NCBI GenBank assembly: GCA_905160935.1 | Contig: CAJHZI010000697.1 | Coordinates: 688,001-752,000 of the forward strand | Reading direction: 5' to 3' | Length of the DNA stretch: 64,000 nucleotides | Origin: Enchytraeus crypticus | Lineage: Eukaryota > Annelida > Clitellata > Enchytraeida > Enchytraeidae | In this document: in pieces, positions 1 through 64,000 of the stretch | Position numbering within the stretch: position 1 is the stretch's first letter | Layout of the letters: every line of letters begins with the position of its first letter | Notes under the pieces: model-generated | What the model was told of the DNA's origin: nothing | Databases searched by the model: none | What the model saw: the letters and a program-made list of their open reading frames with translations, nothing else | Program-made: the position numbers and the translations under genes

Positions 1-1010
1 ATTATCATTTTGGGTTTTTTTGAATTTCAGATAAAGCTTATTTTTGAGCTTGATGGCTTTTTCAGGTCATTAGTCAGCCATGATTTATCTTTAAGACAGT
101 TCCTAGCACATCTAGTTAAGGGAAAATATGTATCTATTGAAGTAGCTAATTTTTTTGGCATAGCATTTGTAGAGTGATTTACATCATTGGTATTAGTAAA
201 AGACCAGTCTAAAGTAGCTAAATTACTTTTAAATTGTAAAATGTTGGATTTGCTAATTATTCTTATCATAGGTCTATTTTCAAAGTTTACCCGTTTGCGA
301 GGACGAACAATAGCAATTATATTAGCGAAGTGGTCAGTAATATTCGTAACAACTGTTAAACAAATAGTATTACATAGTAAAGGCGTACAATCACTGTTGA
401 ATGAAACAAAGTTCGAGAATACATGATCAATAATAGTACCATTCATGTTGTTATTATAATTAGAATTTGAACCTTGTACGCTATTCACGCAATGTGTCGG
501 CACAACAGACAAAGGAGTAAAGTTAAATTCACTCAATATATCAACATATCGTTTGACAGTATTATTACAATCATATTTGCCTATATCAATATTAAAGTCA
601 CCGCTTATTAAACTCCTTTTGATAGGTTTCTATATTGAAAGAAAATTAGAGAAAATCTCAATAAATTCTGAAACTATCTTACTGGGATGTCTATAGAATA
701 AATAGATTCGATATTTGGTTTCATTAACCCATAAATCTAAAACTATAAACTCAGCTAAAGAATTGAACATATTGCTATCAATTGAAGATGATTTAATTTC
801 ATACTTTAAGGAGTTTTTAACTAAACAGGCAACACCTCCAGTCATCTGATTAGCAGGAGTTATCGGAATAAATTTATATTGCAGGAATATATTGTCAAAA
901 AAAGATATATTTGTTGACCAGATTTCACTTAGAAGAATAATATCAAATTCAGTATCATATGATATAAGGATATGCTGATACTTGCCTAATTTTATACACT
1001 GTAGATCTAT
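1..1010 (-). pseudogene. Non-LTR retrotransposon endonuclease remnant
   Basis: Read on the minus strand this is the apurinic-type endonuclease (EEP) domain of a LINE. In order I see IILLSEIW near 940, GGVACLVK near 830, FYRHPS near 690, the catalytic GDFNID near 580-605, TIIDHVFSN near 440, ITDHF near 330 and KSWLTNDL near 80. The domain is broken by a frame change between about 605 and 635, so it is dead. The element starts near 1010 and runs off the left edge, where its reverse transcriptase would lie. It sits opposite to DNAJC11, presumably in an intron. Clade is uncertain (CR1/L2/Jockey-like). Confidence 0.8.
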
Positions 1011-1363
1011 CAGTGTAAAATGAAATAGCGAAGTGCATATTGTTTAGAAATCATTTCTGACATTGTTGTCCAACATAGAAATCGATGCTGTGATGGTAAC
1101 GAAATGTCGAGGCACCCTGGAAAAGAGAGAGAGAGAGAGATGTGTTTATTTCAGCATCAACACCAAATCACTGACAAATGCAAACAGAAAAAACATTTAA
1201 ATGAAATAAAATTTTAAAAATTCCCAGAAAAGTCAGGGAATTTGTTGTAGTATGGAGAGTGGTTACCCTGGTATCTTTACTAGGCAGTTTTTGTTTTTAT
1301 TTTTTTGTGCGCATTCATGCTCGCTGGTTTACTATTCCATGTGCTGATTTGTTTGACTGTTAG
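1011..1363. other. Intronic spacer, nothing coding recognised
   Basis: Sequence between the LINE remnant and the first visible DNAJC11 exon. It holds a short (GA)n run at 1127-1140, next to a sequence resembling a decayed end of the (GA)n-tailed repeat family. I see no DNAJC11 exon here; the preceding one should be left of the window. Confidence 0.5.
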
Positions 1364-3418
1364 ATAGAGTTTGGTGCCGGTAGTGGAGTCAGCCTAGCGC
1401 TGAGGGGATTCAGAACATTATGGCAGCGTGGGCAAGTTCTTGTACTTATTTAGTGTCTGATTGGATGATATATTTATTTAATTTGTAAATTCATACATTG
1501 TAACATATTGCTAATTAATGAGAACCCATTGGTCTGTCCATGAGGGTTATTGGTTCGCAGTTTTGACGGTCTTATTGCCGCAATTGGTTTCTGTATTATT
1601 TTCCTCATTGGTACATTGTTGTATATCATTGGTGCATTTTTAATTTATATGACCAGAAGTTAATGAGTCTAATATTGATTATAAATAATATAGTTTCTGT
1701 GAATTCCTTATATCAAAATATCTGTGTATTTGTCAGATTAATCATAAATTAATCACCATAATGCATCATAGAGACCATGATACAATTATAGACCATAATA
1801 TAATAAAGACCATAATGTATAATATATAATTAAAGACCAAAAATTATAATTACTGATCCCGAAAATTGAGATTTGCTATGTACAATATACCACATTACTT
1901 GTGATCATGGACTCTCTGTCCTCCCTAATTGTGCATTTCTCATTTATCTGTGTTCATAAAACATCCATTATACCTATCAGAGTGCTGCTACAATATTATG
2001 TTAAATTTTGAATATGAGATATCAATTCTTTGACAAATTCTTTCCTAGTTTGATATATGTATGTGTGTGTTTGTAGATATGGAACCATGTCCGGTTCATT
2101 ACATGTTCTTCCAAATGGCATGATTCGACCTAATTGCAGTGCTAGTAAGTACTCTACGCATTATACTCTTGTGCGGGATTAAGTGTTTATCGTTGCTTCC
2201 GTACTGGTATTTATTCCACGGGATATATGTATGATTATATTGTTTGTGATGATTTATTATATGCAAGATAGGAAGCTATGAGCTATGACAGTTGGATATA
2301 TATGTATACATATGAATAATATTAACAGGAAGTTATACCTATTGATAGGAAATATTTATATAAATCAGTGCTGTAAGTACGGACACTTCGTATTTTTTTA
2401 TATACTGTGTCAGTGATGAAATATATAGCAGATACACTAGTACACTATGTGTTACAAATGTTTATTCCTCTCTTTCTCTCTCTAGGTGTCCTACCAAGTA
2501 GGTGGTCTAAGATATCTCTTTCTATTCACATTCTGCTCTTATAATAAAAAAAAACACCACTCCATCGATCAACAGTTAATTCTCTTGCAAAAGACTATGC
2601 GCCTTCTTCATTCTGTAATGAAGCCAAGGGTTTAGAAAAACTGTGGCTTTTGAGATGGTTTCCCTTTGTCTTCCTCAATTGTTGCTCTGTCGCCTCCTAA
2701 GACACATATGGTTTGCTGTTGGTCTTTACTTCAGTTCCCCAGATACTACACAGAAAGCTTCATACAGTGTTAAATTATTACTGTTTCAAATGGTAATTTC
2801 ATGTTGGTCACAATATATACAGAATAATGTAATTAATTAATTTAATTATGTCATAAAGATTAGCAACATGGATCTAATTATTTGACGACATGGATCTAAC
2901 TATTTGTCAACAGTTTATTATGACTTTATGGTTTTGGATTTGGTATGGTTTTTAAAATGATTGTCCATGGCTTTTGTGATGTTGCAGTGGTAGCACATCA
3001 GTTTGAAGGGAATGTTCAGGCTAGACTGACCGTTAATGGTGGGGCTCAATCATCTGTAACCACAGCCTTTGTATGGGATAAAGACCGGCACCATCTCGCT
3101 CTTCTATTCCAGGTCCATAATATTTGACTCTTATTTTTGTATTAAAATATTTCTGTCAGTTCTCTCATTAGATTGCAACCTGCATCCTCGTACCAGTGAA
3201 AACATAAGACTTTGTGTGCATTCATGATTACACCTTTACTATTCTATTGGCTTAGAATGAAATTATTAAGTGAAAATTAAAACACTTAAGAAATTATTCT
3301 TTTACTTCTTCTTCAGTGCACTGCCAAGTAGCAGGTTCAAGATACATATTCATACTCAAAGTATTCTTTCTCGCTCCATTAAAGCACTCCTTAGATCAAC
3401 AAGTTAATCCTAATTCTT

Positions 3419-3487
<69 letters not shown>

Positions 3488-6400
3488 TATTAGGCACATT
3501 TTGTGTTGAAACTTATTAACATTTTAATTAATTTTTGTAATTAATGAGGACCATTAATATACCATTAATTTGAATTATAATGAACTTTTAGTTTTGCCTG
3601 ATCAGCTGACGTATAACCTTATTTTCATATTTGGTTCTTTGCAGCTTGGCATTCCACACAGTTTGGTAGCTCTGCATTATACTAATAAGTTCATTGAAGA
3701 TGATTTCAAAATAAAAGGATCTGTTCGGTTAGTCAATCAATCCTATACTGACTTTTGTTAGACCTACTTTACATAATTATTGGTGTGAAATCTACACTTG
3801 AGTCATAAATGGGTAAAAACGAAACGATTTCACTAACACAGTCTCTTTGATTTGATTTTAGAATAGCGCTATGAATGGTGAAGGCATTGAAAAGTCACAT
3901 AGTAAGGCATTTCCTAAAGCTAAAAGCTGCATTAAGGTGTAATTGTTTATATTTAAAGGCATGTATTTTAATCTAGGGCTTATTTGGCAAGGATGTTTGC
4001 AGACCTTTAGTAGAAATTTAATTTCTCTCACTTGGCTGGCCACCAAAAAATGAGAGAGAGAGCATAAGTTATCTGTACATGTTCTATTTGTTGACCTAGT
4101 TCATGCCTTCGTTTGAATTTATCTATGTTATATTTCTCTCACTATAATTACAGCTCAAACAATCGTTGTGGAACAGTAGAGCTCAGTCATGGCGTGCACG
4201 CTAATTCTTCTTGAGTTAAAATCTTTGTGAAATCCGTTATAGAGTAAAATCTTGAGCATTTACAAACAGGTTGACTGGTGTAAGATACATCTGAACTCAA
4301 GCCTTCCAGTTTAAACATGCAGTAATGAAGGTGCTAGCTGTCATCTTGAATACGAATTGAACTGGAATGTGTTTTTAGAGCCGGTACATTTGGCATGATG
4401 CTGGAATATGGATGTGAAAAAAAGATCACTCAGTTCAGCTACATCGGAGCTTCCATAGTCGTCGGCATGCCAGCTGGAGTTAAACTGAAGCTCAAGTAAT
4501 ATGATATAGTTGTTTATGCCACCTACAGGAAAACAATATTCTCCTATCTATATACTATTTACATACAGTTATTTTTCTTCATGGTTTACTTTTTTATATT
4601 AAAATTTGTGAAGTTTAGCTCTTTTTAAAGTTATAAATTTGTAAGTTGGATATTTTCTTGAATATGAACATCGTGTAGTAAATGATAATTATTACTAATA
4701 ATATCAGTGCCGCAAAATTCTCTATATTTATACAATTGTTGCATTTATAACACTAGTAGTAGATGGTTCACAATGATGATTTCAATACAATGGCTGCATT
4801 CAATAACACATTTTACCGTAGACTTTAGAGCAACATGCCTTTTTCATTATGAAGACGAGCTCTAAAAAACTTGTGAATTTTGACAGCCACTATCAGAGTT
4901 TTCAGTAAAAACTTAACTCATGTAGATATTACTGGACAATGTACATAATTGGTAGTATAATTAGCATTAATGTTTGTGTAAATTTGATTTTATTACAGAT
5001 TAAACAGAGGACAGCAGACTTTTCTAATGCCCATAGATCTTGCTCAGTCAGTATCGCCCAGTGCTATATTGTATGGAACCATTGTGCCTATAGCAGCTTA
5101 CTTCATCATTAAACAACTCATAGTTGATCCATATCTCAACCAACAACAAGAAAAGTATGTTGTCCTATTTGGCAGTTTATAAGTGAACTTCGTTTTAATG
5201 ATTGTAGTTCTGTTTTTGTACTCAAATTTATTAACCAATGAGTGAAATAAAGCCAATTTTTTGTTGTTGTCATAAATTTTCTTCATGATAACTATAGAAC
5301 TTTCGATTTAGTGTCTATATTTGATTTATTTGGTCTATTTAGCATGTAAACCTCCATTGCTTTGATTTTCTAAATCTTTGGACTGATTTTCTGGATTTTG
5401 GAATTTTCACCTTCTGGACTGTCCTTTTGCTCACTTACTTGGATTTGTTGTCTCAATAGTGCTCGATGGTGTCGTGGACGACAGTAGCACTCTATTTACT
5501 TGTTGTCATGTTGTGGTGCAATCCTATACATCCATCTGTGTTTAGACACATGTAAATGCATTTACTCATAACTTTGCATTTTCTGATAGGTTAAAATGTA
5601 CCTATTTAGGCCACTACTGAGGTAGTATTAGAGAAATTTTATCGCTTAGCTTGTTACTAGAAATTTCAGTATTAAATTTTGTGTATTATAAATTAAGTGT
5701 ATTTATTATATCAAGCAAATGAAATATACTTATAAATGATAGTAATTGTTTCAAACAAACTTAGGAAGATTAGGAATTTAGGATAGCATTTATTTGATTT
5801 AATTAAGAAGTATAAATACACTTGAGATGGATATATTATAATAATAATAATAATAATAATAATAAAGGTTTAACGTCCGTTTCCTCTTCCAGGGATGATG
5901 TCAGGGACGTCCCCAACAGCACATATCACTACAAATCAATTCACCCAGACCAATCTGCGAAAGAAATGTGCTGAGGAGAAGTAAGTCCTAAACGAAAGCC
6001 AGTCCGGTGATCAAAAAATGGTCAAGGTAGATTGATTATGTCTATGGTGGGAAAAGGTAAGTTTTAAGCTTGCTAGAGAATGTTGAAAGAGAAACACAAG
6101 AGCGAAGATTAGCAGGTAAAGAGTTCCAGATTGTGGGTGCTGCGTAAGAAAATGAGCGTCTGCCCAATAACGTGAGAATATTTGGAACTGAGAGAAGATT
6201 GGCATCGGTGGAGCCAAGTGTACGTGAGGGGTGATAGGGAAGAAGAATTTCAGATAAGTAAGAAGGCTTGCCAAATCGCACAGTTTTGAAAGTTAATAGA
6301 GCTGTTTTATATTTTATGCGTTGATTAACAGGGAGCCAGTGAAGACTGCGAAGAAGAGAAAGAGAGCGAAATTGAAGTCGAGAGGGCTTACAAACAACAC

Positions 6401-9225
6401 GTGCAAGAGAATTTTGGACATGCTGCAAACGATTGAGAGAAGAAGTAGGCAACTCATGTAATAATGAATTACAGTGGTCGAGCTTTGAATGAACTATAGA
6501 ATTAGCAAGGATAGTGGCTGAATTTCTAGTAAGGGATGGACGTATTTGCCTAATCTGACGAATCTGCAAGAAAGAAGCGCGACGAACAGAAGAGATATGG
6601 GATTTAAAGTCAAGGTTTTCATCAAATATGACTCCAAGGTTTTTGGCAGATCGAGAAGGTGAAAGAGCAAGATTCTGAAAATTAACGAGTTATTGGTAAT
6701 TTTACTTAGTTTTAAGTCTTATGATGAAAGAACCCAGTAACAAGTTTCCGATTGACTGATATAGAATATTGGATTGATTTTGTGAAGAGATTTGCAGATG
6801 AAAAAAGAAGCCAATATGCAGCGAATGTCTGAAAAAAGAAGAGATGCTGCTACCGCTGTATGTAACTTGTATGTGTGTGAGTGTATGTAACTTGTATGTG
6901 TGTTAGTGTGTGCGGGTTCCTGTGCATGGTTGTGCATAATTTTATAACTGAGAAATCTCTTGTCTCAAGTGGTAGTTATTTTGTACTTTTATTGTTCATA
7001 TTGCAGCAAAGCTTGTGTCAAATGTTCTGGAAGATGTTATTTTTAAGTTGTGAAGTGGGTGAACTGTGGTTCAATTTATTGTTATTTCCAAATTTGCTTA
7101 AAGATGTTTTTAAAAATAAAAATCAGAGAGCTCCATTGGTGGAAACTGTACAAGGAACGCTTTAGAGTAGTATCATATTGTCTCTTCTCTGTTTGCTACT
7201 CTTTAGTTATCTCTGTTATAAAAGCTTTATGTTTTTGGATACTTCGTATATGACTGTGTTTGTGGATGGTGCGTAGAAATATATGCCTTGGAGCTGCTAT
7301 TTGGCAATTCACTTGATAGATTGGATTAGCTTTTTCAATTGGAACTTCAATTTAATAAGAACACCAAATGGTTCATTCAACCCTGTAGAGTTCAAACGCA
7401 AAACATACAAAAAAGCAATTGCAACAGGAAAAAACACAAACTAAATGTTAATTATGGTGAATTTAGAGAAAAATAATATAAATAATGATAATAGCTGAAC
7501 CCTTGCATACAAAATAAGCAGGGGTATAATTTTAAATTGAGATGAAAAATAACAAAAATAAAAGAAGACTAGATGAATGTATAGCTGGTTGTTCCTGCGT
7601 GTTTGCAGATAGAGCTGATGAGAGAGACGGTTGAACGTTGCTACGAGTTAGAACGTTCTAGAGGTGGGTTGTGCATACGTAAAGCATTGTACGGAAAACT
7701 ATCTTCTGAAAACAGGTCAGTGTTGCCAATGAAGGGAAAAAACTGGTAAAGCTAATTTTAACGTCTGTTTCCTCGCTCTAAAGTGATGTCAGTGTTGGGC
7801 AAGCCCAGGATTTGAACCCTTCACATACAGATCTGCGGTTAATCAATGAACGAGGAGTGCTGCATTACTTGTTTATTTAGCATTTGTGTAACTATGCAAA
7901 CTATTTATTTTGATTTTTCAGTTAACTGTGCTCAACATGGAAAAGTAACTACAGTAGACCTTTATTAGGAAATTTATAGCACTGTTTAAACTTAAAGATA
8001 AGTTAATTTATTGATTTAAAGTTAAGCTAATTTAACGATCCATATTCCTTACAAATTCATGAAGATCAATAGTACAGCTGTAATGTTTTAACCATGCATT
8101 TTAGTCAGCACTTTTTCAAATAATTAATTTTTGCTGTCACCTATCGTTGCTGTAGCCGGAATATTTTTCTTAAAAAAGCTCTTAATTAATGTTAACTTCA
8201 AGTTAAATTTCTATCAATTTTTCTAATTAGAACTAATTATGGTGAAGATAGTAATTAGTATAAGTAAATTTTTGAGCTTCTGTGAACCGTGTAAGAAATT
8301 AGTAGACTGTATAGGTTACTTTAACTGTGTTATATCCGCGTTGCTGATGAATAGACCAACCGTGGACTCCATGTGTCGTAAAAGGTGACAAAACACTAAA
8401 ATTCAAACCAACGTCAGAGGGGCATTAGGTCAGTGAGTGCCTAGGCTCCAGAAATCGATACAAAATTTTCTAATCTCGACCCTAGCAAACTATGATTCAA
8501 GGGAAGATGATAATGATGATATATGAGCTATGGAATTTATTAATAATCGATTGATTGATTAAATGATTGATTGTGATTGAGTGAATGATTGATTGTTTGA
8601 CAGTGAATGGGAAAGGTTAGATGTCACAATACCACTGCAAGCTCTTGTTAAAGATTCTCGCCTCCACATCTCTGAAACAACTTGTCTGGTGGGTTCAACT
8701 GAGAATTCTAATAAAATATTAAATAATTACAAAATAGTTATGAATTTTAAAATTGTATCGTATTTTGATAATGAACTATATTGGCGTAGTTAAATAATAG
8801 AATTAAAATTACTTTGTACGTTCATTTTGAGAGATGCAATAAAGCAGAAGTAATTTTAAAGATTAAGTGATAGAATCAATATTTCATATCCAGCATCAAG
8901 TCAGACTTTTGTTATAGTCTAACATTATATATAGACGGAGTTATCCAGTTTATATGGCATCCCTTGCTTCGAAGTTATAATAATGTATAATTCATATCTT
9001 ATTTAGACAGAGTTGTCATCATCTTTGACATTCATTTTTATTTAATATTTTATCGTATTTTGTATATTTATAATTGTTTTTATGTAGGCGGAGTTGCCTG
9101 GTTTCTACGATCCCTGTATAGGCGAGGAAAAGCTTCTACAAGTAACCTATGAATATAAACATAAATTCTATTCCGTGACGTACAAGGAAAACGATAGGAT
9201 ACTTCTGCCTTCAAATGGTAATTAA
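1364..9225 (+). CDS. DNAJC11: DnaJ homolog subfamily C member 11, C-terminal ten exons (partial)
   Basis: Mitochondrial outer-membrane J-protein; in other animals it associates with MICOS/SAM complexes and cristae organisation. Exons read from splice sites and similarity: 1364-1431, 2077-2144, 2988-3112, 3645-3727, 4379-4495, 4999-5154, 6788-6857, 7609-7715, 8604-8688, 9088-9225. Phases agree at every junction and the sum is 338 codons plus TAA. Blocks matching the vertebrate protein as I recall it are EFGAGSG, LGIPHSLVALHYTNKF, LEYGCEKKI, LKLKLNRGQQTF, the hydrophobic stretch of exon 6 (PIAAYFIIKQLI), ELMRETVERCYELE, VTIPLQALVKDSRL and ELPGFYDPCIGEEK. The end is the DUF3395 domain. About 220 N-terminal residues, including the J domain, are missing to the left. 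Intron 1 has a GC donor. Introns carry LINE and SINE insertions. No obvious AATAAA lies close behind the stop; one occurs near 10190. Confidence 0.93.
1432..1433 (+). other. DNAJC11: GC donor of a GC-AG intron in DNAJC11
   Basis: Only a cut after 1431, in the context GTGG|GCAAGT, leaves the two bases needed to enter the next exon at 2077 in frame. It also aligns RTLWQRGYGTM with the vertebrate protein without a gap. The nearest GT (1436) would shift the frame. GCAAGT is the usual form of the minor GC donor. Confidence 0.75.
2462..2755 (-). mobile_element. (GA)n-tailed non-autonomous retroposon, diverged copy
   Basis: On the plus strand it opens with (CT)n and continues through the family landmarks: a tail hairpin, GATCAACAGTTAAT, a GGTTTCCCTTTG block and a CGCCTCCTAAGACAC head. 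Lies in a DNAJC11 intron. Confidence 0.7.
3313..3420 (-). mobile_element. (GA)n-tailed retroposon, 5'-truncated
   Basis: Only the 3' third is present: GTGCACTGCCAAGTAGCAGG through GATCAACAAGTTAATCC. It abuts the AT microsatellite that follows. Confidence 0.75.
3421..3485. repeat. (AT)n microsatellite
   Basis: About 64 bp of uninterrupted AT dinucleotides directly after a retroposon fragment. Confidence 0.98.
5335..5520 (+). mobile_element. LINE family C 3' end fragment
   Basis: Matches 49430-49690 and 63820-63985: CTTTGGACTGATTTTCTGG, TCTCAATAGTGCTCGATG, TAGCACTCTA, then a GTTGT-rich end. Non-coding here. Confidence 0.7.
5838..6690 (-). mobile_element. LINE family A (CR1/L2-like), 5'-truncated copy with C-terminal ORF
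   Basis: The minus strand encodes the C-terminal part of a CR1/L2-type protein. KNLGVIFDENLDFKSHIS lies near 6640-6590, followed from 6569 to 6042 by SIVHSKLDHCNSLLHELP, LRSLHWLPVNQRIKYK and FSYAAPTIWNSLP. The 3' untranslated part runs through GGGGACGTCCCTGAC and GGAAACGGACGTTAAAC and ends in an (ATT)n tail, seen as (TAA)n at 5838-5864. It is inserted antisense in a DNAJC11 intron, 100 bp upstream of exon 6788-6857. The reading frame is still open over about 175 codons, suggesting a fairly young insertion. Confidence 0.88.
6858..7608 (+). other. DNAJC11 intron, no feature recognised
   Basis: AT-rich intron with GTGTGT-rich sequence at 6875-6915. The open frames in it are short and lack recognisable domains. 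Confidence 0.5.
7743..7858 (-). mobile_element. SINE1 (tRNA-derived) copy
   Basis: Plus strand shows the reversed 3' tail (TTTTAACGTCTGTTTCCTC), then GGCAAGCCCAGG and the reversed B box GGATTTGAACCC. Lies in a DNAJC11 intron. Confidence 0.8.
8330..8545 (+). mobile_element. (GAT)n-tailed retroposon copy
   Basis: Head GATGAATAGACCAACCG and GTGTCGTAAAAGG, body GAGTGCCTAGGCTCCAG, and an end of GATGATAATGATGAT. Same family as 10012-10170 and, reversed, 59828-60062. Confidence 0.7.
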
Positions 9226-9324
9226 TTGCCTACTAGTGAAATTAAGAGTATATAATATAAACTTAGTAAGGTAATTTAAATGAGTAATGAAAGTAAAATA
9301 ATTAGTGCTACACGCACACACACA

Positions 9325-9326
9325 CA

Positions 9327-9374
<48 letters not shown>

Positions 9375-9785
9375 ATTACACTGGCATGTGGCTGGTCCAA
9401 GGTACATATGCATCCTAAAAGTCTGCTTCCACACTCCATATAAATCATTCCATAGATTAGCTAGTTAATGCTTTCCCTAAGGCAGTGTCTTATCCATACC
9501 AATGTAAAAAGCTGGTAAAGCTAATGTTAAGGTTCGTTACCTCACTCGAAAGCGATGTCAGTGATAGGCGAGCCCAGGATTTGAACCCTGCACATACTGA
9601 TCCAAGGTCTAATATCATACCGACATCGCCACTGGCTCCAGCCGGTGGCGATGTAGCCTATGGCTTGGGAAAAATATGGCTTCTGATGTGGTTTCCCATT
9701 GCCTTCCTCAGTTCTTGCTCAGTCGCCTCGTACGACACGTGCGGTTAGCAGTTGTTCTATTCTTCTGTGACCCGGATACAGGAAA
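9325..9785 (-). mobile_element. (GA)n-tailed retroposon interrupted by a SINE1
   Basis: The copy starts at a (CT)n run (9329-9371) and continues to CTTATCCATACCAATGTA near 9507. It resumes at about 9648 with GCCTATGGCTTGGG and ends near 9785 in the CACGTGCGG head. The gap is filled by a SINE1. The pentamer ATGTA flanks the insertion on both sides, consistent with a short target duplication. Confidence 0.85.
9508..9650 (-). mobile_element. SINE1 nested in a (GA)n-tailed retroposon
   Basis: Reversed tail AAAGCTGGTAAAGCTAATG, reversed B box GGATTTGAACCC and reversed A box ACCGACATCGCCA. At its sense 5' end the head folds back: CATCGCCACTGG is followed by CCGGTGGCGATG. Confidence 0.9.
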
Positions 9786-10011
9786 ATGCTACCTTAATAT
9801 TTGCTATAACTGCGGCTGTAGCCACTTAGTAATTAATACAATGTGGTGAGAATCTTTTGATCGTAATTATTCTTTACATATTTAAGCTAGTAAGCTGAAT
9901 GAAGCCTGCTAACAAATTCTTTTGTAGCAATGAAATTTTGATATTATATCAATTTTCAGTATAATGTTCATTAGAATGTAGATTATTTTTATGTTATATA
10001 TCATTTATACT

Positions 10012-10170
10012 CATGTTGTGTCCGGATTACTGAAGAATAGACCAACCATAGACTACACGTGTCGTAAAGGACGACAAAGCAAGTTCCAAATCAGTGTCAG
10101 AAAGGGCCTTTCGTTGGTGAGAGCCTAGGTTCCAGAAATTGCTACTAAATTTTCAAATCCGAACCATTAT
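10012..10170 (+). mobile_element. (GAT)n-tailed retroposon, 3'-incomplete copy
   Basis: GTGTCCGGATTACTGAAGAA, ACACGTGTCGTAAAGGACG and GAGCCTAGGTTCCAG match the copy at 8330. The tail is not preserved. Confidence 0.7.
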
Positions 10171-11480
10171 TTTATATATCAGTTGTTGAATAAATGACTT
10201 AAAATTATGCATTGATTTTAGTATATAAGATGTAGTTATTTAGCTCTAATTTACTGTACAAATATTTATCTATAATATAATTAGTTGTAAATTTCTTTTA
10301 TAATTTGGTTTTTTATTTTTAAAGGTATTTTGATTCTATCTACGTTTAGTTTGTATTTATTTATCCAGACTTCATTATTGTATCGCAGCCTTATATGCAC
10401 TCTGAACATTTTTGATTGTAACTTATAATTTAGCCTAATGTTTCAGAAAGTATTTCTGTAATTTGCAATTGTTGCTGTTGTAGATCATACTGTTTTAGAG
10501 ACGACTGATGGAGTATTATAGCGAATATCATCAACTCATCATCATCGTCATCAGTACATCATCAACTCATCAACATAACCATCAAATGGCCATGATTAGT
10601 CTTGTCATAACCTGTGATATTAAGTGTAATTATTTATTTGGACAGAATCACCAATACAGTCTCCTCTAATTCATTGATGTATGTCATGTGTGTGTGCTTG
10701 GCTAAGATTTGTTTATCACGATATCCTTGCAACGGTGTTATTTGAGTTATAGAAGACAGTATTACTACTATTATAGTTATTATTGAAATTTGAAGAAACC
10801 CTAAATTAAATGTTAGGTTTTCTAGGCGGAGCTGGGAAGTTTAAAGAAACTTAATATAACGATGCAAGCTTAGACTGAATTGTCATTTAATTGTGCTTTC
10901 AAAATGATAAAATGCAAGGTGAATTAGACTGCTGTTAGTAATATACTGTAATAAACTCTCTTGTGTTTATTCTTTGACAACATTAGAAGATGAATATGAA
11001 TGTTCTATAGTTCTGTGTGTTAAGTAGATAGCATCCTGAGGTTTTGGCTGGAAAAAATAAATCTTATTGCCCATAAATCTTATTGTATTATTCAGACTTT
11101 TTGTGAAGAAGCCTTGAGGACCGATTTCGTCCGTGACAACTGTATACCTTTTCGTTGTTAATAATAATAATAATAACATAACGTCACATTTTCCTTGTGT
11201 CTGGACCTGTCCAGTTTTATAGCGAAAAGACCAGGCATGATACGTGTTAAAATATGTTAGTTTAAAATAGTTTATTAGTTCAATTAGTACATAATAAAAA
11301 TTAGTCAGAAGACTAATGATTACACATTCAACTGATCGATTATAGTGCCCATTTTTGGAACCTATTGATAACCTTAAGGGAGGCACTGTCATAGAATTGA
11401 TCTTCGGACTGTATAGAATTGATCTTCGGACTCTATAGAATTGATCTTCGGACTCCATAAATCATACTGGGCCAGGGAAT
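10171..11480. other. Intergenic, unassigned; one long unrecognised open frame
   Basis: Between DNAJC11 and HSD17B8. A 163-codon open frame on the minus strand (10967-11458) has no recognisable domain; its N-terminus is the translation of three 22-bp tandem repeats and it contains a leucine run from an AAT repeat. I regard it as chance. No other gene signal is seen. Confidence 0.5.
11394..11458. repeat. 22-bp tandem repeat, three copies
   Basis: Unit close to ATAGAATTGATCTTCGGACT, repeated three times with one or two changes. Confidence 0.9.
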
Positions 11481-11481
11481 A

Positions 11482-11705
11482 ATAACAATAATAATAAAAG
11501 TTAAGGTCCTAACGAAAGCCGGTCTGGTGATCAAAAATGGTCAGGGTAGATCGATTTATTCTACCGTGGGAAAAGGTAGGCTGAGTCTAAGCTTACTACA
11601 GAATATTGAAAGAGAAGAACTAGAGCGAAGATGAATAGGTAAAGAGTTCCAGATTGTAGATGGTACTTAAGAAAATGAACGTCTGCCCAATGATAAGGAG
11701 CCACA
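11482..11705 (-). mobile_element. LINE family A fragment
   Basis: Begins with an AAT run and follows the 5838-6690 copy through CCTAACGAAAGCCGGTCTGG to GAACGTCTGCCCAATG. It lacks the GGGGACGTCCC part of the tail. Confidence 0.8.
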
Positions 11706-12240
11706 AAAACTTAACCAACCCAACTAAATTGGAATTAATTTATCACCATAACATCATTTACCAACCTTAACATCTGCATGTGTATCATTTCAAAATCAAA
11801 CGGCTGGGTCTACATGTACAATTTTGTTATAGGATGACCATAGATATAGAATAAGTAATTCTTTATTATATGCGGACGACAATTATAATAATTCATCCAG
11901 CAGTTGTTTTGTTACTGATTTTTGGATCAAAGAAGTTAAAAGCACTGGCATTTAAAATAAAATAAGGTTAAAAGCATTGGTATGACCCAAAAATCTGAAA
12001 AATGAAGAACGATAATATTGGTCAGAATGTTCTAGCTGTATACATTATGATCTAATAAAACATTTATTCAACTGGATCCAACCAGAAGCCAACGTTGCAG
12101 TAGTGGTACCAAGTAGGCCTAATTTTCTCTAGACTTAGCATCCGGTGTTCAATTATGTCTTTGCCGAAAAATAAACATATATTATCTATCTATCTATTAT
12201 CTATATATAAATAAACATATTATCTATATATCTCTCTTTC

Positions 12241-12824
12241 TCTACTTCTCAGTCTTCACTGGCTCCCTGTTAATCAACGCATAAAATATAAATTGCTCTA
12301 TTAACTTTCAAAACTGTGCGATTTGACAAGCCTTCTTATCTGAAATTCTTCTTCCCTATCGTCCCTTACGTGCACTTCGTTCCACCGATGCCAATCTTCT
12401 CTCTGGTCCAAATATTCTCACATCATTAGGCAGGCGTTCTTTTTTTACCTTTTTCTTTCTTTTTCTTTTTTTTGTTGGGGACGTCCCTGACATCATCCCT
12501 GGATGAGGAAACGGACGTTAAACCTTTATTTATTATTTATTATTACGCAGCACCCACAATCTGGAACTCTTTACCTGGTAATCTTCGCTCTTGTTTTTCT
12601 CTTTCAACTTTCTCTAGCAAGCTTAAGACTTACCTTTTCCCACCATAGACATAATCAATCTACCTTGACCATTTTTTGATCACCGGACTGGTTTTCGTTT
12701 AGGACCTTACTTCTCCTCAGCACATTTCTTTTGCAGATTGGTCTGGGTGAATTGATCTGTAGTGATTTGTGCTGTTGGGGACGCCCCTGACGTCATCCCT
12801 GGATGAGGAAACGGACGTTAAACC

Positions 12825-12872
<48 letters not shown>

Positions 12873-12875
12873 GGT
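12241..12875 (+). mobile_element. LINE family A 3' copy with (ATT)n tail, containing a nested tail insertion
   Basis: Sense copy starting at CAGTCTTCACTGGCTCCC (protein LHWLPVNQRIKYK) and continuing through the 3' untranslated region to GGAAACGGACGTTAAACC and (TTA)n at 12826-12870. Coding frame is broken. A second, shorter LINE A tail is inserted at about 12465-12550. Confidence 0.88.
12465..12550 (+). mobile_element. LINE family A tail nested inside another LINE A copy
   Basis: A 5'-truncated piece, GGGGACGTCCCTGACATCAT to GTTAAACCTTTATT plus (ATT)n, splits the host copy. Host sequence GGCAGGCGTTC lies before it and ACGCAGCACCCAC after it. A T-rich stretch precedes it and a short TTAC is repeated at both edges. 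Confidence 0.8.
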
Positions 12876-13985
12876 CACGTCACTGCTATTTGGCGCTGCT
12901 TTAAAAAAGTTTTACTAGATTTTAAAGTATCCTGTATAAAAGTCATGAAGTCACCGTTCACGTGACGACGCTACAGCTGATAGTCGTTTTTTCGAAACAA
13001 TGCATTGAGCACAAAGATTGATAGGCTTAAGAGAAAAATTATAAAATGTTCGTTGAATTGGCAATTATTTTGGTATTTGCCACGTAGAAGCTGTTGATTA
13101 CATACGGCGCAAAGCATTTTACCATTTCCTATCTTCTAATAAGAAAGAAACACATTGAAAAGGACTATTTTGTGCTTTTAAGATCAAACTGCTAGGGTCG
13201 ACAATATAAAAACAGCATTTGTGTGTCACCACACTGCGTCCGGCCTTCACTTTGTAGTGTCTGTTAGCTTATTTCCTATTGGCTATATCGTTCAACCTTG
13301 ACAATGAATCGTCACACTTATACGAGGATTGTGGCCCAGATTCTGAACTAGGTCAATAAAAGTCCTCTGTTTACTTTTTACGAGGCGTTCAGCTTGACTT
13401 TGTAGGATTCATATTTATTTAAAAGTTTCCTAATTTATTTGATCAATTTTTTGACTGCTTCATAAGGTTAGCGAAGACTTTTGTTAGAATTTTAGTAACC
13501 AGCAAAATATAATTTACGAGTATGCTTACCAAAATAGCATTGCAATTCATAATAACAGAGTGCACATGTTCCCTGCAGTAGGAGAGTCGTTTAGCATCGT
13601 ATGTTACACCTTATACCTTCTGATTCAGTACTACTGCGATACTGTTAGAAAGCACAGGCTAGAAATCCTTCAGTAACTTAATTATAGTCTCTATGAGTCC
13701 GTAAGATGCATAGAAATAATCTGACAATCTAAAGAGTAACCGTAGCCTACATAACATGCATTAATTTGCATGTAGGCCTATGTTTTGTAGTATCATACAT
13801 ATACCCTTTCATGCACATAGGCCTGTGTATATAGGCCGGTGTGCATGAATGTGTCTATGTATGATACAAAAATAGCCTATGTGTATGAGTATATGTATGT
13901 GTATAAATATGATACAGATAGACACAGTAAAGCATGACTTATCTTGGAGTCTCGCTTTCCGAAGCTGGCTCATTCTAAAGGAAGC
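12876..13985. other. Intergenic, nothing recognised
   Basis: No coding exon, repeat family or RNA gene recognised; short open frames only. Contains one TAGGCCTA octamer at 13773 and TATGTGTAT-rich sequence around 13800-13920. Confidence 0.5.
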
Positions 13986-13989
13986 TTTC

Positions 13990-14965
13990 TTGTTTCGCTC
14001 CAATGACTATGGATGAGATTACTAAATTAGTTTTAAACTCACCAGCTAAAAATTGTGACTTAGATCCCTATACTTCTCCAGAAGGTGTATTCACTTGATT
14101 ATTGCAATAACCTTGAATATTATTATTAGCTCTCTGTCCATTGGAATGTTTCGTGAAACATTAGAAGTCAATACTTGATAAAGAATCATTATCTAATTAC
14201 AGACTCATATCTAACCTGTAATACCTCTCTAACTTCATTAAAAGAATTGACCTTCTGCGGCTCTGTATTCATTTCTCATCTTCTTTTTAATGAGCAACAA
14301 CTGCTTAAACAAAACACCGCCCCACTGAAATTGTTCTGGTTCTCATATGTAAATAATTCCATCTTTAAAGACCTCAATGCGTACTTGACGCCTAATTTAT
14401 TTGTTCTTGATCCGTTGTTGCCTATTTTTTTATCATAATTTCCCCTTGGAACACGTTTCTTCCTGGTTTAGCATGAACCTTCTAAGATGTGCATTGTTGT
14501 TTTAGTGTGAAAGTCAAGAAGTCCTCTTAACCTTCCCGCCTCAAGTATGTCTTGAGAGCTTACTTCTTGGTTTTATCCCATTCAACCTCTTTACTCCACC
14601 ACTAAGCTCTCTGATCTCTTCTCAGTCTCTTAAACAAGTCTTTGCTGATGACACTCATTTATATCCTTTCTCCCTCATCTTCAATATTAGAGTACTGCAG
14701 GAGGGCTAAACCCTCCTGCAGTAATCTTTCAGTCTAAATCCTCTGGGATGTCTGCTAATTTCTTACCACTTAATCCATTAAGATTGAATTCTTGTTGCCT
14801 GGGATACCTCAATAGCTGCTATTTAAAGCTGAATGTGCAATCACTTTCCCTCTCTATAACACCTGTTTCGTCGGTGAAGAATCTCGGTGATGCCCTTGAT
14901 GAACACCTAACCTTTCAAGAAGATATATTTAAAATTCACATAGTCATATTTCTTCCATGTCCATG
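13990..14965 (+). pseudogene. Decayed CR1/L2-like reverse transcriptase
   Basis: Scattered RT blocks in several frames: NSPAKNCDLDP near 14030, the NYRLISNLSFISK-type block near 14190, HLLFNEQQLL near 14280, VFADDTHLY (the RT catalytic box) near 14640 and MSANFLPLNP with VKNLGDALDEHL at 14748-14920. Frame changes and a fold-back repeat at 14693-14723 break it. Probably a relic of the LINE A group, immediately upstream of HSD17B8. Confidence 0.75.
14693..14723. repeat. Perfect 13-bp inverted repeat with 5-bp loop
   Basis: TACTGCAGGAGGG, loop CTAAA, then CCCTCCTGCAGTA, inside the decayed RT. Confidence 0.95.
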
Positions 14966-15118
14966 ATCTTAATCGTATATGTTTAGAATGATTGCGCATC
15001 AGCAATATAGTAATAAGCAGTAGGTGGTAATAACGAATATATTTATTCTATTCAGAAATTTGTTATAGTGCTATGGCAAATATTTCCACATTGTATTTGT
15101 TTATTTTGTGAATAGATC

Positions 15119-18100
15119 ATGGCTGCAGCAGCAGGATTACTGAGTGGCAGATTGGCTCTAATTACAGGTTTTGGATAACTTTTACTAAAGCTTCATTGAA
15201 TGTCTTAAATATGTAGATTTGAACTTTTCTCTGTGCTGTGTCTGGGCCAATTCAAAATAAACTAACTGTAAGCTGTGCAAGTCATACAAGGTGACTGAAT
15301 CCAAACTTAGGAAAACAATTGAAAAGCACCCCATATGCTATATTTTAGATTTGGTAGTGGCTTAGATTTTGTGATTGAATGAGCTTCTTGGTCAATGGTA
15401 TGCTCATACTGAGCATATGCACCTTGAGCCTGCCATTTAACGGAACATAAGAGAGATTTGAATGTTATTTACTCTCCAAATTATCATTGTAAATGTTATA
15501 TCATTAAGTATAATATAAGAAGAACTGAAGCAAAATGAACAGAATTCAATGATAAGAAACCGAATTTATCTAAACTATGCTGTTAGTTGATGCAATTGGT
15601 AAAAATGTGTAAAGTTTAATCATCGGCTTCGTAATGTTGGAGATTAGTGCAGCTTGTGAATGGCTGCAATCAATGAATGAGCTTCTTTCTTTCACCGGCA
15701 ATGACTTTTGCCGGTGGGCTGCTAACAGTTGGCTTCGTAGCTCTGTGCTATAATCCTTATTTATAGTTTAGATCTGTATTTGCATGTATTTCTGAAAGAT
15801 TTCACATTTTCATTGAGCCATCTTTGAAAAATGTCACACACCTCCGTTGCAATGGGGTCTCATTTTTGAACTGGTCTCTCAGAAGTATATGGCAGAATGT
15901 TTGATGAACCTCTTCTTTTATTCAACGGCTTCAATGTGTCTTTGAATGTTTAATATTTTCATGGACAAATGTAGAAAGTTCTTCTTTACTGTTCTGTTGA
16001 TGTTCTAGGTGCTGGTAGTGGCATAGGACAAGCAGTGTGCAAGGCTTTTGCTGCGCAAGGTGCTCGGGTAGCTGCGGTAGATGTGCAAGAACAGGTACAC
16101 GAGACCTTACAACATCTGACTCCAGGTGAGCACTCCAGTGATCAATCAATCTCTTGAAACTAAATTGTTATGTACTGTGCATTTCATCAATTTAACGCTA
16201 CATCAGTGTTGAGTGTAGTAGATTTAATAGCAGTAATAATTATTATTATTGTAGTAATAATATTAGTAATAATAATATTAGTAATAGTAACAATATAATT
16301 TAATAATAATAATATTCATGAGAATAATGATAATAATATCGAGAATAATAATAATAAAAATAATAACAATTATGAATTAATAGTAAGAAGATGAAGAGTA
16401 TACAAATAATAAACATGTTAAGAACCTTTGTAAATGATTATAATTACAATGATAATAATAACAATATTGATAATATTAATAACAGTGAATTGTGTTTAAA
16501 TCTCATTTCTTGTTTTAAACATTATATCATGAACTTTCTCACCATTGGAATTAAGTGATTAGCTCAGTTGAAAGCTCTAAGAGTTCATCCTACTGAATTA
16601 CTATATAATGTCTTATTTTGTTCAATGTATAATATGAATACAGTGGCTTAGAGAAGCTTAGCCTTGAGACATTAAAGTCTATTTTTGTTTGTGTATTCCA
16701 GGTTTGACGCATAAGGCCTTCACAGCTGATGTATCGAACGCAGAAGCGGTTGAGACATTATTTAAGCAAGTGAAGAGTGAATTTCTGCAGGCTCCATGTT
16801 GTGTTGTTAACTGTGCTGGTATCACTAGAGACAAAGTTCTGCTGAAGATGACTGAGAAAGACTTTAATGATGTCATTAATGTCAATCTAAAGGTAATTAA
16901 CTTATTTGTCATTAAGTGCTGTTTATCAGTGCCATTGTCTGATTATCTTATCTCGCTTTAATATTAAAGGCTATAAAGTTAAGTTTAATGTCTCTATGCA
17001 TATCCCAAGGATACTATAAGAGACAGTCCAAATGAGAATTCGGACCTGTGGACACCTGCGTATCATGCAAGTCTGCTAATCATTCACCCATCGAACTGGT
17101 GCGGTTATTGACTCTGCATGGGTGGGATGGGACACATTCAGGTATGATGAATATTTTGCAAAGAAGATCTGGCTATGATATTGTCAAATAACTTGTAGCG
17201 CTTAATAGTATATATGTGGTTGTATTCATTGTTAAAATCTTTATTTTTATTTATTCAAGAAGCAGTTAAAGTTATTACTAGTAATAGTAAACTACGGTAT
17301 ACTAATGTTGCATTTCTCATGAAAATGAGGCTATATAATGTCCTACAATGGCTCTCTTACCAAGTAATAACAGAGAACATTGTCTATCCGGCTGCATTCT
17401 CTTACCAAACAACAACAGAGAACGTTGTCTATGTGGCTGCATTCTCTTACCAAACAACAACAGAGAATGTTGTCTATCTAGCTGCATTCTCTTACCAGAC
17501 AACAGAAGAGAATGTTGTCATTATGGCTACATTCTATTACCAAGCTACTGTAGGGAACAGATTCTAGTGTTAGTCTTGTTGTTTGCAGGGAACGTTTCTG
17601 GTGACGCAGGCAGCCAGCAGGAACATGGTTCAAGACAAAGTGAAGAACGGTTCAATAATTAACATTTCCAGTATTATCGGGAAGGTAATTAGGATGTTAA
17701 AAAAATATCCCGAAAGTCCCTTATGATAAGTAATTTGATAAAATTACCAATAATTCTGCCATATTCCGCCTAGAGTCCCGCTGATTAATTTTGTGCCTAC
17801 AATGCTTAGCAGACAGTCGGTTATACTAGATGGTTTAAACTTAATGTAGATCACTCTTTTTGACCCCCCTATTCGTGGAACTTTTTCCCCGTATTAATAA
17901 TTTGATCTCTTTGAGGAAAACCCCTTCCCTTAGGAAGCTTGCATCCAAATGTCGTACAAGTTCTTTTGACACTCTCATTTACACCTGCTATTGATTCACT
18001 GTTTTCTTATAGTTTTCTCAGCTTACAATTCCGAAGAGGTCATTTAACCAGTTTTCAAAACTTCTTAATTTCATATCAGATATCTGTTCTTTATTAAATT

Positions 18101-19651
18101 GTTTTATTGATTTAGGATTGGATTTAGCTACTTGTATCACTTGAGACGTCCACTGCTTGACCTTCAAATCAGGAACCAAGCAATATACGCTCATTTTATT
18201 GTAATATATTGTGTAGATGGGTAACATAGGCCAATGTAACTACGGAGCCTCTAAGGCTGGTGTGATTGGGTTCACAAAGTCTGCGGCTAAGGAGCTGGCT
18301 CGACATGGCATACGCTGCAATGTGGTGCTCCCTGGATTTATCGATACTCCGATGACTCGCGTGGTGCCGGAGAAAATCATGGAGGGTGTCATCAGTCAGA
18401 TACCATTAGCCAGGATGGGCACCCCGGCAGGTGGGTGTTGAATTATATTCCAATTTGATATAATTTTCATATTTGAGTTCTCACTGCAGTTTTAGAGTGA
18501 TTTATTAATTATCTTTTGATAATTTTTTATGGTGATGATGTTATAGTTATGCGTACCAAGAACAGGATTTCAGTCAGTATTTAATTTAATTTGCGTTATT
18601 TATTGTATGAAAAGTCACATCTATACCATCCTACCTATATTATTCTTGCTAAAATCATGATTGATGAAGCATACTATCCTTTCAGAGTAGATTAACTGGT
18701 TGTTATATGAAGTACTCTTTAGATACTGTGGTAGGTCTATGAGTAGTACTATGTCTCTCGTGTCTGTCATTAGAGAGAAAACATGAGTGAGAACTGAACG
18801 GCAAATATCTTGATCTTGATCGAAAAAGTTCCATTTGTTGTCCAGTGAGTCATATTAATGATTATAAACATTGCTTTCTCGCCCTCAGACGATATCTGAG
18901 AGGTGAAATAGATGCATATGCCACTGTACCGATGTGCTTTTGTTGTATTCCATTAGGAACTTTTAATGTACTTGTATTATTGTAGAAATTTATATACTGT
19001 ACTTTATCTTTGGAAGAGAAATATGCTTCAAATTGGACAATTCATATTAAATTCACATTAAACGATACTAAATACTAAAAAAAATTAATGTTTGCTTGCT
19101 TTTAAGCGCTGCCACTGTTTGTTTCTGCAGAGCTCGCTGACACATGTGTATACCTGGCCTCAGACCTAAGCAGCTACGTCACTGGTGCCAGCATCGAAGT
19201 TACAGGTAAGACTTATGTCGAAAGATGAAATTAATGTATTAAATTGTGTTTATTTAGTTTTTTATTAAAAGCGCAAATAGGTTTAATTAAAAATAGTCCT
19301 TTTTAAACTTCTTATTCCGTTGCATTCATATTAATTAAATCTACCTTGCTTCTCAATGGTGTAATTTATACGAAAACGGAATAAATACTGGAATCCTTGA
19401 AGTAGTAACGGATAAATAGTCAGAATCAATTCCAACTGAAGATTAAAGTAATGATGTGGTTTTCTCAATTTTCTATAATTCAAATATAATCAGGATCTTC
19501 TCTATGTTACAATAAATCAGTTGGCTGTTTAATATTGAACAGGATGCTTATTTGCGTTTTTCTCTGTAATGTAAATTATGCTAATTCATGAAATTTACTT
19601 TAAGACTTTAAATATACTGATTGTTTATTTGCAGGTGGATTACTGATGTAA
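15119..19651 (+). CDS. HSD17B8: 17-beta-hydroxysteroid dehydrogenase 8 / 3-oxoacyl-ACP reductase alpha subunit
   Basis: NAD-dependent short-chain dehydrogenase; in animals it pairs with CBR4 to reduce 3-oxoacyl-ACP in mitochondrial fatty-acid synthesis and also oxidises estradiol. Exons: 15119-15167, 16009-16125, 16702-16892, 17589-17684, 18217-18430, 19131-19205, 19635-19651. All junctions keep frame and total 252 codons plus TAA, near the usual 261. Visible SDR features: cofactor motif TGAGSGIG (residues 16-23, split by intron 1), an Asp after beta-2 (VAAVD), which favours NAD over NADP, NCAGIT, Asn117 in VNVNLK, Ser147 in NISSIIG, and Tyr160/Lys164 in NYGASKAG. IRCNVVLPGFIDTPM and the C-terminal GGLLM fit the family. 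All catalytic residues are present. Intron 3 carries a 45-bp minisatellite. The start is the first ATG (GATCATGG) before the cofactor motif. Confidence 0.95.
16215..16480. repeat. AAT-rich low-complexity tract
   Basis: Imperfect AAT/ATA triplet sequence in intron 2 of HSD17B8. Confidence 0.85.
17341..17560. repeat. 45-bp minisatellite, about five copies
   Basis: The landmark CTTACC recurs at 17356, 17401, 17446 and 17491, with a changed copy (ATTACC) at 17536: exact 45-bp spacing. Each unit contains AACAACAACAGAGAA and GGCTGCATTCT. Because 45 is divisible by three, open frames run through it on both strands; these are artefacts. Lies in intron 3 of HSD17B8. Confidence 0.95.
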
Positions 19652-19897
19652 TGATAATCCAATCAGCATTTCGTATTCCTCGCTTGAGTATCATCTGCAC
19701 AGTTCTTCAGTGTATTGATTGATAAATCTCCGTTAACATAGTTCTCAATGGTTCTTAATTGATGCAGAGAAAAGTAGAATTACCATACCTTAAATGATTT
19801 TGTTCGACAAATTAAACAAATATCAGTATTTCTTTTAATCTTTTAGCATTACACTTGAAGAATATAGATACAATATTAATAATTATCGCATTCATTA

Positions 19898-20045
19898 TAA
19901 TGAAATGATATCAACCTTGTTGATATCTATCACCTTCAATACCGCATATTAAAACCGTTAGGAAATTTATTTAATTTTCAGTATAACCAGTCCTGTGGAT
20001 GTCCAAGATTTTAGCGTCAGATCAGCGCTTGCGTTGAATCAAATT
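19898..20045 (-). mobile_element. SINE2 3' part
   Basis: GATATCAACCTTGTTGATATC palindromic end (19907-19927), then ACCAGTCCTGTGGATGTCC, as in the copies at 41055 and 49955. The tRNA-like head is missing. It lies 250 bp after the HSD17B8 stop. Confidence 0.7.
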
Positions 20046-20882
20046 GAATTGAATTGAATCAGATCAGCAATTTAAGTTTAAATTCATAGCTAATCATTGA
20101 CTGTATTAATTATATGAACCTTATCTCAATATGATGAAACTGATGTGATGATGAGCTTGATTGTTGTTTCTTGTTGTATTGTAGTAATGTGATCAATGTT
20201 TGTGTAATGTCTTCCGTTAATCGTGTATTTTGCTATGATTTCTCACAAAAGTTAATAGTTTTCTCAGAAGTTGTTATTATATTCATGCAATAATTAAAAA
20301 GTGCCCTAAGAGCTTTCTTTACTATATCGCTATAAAATGTTCAACAAGTTTACATTGGATTCATATGAAAACTCCGTGATGGCTTAATTATTTTATATCA
20401 AAGGATGCTTACGTACAATTCTTAATTACTCCCAGGCTGCAAACAAGTCCAAAGCCAAGTCTAAAGTCAGTTTCCTGCTCAAATAGCATGTCAGTGACGA
20501 GGATAGCACTGAATTTGAGCCCTACATCTACTAATCGGCTGCCGAAAAACTTCCAACAAGCCACCGTCTAAGTACTGCTATACCTATCCTATGGTCTATA
20601 ATTAAATCTTGAATTTAAAAGAACATAACAAAAGAATAAGGATTCATTTTGTGAATTCTCTAATTTATAAAGTAACGTTATACTAAATGTCTCTTATAAT
20701 CGGTAGGCAATAGATATATAGAGGTAGTTAAATAATATCTTACTGCATCATCGTCAGCATCATCATCATTATCATCGTCGTCATCATTAGCTTCGTTTCT
20801 ATTGCTGCAATAGCTGTCATCATTTTGGTGATCATCGGAATTACATTGTGGCCTATTACCATGACAATAAATCATCATAAAC
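20046..20882. other. Intergenic, mostly unassigned; weak SINE1 trace
   Basis: At 20440-20560 a diverged minus-strand SINE1 is likely: GTCAGTTTCCTGCTC, CATGTCAGTGACGAG, GAATTTGAGCCC. CATCAT-rich sequence follows at 20750-20820. No gene recognised. Confidence 0.5.
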
Positions 20883-21035
20883 ACTGAGGTCTATCATCAT
20901 GACACTGAGGTCTATCATCATGACACTCTATTATCATGACATTGAGGTCTATCATCATGACACTGAGGTCTATCATCATGACACTCTATCATCATGACAC
21001 TGAGGTCTATCATCATGACACTGAGGTCTATCATG
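20883..21035. repeat. 21-bp tandem repeat, about seven copies
   Basis: Unit CTGAGGTCTATCATCATGAC(A), some copies shortened. It is followed by a (GA)n run at 21139-21163. Confidence 0.92.
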
Positions 21036-21224
21036 ATCATCAGTATAAAAGTGTTCGCATTAGTTTTACGTTCCTCTTTCATTCTAATGGACAGATCGAG
21101 TCAAAAACAGAAGAGAGACAAACAGAGAAACATACAGAGAGAGAGAGAGAGAGAGAGAGAGTGAGAAGGATATCGACCAAGCATGAGGTTAAATTATATA
21201 AGCCGTGCTGCGGATAAATATGGC

Positions 21225-21480
21225 TGGAGGTTGTGAGAGTCTGATGGAACAGGATTATATGAACTCCACAGGGCTATGGGAACTAATCCTCTGCCTCCCC
21301 TCCCCCACGGCTAATTCCACCTCCCCCACTCTCCGATCTCGTTATCGGATCAAAAGTTGCTGACACGTGTCGGGATTATGGTCATGTGACCTTTGCTAGG
21401 ATTACTGGGCGAGCCAACCCAATGTTATTTTACATGAACGAAAGGCCAGAGTCATCAACTGAGGCTATAATCGATCTTTT
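21225..21480. other. Non-repetitive, less AT-rich stretch; possible regulatory element
   Basis: A C-rich segment (CCTCCCCTCCCCCACGG) is followed by GACACGTGTCGGG and GGTCATGTGACC, two near-palindromic E-box-like sequences, and ATCGATC. No coding potential. It stands out from the repeat-rich surroundings, but function is inference only. Confidence 0.3.
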
Positions 21481-21759
21481 ATAATGAAATACGTTCATTT
21501 ATTTCTTTTAAAAATCGCTATATGACATCGGCTCAGGAGCAGAGAAATAATGTTAAATCATATAACAGCATCTGATGATGTGTAGATGAAACGCTCACAC
21601 TCAATGCTACTGGACGTGTAGTTCATCTAGAATTCAGATAATATAAGGTTACTCATATTGGATGATTGTTGTTACAGAAAGTCAAAGATGATGATGTTGA
21701 ACAGCCTTCAGAATGCACTAACATATCGTGATAAGATTTCGAAATTAATTCGTTAGGGT

Positions 21760-21990
21760 GGTTTACCTGATGAATTAGATGAATTTCGCGATGAATTAGG
21801 ACGTCTTGCCTGATGAATTAGGACGTCTTGCCTGATGAATTAGTGCGTCTTACCTAATGAATTATGGCATCTTACCCGATGAATTAGGGTAATTGTACCG
21901 ATGAGTTAAGAAAACTTAGGCCTACCTGATGTGTTGCGATATCTTTTCTGATGAATTAAGATAAATTATCCCAAATCAAAAGGTTAAGTA
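21760..21990. repeat. Degenerate ~22-bp array (GATGAATTAGG)
   Basis: CTGATGAATTAGGACGTCTTG and variants recur about eight times, with related GATGAATTA words continuing sparsely to 22350. Confidence 0.8.
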
Positions 21991-22077
21991 ATTATCCTAA
22001 GTTATCAGGTTGATGTAGTAATTCGTCAAGTATGTTATACTAATAAATCAGACAGGTTATTCTAATTAATTACATCG

Positions 22078-22205
22078 CAGCGGCTATGTCGGTAAAATAT
22101 CCGATCGCGGATCAGTATGTCTGGGTTCAAATTCTGAGTCTCCCGTCACTATTATCGCTTTCGAGAGATGATACTGACGTTAACATCGGCTTTACAGCTA
22201 TTTAA
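22078..22205 (+). mobile_element. SINE1 copy
   Basis: CAGCGGCTATGTCGGTAAAA (A box), GCGGATCAGTATGTC, GGGTTCAAATTCTG (B box), CACTATTATCGCTTTCGAG, ACTGACGTTAAC tail. Confidence 0.88.
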
Positions 22206-22431
22206 ATTCAGGTAAGTAGGCCTATGTGTAAATTTACCTGATCAACTGAGATAACTGGCGAGTTAGAATACTTAACTGATATAAATTAGAATAACTTATC
22301 AGATAAATTATAGTCTCACCGGTGAATTAAGATGATTTACCTCTTCATGAAAAAGGGTATCTGCCTTTTATTGTAATCAACTTACTGACAACAGTAATGC
22401 TGTTCAGTGAGAATGAATAGTAATTTGAATT

Positions 22432-22520
22432 AAAGCTGATAAAGCTAATGTTAACGTTAGTTTCCTCACTCGAAAGCTATTTCAGTGACGGGCGAGCCCG
22501 GGATTTGAATTTGATAATAC
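22432..22520 (-). mobile_element. SINE1, 3' half
   Basis: Reversed tail AAGCTAATGTTAACG, then CACTCGAAAGC and GGCGAGCCCGGGATTTGAA; stops inside the tRNA-like part. Confidence 0.85.
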
Positions 22521-22529
22521 ACTAAGAAT

Positions 22530-23130
22530 CTATTCTCTTGCAGAAAATTAGTGAAAAGAGAGAAAATGATTTGCCGAGAAACAAAATATTCTGCATATTT
22601 TATTATAATTTGGTTAGACAAATCCACTGCAGAACAAGAAAATAAAGTAGTTTGCTGAAGGCTGCAACTGGAGGGTAGTATTTGATTAAATTTAACAAAC
22701 TTGAGATTACATGTACATGAGCAAGGTTCACAAGACTAAAAATACGAGAAGAGGAGAAAGTGAGAAAGCAATGGAGTAAAAGAAAGCTTCTTTAATCTTG
22801 AGAATCTGTCTTAAGAAGGGATTAGGCTGACATCCGCCATATTTATATCCTTCAATCCCATCTCTAACTCCACCCCTTCCCCGTCTCCGTTTAATAACTC
22901 GATCCGCTTCCATCGTGAAATTTTGTTTGAATGCTTTAGCAACAAATCCTTGATTTTTGCAATCCAGTTTCACAGATTGAATGAGACTAAACATCGGCAA
23001 ATATGTTTACCTTTGATGGTCTGCCTTTCGTAGTTCTTTATGATAATAATAATTTTGAATCCACCGTGAAATCCCTCAACAGTCAGTCATGATGTAATCT
23101 TAAATTATGATTTGTGATTATTCAGGTCTT
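22530..23130. other. Intergenic, nothing recognised
   Basis: A 90-codon minus-strand open frame at 22728-23000 has no recognisable domain; its basic segment RVIKRRRGRGG is not enough to call a gene. Confidence 0.45.
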
Positions 23131-23138
23131 ACGCTATA

Positions 23139-23194
23139 ATAATGTATATATATATATATATATATAATGTATATATATATAATATATATATGTA

Positions 23195-23237
<43 letters not shown>

Positions 23238-23260
23238 ATGTTCTGCATGTGGAATTAATA

Positions 23261-23314
<54 letters not shown>

Positions 23315-23335
23315 CGGTATAAACATAATATTATC

Positions 23336-23407
<72 letters not shown>
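23139..23407. repeat. Long compound (AT)n microsatellite
   Basis: Several AT blocks separated by short words such as CTATGTTCTGCATGTGG. Open frames here give only alternating Tyr-Ile. Confidence 0.98.
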
Positions 23408-23410
<3 letters not shown>

Positions 23411-23614
23411 AAGACACAGAGCGAAAGTGAGAGACAGATGAAAATGAGAGCAAGACACAGAATAAGTTTTAAGAATTAATTTAAATGATTTTGCCTTTAG
23501 GCACAGCACTGAGATTTACAGAATCAATAGTTTCCCTAATGCAATTAACACAGGTAATTTACGACGATGATACAACAAATAGTAGTAAACATAAAATAAA
23601 TCAACTCAAGAAGA

Positions 23615-23900
23615 AAGACTCTCTCTCTGTAGTCCTCTTCCAACTGGTTGGTCCAAGGTACATATTCATAATCAGAATCTGCTTTCACGCTCCATAGACA
23701 GCAATCCATAAATAAACAATCAAGTTAATCACGTCACAAAATGCAACAATGCCTTACGTGACCTATAGCTTTGAAAATATATTGTTTTGAGGTGGTTCCC
23801 CTTTGCCTTCCTCAGTTCTTGCATAATCGCCTTTTACGACACGTGCAGTTATCGGTGAGTCTGTTCTTTAGTGTCCCGATCACAATACAGGAAAGAAGCA
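23615..23900 (-). mobile_element. (GA)n-tailed retroposon, diverged
   Basis: CTCTCTCT start, GGTCCAAGGTACATATTCAT, GAGGTGGTTCCCCTTTGCC, CGCCTTTTACGACACGTGC and GTCCCGATCACAATACAG. Confidence 0.8.
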
Positions 23901-24914
23901 AGACTATTAGATTAAATAAATTCAACAACAAATCTTGAGTAAAAAAGAAAGGGAGTGTCGACCAGTCCTAGACAATTCAAAGGTAGACTATATCGTTGAG
24001 AGAACGAAGAGGTTTAGCTCTGGATTAAACTCTGATCTAGATTGAAGGATAAGTGGAATAAGCGGTATTAGTGAGAGAGTTAAAACCTTATATAATCCTG
24101 CAAAAATAAATTGCTGGCCCTAATAGGCATGCACTTTACTTTTGCTGATTAAGACTTGTTTTAAAATATATGGAATGCTGATGACCGTATGTCCTATAAA
24201 TAGGCATTAGAGGCAGTGGAAACTTGCAGATCTAATTGTGTATAGAATGGGATGCCAGCGAGAGACTCGAGTCTCCAATTTGAACTTTGTAATTGCTGAT
24301 CCGCAGAATAATATCTGGACAATTATGCTACTTGTTCAGCTGTTTAAAATAAAGCCAATTTCGCCCATTTGTTCGTCTATGGAGCTCAAATTTTCTAGGA
24401 TATATTATTATATCATATATTATTATTATATTAAATGTTCGTCAATTTCTACACCAAGGAACTTAACCATTATCTCCTTTTATAATTATAAAGGGCATGT
24501 TTAATTGATTTGTATTTTGGTTCTTTATAAGTATGACAATGTAAAGTGTATATTATATCAAGCACATGGAACATTACCTGGTTAGAAATTAAATTAGGCT
24601 TAGCTGAAAATTTGCGTTTTAATGCTGTAGTTTATAAACATTATGGTTTGAAGTTGGGTCTTTTTACATGTAGAATAGATCTAAATTATTAGGAACATTT
24701 GGACTAGTACTAGATTTTTAAATGAGCATCTCGTCAAACAGCAGATATACGTTAACGTTTAATGTTTTCTCAATTTTTGCTAAACTTAGAAATACTCACT
24801 CGATGAGCAAAACATTTGTACATAATGTGCGCATCATTGATGTGGAATATTAGATCACAATGTTCTAGTCATCCATGGATCAGTTCTAACCAACAGCACC
24901 ATTAAAATCTTCTT
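23901..24914. other. Intergenic, nothing recognised
   Basis: AT-rich; short open frames lack domains. No repeat family recognised. Confidence 0.5.
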
Positions 24915-25080
24915 GTAAAACTAATAAAGCTAATATTAGCGTCAGTTTCCTCACTCGAAGGTGATGTCAGTGACGGGGGAGCCCAGGATTTGAACCCCGC
25001 ACATACTGATCCGCGGTCGAGTTTCTTACCGACATCGCCACTGGCTTCCATCCACTGGCAATGTCGGTAATGAGAGGAGA
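24915..25080 (-). mobile_element. SINE1 with fold-back head
   Basis: Reversed tail, GGGGGAGCCCAGGATTTGAA and CCGCGGTCGAG. The reversed head TTACCGACATCGCCACTGG is followed after about 7 bp by CCACTGGCAATGTCGGTAA, so the 5' end can form an 18-bp stem. Confidence 0.9.
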
Positions 25081-25175
25081 GAGGAAAATGGAAAGATCAA
25101 TTTAGAATTTTACTTGATTATATCTATTCCTATATATCTAGCCTGCTTTCGGTTCAACTGAAATAAATGCCTGCT

Positions 25176-25318
25176 GTAGCCAGTGGCTGGAGCCAGTGGC
25201 GATGTCGGTAAAATATCCGAACTAGAATCAGTATATGTGGGTTCATATCCTGGGCTCTCCCGTCACTGATATCTATTTCGAGAGATGAAACTGACGGTAA
25301 CATGGGCTTTACGGCCTT
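25176..25318 (+). mobile_element. SINE1 copy
   Basis: GCCAGTGGCTGGAGCCAGTG, CGATGTCGGTAAAATATCCG, GGGTTCATATCCTGGGCTC, tail ACTGACGGTAACATGGGC. Confidence 0.9.
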
Positions 25319-25444
25319 ACATATCTAAATTAATGTAGTTATATTATTTATAGTCAGTATTTTATTGAGGTTTAAATATAAATTTGTGAATTAATTTAAA
25401 TAGATTAGACTGTGTTCAAATTCGCTTATTCAAGTTGCTTAATT

Positions 25445-25540
25445 TATCATTATTTAGCTAAATCAGTGGCACAACTGTTAAGCGTCCGTCAATGTATAAA
25501 AAAGGTGTCTGGTTCGAAACCAAGACTAGCACATCCAGAC
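25445..25540 (+). mobile_element. Isolated tRNA-like SINE head
   Basis: A-box-like GTGGCACAACTGTTAAGCG and B-box-like GGTTCGAAACC about 45 bp apart. No cloverleaf with a closed acceptor stem is evident, so I do not call a tRNA gene. Confidence 0.5.
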
Positions 25541-26270
25541 ATACCTTCTTGAAAAAGAAGTAATTCATAAATTCGACAACGGTTTCAAATACTTGTACTT
25601 CATCAATTTACGTCTATATACTTAACCGTATACTTAAAATAAAACAACCTTCAAGCTAAGACGAAATTCGACGCGAAATCAAGTCTTTTAAGACTTTATG
25701 ATATAGAATGTAATTTGTTATATTTTTTATTGTAGTTCACCAAATTAGATATAAAAGTAGGTTGCTATTACTTTTTATCTTCTCATTGTGATGCGTCTTA
25801 ATTTGCGCTCTTCGGATTTTGGAATTCCACTTAGAGTATAGTTCCGTCTGCAGAAGTTGGATAATAAATAACAGACATAATTAATTGTAAATCACATAAT
25901 AACCTCAAAAGAAGTCAGTTTGTCTACTGTAAGGTTATTTTACAATTAAATTCACAGAAATACTTATATGAAAACGCGTAGAGTTCCAAACTTCGTGGAA
26001 TGCCGTTATTGTATTTTTTTAAATATTTAGCAGAAAATAAGTGAAAACCTTTCTGCAGTTGTCATAGATAAATTGTTGTTGCAGATATTCAATGGTCTTC
26101 GTGTAAAGAGCGCAACATAAAAAGTCAGCATTGTGCACGACGGTCTTAGAAGGAATTCCTTATTGTAGCGTCTAAAGAATCTTCTCGAAGCGGTAGGCCT
26201 ATCTACTGATCTTATCTAGGTTTAGACTTATTTTACTTAAAACTCAGTACCCTAATTAAGAAAATTAGTG
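25541..26270. other. Intergenic, nothing recognised
   Basis: No gene or known repeat; one TAGGCCTA octamer at 26194. Confidence 0.5.
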
Positions 26271-26271
26271 T

Positions 26272-26435
26272 TAAGCAGAATCCCCCCAAGAATAATGATA
26301 TATCATGTTAGATTATTTAAAGATCCGCTCGTATGTGGGCATGAAGAAGAATACGGAAGATAGAGAAGAGCGGAGGCGTTATATACCATGGACCTGCCAG
26401 TGCGCAGTGCACTAAGAGAGAGAGAGAGAGAGTTA
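26272..26435 (+). mobile_element. LINE family B 3' end
   Basis: The plus strand encodes a LINE C-terminus: [20 protein letters not shown] and CAVH, then a stop. The DNA TATACCATGGACCTGCC, GCAGTGCACTAA and (GA)n form the tail, shared with the short (GA)n-tailed repeats. Confidence 0.8.
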
Positions 26436-26754
26436 TTAGCGATTAGAATGATTAGCATACTAAACATATTATGAGAAATTTCTTCAAAAAAGTTTCAGTC
26501 AGTCGGACACATTCTATTTCCTCCCATGAAAAACATTCACATTCAGATTGAAATTCAAAGCTATTCGTCCGATATTGAACGACGATATTATTGACGCGGT
26601 GTGCACAATTTTAAGTGTATTTACAGTTTTAATAGAAAAGTTATTACCTGTGTTGTGTCGTAGCAAATGTATAAAAAATCAATCGTTAGTTGATTGGATA
26701 AGACGGGATTAAAAATTAAAAAACTTCGAAATCAATCGAAATCCTTGTGAGGAC

Positions 26755-27018
26755 GATGCATGTATCCATTGTGCTAATGATGTATGTAGCCATTGTGCTA
26801 ATGATGTATGTATCCATTGTGCTAATGATGCATGCATCCATTGTGCTAATGATGCATGTATTCATAGTGCTGATGATGCATATATCGATTGTGCTGATGA
26901 TGCATGTATCGATCGTGGTAATGATGCATGCATCCATTGTGCTGATGATTCATGTATACATTGTGCCGATGATGCATATATCGATTGTGCTAATGATGCA
27001 TGCATTCATTGTGCTGAT
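26755..27018. repeat. 24-bp minisatellite, eleven copies
   Basis: Unit GATGCATGTATCCATTGTGC plus TAAT, eleven head-to-tail copies with scattered substitutions. Open frames on both strands follow from 24 being divisible by three. Confidence 0.97.
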
Positions 27019-27569
27019 TACGTACAGCATTTGTAAGTTTTATGCAAATTGATGGTATCATAACTGTATTGATTAATAAATTTAAGACGTGTAGGCTCAT
27101 TAAGATAGAAAGCTAAGTTTAACGTCTGTTTTAGTATAACAAAGGATGTAGTCAGAGTAGGCTGGTAGTCGAACCATTGGGTTCCAGGCATGTTATTTAA
27201 TTATCAACTATAGTGGCATTTAAAGTTTTAAATTCACCTTTAAATCTCCATGTGAAATATATTTTGATCCATTTAAAATTGTTCAAGTGAACCATTGAAG
27301 AACTGCAATAGTCCACTCTGCATGCCTTTGCAAAGTGTATATATCCAGTAGTTTTTTTAAACGAATATTTAGTCCTTGCATTTTGTGTAATGTCGTTAAA
27401 ATCTACGTCGTGATTTATTCTATTTAAATTATAAACTATTTAAGATACGCTAAATGAATCACCTATTCTTATATTTTTAAGTGATATCTCAAACATCCGA
27501 ACACTGACTCACAAAATCGCGTAAATTCTAGGTGATCTAACTTATTCCATTAGTCACGTGCCCTTCCCA

Positions 27570-27802
27570 TAGATCAGACTGCTAGGATTTTGCGGATTAG
27601 CGCTAAGTACGAGAAGACGATGAGAATCCCTGATCTTCCATTGGTTGACGAATCTGTCAGAGACTTGCTTCTATTGGCTGATAACTTAAAGAAGCGTAGA
27701 TTAGAAAGTGTTAACAAGGCGAGGTCTGGCTATACTGTAAGTTCATCAGCTTGTGACGAGATATTGCTTGACAGCTGCTGCTCTCGAAATCTTCAAAACT
27801 GA
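27570..27802 (+). CDS. Unrecognised open frame or candidate exon
   Basis: I do not recognise this. An ATG at 27620 in good context (GACGATGA) opens MRIPDLPLVDESVRDLL and continues with a lysine/arginine-rich helix-like stretch LKKRRLESVNKARSGYT. A consensus donor GTAAGT at 27739 would end the exon in phase 0 after SGYT; without splicing the frame runs to 27802. A possible acceptor (CTGCTAG) lies at 27585. It lies between HSD17B8 and dve on the same strand. It could be a lineage-specific exon, a 5' exon of an upstream dve transcript or chance. Confidence 0.25.
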
Positions 27803-27884
27803 AAAGTTGTGACGAAGGTCGAGGACTCAACGTTGACGTATCTGATCTTCATTTTTAGTTCTGCTAACGGTGCGTACTGCATTT

Positions 27885-27985
27885 TATCTGACTATTCTAC
27901 TTGACTATTTACCTGATTATTCTGCCTAATTATTCTATCTGACTATTCTACCTGAATATTCCACCTGACTATTCTACTAGACTGA
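27885..27985. repeat. Degenerate ~13-bp array
   Basis: CTGACTATTCTAC and variants repeated about seven times. Confidence 0.85.
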
Positions 27986-28021
27986 ATAGTTATAACTAGT
28001 GTCCACTGCGAGAGATGAACA

Positions 28022-28150
28022 TAGTTAGTTAGATAGCATAGTGGTCAGGAGTGCCGCGACGGATCAGTTGGCGCTGCGTTCAAACCTTGGGCTCGCCTGT
28101 CATCGATAAGTGTTGAGAGAAGACATGGGTGTTAGCCCTACTTTGTCGTT
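28022..28150 (+). mobile_element. SINE1, diverged
   Basis: TAGTGGTCAGGAGTGCCGCG, CAAACCTTGGGCTCGCC, GTCATCGATAAGTGTTGAGA; tail poorly kept. Confidence 0.6.
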
Positions 28151-28599
28151 TTAGATAATTAATAAATTGTTTATATCGTGCTAAAGAAGGCTGCGAATAA
28201 TTAAACACATGTTGTGGAAGGAGGGAAGTAAATTATATCGACTTGATACCTAAACATCAAAATTAACGCAAATTTGCTACAATGTCACAATATTATCAAG
28301 ATTTCTCGTTAAATCTGATTTTACGCCAGTGACTTGGTGATCTTGGGATTCCAACCGTTTCTAGTAGACTTTCCTCATTTTCAGATTTTTTATGTTTCTA
28401 TTGTTCTATTACCTTATCTTCATTTTCAAGTTCAATTTTCTTTTATCGGTATCGTTCATAAAGGATTTTTACAATCTTTATCCTTGAGGTTTTCGTAATA
28501 ATTGTTTGCTGTAAGTTATTTCCTCTTTCGAATGTCTCTTTTACTGTTTAATTTTAATTTTTACTAGGAGATAATAGAAAGAATTACACTCTTAAAATA

Positions 28600-28785
28600 T
28601 GATAAGAAACAGTATGAAGAACAGAATTAAGAACTGAATTAAGAACAGAATGAAGAACAGTATTAAGACTGAATTAAGAACAGAATTAAGAACAGAATTA
28701 AGAACTGAATCAAGAACAGAATGTAGAATAGAATTAAGAACAGAATGAAGAACAGAGTGAAGAACAGAATGAAGAACCAGATAAG
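28600..28785. repeat. ~15-bp array (GAACAGAATTAA)
   Basis: GAATTAAGAACAGAATGAA and variants, roughly a dozen units. Confidence 0.9.
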
Positions 28786-28804
28786 ATATATCATAAAGGA
28801 ATGA

Positions 28805-28940
28805 ATTGCTGACAGGTATAACGCTGGGATTTAACGTCAGTTTCTTCTCTCAAAATGACATTAATGGTTGGTTGGGCCAGGATTTCAACCCCGTACATGA
28901 CTGCTTTGCTGAAGAAAACCTCACCATGATATTATCACGG
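28805..28940 (-). mobile_element. SINE1, diverged
   Basis: Reversed tail GGGATTTAACGTCAGTTTC, then GGGCCAGGATTTCAACCCCG and ACCATGATATTATCACGGGC at the head. Confidence 0.65.
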
Positions 28941-29079
28941 GCTTGGACAGAACTAGAAGAATGCATTGACAATTGTTGAGGAAGACGAGACAACTTATAG
29001 TGGAAATTTTGATAACATATTTATGTGTATGTAGAGATAATAAAAGCGAAAACAGAATATCTATTTATATGGAATAGCT

Positions 29080-29470
29080 ATCTTCTTCAGTGCACTGCCA
29101 AGTGGTAGGTTCATGGTACATATTCGTACTCAAAGTCTGCTTTCTCGCTCCATAAGAGCACTCCTTAGATCAACAAGTTAATCCCTTCACAAAGTCCATG
29201 CCTTATCCATACCTTATGTAGCCTATAGCTTGGGAAAAGTATGGCTTCTGAGGTGGTTTCTCGTTACCTTCCTCAGTTAGATGTATTAATTACTATTTAA
29301 TCCTGGGGGACAGTATTTCATGGTGAGGTGGGTCCCCTCTAGCCATCCTCAGCTTCTGCCTTAGTCGCCTCTTACGTAAACGCACACGCGGCAGATTGTT
29401 TGCGGTTGCCCTATTCTTCAGTTGTCCAACCACACCCGAGCACAGCACGGGGGAAGAGCTATATACCTTA
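29080..29470 (-). mobile_element. (GA)n-tailed retroposon, near full length
   Basis: About 390 bp. Plus strand: CTTCTTCAGTGCACTGCC, GATCAACAAGTTAATCCC, GTAGCCTATAGCTTGGG, GGGTCCCCTCTAGCCATCC, TTAGTCGCCTCTTACG, TTGCCCTATTCTTCAG, CACACCCGAGCACAGCACGG. This is one of the best copies for a consensus. Confidence 0.92.
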
Positions 29471-31120
29471 TACCGCTAAACAGTACACGGAGAGAGAAAA
29501 ATGCCTGACTGGTTTACATTTGTAACAACAACTTCACATGTAATTGAGTAGAGTGTGCGTAAATATCATAATTAAGCGGATCTTTGATGCAATAGCTGAT
29601 CAGAATTTTAACTGCACAACAGATAGACTTAAATCTTAAAAGTAATTAATTTTAATATTATTTACAATGGTTTTAAACGGCAGAATTCCATTAATTATTT
29701 GACTTAAAGTAGTATTTGGTTTCTCTTTACTGCTGTAGTTTTTCTATGGAATTATCATCATGACAACATCTGGCGCGGCTGGTTAAGAAGCATTAATGGC
29801 ACTGACATGTTTTGAGAGAAGAAGCGGACGTTAAGCAAAACTTTAGCTTTCGGCATCTAGAGGATATTCCAAATTAAGATCTAACACTAAGAAGTCCACA
29901 CATGTCCTGTAAGTACTTGTCCGATAATCCAATAAGTACAAGTCCTATAAGCACATGTCCTATAAGTAAATGTCCTATAAGTATATATCCTATACGAACT
30001 TATCATGTACATAATTATCCTATAAGTATTTATCCTGTAAGTACAATCCTATATGCACGTGCGCTATCCATGTAATTACTGTAAATTATAAAATTTGTTG
30101 GTGATCTAAGAGCCCCTCCACGTGCAATCCTATACCTATCAGACCCTGAATTGTTTCGTCTTATTCCGGATCATCGTCTTGACAATGTCATTTCGCAAAG
30201 TAGTATAACTTCACAATTTTACTTGAGAAACTTACGTGCAGTGCATAGGTTTACGAGCTGCATGCAAGAGTAATGAACTTTTATTTCACATTTATAATAT
30301 CTTTTTGTTTCTGTTGCAGATACATTGTATTACAAATATATTTTATAAAATAGACATAACCTAAATAGTTCTTGATATTTGCTAATCTAACTACGAACTG
30401 TTAAAAGTGGTGACATTTATTGCAATCCCTGATAGTACAATACGGGATTCTGTCTACGTTCCAGTCATAATTCAGGATCTAGAAAGCCTAAGAGATAAGA
30501 GGTAAGTAATATCATCTAATAAGCATCTCGTATAATTATACTGTTAATGAGGAACTTTAAAAATATCACTTAAGCAAAACTAACGTATTAGCTTACTGCT
30601 GCAAATTAGTAACTAGTTTAAATAAATTCATCCTAATTACTTATATAGGCTGCATTGATCAAAATTATTTTGTAATGCATCTTTCAAGTTTGGCAAAATC
30701 ATTTATTTTGCTCGTTATGCAGGGGATTCAGCGTCAGGTGGAATCCACTAGAGAGTAGTCGTGGTCATCGAACTGACGTTGTCGCAGCGGTGGAAAGTAT
30801 AAAAAGCCACAGAGTTACGTTTTTACGTCAGTTTCTGTACCGTAACTGTACTATCAGAGATGGCAGAGATGGTTTGATGAGATTCTAACTAGAGGTTCTT
30901 GTTTAGGTAGCAAGCGTGTTATTGCTTCGGCCACTAGTCGGTGCCAGCGCTTTTTCTGATATTTAAACAAGCACTAATGCTTATTTAAAATATCACTTTT
31001 GTTAAATATCTAATTTTTATTGTTTGCTTATAAGTTTACATTTTGATTGCTGTATTAAAAATATAATTTTTCTACTTTTTCTATTTCTTCTTTTTCTTAC
31101 TTTTTCTTCTACTACTTCTT
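29471..31120. other. Intergenic; short array, otherwise unassigned
   Basis: A ~15-bp array (CCTATAAGTACATGT) spans 29895-30065. A splice-like segment at 30474-30501 (CAATTCAG-type acceptor, then AGAG|GTAAGT) could be a non-coding exon, but nothing else supports it. SINE1-like GACGTTAAGC occurs near 29830. No gene recognised. Confidence 0.5.
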
Positions 31121-31124
31121 CTAC

Positions 31125-31640
31125 TTCTTCTTCCTTCTTCTTCTTCTTCTTCTTCTTCTTTTCTTCTAGTGAAGAAGAAGAAGAAGTAGAACTGCCTAAC
31201 AGCAGGTCCATGATATATAACTTTTCCAACCAATTTTATCTTCAGCCTGTCTTTTCATTTCTATTTACCCATTTGTTATCAATTCATCCAACATCCCATG
31301 TCTTGGTCTTCCTCTAACTCTTTTCCCTTGCATACTTCCTTCTATTAAATCCTTAAGCAAACCACCCCCTTATAATATCCAGCCTTTCCGGTCTATCCAG
31401 CTTTTCTTTATATTTCTTATCATATTTATTAACTTCTATCTGTACCGACTCCTTCAAGAACTTCTTCATTTGTAATTTTGTCACTCCAACTAATCCTTTC
31501 GACACTTCTCCATAACCACATTTCCAATGCCTCTAGTTTCCTAATATTTTTTTCTTTAAATTAGTGTTTAACCTTTGTTTCACATCGGTACAGAAGTGTC
31601 GACCGCACCAATGTTTTTACAATCTTTATATTTTTTAAAA
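31125..31640 (-). mobile_element. LINE family B 3' region with (TTC)/(GAA) tail
   Basis: Minus-strand copy of the element at 36236: CATGGACCTGCTGTTAGGC at its 3' end, followed by (TTC)n then (GAA)n. The coding sequence inside is frame-broken. Plus strand shows TTCATCCAACATCCCATGTC and CGGTACAGAAGTGTCGACC, both shared with the 36 kb copy. Confidence 0.8.
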
Positions 31641-32132
31641 CTTAGTTTTCCTAATGCCTTTTGCTAGTAGTTCGTTTCTATTTTTGAAAGCAAAAATATT
31701 AATATATTTATCTTAAAAGTTTAACTTTACAAGAGAAGATTCTCATTGAGTCACAATTATTCACAATAAAACTGTAGCTGTTAGATGTCATTAAACATTT
31801 GCCTATCTGTCATATTGATTTTATTAACATAAGTATACTACAGTAGATATCCTGAATTAAGCTTAAAGTAATGTGCCTAACTAGATGTACCCGTGTGCAA
31901 GAAAACTCCAAGTTAACTGGAATTATAAGCCAACTACAAAGTTCACTCAAGGGATAGTTCACCAAGCTAGACCACTGTAATTATTTACTTAGAAAAGTGT
32001 ATAGAAACTCTATGAACCGTCATCAAATGCTCTTAATGTAGCACAAGATTATAGGTAAATAATAATAAAGATTTTACGTCCGTATCCTTATTCGAGTATG
32101 ATGTCATGTACTGGGTTGCATCAGATGGTGTG

Positions 32133-32250
32133 ACTCATCGTCATCATCATCTTCCCTTAAATCATTGTTTAACCAGGGTCGGGGTACGAATAGACTTTAT
32201 CCATTCGTTTTAAGTTTTTGTAGCAATTTCAGCTGGTATTATTTGATTGA
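32133..32250 (-). mobile_element. (GAT)n-tailed retroposon, 3' part
   Basis: Plus strand CATCGTCATCATCATC, TTAACCAGGGTCGGGGTACG, AATAGACTTTATCCATTCG. Just upstream (32062-32110) AAAGATTTTACGTCCGTATC resembles a reversed LINE A tail. Confidence 0.65.
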
Positions 32251-32687
32251 CCAAAATCGAATTGAAAAAATGCAGAAAGAAAAAAGGAGATAGTAAAAGG
32301 CGCCGATTTGGTGATGAAAATCAGTCATGTGTAAAAGTAAATAGATGATGGAAAATGTTTTTTAAAACTACCACAGGAAGTAGAAATTCTAGAACAGAAG
32401 CGAAGTTCATGAGAAAAAGATATTGAGATCGTATTCCTACGGAATGCAAGTGTCTATCTTTTGAGTTATTTTTTGAAACTTCGAGAGGTTTTGATCAGAT
32501 AAACGAATCCTAGAAAATGGTTGGGATTGAAATATCAAATTAGAAAAATAAGGTGTGCTAAAGTTAAGTGCTTCAAAAGTTAACACTTGTCAGAATTCTT
32601 TGAGCGATAGATAGCTACTGAAATTTATTAAAAGAAAGGAACTGGTTGGATGAATATGAAAATCCTGCTATAACAGATTTCCAGTTT

Positions 32688-32815
32688 GATGTCGGTAAGA
32701 TATTCGGCCGCGGATCAGTATGTGCGGGGTTCAAATCTTGGGCTCGCCCGTCACTGATATCGCTTTCGAGTGAGGAACTGACGTTAACATGTGCTTAACC
32801 AACTTTTGATAAGTC
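32688..32815 (+). mobile_element. SINE1 copy
   Basis: GATGTCGGTAAGATATTCGG, CCGCGGATCAGTATGTGCGG, GGTTCAAATCTTGGGCTCG, tail ACTGACGTTAACATG. Confidence 0.92.
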
Positions 32816-34035
32816 TCTATTGCCTCTCAATCTTTAGAAGATGTAGCTGTAAAAGAGCTATACCAAATTTAGCGTTCGTTTTCTGTGCAATAAAGTGCAG
32901 TGCTATCGAGTAGAAAACGATGATATGCAGTGCAGGCATATACTGACAACTTTTAGGCAATGTTGTGAAGTAACGAAGTAAAAAATACTTCATTACAAGT
33001 AAAAAGTACTCCCGCCATACTTTTACTTGTAACGAAGTAATTATTTAGTACTTTTTACTTTTACGTTTGTCCGCTTAAGTGAAAATTCGCTTTACTTTTT
33101 GAAAACTTTATGAATATCTATCGCCAAATTTTACTAATTAATAAAAATTTTAATTCTGGGAGAGTAAGACTTAAAGTAATACCAATTCACCGATATCGTG
33201 TCTGTAATTTACTGCAAGTAACTGCGCTAAATCTAATGTAACTGCGAAGTAAATCAGAGCCTTTGCTCTACAGTGTACATGTACATCACAATCTGTGCTG
33301 GCCTTTGTTTTCTTGTTAAGGATCTCTTAATTTGGGCACTGAGGTTTAGCGCAATATTAAAATTTGTGATTGTTCAGATGATAGCGTCTAAAGTAGTTTA
33401 TATAGTACTATTGTTGATAACTATATTTCTCCGACATTGTTAGGCGGAATACGTTTTTAGTTAAATTTGAGCAGTTTGTTGTTAAGACCTCGAAAGTTTT
33501 TTTTAAATATATGTCGAATAAGAATTAAAATAAATATTATTTTATAAGAAAGTTAAAAAAATTAAAATATTCAAATTATATATTGCTGAAACAATCCTAA
33601 TACGCACCTCTCTCTCCTCTCTCTTTCTCTCTCTCTCTCTTTCTCTCTTTCTTTATCACACACCAGATATTAGGGCCTATCATTCAATAGATTTAGGCGC
33701 ACCGTGTCTGTCTTCCTATACCCATAGGCTCACAGGTTTCGCCAGGAACAATGAACTGGCATCCTTTCATTTACTAAATTGTGATGTTCATGTTCATCTT
33801 TAACATCCTCTGCCTGCCAGTGCAGCTATTAAATCATTGTTTAATTGTGCTGCTATGTTAGTTTTGACATAGGTGCGAATCGAATGACAGTCAAACTAAT
33901 TGAGAATCTGGTTCTTCTAAAAATTAGCAATTAAGAGTTTTAGGTACGTTAAATATCATCATGAAAATTATTTTCATAATTGTGTAGGAATAATAATCTT
34001 CAAATATATTTGCTAATCATCAAACAGTAGACATG

Positions 34036-34225
34036 TATACCGACATCGCCACTGGCTGAAGCTAGTGGCGATGTCGGTAAGGTACTCGACCGCGGATCAG
34101 TTTGTGCGGGCCCGCAGCCCGCAGGGCCCGCACAAACTGACCTATTATTCAAATCCTGGGCTCGCCCGTCACTGACATTGCTTTCGAGTGAGGAAACTGA
34201 CGTTACCCTTAACTTTTTTTTACCA
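34036..34225 (+). mobile_element. SINE1 with two hairpins
   Basis: Head ACCGACATCGCCACT, spacer, AGTGGCGATGTCGGT gives one stem. A second, perfect 17-bp inverted repeat at 34097-34113 and 34124-34140 (TCAGTTTGTGCGGGCCC) interrupts the tRNA-like region before TTCAAATCCTGGGCTC. Tail ACTGACGTTACCC. Confidence 0.9.
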
Positions 34226-34504
34226 GCTTTATTCATCTTAATTGGCATTTTGATTTGTGGGTTGACTGGTTTTAAATCTAATTTTAAAATCTTCTGAAGA
34301 GAACTGTAGGTTTGATAGTGAAAGTGATGGAATATAATAATAAAAAATACAAAAAGTATACTTTATTCATAGTTACAGTAATATGCACTATTTAATAATA
34401 ATAATAGCATAAATAAGAAAACATAAATCATGAAACTACAGCTATAGTTTGTGAACCTTGCCAATATGTCAATGGCTATTTTTATATTAACGAGTGTAAG
34501 TTAC

Positions 34505-34806
34505 ATGCATGTTGTGTTCGGGACACAGAAGAATAATTCGTTCCTAAACAGCATGTGTTGTAAGAGGCGTCTGAGTAAGATCTGAGAACGACAACGGGAA
34601 ACCATCCCAGAAGCCATATTAGTCCTATTTAAGCCGTCGGCTAAATTAAGGTGTGAGTAATTCATAGCCTTTTGAGCAGGGATTAACTCGTTAGTCGGTG
34701 GAGTGCTCTTTAAGGAGCGTGAAGGTAGTGAAGGCAGCATGTGAGTAGGAATATGAATACATTGAACCTGCTAAGTACTTGATAGGTCACTAGAGAGAGA
34801 GAGATG
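34505..34806 (+). mobile_element. (GA)n-tailed retroposon, diverged, nested in the hAT element
   Basis: GTGTTCGGGACACAGAAGAA, TGTTGTAAGAGGCGTCTGAG, ACGGGAAACCATCCCAGAAG and terminal (GA)n. Confidence 0.8.
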
Positions 34807-35284
34807 CTATGTTATCCGTGTTAATTTAACCTAATTATGAATGAAAATTAAATCTAATGAAAATTTAATATCTAACATATGCTTGTGCATGTGGGTCGAA
34901 TATTCTTTCAGTTCAGAAACTTCTAACATCGAATTTAAAGTTTTCGTTCTTAATTAGCATTAAATTTAGTAACTAACTTAAATAATTGAAGAACATGTAA
35001 AACTTTTCTATCAAGGTATAATTTGATTTCTTAAATTCAGAGTACTTTTACTTTTTACTTAAAAGTACTACTTTTTTGAAGAGTGATTCTTACAACACTG
35101 CTTTTATGCCTATTCTTATTTAAAATAACTGTTTCAAATAAGAAATTTATATATGGATATATTTTGACCTTTTCACATTATTATGTCGATTTTATTAAAT
35201 ATAAGCAAAGTAGGCCTATATTGATACTCTTTAGGCCTATATTGAAATATCTTTATATATATTAGACATTTTCTTAGATATTTC

Positions 35285-35370
35285 TTATTGAGAGTCCTTT
35301 GCTACATTGGTAGAACGTCGCCTTAGAATTGAGAGGTTAGAGTCCAAATCCTAGTTCAGTTGAAATAGAC
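35285..35370 (+). mobile_element. tRNA-like SINE head fragment
   Basis: GCTACATTGGTAGAACG (A-box-like) and GAGTCCAAATCC (B-box-like). Not a clean tRNA. An AT microsatellite follows at 35413-35462. Confidence 0.4.
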
Positions 35371-35411
35371 CATTTTTTCAGATGTGTGCAAATTTGCATG
35401 CGTGCACTTAG

Positions 35412-35463
<52 letters not shown>

Positions 35464-36099
35464 TATTAAAATAATGATACATCCTTAGTTTCATGTCGTT
35501 ATGTGAACTGACCTACAGACGAAGATTGTCCTATGTCAGGTCTGATCACTTGCTTCTTATCAGTTGCAACTCTTTGAATTTCTCAATGGTCTAAGTCACA
35601 TTTTGGTAATGTTACTTCTCAGCTGTTAAAACGATGTAACCTGTCAACAGCCGCTCATGCAATCGTTTATAATCGCAAGTGCTTGTCAGTTTTTCTAAAC
35701 TTTTTTTCTTCCTAACTACATGTATGCTATATTTAGCTCCCTTTCTCTTCGATGTTAGAATACGCAGTTGTACATTAGGGTTTACTGGTGTGAGCAGGTT
35801 GTAGTTGTACTACTGGTGCAAACAGGCTTAAGTTGTATTATGCTCTCAAGAATTACAAAATGTTGGCTATAGGTAAAGAACATGACCATAAATCTCGAAG
35901 ATTTTATCAAAATATTGGATTGGATACAATTATTACATAATTTGCATCTAATTATTTCTCTGCATTCATTAATTAGTAAATAAAAGATATTTAGCTTCAT
36001 AATGGTCAATCTTTTTATAGTATTTGTTATTAAGCTCTTTATTGTTATGTGGCTAAATAATCTTATTCTTCTTTGTCATCATCGTCATCTTCTTCTTCT

Positions 36100-36222
36100 A
36101 GGCTGGAGCCAATGGCGATGTCAGTAAGATACTCGACCGCGGATCAGTATGTGCGGGGTTTAAATCCTGGGCTAGCCGTCACTGACACCGCTTTCGAGTG
36201 AGGAAACTGACGTTAACAGTAG
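36100..36222 (+). mobile_element. SINE1 copy
   Basis: GGCTGGAGCCAATGGCGATG, ATACTCGACCGCGGATCAG, GGGGTTTAAATCCTGGGCT, tail ACTGACGTTAACAG. Confidence 0.93.
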
Positions 36223-36235
36223 TTTTTTTTTCTTC

Positions 36236-36525
36236 TATTGCACTGCTTAACGGCAGATCCACGGCATATAAGTCTTCCAACTAATTTTATCCACAGCCTT
36301 CATTTTGATCTCTATATATGAATTTGTTATCAAGTCATCCAACATCCGATGTCTTGGTTTTCCTCTAACGTTTTTCTCTTGCATTCTTCGTTCTATTTCG
36401 TCCTCTAGCAAACGACATCTCATAATAAATCCTAACCAGCTTTTCTTTCTATTTCCTATCTCTACTGTCCAGTGTCCACGTATCACATCCGTACAGAAGT
36501 GTTGACCACACTGTTTTCACAATCT
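36236..36525 (-). mobile_element. LINE family B C-terminal fragment
   Basis: The minus strand (36486-36247) encodes NRKKSWLGFIMRC, then GKPRHRMLDDLI and a C-terminus ending YMPWICR, typical of the tail of RTE/Jockey-like LINE proteins. The DNA ends GCCGTGGATCTGCC, GCAGTGCAATAG and a purine-rich tail, as in the other LINE B copies. Confidence 0.82.
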
Positions 36526-37084
36526 GTATCTTAGCTAAATATTCATGCTGCAGGAAAGTTGATCTTCTATCCAGATAAAAATTTAAGCTATTTACTCTAA
36601 GTTGACTATAGTACAGAAAGTTGAAAAGTTTTATTTCTTATTATCTCTTTTGTGTGATATAATATAGAACCTTCTCTTTGCTCTACAAGGGCAAGTTTAT
36701 CTAATGATGGTTAATATACACTGATTCTTGGAAGTTGGCAGTATAAGAATTCTTGTAACCTATACATTTTAAATTTATAACCTCACGACTGAAAAGTAGC
36801 CTATGAATGCATTCAAAGCAATACAGCTATAACAGTTACAATGAAGGCCGCTTAAAGGCTAAGATAGGGTCTTCAATGGCTTGAAAAGTTTAGATGAATT
36901 GCGGCGCGTTAATCGTTTTTGTAACATTCTCATAAATAGTCATAAAGGTGTTTTGTTGGTTCTAAGCTTTCTCTACAATTGCCATATGTCATGACGAACT
37001 CTGATTGTCATTACTGGTTAGGATTGCTCGGATCACCTTTCCTTCTGGCTTATCACAGTCTCTGTACTTGGTCTATTTCTGTCG

Positions 37085-37135
37085 TGCCTACCATTATTCT
37101 TGAATGAGGAAACGGACGTAAATCACTATCCTTTA
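37085..37135 (+). mobile_element. Probable LINE A / SINE1-type tail scrap
   Basis: TCTTGAATGAGGAAACGGACG matches the shared tail; too short to assign further. Confidence 0.45.
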
Positions 37136-37141
37136 AATAAT

Positions 37142-37262
37142 TCATCATCATCACCTTACCCTGAATTCCAGTTTAACTAGGGTCGGGATTAGAATACTTT
37201 GTAGCAATTATTGGAGCCTAGGCGCTCATCTACCGAATGCCCTTTCTAACATAACGGCACAC
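37142..37262 (-). mobile_element. (GAT)n-tailed retroposon, 3' part
   Basis: CATCATCATCACC, CTAGGGTCGGGATTAG, GAGCCTAGGCGCTCATC, CCGAATGCCCTTTCTAAC. Confidence 0.75.
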
Positions 37263-37309
37263 TGGGTCAGGAAGCACAGATGCTTGTTTTAAGACCCATT
37301 TCCTCCTTC

Positions 37310-37528
37310 CTCTTCATGGTTGTTAGTAATCGTTGCCTTATGATGGCGCATCAATTGCAGACGTCGCGGATTTAAGAATAACCTTCCATCACCCTGGGAT
37401 TTTTTCCTTCCTAAGCTTTTACCAACACTCAGTCTTCCAAGGTGGTCACTCACAAAGTACTAACTGAGGTCGATGCAGCTTAATTTCGATAATTGACGCG
37501 CAACTAAACCAAGTGCGCTAATCCCGCC
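37310..37528 (-). mobile_element. Chimeric tRNA/5S rRNA SINE
   Basis: Sense strand starts GGCGGGATTAGCGCACTTGG (tRNA A-box-like), then AATTAAGC and CAGTTAGTACTTTGTGAGTG with GACCACC, a diverged 5S rRNA control region. The body GGTTATTCTTAAATCCGCG and GATGCGCCATCA is shared with the plus-strand copy at 58998. Confidence 0.78.
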
Positions 37529-37649
37529 GTCCAATAACGTTGGAATATTTGTAAAATTATTAGTTACTTCTAATTATAAGTAATATAAATAATTAAATAA
37601 TTGTAATAAATGTATCAATAAATCGATCAATAGATTTTTAATATATAAT

Positions 37650-37792
37650 CGTCACTGGCTGGAGCCAATGACGATGTCGGTAAGATATTGGACCGCGGAT
37701 CAGTAGGTGCAGGGTTCAAATCATGGGCTCGCCCGTCAATGACATCGCTTACGAATGAGGAAACTGACGTTAACATTAGCTTATTATAACTT
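37650..37792 (+). mobile_element. SINE1 with fold-back head
   Basis: CGTCACTGGCTGGAGCCAATGACG at the start can fold on itself. Then GATGTCGGTAAG, CCGCGGATCAGTAGGTGC, GGTTCAAATCATGGGC, tail ACTGACGTTAAC. Confidence 0.92.
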
Positions 37793-38680
37793 TATTTTTA
37801 TTAGACATGTAGTATCGCTGATCACTTATCGGTTACTAATCACTTCTGGACTTATTGCAATAGCAGCAGAATAATTTAACTTAACCGAACTAAAGGTTAC
37901 GGGCGTATAGCTACGGTCAATAACCACAGTCGAAGTTCGTGACTGTGTTTGGAACATCAGCCTTCATCTTATCGAATCTTTTGCATGTGACATCAAGCAA
38001 GATTTATTCCTGTCTGGTCTTAGAAATGCTTTCATACTCGAGCAAAGTCAGACACGGTCCTAACAATCTTTGAAAGGCAGCTACGACTGTATTGACGATT
38101 TCCTAAGCGCGATACTCAGTTGTGAGGTTGCTACCAGCTGCTTAGACTTGCAGATATAATATCCAAAATACGTCAGCAAATATGACATTAAATACTTAAA
38201 AAAGATTTTTCGTCTGTTTTGACAAATGCTCATTGTGCTCAGAGCATGATGGTAAGACCGCATAGCTCAGATGCAGCTTATAGACAGTATTGCCAAATTA
38301 ATAGACTCGATTACTTTATATCAATGGTTTCTAAAATGTAATTTGTTTTAGCCATTTATTAAAGTATAACGATGAGCTGTAGTTAACTACTTTGTTGCTA
38401 ATTAGATAGTGTAACTACTTGACAGTAGTCAGGCTAAATGTTTAACTACTTGAAAGAAGTTAGAAAGAAGTTGATTATAAGTAGTTTAACTATTTTAAAA
38501 TAGTTAAAATATATAGTTTATGATAACCTTACAATACTCTAAAATTGAGGCTTTCTTTTCATTATATCAAGTGATTTCAAAATGTTTTAATTTTATATGA
38601 ATTGCATAATAAGGTTAAGTTAAAGTTAAGACAGCATCTTAGCTTTAATTATCATTGGAAAAAATCAAATTTTAGCTGCT
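37793..38680. other. Intergenic; TAACTACTT-rich segment
   Basis: From 38370 to 38530, and again at 39650-39775, words such as GTTTAACTACTT and AAGTAGTTTAACTA recur in both orientations. They resemble subterminal repeats of a DNA transposon flanking 38.5-39.6 kb, but I cannot define its ends. No gene. Confidence 0.4.
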
Positions 38681-38682
38681 CT

Positions 38683-39060
38683 CTCTCTCTCTAGTGTTCT
38701 ACCAAGCGGCAGGTTCAAGGTACACATTCCTACTTACATACTTCTTTCAAGCTTCATAAAGAGCACACCATCGATTAACGAGTTAATCTCTTCATATATG
38801 GCTGTGCCTTATCCACGCTTTAATGTAGCCTATAGCTTGGGAAAAGAGGCTTATGAAGTGGTTTCCAATTGCCTTCCGCAGTTCTATGATGGATTAACTG
38901 ACATTTAATCATTGGGGGAAAATCCATGGTGAGGTAGATCCCCATGTCTTCTTCAACTCATGCCTTAGTCACCTTTTACGTATATGCGGCAGCTTGTAAG
39001 CGGTTGCCCTATTCTGCAGTGGTCCCAACCACACCCGGGCTCAACACGGGTTTAGCTGTT
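38683..39060 (-). mobile_element. (GA)n-tailed retroposon, near full length
   Basis: CTCTCTCTCTAG, ACCAAGCGGCAGGTTCAAGG, GTAGCCTATAGCTTGGG, CTTAGTCACCTTTTACG, CACACCCGGGCTCAACACGG. Confidence 0.9.
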
Positions 39061-39315
39061 ATGAAGGTTAATAACCACTGGTATTAATATTAGCAGCGAA
39101 TGGCCAAATTTGAGCCCTGTTGTCCATTAGGGTCGCTTCAGTCTACTAAGGTTACTGGGGTCAATGAAGCTAAAGAATGCTTCTTCTTTTTGGAACTGAA
39201 ACCTGTACACCCAGATCCGGATAAATTAGAAACAATAACTACTATACGCGTGTTATAATTTGGCTGGCTTAGAATACTTCTAATGTCAAATAACTTTTGT
39301 AGGGTAAAGGAAATA

Positions 39316-39393
39316 CAGTCATGACCAACAGTATAGGGACAGTAACCCTATAAAATTGTAGGGCTACTGTCCCTATATTTTTGGCCATGACTG
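39316..39393. mobile_element. 78-bp Tc1/mariner-type MITE
   Basis: Flanked by TA on both sides (39314-39315 and 39394-39395). Left end CAGTCATGACCAAC; right end, reversed, CAGTCATGGCCAAAAATATA. The arms are about 35 bp each with only a few mismatches (AGGGACAGTA is common to both), leaving an 8-bp centre, so nearly the whole element is inverted repeat. CAGTCATGGCCAAAA is a familiar Tc1-like terminus. Confidence 0.85.
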
Positions 39394-39825
39394 TACATGT
39401 AAATGGTAAAATTTAAAAAAATTAATGCTGCAGTAGTTACAAATACTTCTAAATATAAGGCTGAAGTCTGCAATTCGTGGAAGAATGAAATAACAGTCTT
39501 GGAAAGAAAATATGAAACAATGTGCTGTGAAGCTCATATGTTATGAATCTTCTAAAGGAAAGTTAATTATAAATGCAAGTTAATTTTAATTAATAATAAA
39601 TTTATATCTATTTGTGTTTCAAAAAGTTTAAAAGTCTCAAATAATTAAGAATATTTTAACTACTTTAAGGTATTTAAGCTATAATGTGCAAGTAGTTTAA
39701 CTATTTTAAAGTAATTAAAAGAAGTTTAACTACTCTGATAAAAGTAGTTTATTGAGTAGTTTAATTACGAAAAAGAAATTAAATTAGCGGCTAAATAAAA
39801 TGGATAGTGTCCATCACTTTTGATT

Positions 39826-39955
39826 GAGCCGGGAGCAGGGTGTCAAGACTTCAAATATGTTGGTGCAGGTTTCGAATCCAGTGCTCTCTTTCTCTATATC
39901 ACAGAGAAGCTTTCTTAATAATAAACTGACGTTAAATTAGGCTTTAGTAGTCTTT
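39826..39955 (+). mobile_element. SINE1, diverged
   Basis: GGTGCAGGTTTCGAATCC (B box), AGAGAAGCTTTCTTAATAA, AACTGACGTTAAATTAGGC. Confidence 0.65.
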
Positions 39956-40287
39956 AGCTTTTTTTTAAAAGAAACATCAATATTTAAACTGTCATTTCAA
40001 ATATTTAATTGTAAACTGCAGCTTTATATGAACTACTCTGAATAGGTATAGAGATCACTGAAGCCTCACAGTTCTGCGAATTCTTGGATATAATAGGTTG
40101 AATAATTTTCTCGAATTGAATAGATTTGAACTGTTGTACGTCTACTGTAATGCTCTAGCGAATGCCTAATACGTAAATTTATGGTGCCTGACGTATTAAC
40201 ACAATGAAAATGAGTTATTAGTGTATCTAGTATCTGTGGCAAAAAAAACTGTTCAAGAGTACCATCTGTGCCAGCTACAGTAAAAAG

Positions 40288-40425
40288 CTAATGGTAAAAG
40301 CTAATGTTAATGCCAGTTTCCTCACTCGAAAGCGATGTCAGTGACGGGAGAGCCCAGGTTTTGAACCCTACAGATACTGATCCGCGGTCGAATAACTGAC
40401 CGACATCGCCATTGGCTCCCGTCAA
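40288..40425 (-). mobile_element. SINE1 copy
   Basis: GTAAAAGCTAATGTTAATGC, TCACTCGAAAGCGATGTCAG, GGGAGAGCCCAGGTTTTGAA, CCGCGGTCGAATAAC, CCGACATCGCCATTGGCTCC. Confidence 0.92.
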
Positions 40426-40754
40426 TAGTACAACTTGCATACAATATTAGCCCACAATACAATGGTAGTCTTGTATGCTGTAATGGGATTCAAACTCCGT
40501 TAAAGGACGCAGACTTCAGCCTAAATGTAAACTCAAAATCCACTGTTAGGTTCCTTTATAAAATTAGTATCTCATGGTCCAATAAGCTTAGAAGCAAATT
40601 ATGACTTTCCGTCAGATCATTTTACCCAATGACTATTATTATATTAGTAGCTTCAATCTAATTGTTTTAGCGGTTACTGCATCGTTGTCTTATTCAAGAG
40701 TAGGCTATATTATATAGAATAATTTTCACAATCAATCGTTTGACATTGTTTCAG

Positions 40755-40843
40755 AAAAAGGGGCTTTGATGATCTACGGTTGTCCAAACGAAGCAGATAC
40801 ACAATGAACGAGGATGGCGAGACAAGCGATCAAGGAAAGAGAG
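40755..40843 (+). other. dve: Predicted first coding exon of dve, with upstream ATG
   Basis: Acceptor TTGTTTCAG before 40755 and strong donor GTGAGT at 40844. ATG at 40804 opens [13 protein letters not shown] and leaves phase 1, exactly what exon 46604 needs. A 12-codon upstream frame (ATG at 40769) ends in a TGA that overlaps the main ATG (ATGA, 40804-40807). The main frame is also open back to 40756 (RGFDDLRLSKRSRYT), so the exon may instead be internal with an earlier start. Confidence 0.6.
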
Positions 40844-42808
40844 GTGAGTCAAGTGCCACAATAAGAGTTAAATAACCTTCATATTCTGAAAATCCACTTA
40901 GACATGCGTTTAAATGAAGGCTTAAATATTGAAGGCTTAACGAGTCGCTTGCAGATAACATAGCCTTCACAGAGCGAAATTGACGTTGAATACTTGATTG
41001 ACAAAACTAATAAATCATTGCGGTTTATGATAATAAGCACACACAAACACATATTATAGTGATATGATCAATTATGTTGATATCTATCACTTTTAATACC
41101 ATATGTTTCAACTGTTAGGAAATTTAGTATTTTTTCCTTATAACCAGTCCAGTTCATGTCCGAGATTTTACTCTCAGATCACCGCGGCTGGGATTTGAGC
41201 CCACGAGGGTTCAATTCACCTCAGGGTCTGTCATTTTGAAACTTCATGACGTTATCTACACCTCTAACCATTGCGCTATTGAGACATTGTAAAATCTACA
41301 AGACATATAAATACAAAATAGATAAACATGTAAACTTTGAATGTAAATGGCTACGCCGTTACCAAAGAAATATAGTTTGCCAAGTCCTAAATAATATTGT
41401 GAAATGGCTAAATAAACCCTGCCGACCCCTGATCTAAACCGACCATAGTGATCTCACTCTGGTGAACTTCTTTTCAGACCAGAAGTGTATAACTCGCCCA
41501 GGCTCAGCTAAAAGAATTCAGAGCCTGCAGTATGTAACGTCACTAGATTTCACGCTAAGATGTGAGCTCACCTGGCTAGGTGCATTTAAGTTATGCTGCT
41601 TATGCAATAATGTGCATGTGGTTATATGTATGTAAATTAATAAATCAGTCTCCGACAGCATATAGCAGCACTCACAAAGACTTGGTAGGTTATTAGCGCT
41701 CTCGCCAGCAGAAAGTAATCACGTTTACCTAGGTTTGGAACATTTCTGTACTAGCTTTCTTTTTTCTCGTACAAGATTCTATTAATAGGCCTAATTAAAT
41801 AAATCACTCCTACCTAACATTAAAAGAAATAAAAAAATCCAGTGGAATGTTCTGACTACAGAACAATAAGTATCATATCGAACGGATTAAAATCGTATTA
41901 CAATACTAAACGAAGGCATTCAATCCAAGGCAGAAACGATATTAAATTTTTATTTAGAAAAGGATGCGGTACGGGAGAAGCTAGTGAGGTAATGCGAGTC
42001 ATATGTGAACGCAGCTTAGAACAGGGAAATGACTTTTTTATATGGTTTATAGATTTTGAGAAAGCTTTTGACAGGGTAACTGAGTAGCTTAAAACGGGTG
42101 TCACGAAAAGCGCCGTCTTCAATTGGTTGGTTTGGAGTTTGAATTAATTTGATATCCTGGAACTTATCCACAATGTTTTCTCAGAGAACTAAATTAAAAG
42201 TTAACTAAACACTAAAGTGCATATAATGGAGCCGCTAAAATGTTGACTTCCTTTGACGGAAGATAACATGGACGTGATTAAAATAAATAATTTTAATTAT
42301 ATTTCCAAGTCCTACTTCAAGCATTAATTTTTTTACTTATAAATTAAAAACTTCTTCCCTATTTAATATTTGATATTATTATCAAATTAACTTTTAATAT
42401 TTAAGTTTGACAGAGAACTTGATGAGTGTCCGATTCATCTTAAAAATAATTTAATGACGAAAATTGACAGTTAAAAAATATATTGTTGTATTGGACGGAA
42501 TTTCATGTCCTCTGTTCTATCGGTGCATATTTGAATTGGGAACACCTAATAAAATTTAATGTATAAATTTAATTTTCAAATATTAAATGGTAACGAAATA
42601 TAAATAACACAGCAAAAACGCTGTTACATGTAATTTCAATTATCAATCAATAAAATATCCCGTATCCACGCTATCATTTAATAATAATTTATAATAATTT
42701 ATCATTTAATAATTTTCTCGCAATTTCCTCTATTTCATGAATGTACATGTACAAGTACATGTATAGTTGGATCAAATAATGCGTGCTCTGTCTCTCTAAT
42801 CTATCTTC

Positions 42809-42847
<39 letters not shown>

Positions 42848-43660
42848 CTCCTCTCTCCTTCTTCCTGCCCTTATCATTTTAATATACTTTTAATTGTCCA
42901 ACTCGGTTTCTAACCGAAACTGTGATTGCCGCCACTAACAAGATACTTCAAACTGATGATCTAACTCACTCACTCTCTCTCTCTCTCTCTCTCTCTTTCT
43001 ATGAATTTCTTACAAATCACTGTTACACTTTAGAAGTATAAGGGTTTCCAACATTGACTCACACATTCGAGCGCGATGAGGTCTCATTATGAGGCCGCTT
43101 TGTGAAAATATTCTCCCTACAGGAGCAGTGGTGGCAGGCACACAAAGATTACGTTGAAAGAGAGGCCTTAGAGCAGCAAATTTCTCAAGTTCATATAGAG
43201 TCTTTATTGAAGTTTCACTACTCTCAAAGTCAGGATGATTAATTTTATCAATGTTGTTTGCCAACTGTTGTTGAATGCTAGTAGCCGATTCAGAATGCTA
43301 TACAAGAGCAATTTTGGCCTTGGCCTTGATCAAGGCCAAGGCCAAGGCAAGGGTGCAAGGCCAAGGCCAAGGCCAGAACTCGCAAGGCCAAGGTCAAGGC
43401 CGAGGCTTAGTGGCCTTAAGGCCGGCTCAAGGCCAAGGCCAAGGCCTAACATCACTGCCTTTCTCTCTCACTTTCTCTGTCACTTTCTCTGTCTCTATGT
43501 CTCACTCTCTTTCTCTTTATCTTTCTTTTTTTTTCTCTCTCTCTCTCTGTCTCTCAATCTCTCTCTGTCTCTCTCTCTGTTTTGTCTCTCTCTGTCTCTC
43601 TCTGTCTCTCTCTCTCCTTCTCTCTCTGTCTCTGTCTCTCTTGCTCTCTTTCTCTGTCTT

Positions 43661-43693
<33 letters not shown>

Positions 43694-43710
43694 GTCACTT
43701 TCTCTCTCTC

Positions 43711-43797
<87 letters not shown>

Positions 43798-43804
43798 TTC
43801 TCTC

Positions 43805-43858
<54 letters not shown>

Positions 43859-44611
43859 AACAACTGCAGAAGCCATTGATTGGTCCGGGGTCACGTGAAC
43901 GCATAGCGATGGAGCGGGGATCGACTGATCATCGGTTAATCCTTCATTGAAGATTGAGTAATCCGTGTCAGGTCCGGGATTAACTACGTAATTCTCTGCA
44001 AGGACTTAAGCTCTACAAAAACACTAGCCATGGAAGTGCTAATAAGACTTATTCTCGTACATGTACATGTATATAGAGACTTCTATGAAATACTGGAAGC
44101 CATTAGAAGGAAAGACATTAAAGATAAATTTGAACTGGAGAATAAGAGGTTCACAAACATATACTCGTACATCATTCTAGAGGAGCATGATGATAAGAAA
44201 GTTTTAAGTCATTTTCTTCCGTATTTTATATTCAGAAGCCAACTGGAAATATTCATAGCTCGAAATTGTCTAGTTTAACGGCTTTGCCATATGAAAGTCT
44301 TTAAAATAGTTTTAAAAATATTAAGTTTAAAACAATTATTTAAAAAAAACGTTTATTAAAATTTTGGCTTAAAATATTTTTTGGACACATTAAAAGATAT
44401 AATTTCGATATAGCTGGCTAAGAGACATACGCTAGTACTTTTCTTTGAATGCTAATATTGAGGAAATTTTAATCAAGTTTTATCAATCCAATTAGCTCAG
44501 ATCAGTTTTATATTTTTAATGCATTCGGGTTCTCTCTCCAGAAGAGTGTCAACAACAATGGAAAATTACATTTTCGTTAGCTAAACTATATTATGTTTAC
44601 GAAAGCAAAAA

Positions 44612-44650
<39 letters not shown>

Positions 44651-44697
44651 CAGTATATATACAAAATTTATTTATAAAGAAATATAATATATATATT

Positions 44698-44746
<49 letters not shown>

Positions 44747-46080
44747 ATATACACAGAATTTAGTTTCTATGCATTATTTAAAAATAATATATTTGAAATA
44801 GACGGCATTTGAATAAAAACCCTAGTTAACTAGATTTGACAATAATTTTAAAATTTCAGACAACAACATTCAGTAAAGTAAACGACAACAAATAGCCCAA
44901 TGCATTCATGACGACATTTTTAACTCTTTCGATTTAGCTGGCGCGTCAGCTGCTCATTACGTTTAATAACTCAGCCGATATCTACAGGCTTCCAGTCCGA
45001 TCTTCAGCTTTGACTTATAGCTGAACGTAAAGCCAAATCTAAGAGCGCATTCTAGTTAAGCGGCAACGCTAAGCCGGGTCCTGACCGCTCACCCCGCAGT
45101 TTTATCATCGCCGGCCAGGACCCAGGGCTGATCGTAGGGTCGCCTACGGAGAGCGCATAATCCCGTCTAAATGGCATGATTATCCGGTAGTTGGACGATC
45201 AAGGGTCGACAGAGAATTCGATACGAGGATGAGGACGGATTTAACCGAGGTTTGACACGGGCGGAGGCCTTGGCCCCCTATCAACCCGGTCAGGGTGCCC
45301 CTGGTCCCGGTTATCCTCTCTAAACTGTTGCTCTGCTACTCTGCAGCTTCATTCGCCGGCTGAAAAGTTACGAACTTCGCAGATCAGTCAAAATCTCCTC
45401 AAATTCAATGGAAGATCCAAGACACAACTTTCTTAGGGAAGTTTGCTTTGTTGTAAAGAGCCCAGCAATCATGAAAACCAAATACTGGTTACCGATATAT
45501 CGTTGTTAGTTCAAGAGTAAATTGATAGACATTTAAAAAGAATCCTAACTGTTTATTTCTCGTACGGTTTCTCACTTAAAGTTTCTCACTTAAATTTTCG
45601 CACTTAAGGTTTCTCTCTTAAGGTTTCTCACAAAGTTTTTCTAACTTTTGTGAAATCCTTCAGTAGATTGAACCTAATTGCTCGATAAATGACAACGAAA
45701 TGAAGGCTACTATTGAAAGTACCTTATACATAATTTAGCACATATAAATACGACTAGAGGGAATGGGACCAGAAGTATCCAAAATGAAGTGACCGGTTTC
45801 TAGATATTCCACTGAACGCTGATTCCGGAGAATAAAGATTTGATCGTGAAATTATGGTGTGGAGGGGGTTGGAGTGATGGGACGCGGATTGGGCGATGGA
45901 TTGGCAGTAAAAGACGGATCAGGAGCGGATCAAGCGCAGGTTTGCAGCGGTTAAGCCGTTCCTTTGACGGGATTTTCTGACGTGAAATTTGCAATTAAAT
46001 TGCTGAGCAAAAAGTCTGTCGTTAGTCCTCCCGGCGTCAACCGGATAAAACGTCTGTCTGCTGTTTGGTTTATGTATATA

Positions 46081-46140
<60 letters not shown>

Positions 46141-46166
46141 GATATATAAATATATCTGCAAACCAA

Positions 46167-46216
<50 letters not shown>

Positions 46217-46222
46217 ATATTA

Positions 46223-46274
<52 letters not shown>

Positions 46275-46322
46275 TGTGCCTTAAACAACCATCTGTGGTT
46301 CCTGACCCAGTGTGCCGTTATG

Positions 46323-46368
<46 letters not shown>

Positions 46369-47916
46369 ATATAATATATATTCATATATATGCATATATA
46401 TATATGCATGTATATATATATATAAATATATATATTTAAATATATGGGCGTCGCATATTTATTTATAGGAATAGTTCAGAAAAGAGGTAATTGAAGGAAG
46501 AATGGTGACTTGGAATGCTGGATAATTTGATAGTATATATTGATATTGATCGAGCGATTAATGATTATTTCACTAAACTATTCACTTGCGGTGTTCACTA
46601 CAGTCACCGCATCAAGACATGATCTTCTAGCTCTGCGCTGCGTTGTGTCCAAGAGAACTCTGGACAACAACGGTGACAGCAACAACAGGGAGGACACCGC
46701 TACGGATACAGAGGATTGGGAGACGATGGTAGAGGTTCCGGTAGAACTTCCCTTCATGGACCTGGTCAGAGCGGCACTGCTTGGACTCGGATACCCGGGC
46801 TCTGATGTTTTACTGTCAAAAGGTTTGAACTGATTGAGTAGAAAATTATGTTTTCATTTTTGAATTGATGGAGTAGCAAATAATTTTTTCATTTTTTGAA
46901 CTGATAGAGTAGCAAAAAAATTTCATTATTGAACTGATAGAGTAGCAAATATTTTTTTCATTGACCCCGCAATATTGTAAGATTTAAATTCTTTTGATTT
47001 AGCAAGCTTAACATTTTGTTCATTAGAGTGTTAAGATAATAATTGAGTTCACCAGGATCAGCCATACTCCCATATGCTAGCATTGTGCCCAAATCAATCG
47101 ATCCAATAATCAATCAATGAAATGACCAATCAATAGCTTATTCAACTAATTGATAAATTAGCAATCCATTAATCTAATGATTGGATTGGTAAACTGTGTT
47201 TCAGAATTAGGGTATTTTGAACCTCTGTTTTCCTCAAAGTTGCGATTTTACACAATGGTGTTCGATGTTGACATTGACGTCAGTAGCAGTCAAACTGTTG
47301 TTGTTGTAGATAATATTTGTAGCCATAACTCTAGCTAAAAGTAATGTTGATTGCAGCCAGTAGAAAAAGCTGGTAAAGCTAAGGTTAACGTCTGTTTCCT
47401 CACTCGAAAGCGATGTCAGTGACGGCGAGCCCAGGTTTTGAACCCCGCACATACTGATCCGCGGTCGAGTATCTTACCGACAATATGTTTCGTTAGAATA
47501 CGAATCTGATACATCGATTTGAAGCCGTACATTTTATATTTATTTGGTCCAATATTTTAGTAATCTAGCAAAGAATTCTAATAGAGTCTATTTTAAATAT
47601 TCTAAATCATCTAATATTTCAGTATAGTAATCTAGTATAGTTTAGTATAGCTGCTATAACTAACACCGTAACCTCTACAGTTGTGATATGAACAGTTTTC
47701 TTTGTCTGCAGGTTATCTGTTGGTAAACAACTGGCGCCGTCTAGCTGTGGATGACGTCACAGATAACGTCAGAGCTACCATTGGTGACGTATTGAGTCAT
47801 GTGACATCGGCTATTACTCTGCACATTATACTTGATAGGTAGGTATTCTGTTGTACTATCTTATGCTTACAATAAATTATTCGATTAATATATTGATTAT
47901 TATTATTATATTAATA

Positions 47917-47951
<35 letters not shown>

Positions 47952-48266
47952 GATCAGAATTCTCTCGGTACTTTAGTAAAGGATCAATCCGAAATTAACG
48001 ACAGTGAGTTATTGTGAGGATGTTAAGGACGATGAAATATTTTTCCTTGGATTAAATAGTAATTAATCCATCTTACTGAAGAAGGCAACGGTAAACCACC
48101 CCCGAAGCCATATTTTTTCCCATGCAGTAGGCTACATAAGGTATGGTTACGGCATAGACATTGTGAAGGGATTAACTTGTTGATCTAAAGAGTGCTCCTA
48201 TGGAGCAAGAAAACAGACTTTTAGTATGCATATGTACATTGAACCTGCCACTTGGCAGTGCGCTGA

Positions 48267-48306
<40 letters not shown>

Positions 48307-48319
48307 GGAGGGAGAAAGG

Positions 48320-48353
<34 letters not shown>

Positions 48354-51199
48354 TAAGGACGGGTGAGCTTTAGATTTGAACCCTACATCTTTTGATGCGC
48401 AAATGAGAACAGTACTGATCAAAGTTATGAAATATGTTAGAATTATTATCTGAAGAATGAACAAGTTTTTTAAGCAAAATAAATTTTTAGCCCAATAGTG
48501 TACGGAGGATTCGGTCCTCAGCTCTTTATGTACTATAAATTCAATATCAACCCAATTAACACAAATTTTTCAATAAACTATGCTAATCGGAAAATTAAAA
48601 CTATCGATTAAAGGACGATATGTTAGTTATGGGTAAACAGGATAGTTTTCACAGGGAATGACGCCCCTTCCCAGTAAATATTAGTCGAAGCTGAAGAAGG
48701 CACAGGGACCCACCTCGTCATAAGCAGAATCCACCAAGAATAATGATATATCTAAAGGAATGTTGTAGATGCTTTAATTAAAGATCCACTCATATGTGAC
48801 GTGAAGAGGAAAGCGGAATATAAAGAATAGTGGAGGCGCTATATACCATGGACCTGCCAGTAGGCAGTGCACTAACAGAGAGAGAGAGAGAGAGAGAGAT
48901 GTTATTTATACGCTTAGATGTTATTTAGTATACTAGCACCAAGTTGGCAATGTAACTACTGCTTTAACTTACAAGTAAAATTGACGGATGTACGGCAGTG
49001 AGTGACTGAGTTACAGTTAAAGCCATTGAACAATCCTACCAAGTAGCCAATTGAAAAGTTTGCGTGAAATTCTCAACCTCACTAAAGCGATTTTTAGAAT
49101 TAAAGCTGAAGCAGTTTAACGTCAGTGTCAGCGCCTGGAAGTATTTCTGAAGGAAGAACCTCAATATTGAATTGCAGTGTATTAAACTCCTGACGTTTAA
49201 CCTTTGTGCCTCAGTGGAGTTGCCAATAGGCCTAGATGAATATCTGCTGCTGGTGTTGAAATTGCCGTTGTTTATTGCTGTGGGTTTGATTCAGTAGTAA
49301 AAGGAAAGTAATACATGCTCAGACAAATGACAAAAACAACATTGAGTGGTTGAAAGTGCTAACTAGACTGAAATACAAACATATATGCACAGGTACATGA
49401 GGTAACTATGATCACCTACAATGTATGATCAGTTCCATAGACAGTTGAAGGCCCACCTTTTCCATCTCTCCTTCCAAACCAACGTCCATGAGTTGAGACC
49501 AGCTCGTAAACCTCCTTTTCTTTAATTCCCTTAATCTTTGGACTGATTTTCTGGATTTTGGAATTTGCACCGTTTTTGGACCTTCTTTTTGCTCACTGGC
49601 TTGGATTTATCTCAATAGTGCTCGATGTTTTCATTGATGACTGTAGCACTCTAATTGTTGTTGTTGATGTGACTAAGTTAGATAATAAATGAAATGTAAT
49701 CTGAGGCAGTGCAGATCATATGAGGCATGTAGCCCAACTGCAGAGATCATGCTACTAAATTCCTAGCACTCTAAATCATCTTACTGTTATTTGATAAGAT
49801 GCTTCTAAGATCTAAGAATAGGCATTATATTAGTTTCCTAACAATTGATTTTAGTAGCAATATTGACAATACTAGCATCTGTAGTATTATCAGAATGCTG
49901 CTACTCGTAGATGTATTATGCGATAGCTGCAATTATAATAATAATAACACACATTATAGTGAAATGATCAACTATGTTGATATCTTTCACTTTTTATACC
50001 ACATGTTATAACCGTTAGGCAACTTAGTCCATTTGCCGTGTAGCCAGTCCAGTGAATGTCCGAGATTTTACTCTCAGATCAGCGCGGCTGGGATTCGAAA
50101 CCACGAGGGTGCAATTCCCCTCAGGGTCTGTCACTTAAAACTTCATGACGTTATCTACACCTTTACCCATTGCGCTATTGAGACATTCAATTACAGTATA
50201 GCAACAAAAACTGCAAATACGAGCTATAATGGCATGTTAGCAATTCTTACACTTGTAGAAATTGTTGCATAACTAACAATAACTATGTCAACTGAAGTAA
50301 CTTTTGAAGCTGCAGCAGCTGTAGTAGCTGTAACAGCTTCGAAGGTACTGAAGATTTAGCAGTTGTAGCAGCTGTTAAAACTCATTTTCTGCAGACAAGT
50401 GGGCAGCTGTTTTAGCGCATTTGTTGCTAAGACGTAGCAGCTGCATCAACTGCCGAACCTCATTTGCTGCTGAGATGTTTTAGATGTATGTAGTTATGGA
50501 TAGAGATTAGCCGACAGAGGGCAGCTGTTGAAAGCTCTAATTCTGATCAGGTCTATCCCACAAGCTGGATCACACTTGATTCAAATCCTATATAATCCTC
50601 AGCCAATCCCGTCACCATATTGCTTCTTACGCTTCTTATTCCATGTCTTATCCCTTCACTCTCTTCTCTCCGCAGTCCTTCTGCAACTCCACTTCTCTCT
50701 TCGTTCTCTTAGTCTGATTCGCCTTGCTTCTCCACTTGATGTTAATGTCTTCACTTTTTTATTTTTGCTCCTATAAGCATTCTTTAAACTTAATTCTGAA
50801 ACAATTATGCGTTTCATTTAAATTAGTTCAATATACTGTATATATTTTTTATTTATCCCCATTATTGTTAAACTGCACTTTGTTACAACAGATGGCAAAT
50901 TTATGATTTGGCATATTACTTTTACCTTACGCAGAGTAATGGCTATAATATTGTTATTTGTTTTTTAGCTTATCAGCTATATAGTAAAATTTAAAAGCAG
51001 TCTTTAATGTTAGCTTCTTTATATAGATTTGCTATGTTCCTACTGTTATTATATTTAGTAAGTCCTAACAATAATTTGTTACTTGCATTCATTTTTATTT
51101 ATTTATTATTAATTGCTTAATTGCTTTTAGGCGTATTGTAGTTGAAACATACGCATAATTTGAATTTAATTACTACTTTTGTATACTTACCTTTTCTAG

Positions 51200-51296
<97 letters not shown>

Positions 51297-54200
51297 TTGT
51301 ACAAGTTTGTAGCATAGCCTATAATTGAAAATAGAAATTCAGATATAGCCTGAATTTAACATTAAGCGGTAGACGTAACACTCGCAAATCCCCTACGTCT
51401 TAGATCCCTAATCCCATAACTTCAATCTCCTATCTGCGCACTTGTCGGTGAATGCTTAAATCCTCTCGCTTTTACACACACCGTGATTTCTATTTCCGCT
51501 TTACTCCTCTAAGAACCCGGATGTGACTTTTCATTTCAATGGTCGTCTATTTAAATCGCTCGATGGAATGAGTTTAAGAATTAGCAGAAAATTCTTGCGG
51601 TTGCGAGAATAATGCGACCGAATAATTGCAGTATAATAATTGCTGGAAATTCATCTAGATAAAGTATTCATTAAGATTAAGCTTCAGAATTTAATCAGAT
51701 TCAAAATATAATCAAAAGTTTTCAATATCTTTAAATTAAATTCATTTGATAAATGTGAAATTTAGGAAATTTATCTTAATTTCAGAAATGGCAAATTCAT
51801 TTTTATATAAGTTAGCGTTATTGGCAAACATGGAAACAATAGATTATAAATGTGTCTCGATCAGTTTTGAATACCGTTGAGCAGTAGGTCGGCCTTTCGC
51901 TTCTCAATCTGACCATCAGGAGAATGAGAGCCGAATGCTAATTCAATCTCTTCTTCACTACGTCCCTGACATCATCCCTGGATTAGGAAACGGACGTTAA
52001 ACCTTTATTATTATTACTACCTCGTTCTTTTAATTATAAAATTAAGTACGCAGGTAAACGCTGCTGAATAAAGTATGAGTATGGCTTGTGAGTCTTCCGA
52101 ATCTGCAGTAAAGTGGCGACCTTCTTCAGTGCACTGCCGAGTGGCAGGTTCATGGTACATATTCATACTCAAAGTCTGTTTTCTCGCTTCATATGAGCAC
52201 TCCTTAGATCAACAAGTTAATCCCTTCACAAAGTCCATGCCTTATCCATGCCTTATGTAGACTATAGCTTGGGAAAAATATGGCTTTTGAGGTGGTTTCC
52301 CGTTGCCTTCCTCAGTTAGGTGGATTAATTATCATTTAATCCTGGGGAAAATATTTCATGGTGAGGTGGGTCCCCTCTTGCCATCCTCAGCTCCTGCCTT
52401 TAGTCGTCTCTTAAACATGCGGCAGATTGTCTGCGACTGCCCTATTCTGCAGTGGTCCAACCACACCCGAGCACAACAAGTGGGAGTGGCAACCTATGCG
52501 ACGGACGGATAAATCTTAATAGGTAGCGATACGATTTAGCAATTGATTACGAGTAAAACTACTAATTAATTAATTACTAGTCAAGCCATTCAGTATTGCG
52601 CATAACAAGAATTCAGTATGTCAGTATTTACTAGATTCAAAAAAATTACTGTTTTCATGAACTTTTCGGATTTCAAGTCATTGTGCATTCTTTGGCATTA
52701 CTATTAAACGTTGATTTACAAGCATGTAATACAAGGATTTCAAATCAAGCTATAGCCTTACAAACTATAACAATAGTTTTTTCTCACAGAAAAGTTAACT
52801 TTAAGATTCCTTTCTTGAATCTTCTTCCATTTTTTGATTTAGCGCATTAAATAGAACTGGTTGTATTTTTTAGATTTTAAACTGATTTTATTAGCAGTAA
52901 CAATAAAATCATTGCGCGGCAAGTTTCTTTAGACACGGGTAGGCTAATATAAGAAACATCAAACCACTTCAAACTTTTTTATTTCTATTTTATTTCTACT
53001 CTTTTCTCATCGCTAATTTTCTTTGGTCTAGGAAATTGGCGCGGAATCTTAATGCATTTGTTACACTTGATCTAAGGTCAAGACTCTACTGGGTGTTTCA
53101 TTCACTTGCTAAGCTCTTGGTTCGTTAATTTCCGTAAATCGCTGAACGGGTCTTTCCCCCCCCCCCCCCCCCCCCCCCCCACTCTTCCCAGTTTTCTCTC
53201 CTAGCTCATCTTAGACTTTATCCTGGAAGATTAGCCGAGCCTCGTATAGAATTCATTGAAAACTTTTCCACGTCACAGCAGCGTATTCCTACAATCACAC
53301 TAGAGTGACCTCTACGTCCAGTCATTCCAGTAACTAACCACTACGCAGTTTACTCCACTGTAATGGACAATAATTGTCAACTATAATTTTCATTGATTCG
53401 AGAGAAAAGCCTCGGACATTATTCATATTACCAGTCCTTTGAATTCCCCAGATTTTCTCTTTGATTACCCTACCAGGATTTGATACTGTGACCTTTGGAA
53501 CCTCCATTTAACTTACTATGATGTTACCTGACGTACCTAAGCACTGAGCACTGTAGACATTCAAATGAGCTGCTTTCAGAATGCATCCAGGATTTGGTAA
53601 AGATCATGCAAAATACTATCCCCTAAAACCTATGAGTCATTTCATCACATCTTCATGTATAATGTAAGATTCGTGGTACATTTGAAATGAACATTTTTTC
53701 GCAGTTGAACTCGTACTTCACAATTAGATACACTTTTCTAAACTTGGTTCTGTATGTAACAGTTATAGGCCCTATATGGATTTCAGATCCATTTATATCA
53801 GAAAGGTATTTAAAGTTTTAATTTAAAATGTTAAAATTTAAAATTAGAGATTTTAAATTTCTCTAGCGCACTTATAAGTGTAATGTAGATTTTATTCTGT
53901 AATATAGACTTTATTTCACCTACACATGGTAGATTCAAATAAATAATTATTCTTAATGATTCTCCTAGTGTGTAATATTAATAATTTATCTTATTTATGA
54001 ATCAGTTTATAAATATATTCTTCACGCGCTAGTTATCATTATACATGTATAATAGACCAATATTTTTAATATTATAAATTTTTCTATTATCCACATATTT
54101 CATAAAGATGCGCAATATTTATTTACGTATCGTTTTGGCCGTTTATTCACACTTAAGTTGTGATATTATACTCTCGGATGCGGACAACTGGTTTTGCATC

Positions 54201-57200
54201 GACTTCAAAACCCTTGTCTATTGTCCATGATTATTCATTGATGTGCAATAGATCGGTGACTCTATAGGCTTTTACTCTCTTTCAAAGACGATGAGAATTT
54301 CTGACAACGGAAACTTAAACTTTTTGTACGACTATTTAAGTGCACAAAAACCTGTGAATAGGCCCGTGCTTTTATTCTGCACATGTACAGAGAGATAAAT
54401 GTCAATGTAAGCGGGGCTGGTGACATGATGGCAGAATTTAAGAGGGGCTAGTGACGCTAGGGCTGAGGTGTCGCCTCTAGTCGATCAATAGGCAGACGAA
54501 TACATTCATCGTTCTATACTTTTATAAAGATCCACATAGGCAAATAGACAAGCGTATAAACAAATTAACAGATATATGTCCCCCGTGTTTGCTCGGGTGT
54601 GGTTAGACGACTGCAGAATAGGACAACTGCAAACAATCTGCTGGGTGTCCGTAAGAGGCGACTAAGGCAGGAGCTGAGAAGCTGGGTGTCCGTAAGAGGC
54701 GACTAAGGCAGGAGCTGAGAATGGCAAGAGGGGACCCACCTCACCATGAAATATCTTCCCCCAGAATTAAATGGTAATTAATCCATCTACCGGAGGAAGG
54801 CAACATGAAACCATCTCAGAAGCCATACTTTTCCCAAGCTATAGGCTACATAAGGTATGGCTAAGGCATAGACTTTGTGAAGGGATTAACTTGTTGATCT
54901 AAGGAGTGCTCTCATGAAGCGAGAAAGCAGACTTTGAGTATGAATATGTGCCTTGAACCTGCCACTCGGCAGTGCACTGAAGAGAGAGAGAGAGAGATGA
55001 GCAAGTAGGCAGAAATGCAGTACAAGCAAGAAGAAGAAAATGATTTAGTAATACGAAAGGACAGCACAATGAGAGAAGGATGGGTAAGGCGACACGACTC
55101 GACATATGCTTATAGGATTGACTGTGTAGGATAATTTCCCTTTAACCGACTCGTTTAGATTTAAAGGGTTTAGTTCACTGATCCGCTAATACCGGCTCTC
55201 TTCACTTAATTAATTCTTTACGCCACTTCCTCCACCCTGAATTACAATCCGCTACCACCTTCTTCACACTAGCAAGCCTCGATCGTCGTCCAGTGGTGAA
55301 TTCAGTCCGCTCTTTTCAAGGGGCTGATGTCTCGGTTTCAATAGAAACCAGCCCCTATTGCTATATATTACTATTGCTATATATTCCTAGGTACTGGGCG
55401 GCACCAGTAGCAGCTTTACAACTGAGTTTGCAGGATTGTTATTTTCAGATATTCATTTGCTGGTGTAGATGTCAGTTGATTAACTAAACCAACTAACTTA
55501 ACGTCAACTAACTAAACCAACTAAATTTATTTTTATAACTCCAGGTATTATCCTAATCTGCTGATCTGCACAGGAATAAGAAAAGGGTTCCAACAGATGA
55601 GAGTTGCAGATTTGTGTTTGTCCCACCAGTAGGATCATAGTTCAAAATGGAAAACTATTTTTAAATACATTCTGCTAATATAGATTTTAAATTGTACATT
55701 TACTCTCTTCCTGCCCGTAGTCGATTTGGTTGCACACTTTATCTATAAGCAATAGGCCACCGGTTTGAAATCGTCGCTGACAAATACATTTGTTCAACTT
55801 ATGGTACGAACGTCAATCTTAGTTTCTATGCCCTACTATTTCATGAAGCAAATGCGCACCATCATTTTTTGAAACTTCGGGAGATATTCCCCACGTCTCT
55901 CAGATTTGTCACAGTCTCAATCATTCCAAAAATTCCGCGATCTCGTCAAGACTTATCGCATCCAACACCTCAGTCAATCCCTGAGTGGAGTGAGTGGAGT
56001 TACAGGATGCGGGGGTTAATCCCGAGCGTATGTGATTGTCATGCAGACTTCCAGTGATTTAGATCTCACTCCAAAACCTCATATGGCAAGGAAGAATACC
56101 TTCGTATCCAATCCTCTAAAATCATTTAGTGGCGGCAACTTCTGTCTCTCAGTGCCCTGAATATTGGCAATTTGGCAGGTTCATAGCATATAGATAGTCA
56201 TATCTTAGGCTTTTTCATATTCTCATACGAATATGTTTTCAACTATCTAACACCACAAGGTTCTGTCTTCGCCTAATTGCGCTCCTTCTGAATCTAACAA
56301 TCAGTATTGCAAACATATATTTGTTTATGAAAACTTTTACGTGCTTTTGAAAGGGAAATAATATTATATTGGAATTCAAATTTCCACGGGAGAGTTCTAT
56401 GAACGCTGACTCAATTGGTTACCTGATTTTGGACGTAAAAGTTCGTTTAAAATCTTATTTTGTCACGTAGGTCTACAATGCTAGCTTTTTTCTTTCGTAA
56501 TGTTTTATGAATGAGGCAGCGGAGAAAAAATTAAAACCTAAACAGATTGGTTGGAAAGGAAACTGCAATAGGGAATGTAAGCGCAATTCAAAAACTAGAA
56601 AAGAACTGAAATGAAGGCTCTTTTATTTTATGTAGGCGGAATGTAGGCGGAATTTCTTGAAATGAGTTTTGTTACTTTTGCATAGACGAATTATACGATA
56701 AATGCAATTTGTAAAATATTAACAAATTAAATAGCGCGTAATGTCCTAGTTTAACGGCATATGACATACCGCACATGTTTACAGACTCAAGTTTCCGATT
56801 TTCCACTACATAGACATACATGTACATGTACGTGGTCACTACATGTTCATAGCGCAAATAACTGTCAGTGAACTTTTACTTTTATTTTAAAGTTAACTCA
56901 AGTGTACGTATGGCATCCAAAGGACTGTTAATATGATTATGAAAGCGCTTGGCCTCTACTATGTAACCTTATTCATTTAAAATCCATTTCTGTCGTTTTT
57001 CTTTATCTGTTATTTTGCTGCTTAACTGTTATACTCATTGTTGCACTGTTCTATCTGCCACTGTAAGATTGTATTGAAATAAAGCAATAGATTAATTAAG
57101 TATTTTAAAATAAATTTCTATTCTAGGGATAGGTAAACTTTCTAAATAGCCTGGGATTTGAACACAGGATAGGTACGATTCGATGCCAGTGAGTTTTTTT

Positions 57201-58163
57201 CAAACTTCGTTGTTTTCGTTCGGTGTTCTATCCAAAATTCCTACAAGTAGTTTAATTAAATGAATGTTTAAATAACTGAATGAATATTTCATTTGTTTCT
57301 CGTTTGGTTAGGTTTCAAACTATTCACTGGCTAAAGTTAATCACGGTTTTTGTTGCTCTGTGTTGATTCCGAAATCTCGACTTATCGAAATGCGTCAAGA
57401 GACGGTATTATGGAGTTTCATTGCGATTAAAACGTTTCTAATTTTACGCTACAGTTGACTTATGGAGTTAAGAGAGGAAATTAAATTGTAATTGTTATTG
57501 TAAATCTTGGAGATTATGCTAATGTCATATTAAAATAAGTTATATGACAGAAAAGCTGAGAGAAACAGAGAAAGAGAAATAAAAAGAGAATGAGAGAGAG
57601 CAAAAGAAGAAAGAAAATATCATTTTAATTTTATTAATTTTCTCTCTCTCGTTCTATTATTTTTACATTACATTTTTGCGTTCTACTATTATTATTTTAT
57701 TATCTTTTTAAACTTCTGTGGCTCAGTCTCATCGTGAAGCTTTATGATCTTCAACTAAAATAAATTCCTGAGTTGATGAAATAAGTTTTGAGCGGTTTTG
57801 GTCATCAACGACTTTAAACAATTCGACATTGAACTACTAGGACTAGCGTTTTGTCACACGACGTATTAAACTATTGTAAGGCGACTAGCAGTACAATCAC
57901 AATTCATAATGATATAGCCTACGTTGTATACTCCAACATTAAATATTGGAAAAACACAATTTCATGGAAATCTTAATTGTAAGCGTATAAAAGGAGAATG
58001 TAGGGGGAAGGGGCAGAGGCAGACCGAGACAATGGCTGCTGGATAATCTAGTAGCGCATTCATATATGCAGATAAAAGCTGATTATAATGATTTAAATAG
58101 TTATATGCCATTTTCCAGCCATTAGACAATATACTGAGATAAGTATACTTTAATATATATATA

Positions 58164-58208
<45 letters not shown>

Positions 58209-61200
58209 GCATATATATATATATATGTATATATATATACAGTATATATACATATATATATACATACAGTATATATAGATAGATAGATATGTATATATAT
58301 ATCTTTATTTTGCCACTTAGGCAAACAACATTCATTGTACAGTGAAACAAAATCAAAACCAAAGAAACAAAATGCAAATACACAGTGAAAATAAAATTAA
58401 AGAAATAAAACAAAACAAATAAAACGAAATATCAGATGTGCACATCAAACCTTTCTCTACGAGATTACGCAGGAATATTCACCCTCACAAATTCTCAAAA
58501 TGAGCGTTTATATTATATTTTTATGTTTATGTTTTATAGTTTATGTTTATATTATTAGTATATTTCTATAGTTATTCTCAAGCAAAATCGTATCAGTATT
58601 AAATATATTTGCTAATCTGCGTATATCTTTCATTGCTAGATGAGTACTCAGCATTCTTAACATAATACTTACTGTTACTGAAATAGATTCTAAGAACGAC
58701 ATTACCTTTAAAGCATATATAGCATTGGTTTATATCCCGCATTGGCCTACAGTTGGCGGTGTTTTACTAAATTTTTCTCAAAATTATTTAATGTTTTGCT
58801 GATAATACAAAGTCGTTCTTTTCAAATCTTATCTTGTTACGTTATATTTCTTGATATATTCTATTGCGAGAGATAGCGCACTTAGTTTTTCTATACTTCA
58901 ATGATTGAAATTAAATGGCGTCGTGCTCGGATAGTGTATGCATGAGTGGCTACCGTGGAAGACCGTGTGTCGACAGCTTTGAATGAAACAAATTTGGTGC
59001 GGGATTTAGCGCAGTCGGTTAAGTTGGGCGTCTATAAACGAAGTTAAGCTTTGTCGAGCCCGGTTAGTACATGAATGGGTAACCACCGTGGAAGATCGAG
59101 TGTTGACAGCTTTGAATGAAAAGTTTCCTATAAATCCCCAGAGCACAGGTTCAACGTACAAATCTCAGGACGTGCTCAGCCGAAATATATCACTTCACAA
59201 ACACGAATATTTTTGCAGAATAGAACCTACCAGTCAACCGAATTCATTAAAACAATCCCGACCACACTCGTTTCAACATCAACTAATTCAATAAGTGGGA
59301 CGCACGTTAAAAAATGAAAAAATCTCAGGATGATGGAAGATTATTCTTAAATCCGCGCCGGCTGCCATCAGTGCGCCATCAAAAGGAAACGATTACTAAT
59401 TTACATGGAGAGGTAGGAGGCAATAGCGAAAACTACAAAAACAGAAGTTAAGCACGGAAAGTATTTAATACTAGTGCTTGTCATGTGTGTAATCCAACGA
59501 ACAATTATTCTGCATGTTTCTAGATACCCTTATCAACTGGACAGTATAAAGGACAAATTGCTCTCATTTCTTCTGCGTTACTCGCAGCATGTGCTCTCAA
59601 CACTGCACTGTCCTTTAGATCAGGTTAGAAATCTCGTTTTTTAGCTTTATCAAATGGCAGATTCAATGTCTAATTTTTAATCGCAATAAATCTTGATGCT
59701 CATCAAAGCACACTTCACCAATAAAAACTTTAAACACATCACCAATGTTAATTATATTTATGAATTGTTTAGATATAAAGCAGTTATACAACTATGAGTA
59801 AATAATAGAAATATTAAACTGATATCTGGTCCTATCATCATCATCAGCTTTCCTTTAATCTCACTTTAGCTGGTTGCAAGATGCGAATAGACTTTTCCAT
59901 TCGGTTTAGGAAATGCTGTAGCAATTGTGCTGGTGCCTAGGCGCTCACCAACCAAATGCCCTTTTTGACGTTGGTTTGGCTCTTGGTGTTTTGTCCTCTT
60001 TAGCTGACACGTGCAGTCCTCGATGGTCTATTCTTCAGCAACCCGGACACAACACGGGAGATGAAGTATTAATATATGCAGTATTTATTATATTAACAGT
60101 CTTAGCATATATTTCTTTAGATTACTTTCAACCTCATCTAATCATTGTCGCCATTATTCTAATCTCTTCGATATTTTCTTCATTTAGAAACTACTTACCG
60201 GTTCAATTGAACACACGTAGATACATTTAACTGTAGTATACTTTCGTCCTTCGAGTACTTAAATAAATTCTGCAGTGGTCCAGCTTTCCGGGACCATTCT
60301 GCAATATTCTATCGTTCCCGGACCATTGTGCAATATTCCAGCGTTCCCAGACCATTCTGCAATATTCTAGCGTTCTTGGACCATTGCTCTATCCATTATT
60401 TATCGTCATATCTTGATATCTTGTCCACGTTTTAAATAAGCACTTTGACGCTATCTTTTCAGCAGTCTTTCTTCGGATCAACAGTGAGCACTTGTATTCC
60501 AGCGCTTCTGTACTGGGTTAGTTTATGTCTAATTAAACTGTAAACCAGAGAGAAAACGGGCATGAATTCTAATATTTTAGTGCCTTGGACCTTTCCACCA
60601 AGCAAATCACTGAACAAACTGTATAGTTACTGCAATACTTTAAGATCTATTATTGATACACAGTAGTGTCTAAACAATCTTATTCGCAGTCACCTTCTCA
60701 TGATCATAGTATTTGTAAATATAATCGATCCAGAAACTGCAACGAATAATCTAGACACTAACATCTACACCTACATTAAGTATCATTAGAGCATCATCAT
60801 TTTCATTATTAATTGTATCATTACGTTTAGACTTAAATATGTAATTTTGTTGTCAGACGTCAATTATCTTATATTTAAAAAAGTTGTATACACAAATTGT
60901 TTCTGTATTTAGACTCAGTTACTGGGACTAACTCATGGATTTCTTAACGCATATGATTTAGACGACCTTCAAAAGAAATTCAATACCTGGTACGACAATC
61001 TTACCACCGATATGACGTCATTAATTAACGACGCAACTTATAGACCGGATTTTAGATGTGAGTCTAGTCGAGACGGTTGCCAAAGAACAGTGGCAAGGTG
61101 TCCCGCTACAGGACACCTTCCACGGAAACATGATCACTTTAATCACAGCTCCAGTGACATCAAGAAACCTGAAGGAATAAAAACCGATAGCTCCACCTAC

Positions 61201-63506
61201 CCGATAAGTGTTATAAGACACAAACCCCGCCCACGACGACGTAGTTCATCCCCATCCCCATCATCAAGCCCTTCCTGTAGATCTGTGGATTCTTGCTGTT
61301 CAATACGTTCTCGTCATCACAATTCAGCGAGTGGTGAAGCTAGAAGAACCCTCTCAACAGACATAGAGACGGACGTTAACAGGTCGGATAAAACTGCTTT
61401 GTCGGAAAGAGAACTTGGAAGTGCATGGGTGCAGAAAGCTGAGGAAGAGTTCTGCAGGATGAGGAAGGGATTTGAAGAGGATGGAGATATCAAAGCTTTT
61501 AAGACACAGCATACAGTTGCATCTCGTCAGGATTTCTGCCATTCAACTTACAATCTTTATAAGTATGTTATAATTGTTAATGTAACAAACATAACGCTCA
61601 CACACAGGCCTACATATATCATACATGCACACACATACGCACACATATATACACATATATACGTAATATTATGTACATTTATATATATATATACAAGTAT
61701 ATATGTACATTGTATATGTATGAATATGTGTGTGTGCTTGTTTGTGTATAATTTTCACAAATCGCTAAATATTACGTCAGTTAGTTGCAATATAGTATAA
61801 AAGTCAAATATTGAAATTATTAAATTCAGTTTTTATGATGTGTGTTGAATCTAAAACCTTTGAATATAATACTCTAGTATGCTAATTATTTGCATCCCTG
61901 CACTATTTCATGCATAATTTTAAACTAAATTTTGCGTGTAAGAAGTTGCTATTAGTCTAATTTCAATATCCTCAGCGACTTCTTTTATCTGATTGAAGAA
62001 TATAATTTTATTTTTGAAAGAACGGCGCAATCAATATTGTAAATATGTTCAAGCTCATAGGAAATAATGCAACATGTAAGATCTGTAAAACCATTAAAAA
62101 GTGTATATTTCGTAGCGTTTGGTTACAAGATATAAATACATAATTTTCATTTATATTTATATAGTTCGCAGATGTTATCAAACTCTCAGAAAAGCCGGAA
62201 GCGGAAACACATGGACTCGCGTCCGCGTTCCTGGAATAGCGCCGTAGATGATGCCAATCAGTCAGGATTAGACAACGACACGGACGACGAAAGAAAAAGT
62301 GTCAGATCTAGAATTACTGCCAGTATAACGTCTCCACGTGGGAGCTTAAATCTGGAGCAGATTAACGGTGTAGGGATGGAATCTAATTATAATAATCATA
62401 TGACGGGCAGATCGAATGCTGATCAATTCCATGACAATCTCGAGAAATCTTTGAAAACATTCGACGCGGCTGGATCTGGAAACCAGTCAAAAATTAGCGA
62501 AGATGTGTTTGCCAAGATGGGATACAAGGCACCGTATGGTGTATTCAATCAGTCTTTAGCTCACGAGGCAGGGATTCTGGATCTGAAATCAGGCGGATCG
62601 TCTCCTTATGAACAATCATCTTCTTCGTCAAGTACTCAGGGATCTGAAGATCAAGCCACTGATTTGAGAACAAGAACCAAGACTTCCGGAGTTTCATCAC
62701 CAAAAAATCTGGATCATTGTTCGCCAACAACGTCTTCTCGTTCTAATCGCGATGATTTTGACCATATAATGCGAACAAAGCACAACAGATCTAGCGAAAA
62801 GGAGAGCTACCACCGCGATGAAATAAGAAATGAGTCGATGGGAAAGGAAGAAAAAGAATATTCCGTTATTTCTACTTCCTCGATAAGCTATGACGTCACT
62901 AGAAGGTACAGCATGACGTCACCGCCTCTACCCTCCTCCACGGGACTGGATTCATCCGGTTACTTTATAAGTCATCACCCGTTAGCCACGCCCCCTCACA
63001 TACGTCAGTTCCAGCAGCAGCATCACGTGATGCGCCTTCAGGCAGCCATGACTCATGCGCTGAACATACGACACCAACAAAATCTCTACACACCGAACTC
63101 ATCGCAATCCGGATCATTCCAGTTTGATCCCACAGGAATAGGACTTTTTACTTCCTACAAGGACCCGATGAGTCCGGGAGAAAGTGGGTTAGGAGATAGT
63201 CCCAGCAGTGGGGATCGTCGTAAACGCAGCAGGGTTTTTATTGACCCCCTCACCGAGATACCAAGACTGGAAAGGTGGTTCCAGGAAGACACTCATCCGT
63301 CAGCTTATATGATTGAACAGTACACCGAGGAACTGAATAGATCCGTATATAGACAGAGATTTCCAGTGCTAGAGCCAAAGAACGTACAGCTTTGGTTTAA
63401 GAATCATCGCGCTAAGGTAAAGCGACAGAAATTCGAATCGTCAGCCTCGGCGTCGATGCTTTCAAATGGAGGCTCGATGCTATCAGGTAGCGACTGCGGT
63501 CATTGA
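40804..63506 (+). CDS. dve: Compass-class homeobox transcription factor (Defective proventriculus/SATB-like)
   Basis: Nuclear DNA-binding regulator. Coding exons: 40804-40843, 46604-46822, 47712-47838, 59524-59623, 60913-61562, 62165-63506. Phases agree at all five junctions and sum to 825 codons plus TGA. Residues about 20-128 form the CMP/ULD oligomerisation domain ([51 protein letters not shown]), matching the SATB N-terminus block for block. Residues about 129-195 match the SATB CUT-like domain ([33 protein letters not shown]). A Ser/Arg/His-rich, low-complexity region follows. The homeodomain (about 730-803) has [11 protein letters not shown], so residue 50 is Lys, and ten extra residues between helices 2 and 3. 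No CUT repeat is seen, which favours Dve over SATB. The N-terminal exon is the least certain: it is open upstream to the acceptor before 40755. Exon 2 could alternatively start at 46631 in the same phase. Confidence 0.87.
41055..41300 (-). mobile_element. SINE2 (tRNA-derived), near full length
   Basis: The minus strand reads CTCAATAGCGCAATGGTTAG (A box), GGGCTCAAATCCCAGCC (B box), GATCTGAGAGTAAAATCTCG and GGACTGG. It ends in an AGTGATA/TATCACT hairpin around 41058-41095. In dve intron 1. Confidence 0.85.
41301..41838. other. dve intron, nothing recognised
   Basis: No exon or known repeat; one TAGGCCTA at 41786. Confidence 0.5.
41842..42087 (+). pseudogene. Non-LTR reverse transcriptase fragment (RTE/Jockey-like)
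   Basis: [31 protein letters not shown] and [14 protein letters not shown] are RT blocks including catalytic motif A. Truncated on both sides. Confidence 0.85.
42088..42800. other. dve intron, nothing recognised
   Basis: AT-rich sequence without recognisable features up to the (CT)n runs at 42809-42850 and 42969-42996. Confidence 0.5.
43010..43264 (-). pseudogene. hAT transposase C-terminal dimerisation domain fragment
   Basis: [40 protein letters not shown]: the hAT dimerisation signature. About 84 codons remain open; the catalytic and BED-finger parts are absent. Flanked by CT microsatellites. Confidence 0.9.
43310..43450. repeat. (AAGGCC)n hexanucleotide tract
   Basis: Inverted at its left edge (TTGGCCTTGGCCTTGATCAA then AAGGCCAAGGCC), otherwise direct hexamers with interruptions. 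Confidence 0.95.
43458..43858. repeat. Compound (CT)n/(TCTCTG)n microsatellite with an (AT)n core
   Basis: 400 bp of polypyrimidine with an AT block at 43760-43793. All open frames here on both strands are low-complexity artefacts. Confidence 0.98.
43859..44612. other. dve intron; one unrecognised small open frame
   Basis: At 44030-44278 an 82-codon plus frame starts in ideal context (GCCATGG) and contains [21 protein letters not shown] recognise no family, and nothing else supports a gene. Confidence 0.3.
44613..44742. repeat. (AT)n microsatellites
   Basis: Two AT blocks separated by about 50 bp. Confidence 0.95.
45030..45335. promoter_or_regulatory. GC- and CpG-rich island in dve intron
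   Basis: Clearly richer in G+C and CpG than all neighbours (CGCCGGCCAGGACCCAGGG, GACACGGGCGGAGGCC). GGGTCCTG and CAGGACCC form an inverted pair. No open frame or known repeat. It lies 1.3 kb upstream of the CMP exon, so an alternative promoter or enhancer is possible; this is inference. Confidence 0.35.
45592..45655. repeat. ~17-bp tandem repeat, about four copies
   Basis: GTTTCTCACTTAAAG and variants. Confidence 0.85.
46068..46440. repeat. Compound (AT)n microsatellite
   Basis: Four AT blocks, two of them flanked by an inverted word (CTGTTTGGTTTATG and CAAACCAAACGGCATA). Immediately upstream of dve exon 2. Confidence 0.95.
46848..46965. repeat. ~40-bp tandem repeat, three copies
   Basis: TTGAACTGATAGAGTAGCAA followed by T/A runs, three times. 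It begins 26 bp after the dve exon 2 donor and its unit resembles the sequence across that donor (GGTTTGAACTGATTGAGTAG). Confidence 0.9.
47366..47485 (-). mobile_element. SINE1 copy
   Basis: AAAAAGCTGGTAAAGCTAAG, CACTCGAAAGCGATGTCAG, GGCGAGCCCAGGTTTTGAA, ATCCGCGGTCGAGTATC. The far head is truncated at CCGACA. Confidence 0.92.
48055..48350 (+). mobile_element. (GA)n-tailed retroposon, 5'-truncated
   Basis: AATTAATCCATCTTACTG, GGGATTAACTTGTTGATC, GAACCTGCCACTTGGCAGTG, then an extended (GA)n tail to 48353. An ATT microsatellite lies at 47905-47950. Confidence 0.9.
48720..48895 (+). mobile_element. LINE family B 3' end
   Basis: Parallels 26272-26435: [25 protein letters not shown] in translation with in-frame stops, CATGGACCTGCCAGTAGGC and (GA)n. 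Confidence 0.8.
49430..49690 (+). mobile_element. LINE family C 3' end
   Basis: Upstream part translates as [12 protein letters not shown], a LINE C-terminal motif. Then CTTTGGACTGATTTTCTGG, TCTCAATAGTGCTCGATG, TAGCACTCTAATTGTTGTTG. Confidence 0.75.
49955..50200 (-). mobile_element. SINE2, near full length
   Basis: Minus strand: CTCAATAGCGCAATGGG (A box), GGTTTCGAATCCCAGCC (B box), GATCTGAGAGTAAAATC, GTTAGG-type tail and an AGTGAAATGATCAAC/GTTGATATC hairpin end. Confidence 0.88.
50201..51195. other. dve intron, nothing recognised
   Basis: Contains GCAGCTGT-rich sequence at 50310-50450 (several CAGCTG E-box words). No coding signal. Confidence 0.45.
51199..51296. repeat. (AT)n microsatellite
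   Basis: AT dinucleotides with one short interruption. Confidence 0.97.
51957..52020 (+). mobile_element. LINE family A tail
   Basis: ACGTCCCTGACATCATCCC, GGAAACGGACGTTAAACC and (TTA)n. Severely 5'-truncated. Confidence 0.9.
52118..52490 (-). mobile_element. (GA)n-tailed retroposon, near full length without GA run
   Basis: CTTCTTCAGTGCACTGCC, GATCAACAAGTTAATCCC, CTATAGCTTGGGAAAAAT, CCCTATTCTGCAGTGGTCC, CACACCCGAGCACAAC. Confidence 0.92.
52491..53370. other. dve intron with a poly-C tract
   Basis: Unassigned except for 25 consecutive C at 53156-53180, an unusually long mononucleotide run that may also vary through sequencing error. Confidence 0.6.
53375..53570 (-). mobile_element. SINE2, old copy
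   Basis: ATTACCAGTCC, CAGGATTTGATACTGTGACC, TTTAACTTACTATGATGTTACC and a reversed A-box region; diverged relative to 49955. Confidence 0.6.
53571..54575. other. dve intron, nothing recognised
   Basis: AT-rich; no exon or repeat recognised. Confidence 0.5.
54578..55000 (+). mobile_element. (GA)n-tailed retroposon, full length with internal 41-bp duplication
   Basis: Sense copy from CCCCGTGTTTGCTCGGG to GAACCTGCCACTCGGCAGTG, CACTGAA and (GA)n at 54981-54996. A 41-bp segment starting GCTGGGTGTCCG is repeated exactly at 54640-54680 and 54681-54721. Confidence 0.93.
55001..58140. other. dve intron, largely unique sequence
   Basis: No coding exon or known repeat recognised over about 3 kb. A less AT-rich stretch at 55140-55350 contains an inverted pair (AAGGGGCTGATG with CCAGCCCCTAT) and could be a conserved element; this is unsupported. 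Confidence 0.4.
58152..58300. repeat. (AT)n / TATACA microsatellite
   Basis: AT repeats interspersed with TACATA and ACAGTA words; Tyr-Ile open frames are artefacts. Confidence 0.95.
58930..59415 (+). mobile_element. Chimeric tRNA/5S rRNA SINE, with partial duplication
   Basis: At 58998: GCGGGATTTAGCGCAGTCGG (tRNA A-box-like), then CGAAGTTAAGC, GTCGAGCCCGGTTAGTAC and ATGGGTAACCACC, which closely match the A box and C box of 5S rRNA. A partial copy of the segment ACCGTGGAAGA to TTTGAATGAA precedes it at 58950-58990. The body has a ~150-bp insertion relative to the copy at 37310. Confidence 0.82.
59828..60062 (-). mobile_element. (GAT)n-tailed retroposon, near full length
   Basis: Plus strand TCATCATCATCAGC, ATAGACTTTTCCATTCGG, GTGCCTAGGCGCTCACC, GTCCTCGATGGTCTATTC, CCCGGACACAACACGGGAG. 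A 101-codon open frame across it is an artefact. Confidence 0.85.
60271..60385. repeat. 29-bp tandem repeat, about four copies
   Basis: Unit CTGCAATATTCTAGCGTTCC plus CGGACCATT. It lies between dve exons 4 and 5. Confidence 0.92.
61563..62164 (+). other. dve: Last intron of dve
   Basis: Donor GTATGT, acceptor ATATTTATATAG. Contains CACACA/TATATA-rich sequence at 61600-61735 and no other feature. The two-base carry (AA) is completed by T at 62165. Confidence 0.85.
62165..63506 (+). other. dve: Homeodomain exon of dve
   Basis: Terminal exon. It begins with a basic nuclear-localisation-like stretch (KSRKRKH), continues through Ser/Asp-rich linker and a His/Gln patch, and ends with homeodomain plus 23 residues. 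Helix 1 region IPRLERWFQ, helix 2 [11 protein letters not shown], insertion between LN and VQLWF of 15 residues where ordinary homeodomains have five, and recognition helix [14 protein letters not shown]. The single intact reading frame of 447 codons shows the gene is under selection. Confidence 0.9.
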
Positions 63507-63819
63507 TCCCGTCTAATTATAAACTACTGCATTTCTACACACGTTTGATACATTGACTGGAAGCGCATGGTTTGTTATAACTTATAAGTCAGCTTTAATT
63601 TCAACCGCTAAGTGTTCTAACATTCGCCCACGAGTAAATAACAGTGTCTTCTCTAAATGCTTGTTTAATGAAATCACATTTTACGACGTCGCATTTAATT
63701 AGTGGCATTCAGACTCAAATTAATTATTAACAAATTAATCTTCAGCAATTTGTAGTGACAGGCTCTGTTTAAGAGCGAAAAGTTGTTGGTCTTACAAGTG
63801 GTATTACTACTTTAGTAGT
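63507..63819 (+). other. dve: Putative dve 3' untranslated region or flank
   Basis: No further exon. No canonical AATAAA is visible in the window after the stop. Confidence 0.5.
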
Positions 63820-63985
63820 TTCTTTTGACGGGTTTTGTGCATTTTGGAATTTGCACCGTTTGGAATTCCGTTTGCTCATCGGCTTGAATGTGTCTCAATA
63901 CTGCTCGATGTTGTCATGAATGATACTAGCACTCTAATTGTTGTTATGTTATGTGTATGTTAGTAAATTCAATAGTTATCTACTA
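63820..63985 (+). mobile_element. LINE family C 3' end
   Basis: TTTTGGAATTTGCACCG, TCTCAATACTGCTCGATG, TAGCACTCTAATTGTTG. Lies about 320 bp after the dve stop. Confidence 0.75.
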
Positions 63986-64000
63986 AGAAAATAGTCTAGT

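Follow-up and report, generated by a model that had tools for sequence, protein, structure and literature searches.

We conclude that the homeobox gene predicted in the 64,000-nucleotide stretch of Enchytraeus crypticus DNA analysed here (the window, on contig C601) is very probably a CMP (Dve-type) gene, one of at least four paralogues in this genome, which came from a duplicated two-homeodomain gene and lost one of the two homeodomains, HD-N. This result corrects the view that a Dve gene with a single homeodomain is in the ancestral state, and indicates that homeodomain number in the CMP family changes after gene duplication.

The predicted gene and its domains

The predicted gene spans window positions 40804–63506 on the plus strand and has six exons separated by five GT-AG introns, with phases that agree at every junction. 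The spliced frame is unbroken over 825 residues and ends in a TGA stop at 63504–63506. The earlier note had proposed five phase-matched junctions; all are GT-AG and fall in this single frame, and the gene is confirmed as a predicted six-exon model. Exon 1 (40804–40843), the first coding exon in the model, contributes 13 residues and ends in phase 1. It is the least certain, as the frame upstream of its ATG is open to an acceptor-like site near 40754. An acceptor-like site of phase 1 was also seen by eye ahead of the ULD in each of the three paralogous loci described below (C370, C328, and C211). An upstream exon is therefore expected for the window gene, and its true start may lie further 5′ than 40804. 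Intron 1 also contains, at 43010–43297 on the minus strand, a match to the hAT transposase C-terminal dimerisation region (Pfam E 2.5e-5) and, at 41833–42087, a reverse-transcriptase-like fragment (Pfam RVT_1 E 0.039, under the cut-off). Elsewhere in the window, an open frame at 16668–16961 resembles a short-chain dehydrogenase exon (Pfam E 4.6e-7, for a query with one residue mistyped).

Exon 2 (46604–46822) carries the first part of the CMP/ULD domain, from about 46624, and exon 3 (47712–47838) the second part, to about 47830. Using the Pfam ULD profile, we matched exon 2 alone over profile positions 2–69 (E 7.9e-8), exon 3 alone over positions 71–109 (E 6.5e-8), and the spliced product over positions 2–108 of 109 (E 3e-20), in agreement with the N-terminal CMP/ULD domain proposed earlier. 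Because the two halves of the profile match separately and without overlap, the splice between exons 2 and 3 is strongly checked. The SATB1 ULD-CUTL structure 4q2j matches residues 54–190 of the spliced product (E 4.3e-9), and the ULD-only structure 3tuo also matches (E 3e-7). The window ULD is diverged: within a set of five rows, it shares most identity with SATB1 (36% over 75 columns) rather than with the C370 paralogue. A tree of the same five rows joins the window and C370 ULDs weakly and places those of C211 and C328 weakly with SATB1 (84/86 in both cases, with long-branch warnings). The KWN triad of SATB1 reads NWR in the window ULD, resembling the “inverted” triad order described for ambulacrarian sequences in part of PMC3784565. 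The other SATB1 tetramer-interface residues named there, Glu, Phe, and His, are Thr, Met, and Ser in the window protein, at places as inferred in our alignment. Since these interface residues are not kept, SATB1-like tetramers are not assured for the window protein.

The CUT-like domain is split between exon 4 (59524–59623, first half), placed by shuffle comparison with C370, and exon 5 (60913–61562), which holds the second half to about 60996 and then linker, and was placed by its alignment with 4q2j and by a phase-0 acceptor that, judged by eye, falls at the corresponding point of the domain in C370 and C211. The window CUT-like sequence gave no match to Pfam CUTL, and SATB1 was absent from the nine matches of a PDB search with this part alone, so the claim of a CUT-like domain rests on the paralogue route. 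None of 2000 shuffles reached the score of the window sequence against the CUT-like sequence of C370, and none of 2000 reached that of C370 against SATB1. The direct likeness of the window sequence to SATB1 is weak (9 of 2000 shuffles reached the score). By way of the paralogue, the domain named in the earlier note is secure. We read only the second half of the domain in C211 and only the first in C328; the former clears the Pfam CUTL cut-off by itself (E 1e-10, 42.3 bits vs 25), and the C328 half alone (E 0.081) and the C370 sequence (E 0.032) fall below it. CUT repeats gave no match in the 825-residue product. In a whole-genome CUT search with 15 candidates scored, none of the 12 matches lay on C601, C370, C211, or C328, and the proposed lack of CUT repeats in the window gene therefore holds. 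These comparisons show a predicted CUT-like domain in the annelid CMP proteins, as a shared feature that is not SATB-specific; the sections of two reviews that bear on this place the domain only in SATB (PMC10515288, PMC4901127). Finding it in annelid CMP is relevant to the proposed origin of vertebrate SATB from CMP.

Exon 6 (62165–63506), defined by Pfam and the spliced frame, contains further linker, the homeodomain, and the stop. The homeodomain at 63213–63437 (Pfam E 1.4e-8) has Lys at position 50 and a ten-residue insertion separating helices 2 and 3, and is closest to the HD-C homeodomain of C370. In the numbering assigned in this analysis, HD16 and W48 are 42 residues apart, versus 32 in one Hox control. 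The same +10 is found in all four paralogue homeodomains and is zero in the Hox control. An AlphaFold2 single-sequence model of moderate confidence (mean pLDDT 73.6, pTM 0.56) has its main helices at residues 18–26, 32–44, and 56–77 of the modelled piece and sets the insertion, which includes a short helical turn at 47–50, between the second and third of these. Helix 3 reads WFKN in the spliced product, with Trp at position 48 and Lys at position 50. Both the insertion and the Lys thus agree with the earlier reading. They are ordinary for the Dve/CMP family and already described: parts of PMC3784565, PMC10515288, and PMC4901127 give the family two homeodomains, a ten-residue insertion, and K50, the last also in Table 1 of PMC4901127. 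The earlier note had given Dve as a K50 protein at TAATCC sites, which agrees with the account in PMC8259978 of a K50 repressor acting via K50 (TAATCC) motifs in fly photoreceptors. With CMP/ULD, K50, and the ten-residue insertion all present and CUT repeats absent, the assignment to the Dve/CMP type stands.

CMP paralogues in the genome

A search of the whole genome with the window homeodomain found five places: itself, two in C370, and one each in C211 and C386. The C370 homeodomains are HD-C (C370:3353925–3354149), which is 79% identical to the window homeodomain, and HD-N (C370:3352506–3352700), which is 42% identical. Both lie in a single 721-residue open frame that starts at the CUT-like junction and is preceded by two ULD exons and one CUT-like exon. 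The other two matches are in C211 (E 0.14) and C386 (E 7.4), and the latter, a CUT-bearing locus, was left out of the CMP count. The ULD family across the whole genome consists of eight matches, all over the cut-off, with two each in C370, C328, C211, and C601; in a control search, 1 of 14 control genomes (Bacillus subtilis) gave a match, which was below the cut-off. A query with the C211 homeodomain returned seven places in the same four loci, with C328 at 68%. The genome therefore has at least four CMP loci, namely the window gene, C370, C211, and C328. Those at C211:539659–549124 and C328:1079386–1094126 each combine a ULD and a SATB1-like CUT-like half with one HD-N-like homeodomain, and may correspond to oyster Cmp2 or ambulacrarian CMPl. 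In oyster, Cmp1 and Cmp2 have adjacent gene numbers (PMC5322547), and a single Cmp is given for the tubeworm Spirobranchus lamarcki (PMC6118893).

We assigned junction phases in the paralogues by eye. All four loci have a phase-1 intron in the ULD, and the junction from ULD to CUT-like domain is phase 2 in both loci where it was read, the window and C370. For the intron within the CUT-like domain, both splice sites are phase 0 in the window and C370, as are the acceptor in C211 and the donor in C328. The match of these phases to the window gene is independent support for its exon model. A tandem repeat that reads QLLSYNDQLLSYNDQ on the minus strand lies in the C370 intron that splits the CUT-like domain, at about C370:3351237–3351987.

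We found no description of a four-locus CMP set with differing homeodomain content in the literature searched, which did not cover the supplementary homeobox table of the genome paper. The unusual part is the single HD-C together with a four-locus set of varying homeodomain content; the family itself is known.

Hox genes are also multiplied in this genome, on contigs C551, C540, C179, C239, C271, and C533. Among the 20 homeobox pieces read are three that we take to be Hox1-like, two Hox5-like, and three Lox2/Lox4-like. Presumed Hox1-, Hox3-, and Hox5-like genes are among the five on C551, and a presumed Lox5-like gene is also among the Hox genes of the genome. Parts of the Enchytraeus crypticus genome paper describe multiple Hox homologues and a scaffold with Hox1, Hox3, two Hox5 variants, and Hox7 (PMC8460440).

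Homeodomain number: loss or ancestral state

Using the HD-N homeodomain of C370 as a query, we obtained six matches in the whole genome: C370 HD-N, the two HD-C homeodomains, C211, C328, and a stop-broken match in C705 (E 4.1). The only place on C601 (2.04 Mb) was the known HD-C, at 751231–751422. A home-made homeodomain HMM, tblastn, and pattern searches over 284 kb (C601:598001–882000) likewise left only the known homeodomain standing. The single homeodomain seen in the earlier note, which had called for a search for a second, is thus borne out across the 2.04-Mb contig. The 540-residue window linker has no detectable remnant of HD-N (1491 of 2000 shuffles score as high). The same test, run with the window homeodomain as query, picks out HD-N in the linker of C370 (0 of 2000 shuffles reach the score). 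Elsewhere the similarity of the two linkers is weak, with 12 of 500 shuffles scoring as high.

An HD-N exon might have been missed, either as an alternative 3′ exon or through an assembly error. In sea urchin, the single Cmp/Cmpl locus yields one- and two-homeodomain proteins by way of mutually exclusive exons, as set out in part of PMC3784565, and a donor-like AAG|GTAAAG lies within the window homeodomain after 63416, one of several such sites in exon 6, where a pattern scan found five others. However, HD-N and HD-C of C370 occupy one open frame, and genome-wide queries with each gave no second match on the contig. The 284 kb around the gene contain no N, and a helix-1 pattern was unmatched there beyond the known place. 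Helix-3 patterns matched two and four other places, but all are stop-rich and lack homeodomain context, and no alternative two-homeodomain exons of the CMPl type were found at the window locus. We therefore regard a missed exon as very unlikely.

The remaining question is whether one homeodomain is a derived or an original state. The earlier note had read the window gene as a simpler, possibly ancestral layout, in which case the two-homeodomain form would be a later internal duplication, and the window, C211, and C328 genes do each have one homeodomain. This reading did not survive, since a two-homeodomain paralogue is present in the same genome and two homeodomains are described for fly Dve (PMC3299662, in agreement with the note), C. 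elegans dve-1 (PMC4448998), and sea urchin CMP (PMC3784565), and the CMP proteins of these three animals are also described with the ten-residue insertion. The single homeodomains also differ in type, HD-C in the window gene and HD-N-like in C211 and C328, which fits separate losses. A small tree with long inner branches, built from five CMP homeodomains plus three outgroups, groups C370 HD-N with C211 and C328 (99/97), and C211 with C328 (100/99). The window homeodomain and C370 HD-C fall outside this group, and no supported branch unites just those two; the pairing of the window homeodomain with C370 HD-C, its closest relative in sequence, rests on the 79% identity and the shortest path (0.24). 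Because C370 and the fly, nematode, and sea urchin proteins have two homeodomains, the one in the window gene is most simply explained by secondary loss after duplication. Parsimony favors this loss over an ancestral single-homeodomain state, which we consider highly improbable.

The loss of a domain and the divergence of the CUT-like and linker sequence could also suggest that the window gene is a decaying, functionless duplicate. Yet the 825-residue frame is intact with GT-AG splice sites, and the homeodomain has been under strong constraint since an old duplication. Of the 75 codons compared between the window and C370 HD-C homeodomains, 26 are the same, 33 carry silent differences, and 16 encode a different residue; differences fall at 40 third, 12 first, and 11 second positions. 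The corresponding dN is 0.135, and dS is not computable (returned as -1, as at saturation). The window homeodomain has thus been kept by selection, and we give a dead copy very little credence.

Possible function and comparison with known CMP and SATB proteins

SATB1 is oligomerised by its ULD domains and binds DNA through its CUT-like domain, according to part of PMC4901127. Since the SATB1 ULD oligomerises and Dve acts via K50 motifs, the window protein is expected to be a ULD-oligomerised K50 factor. It would act in the nucleus as a transcription factor, with the ULD bringing subunits together, the CUT-like domain supplying a further DNA contact, as it does in SATB1, and the K50 homeodomain recognising TAATCC-type sites; like Dve in fly photoreceptors, it would probably be a repressor. 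Because each subunit has a single homeodomain, the choice of site would lean more on oligomerisation than in the two-homeodomain paralogue. A wider reading, which we offer tentatively and think rather doubtful, is that a two-homeodomain CMP was taken apart among the paralogues, with C370 keeping both homeodomains, the window gene only HD-C (K50), and the C211/C328 pair only an HD-N-like homeodomain (Arg50), all behind like ULD/CUT-like fronts. Mixed oligomers could then combine homeodomains in trans, and the vertebrate SATB tandem could have been inherited whole from a CMP ancestor, as suggested by the ULD and CUT-like front that the paralogues share. Paralogues with differing homeodomain sets are a natural test of the role of each homeodomain.

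SATB1 and SATB2 resemble the window protein in having a ULD followed by a CUT-like domain (4q2j). However, the window protein has no CUT repeats, Trp rather than Phe at position 48, and a ten- rather than one-residue insertion, and SATB membership is ruled out on these grounds. Ambulacrarian CMPl, like the window gene, combines a CMP domain with a single homeodomain, but its K/R-rich insertion is eleven residues long rather than ten, and this length rules out CMPl identity.

Among the paralogues, C370 shares with the window gene a phase-1 ULD intron, a CUT-like domain split at a phase-0 junction, and an HD-C that is 79% identical. It differs in having HD-N about 60 residues past the CUT-like domain and one open frame to the stop, whereas in the window gene HD-N is missing and there is an additional intron at 61563–62164. 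C211 and C328 share the ULD and CUT-like exons and the ten-residue insertion. Their single homeodomain is instead HD-N-like: its helix 3 reads WWRN, which puts Arg at position 50, and, unlike that of the window gene, it is interrupted immediately ahead of W48 by a putative intron. Their CUT-like halves, as read, are also much nearer to SATB1 than those of the window gene. Finally, Dve, dve-1, and sea urchin CMP have in common with the window gene an N-terminal CMP/ULD, the absence of CUT repeats, W48, K50, and the ten-residue insertion, but carry two homeodomains where the window gene has one, of HD-C type. We therefore call the window gene a single-homeodomain derivative of the CMP/COMPASS (Dve) family rather than a canonical member.
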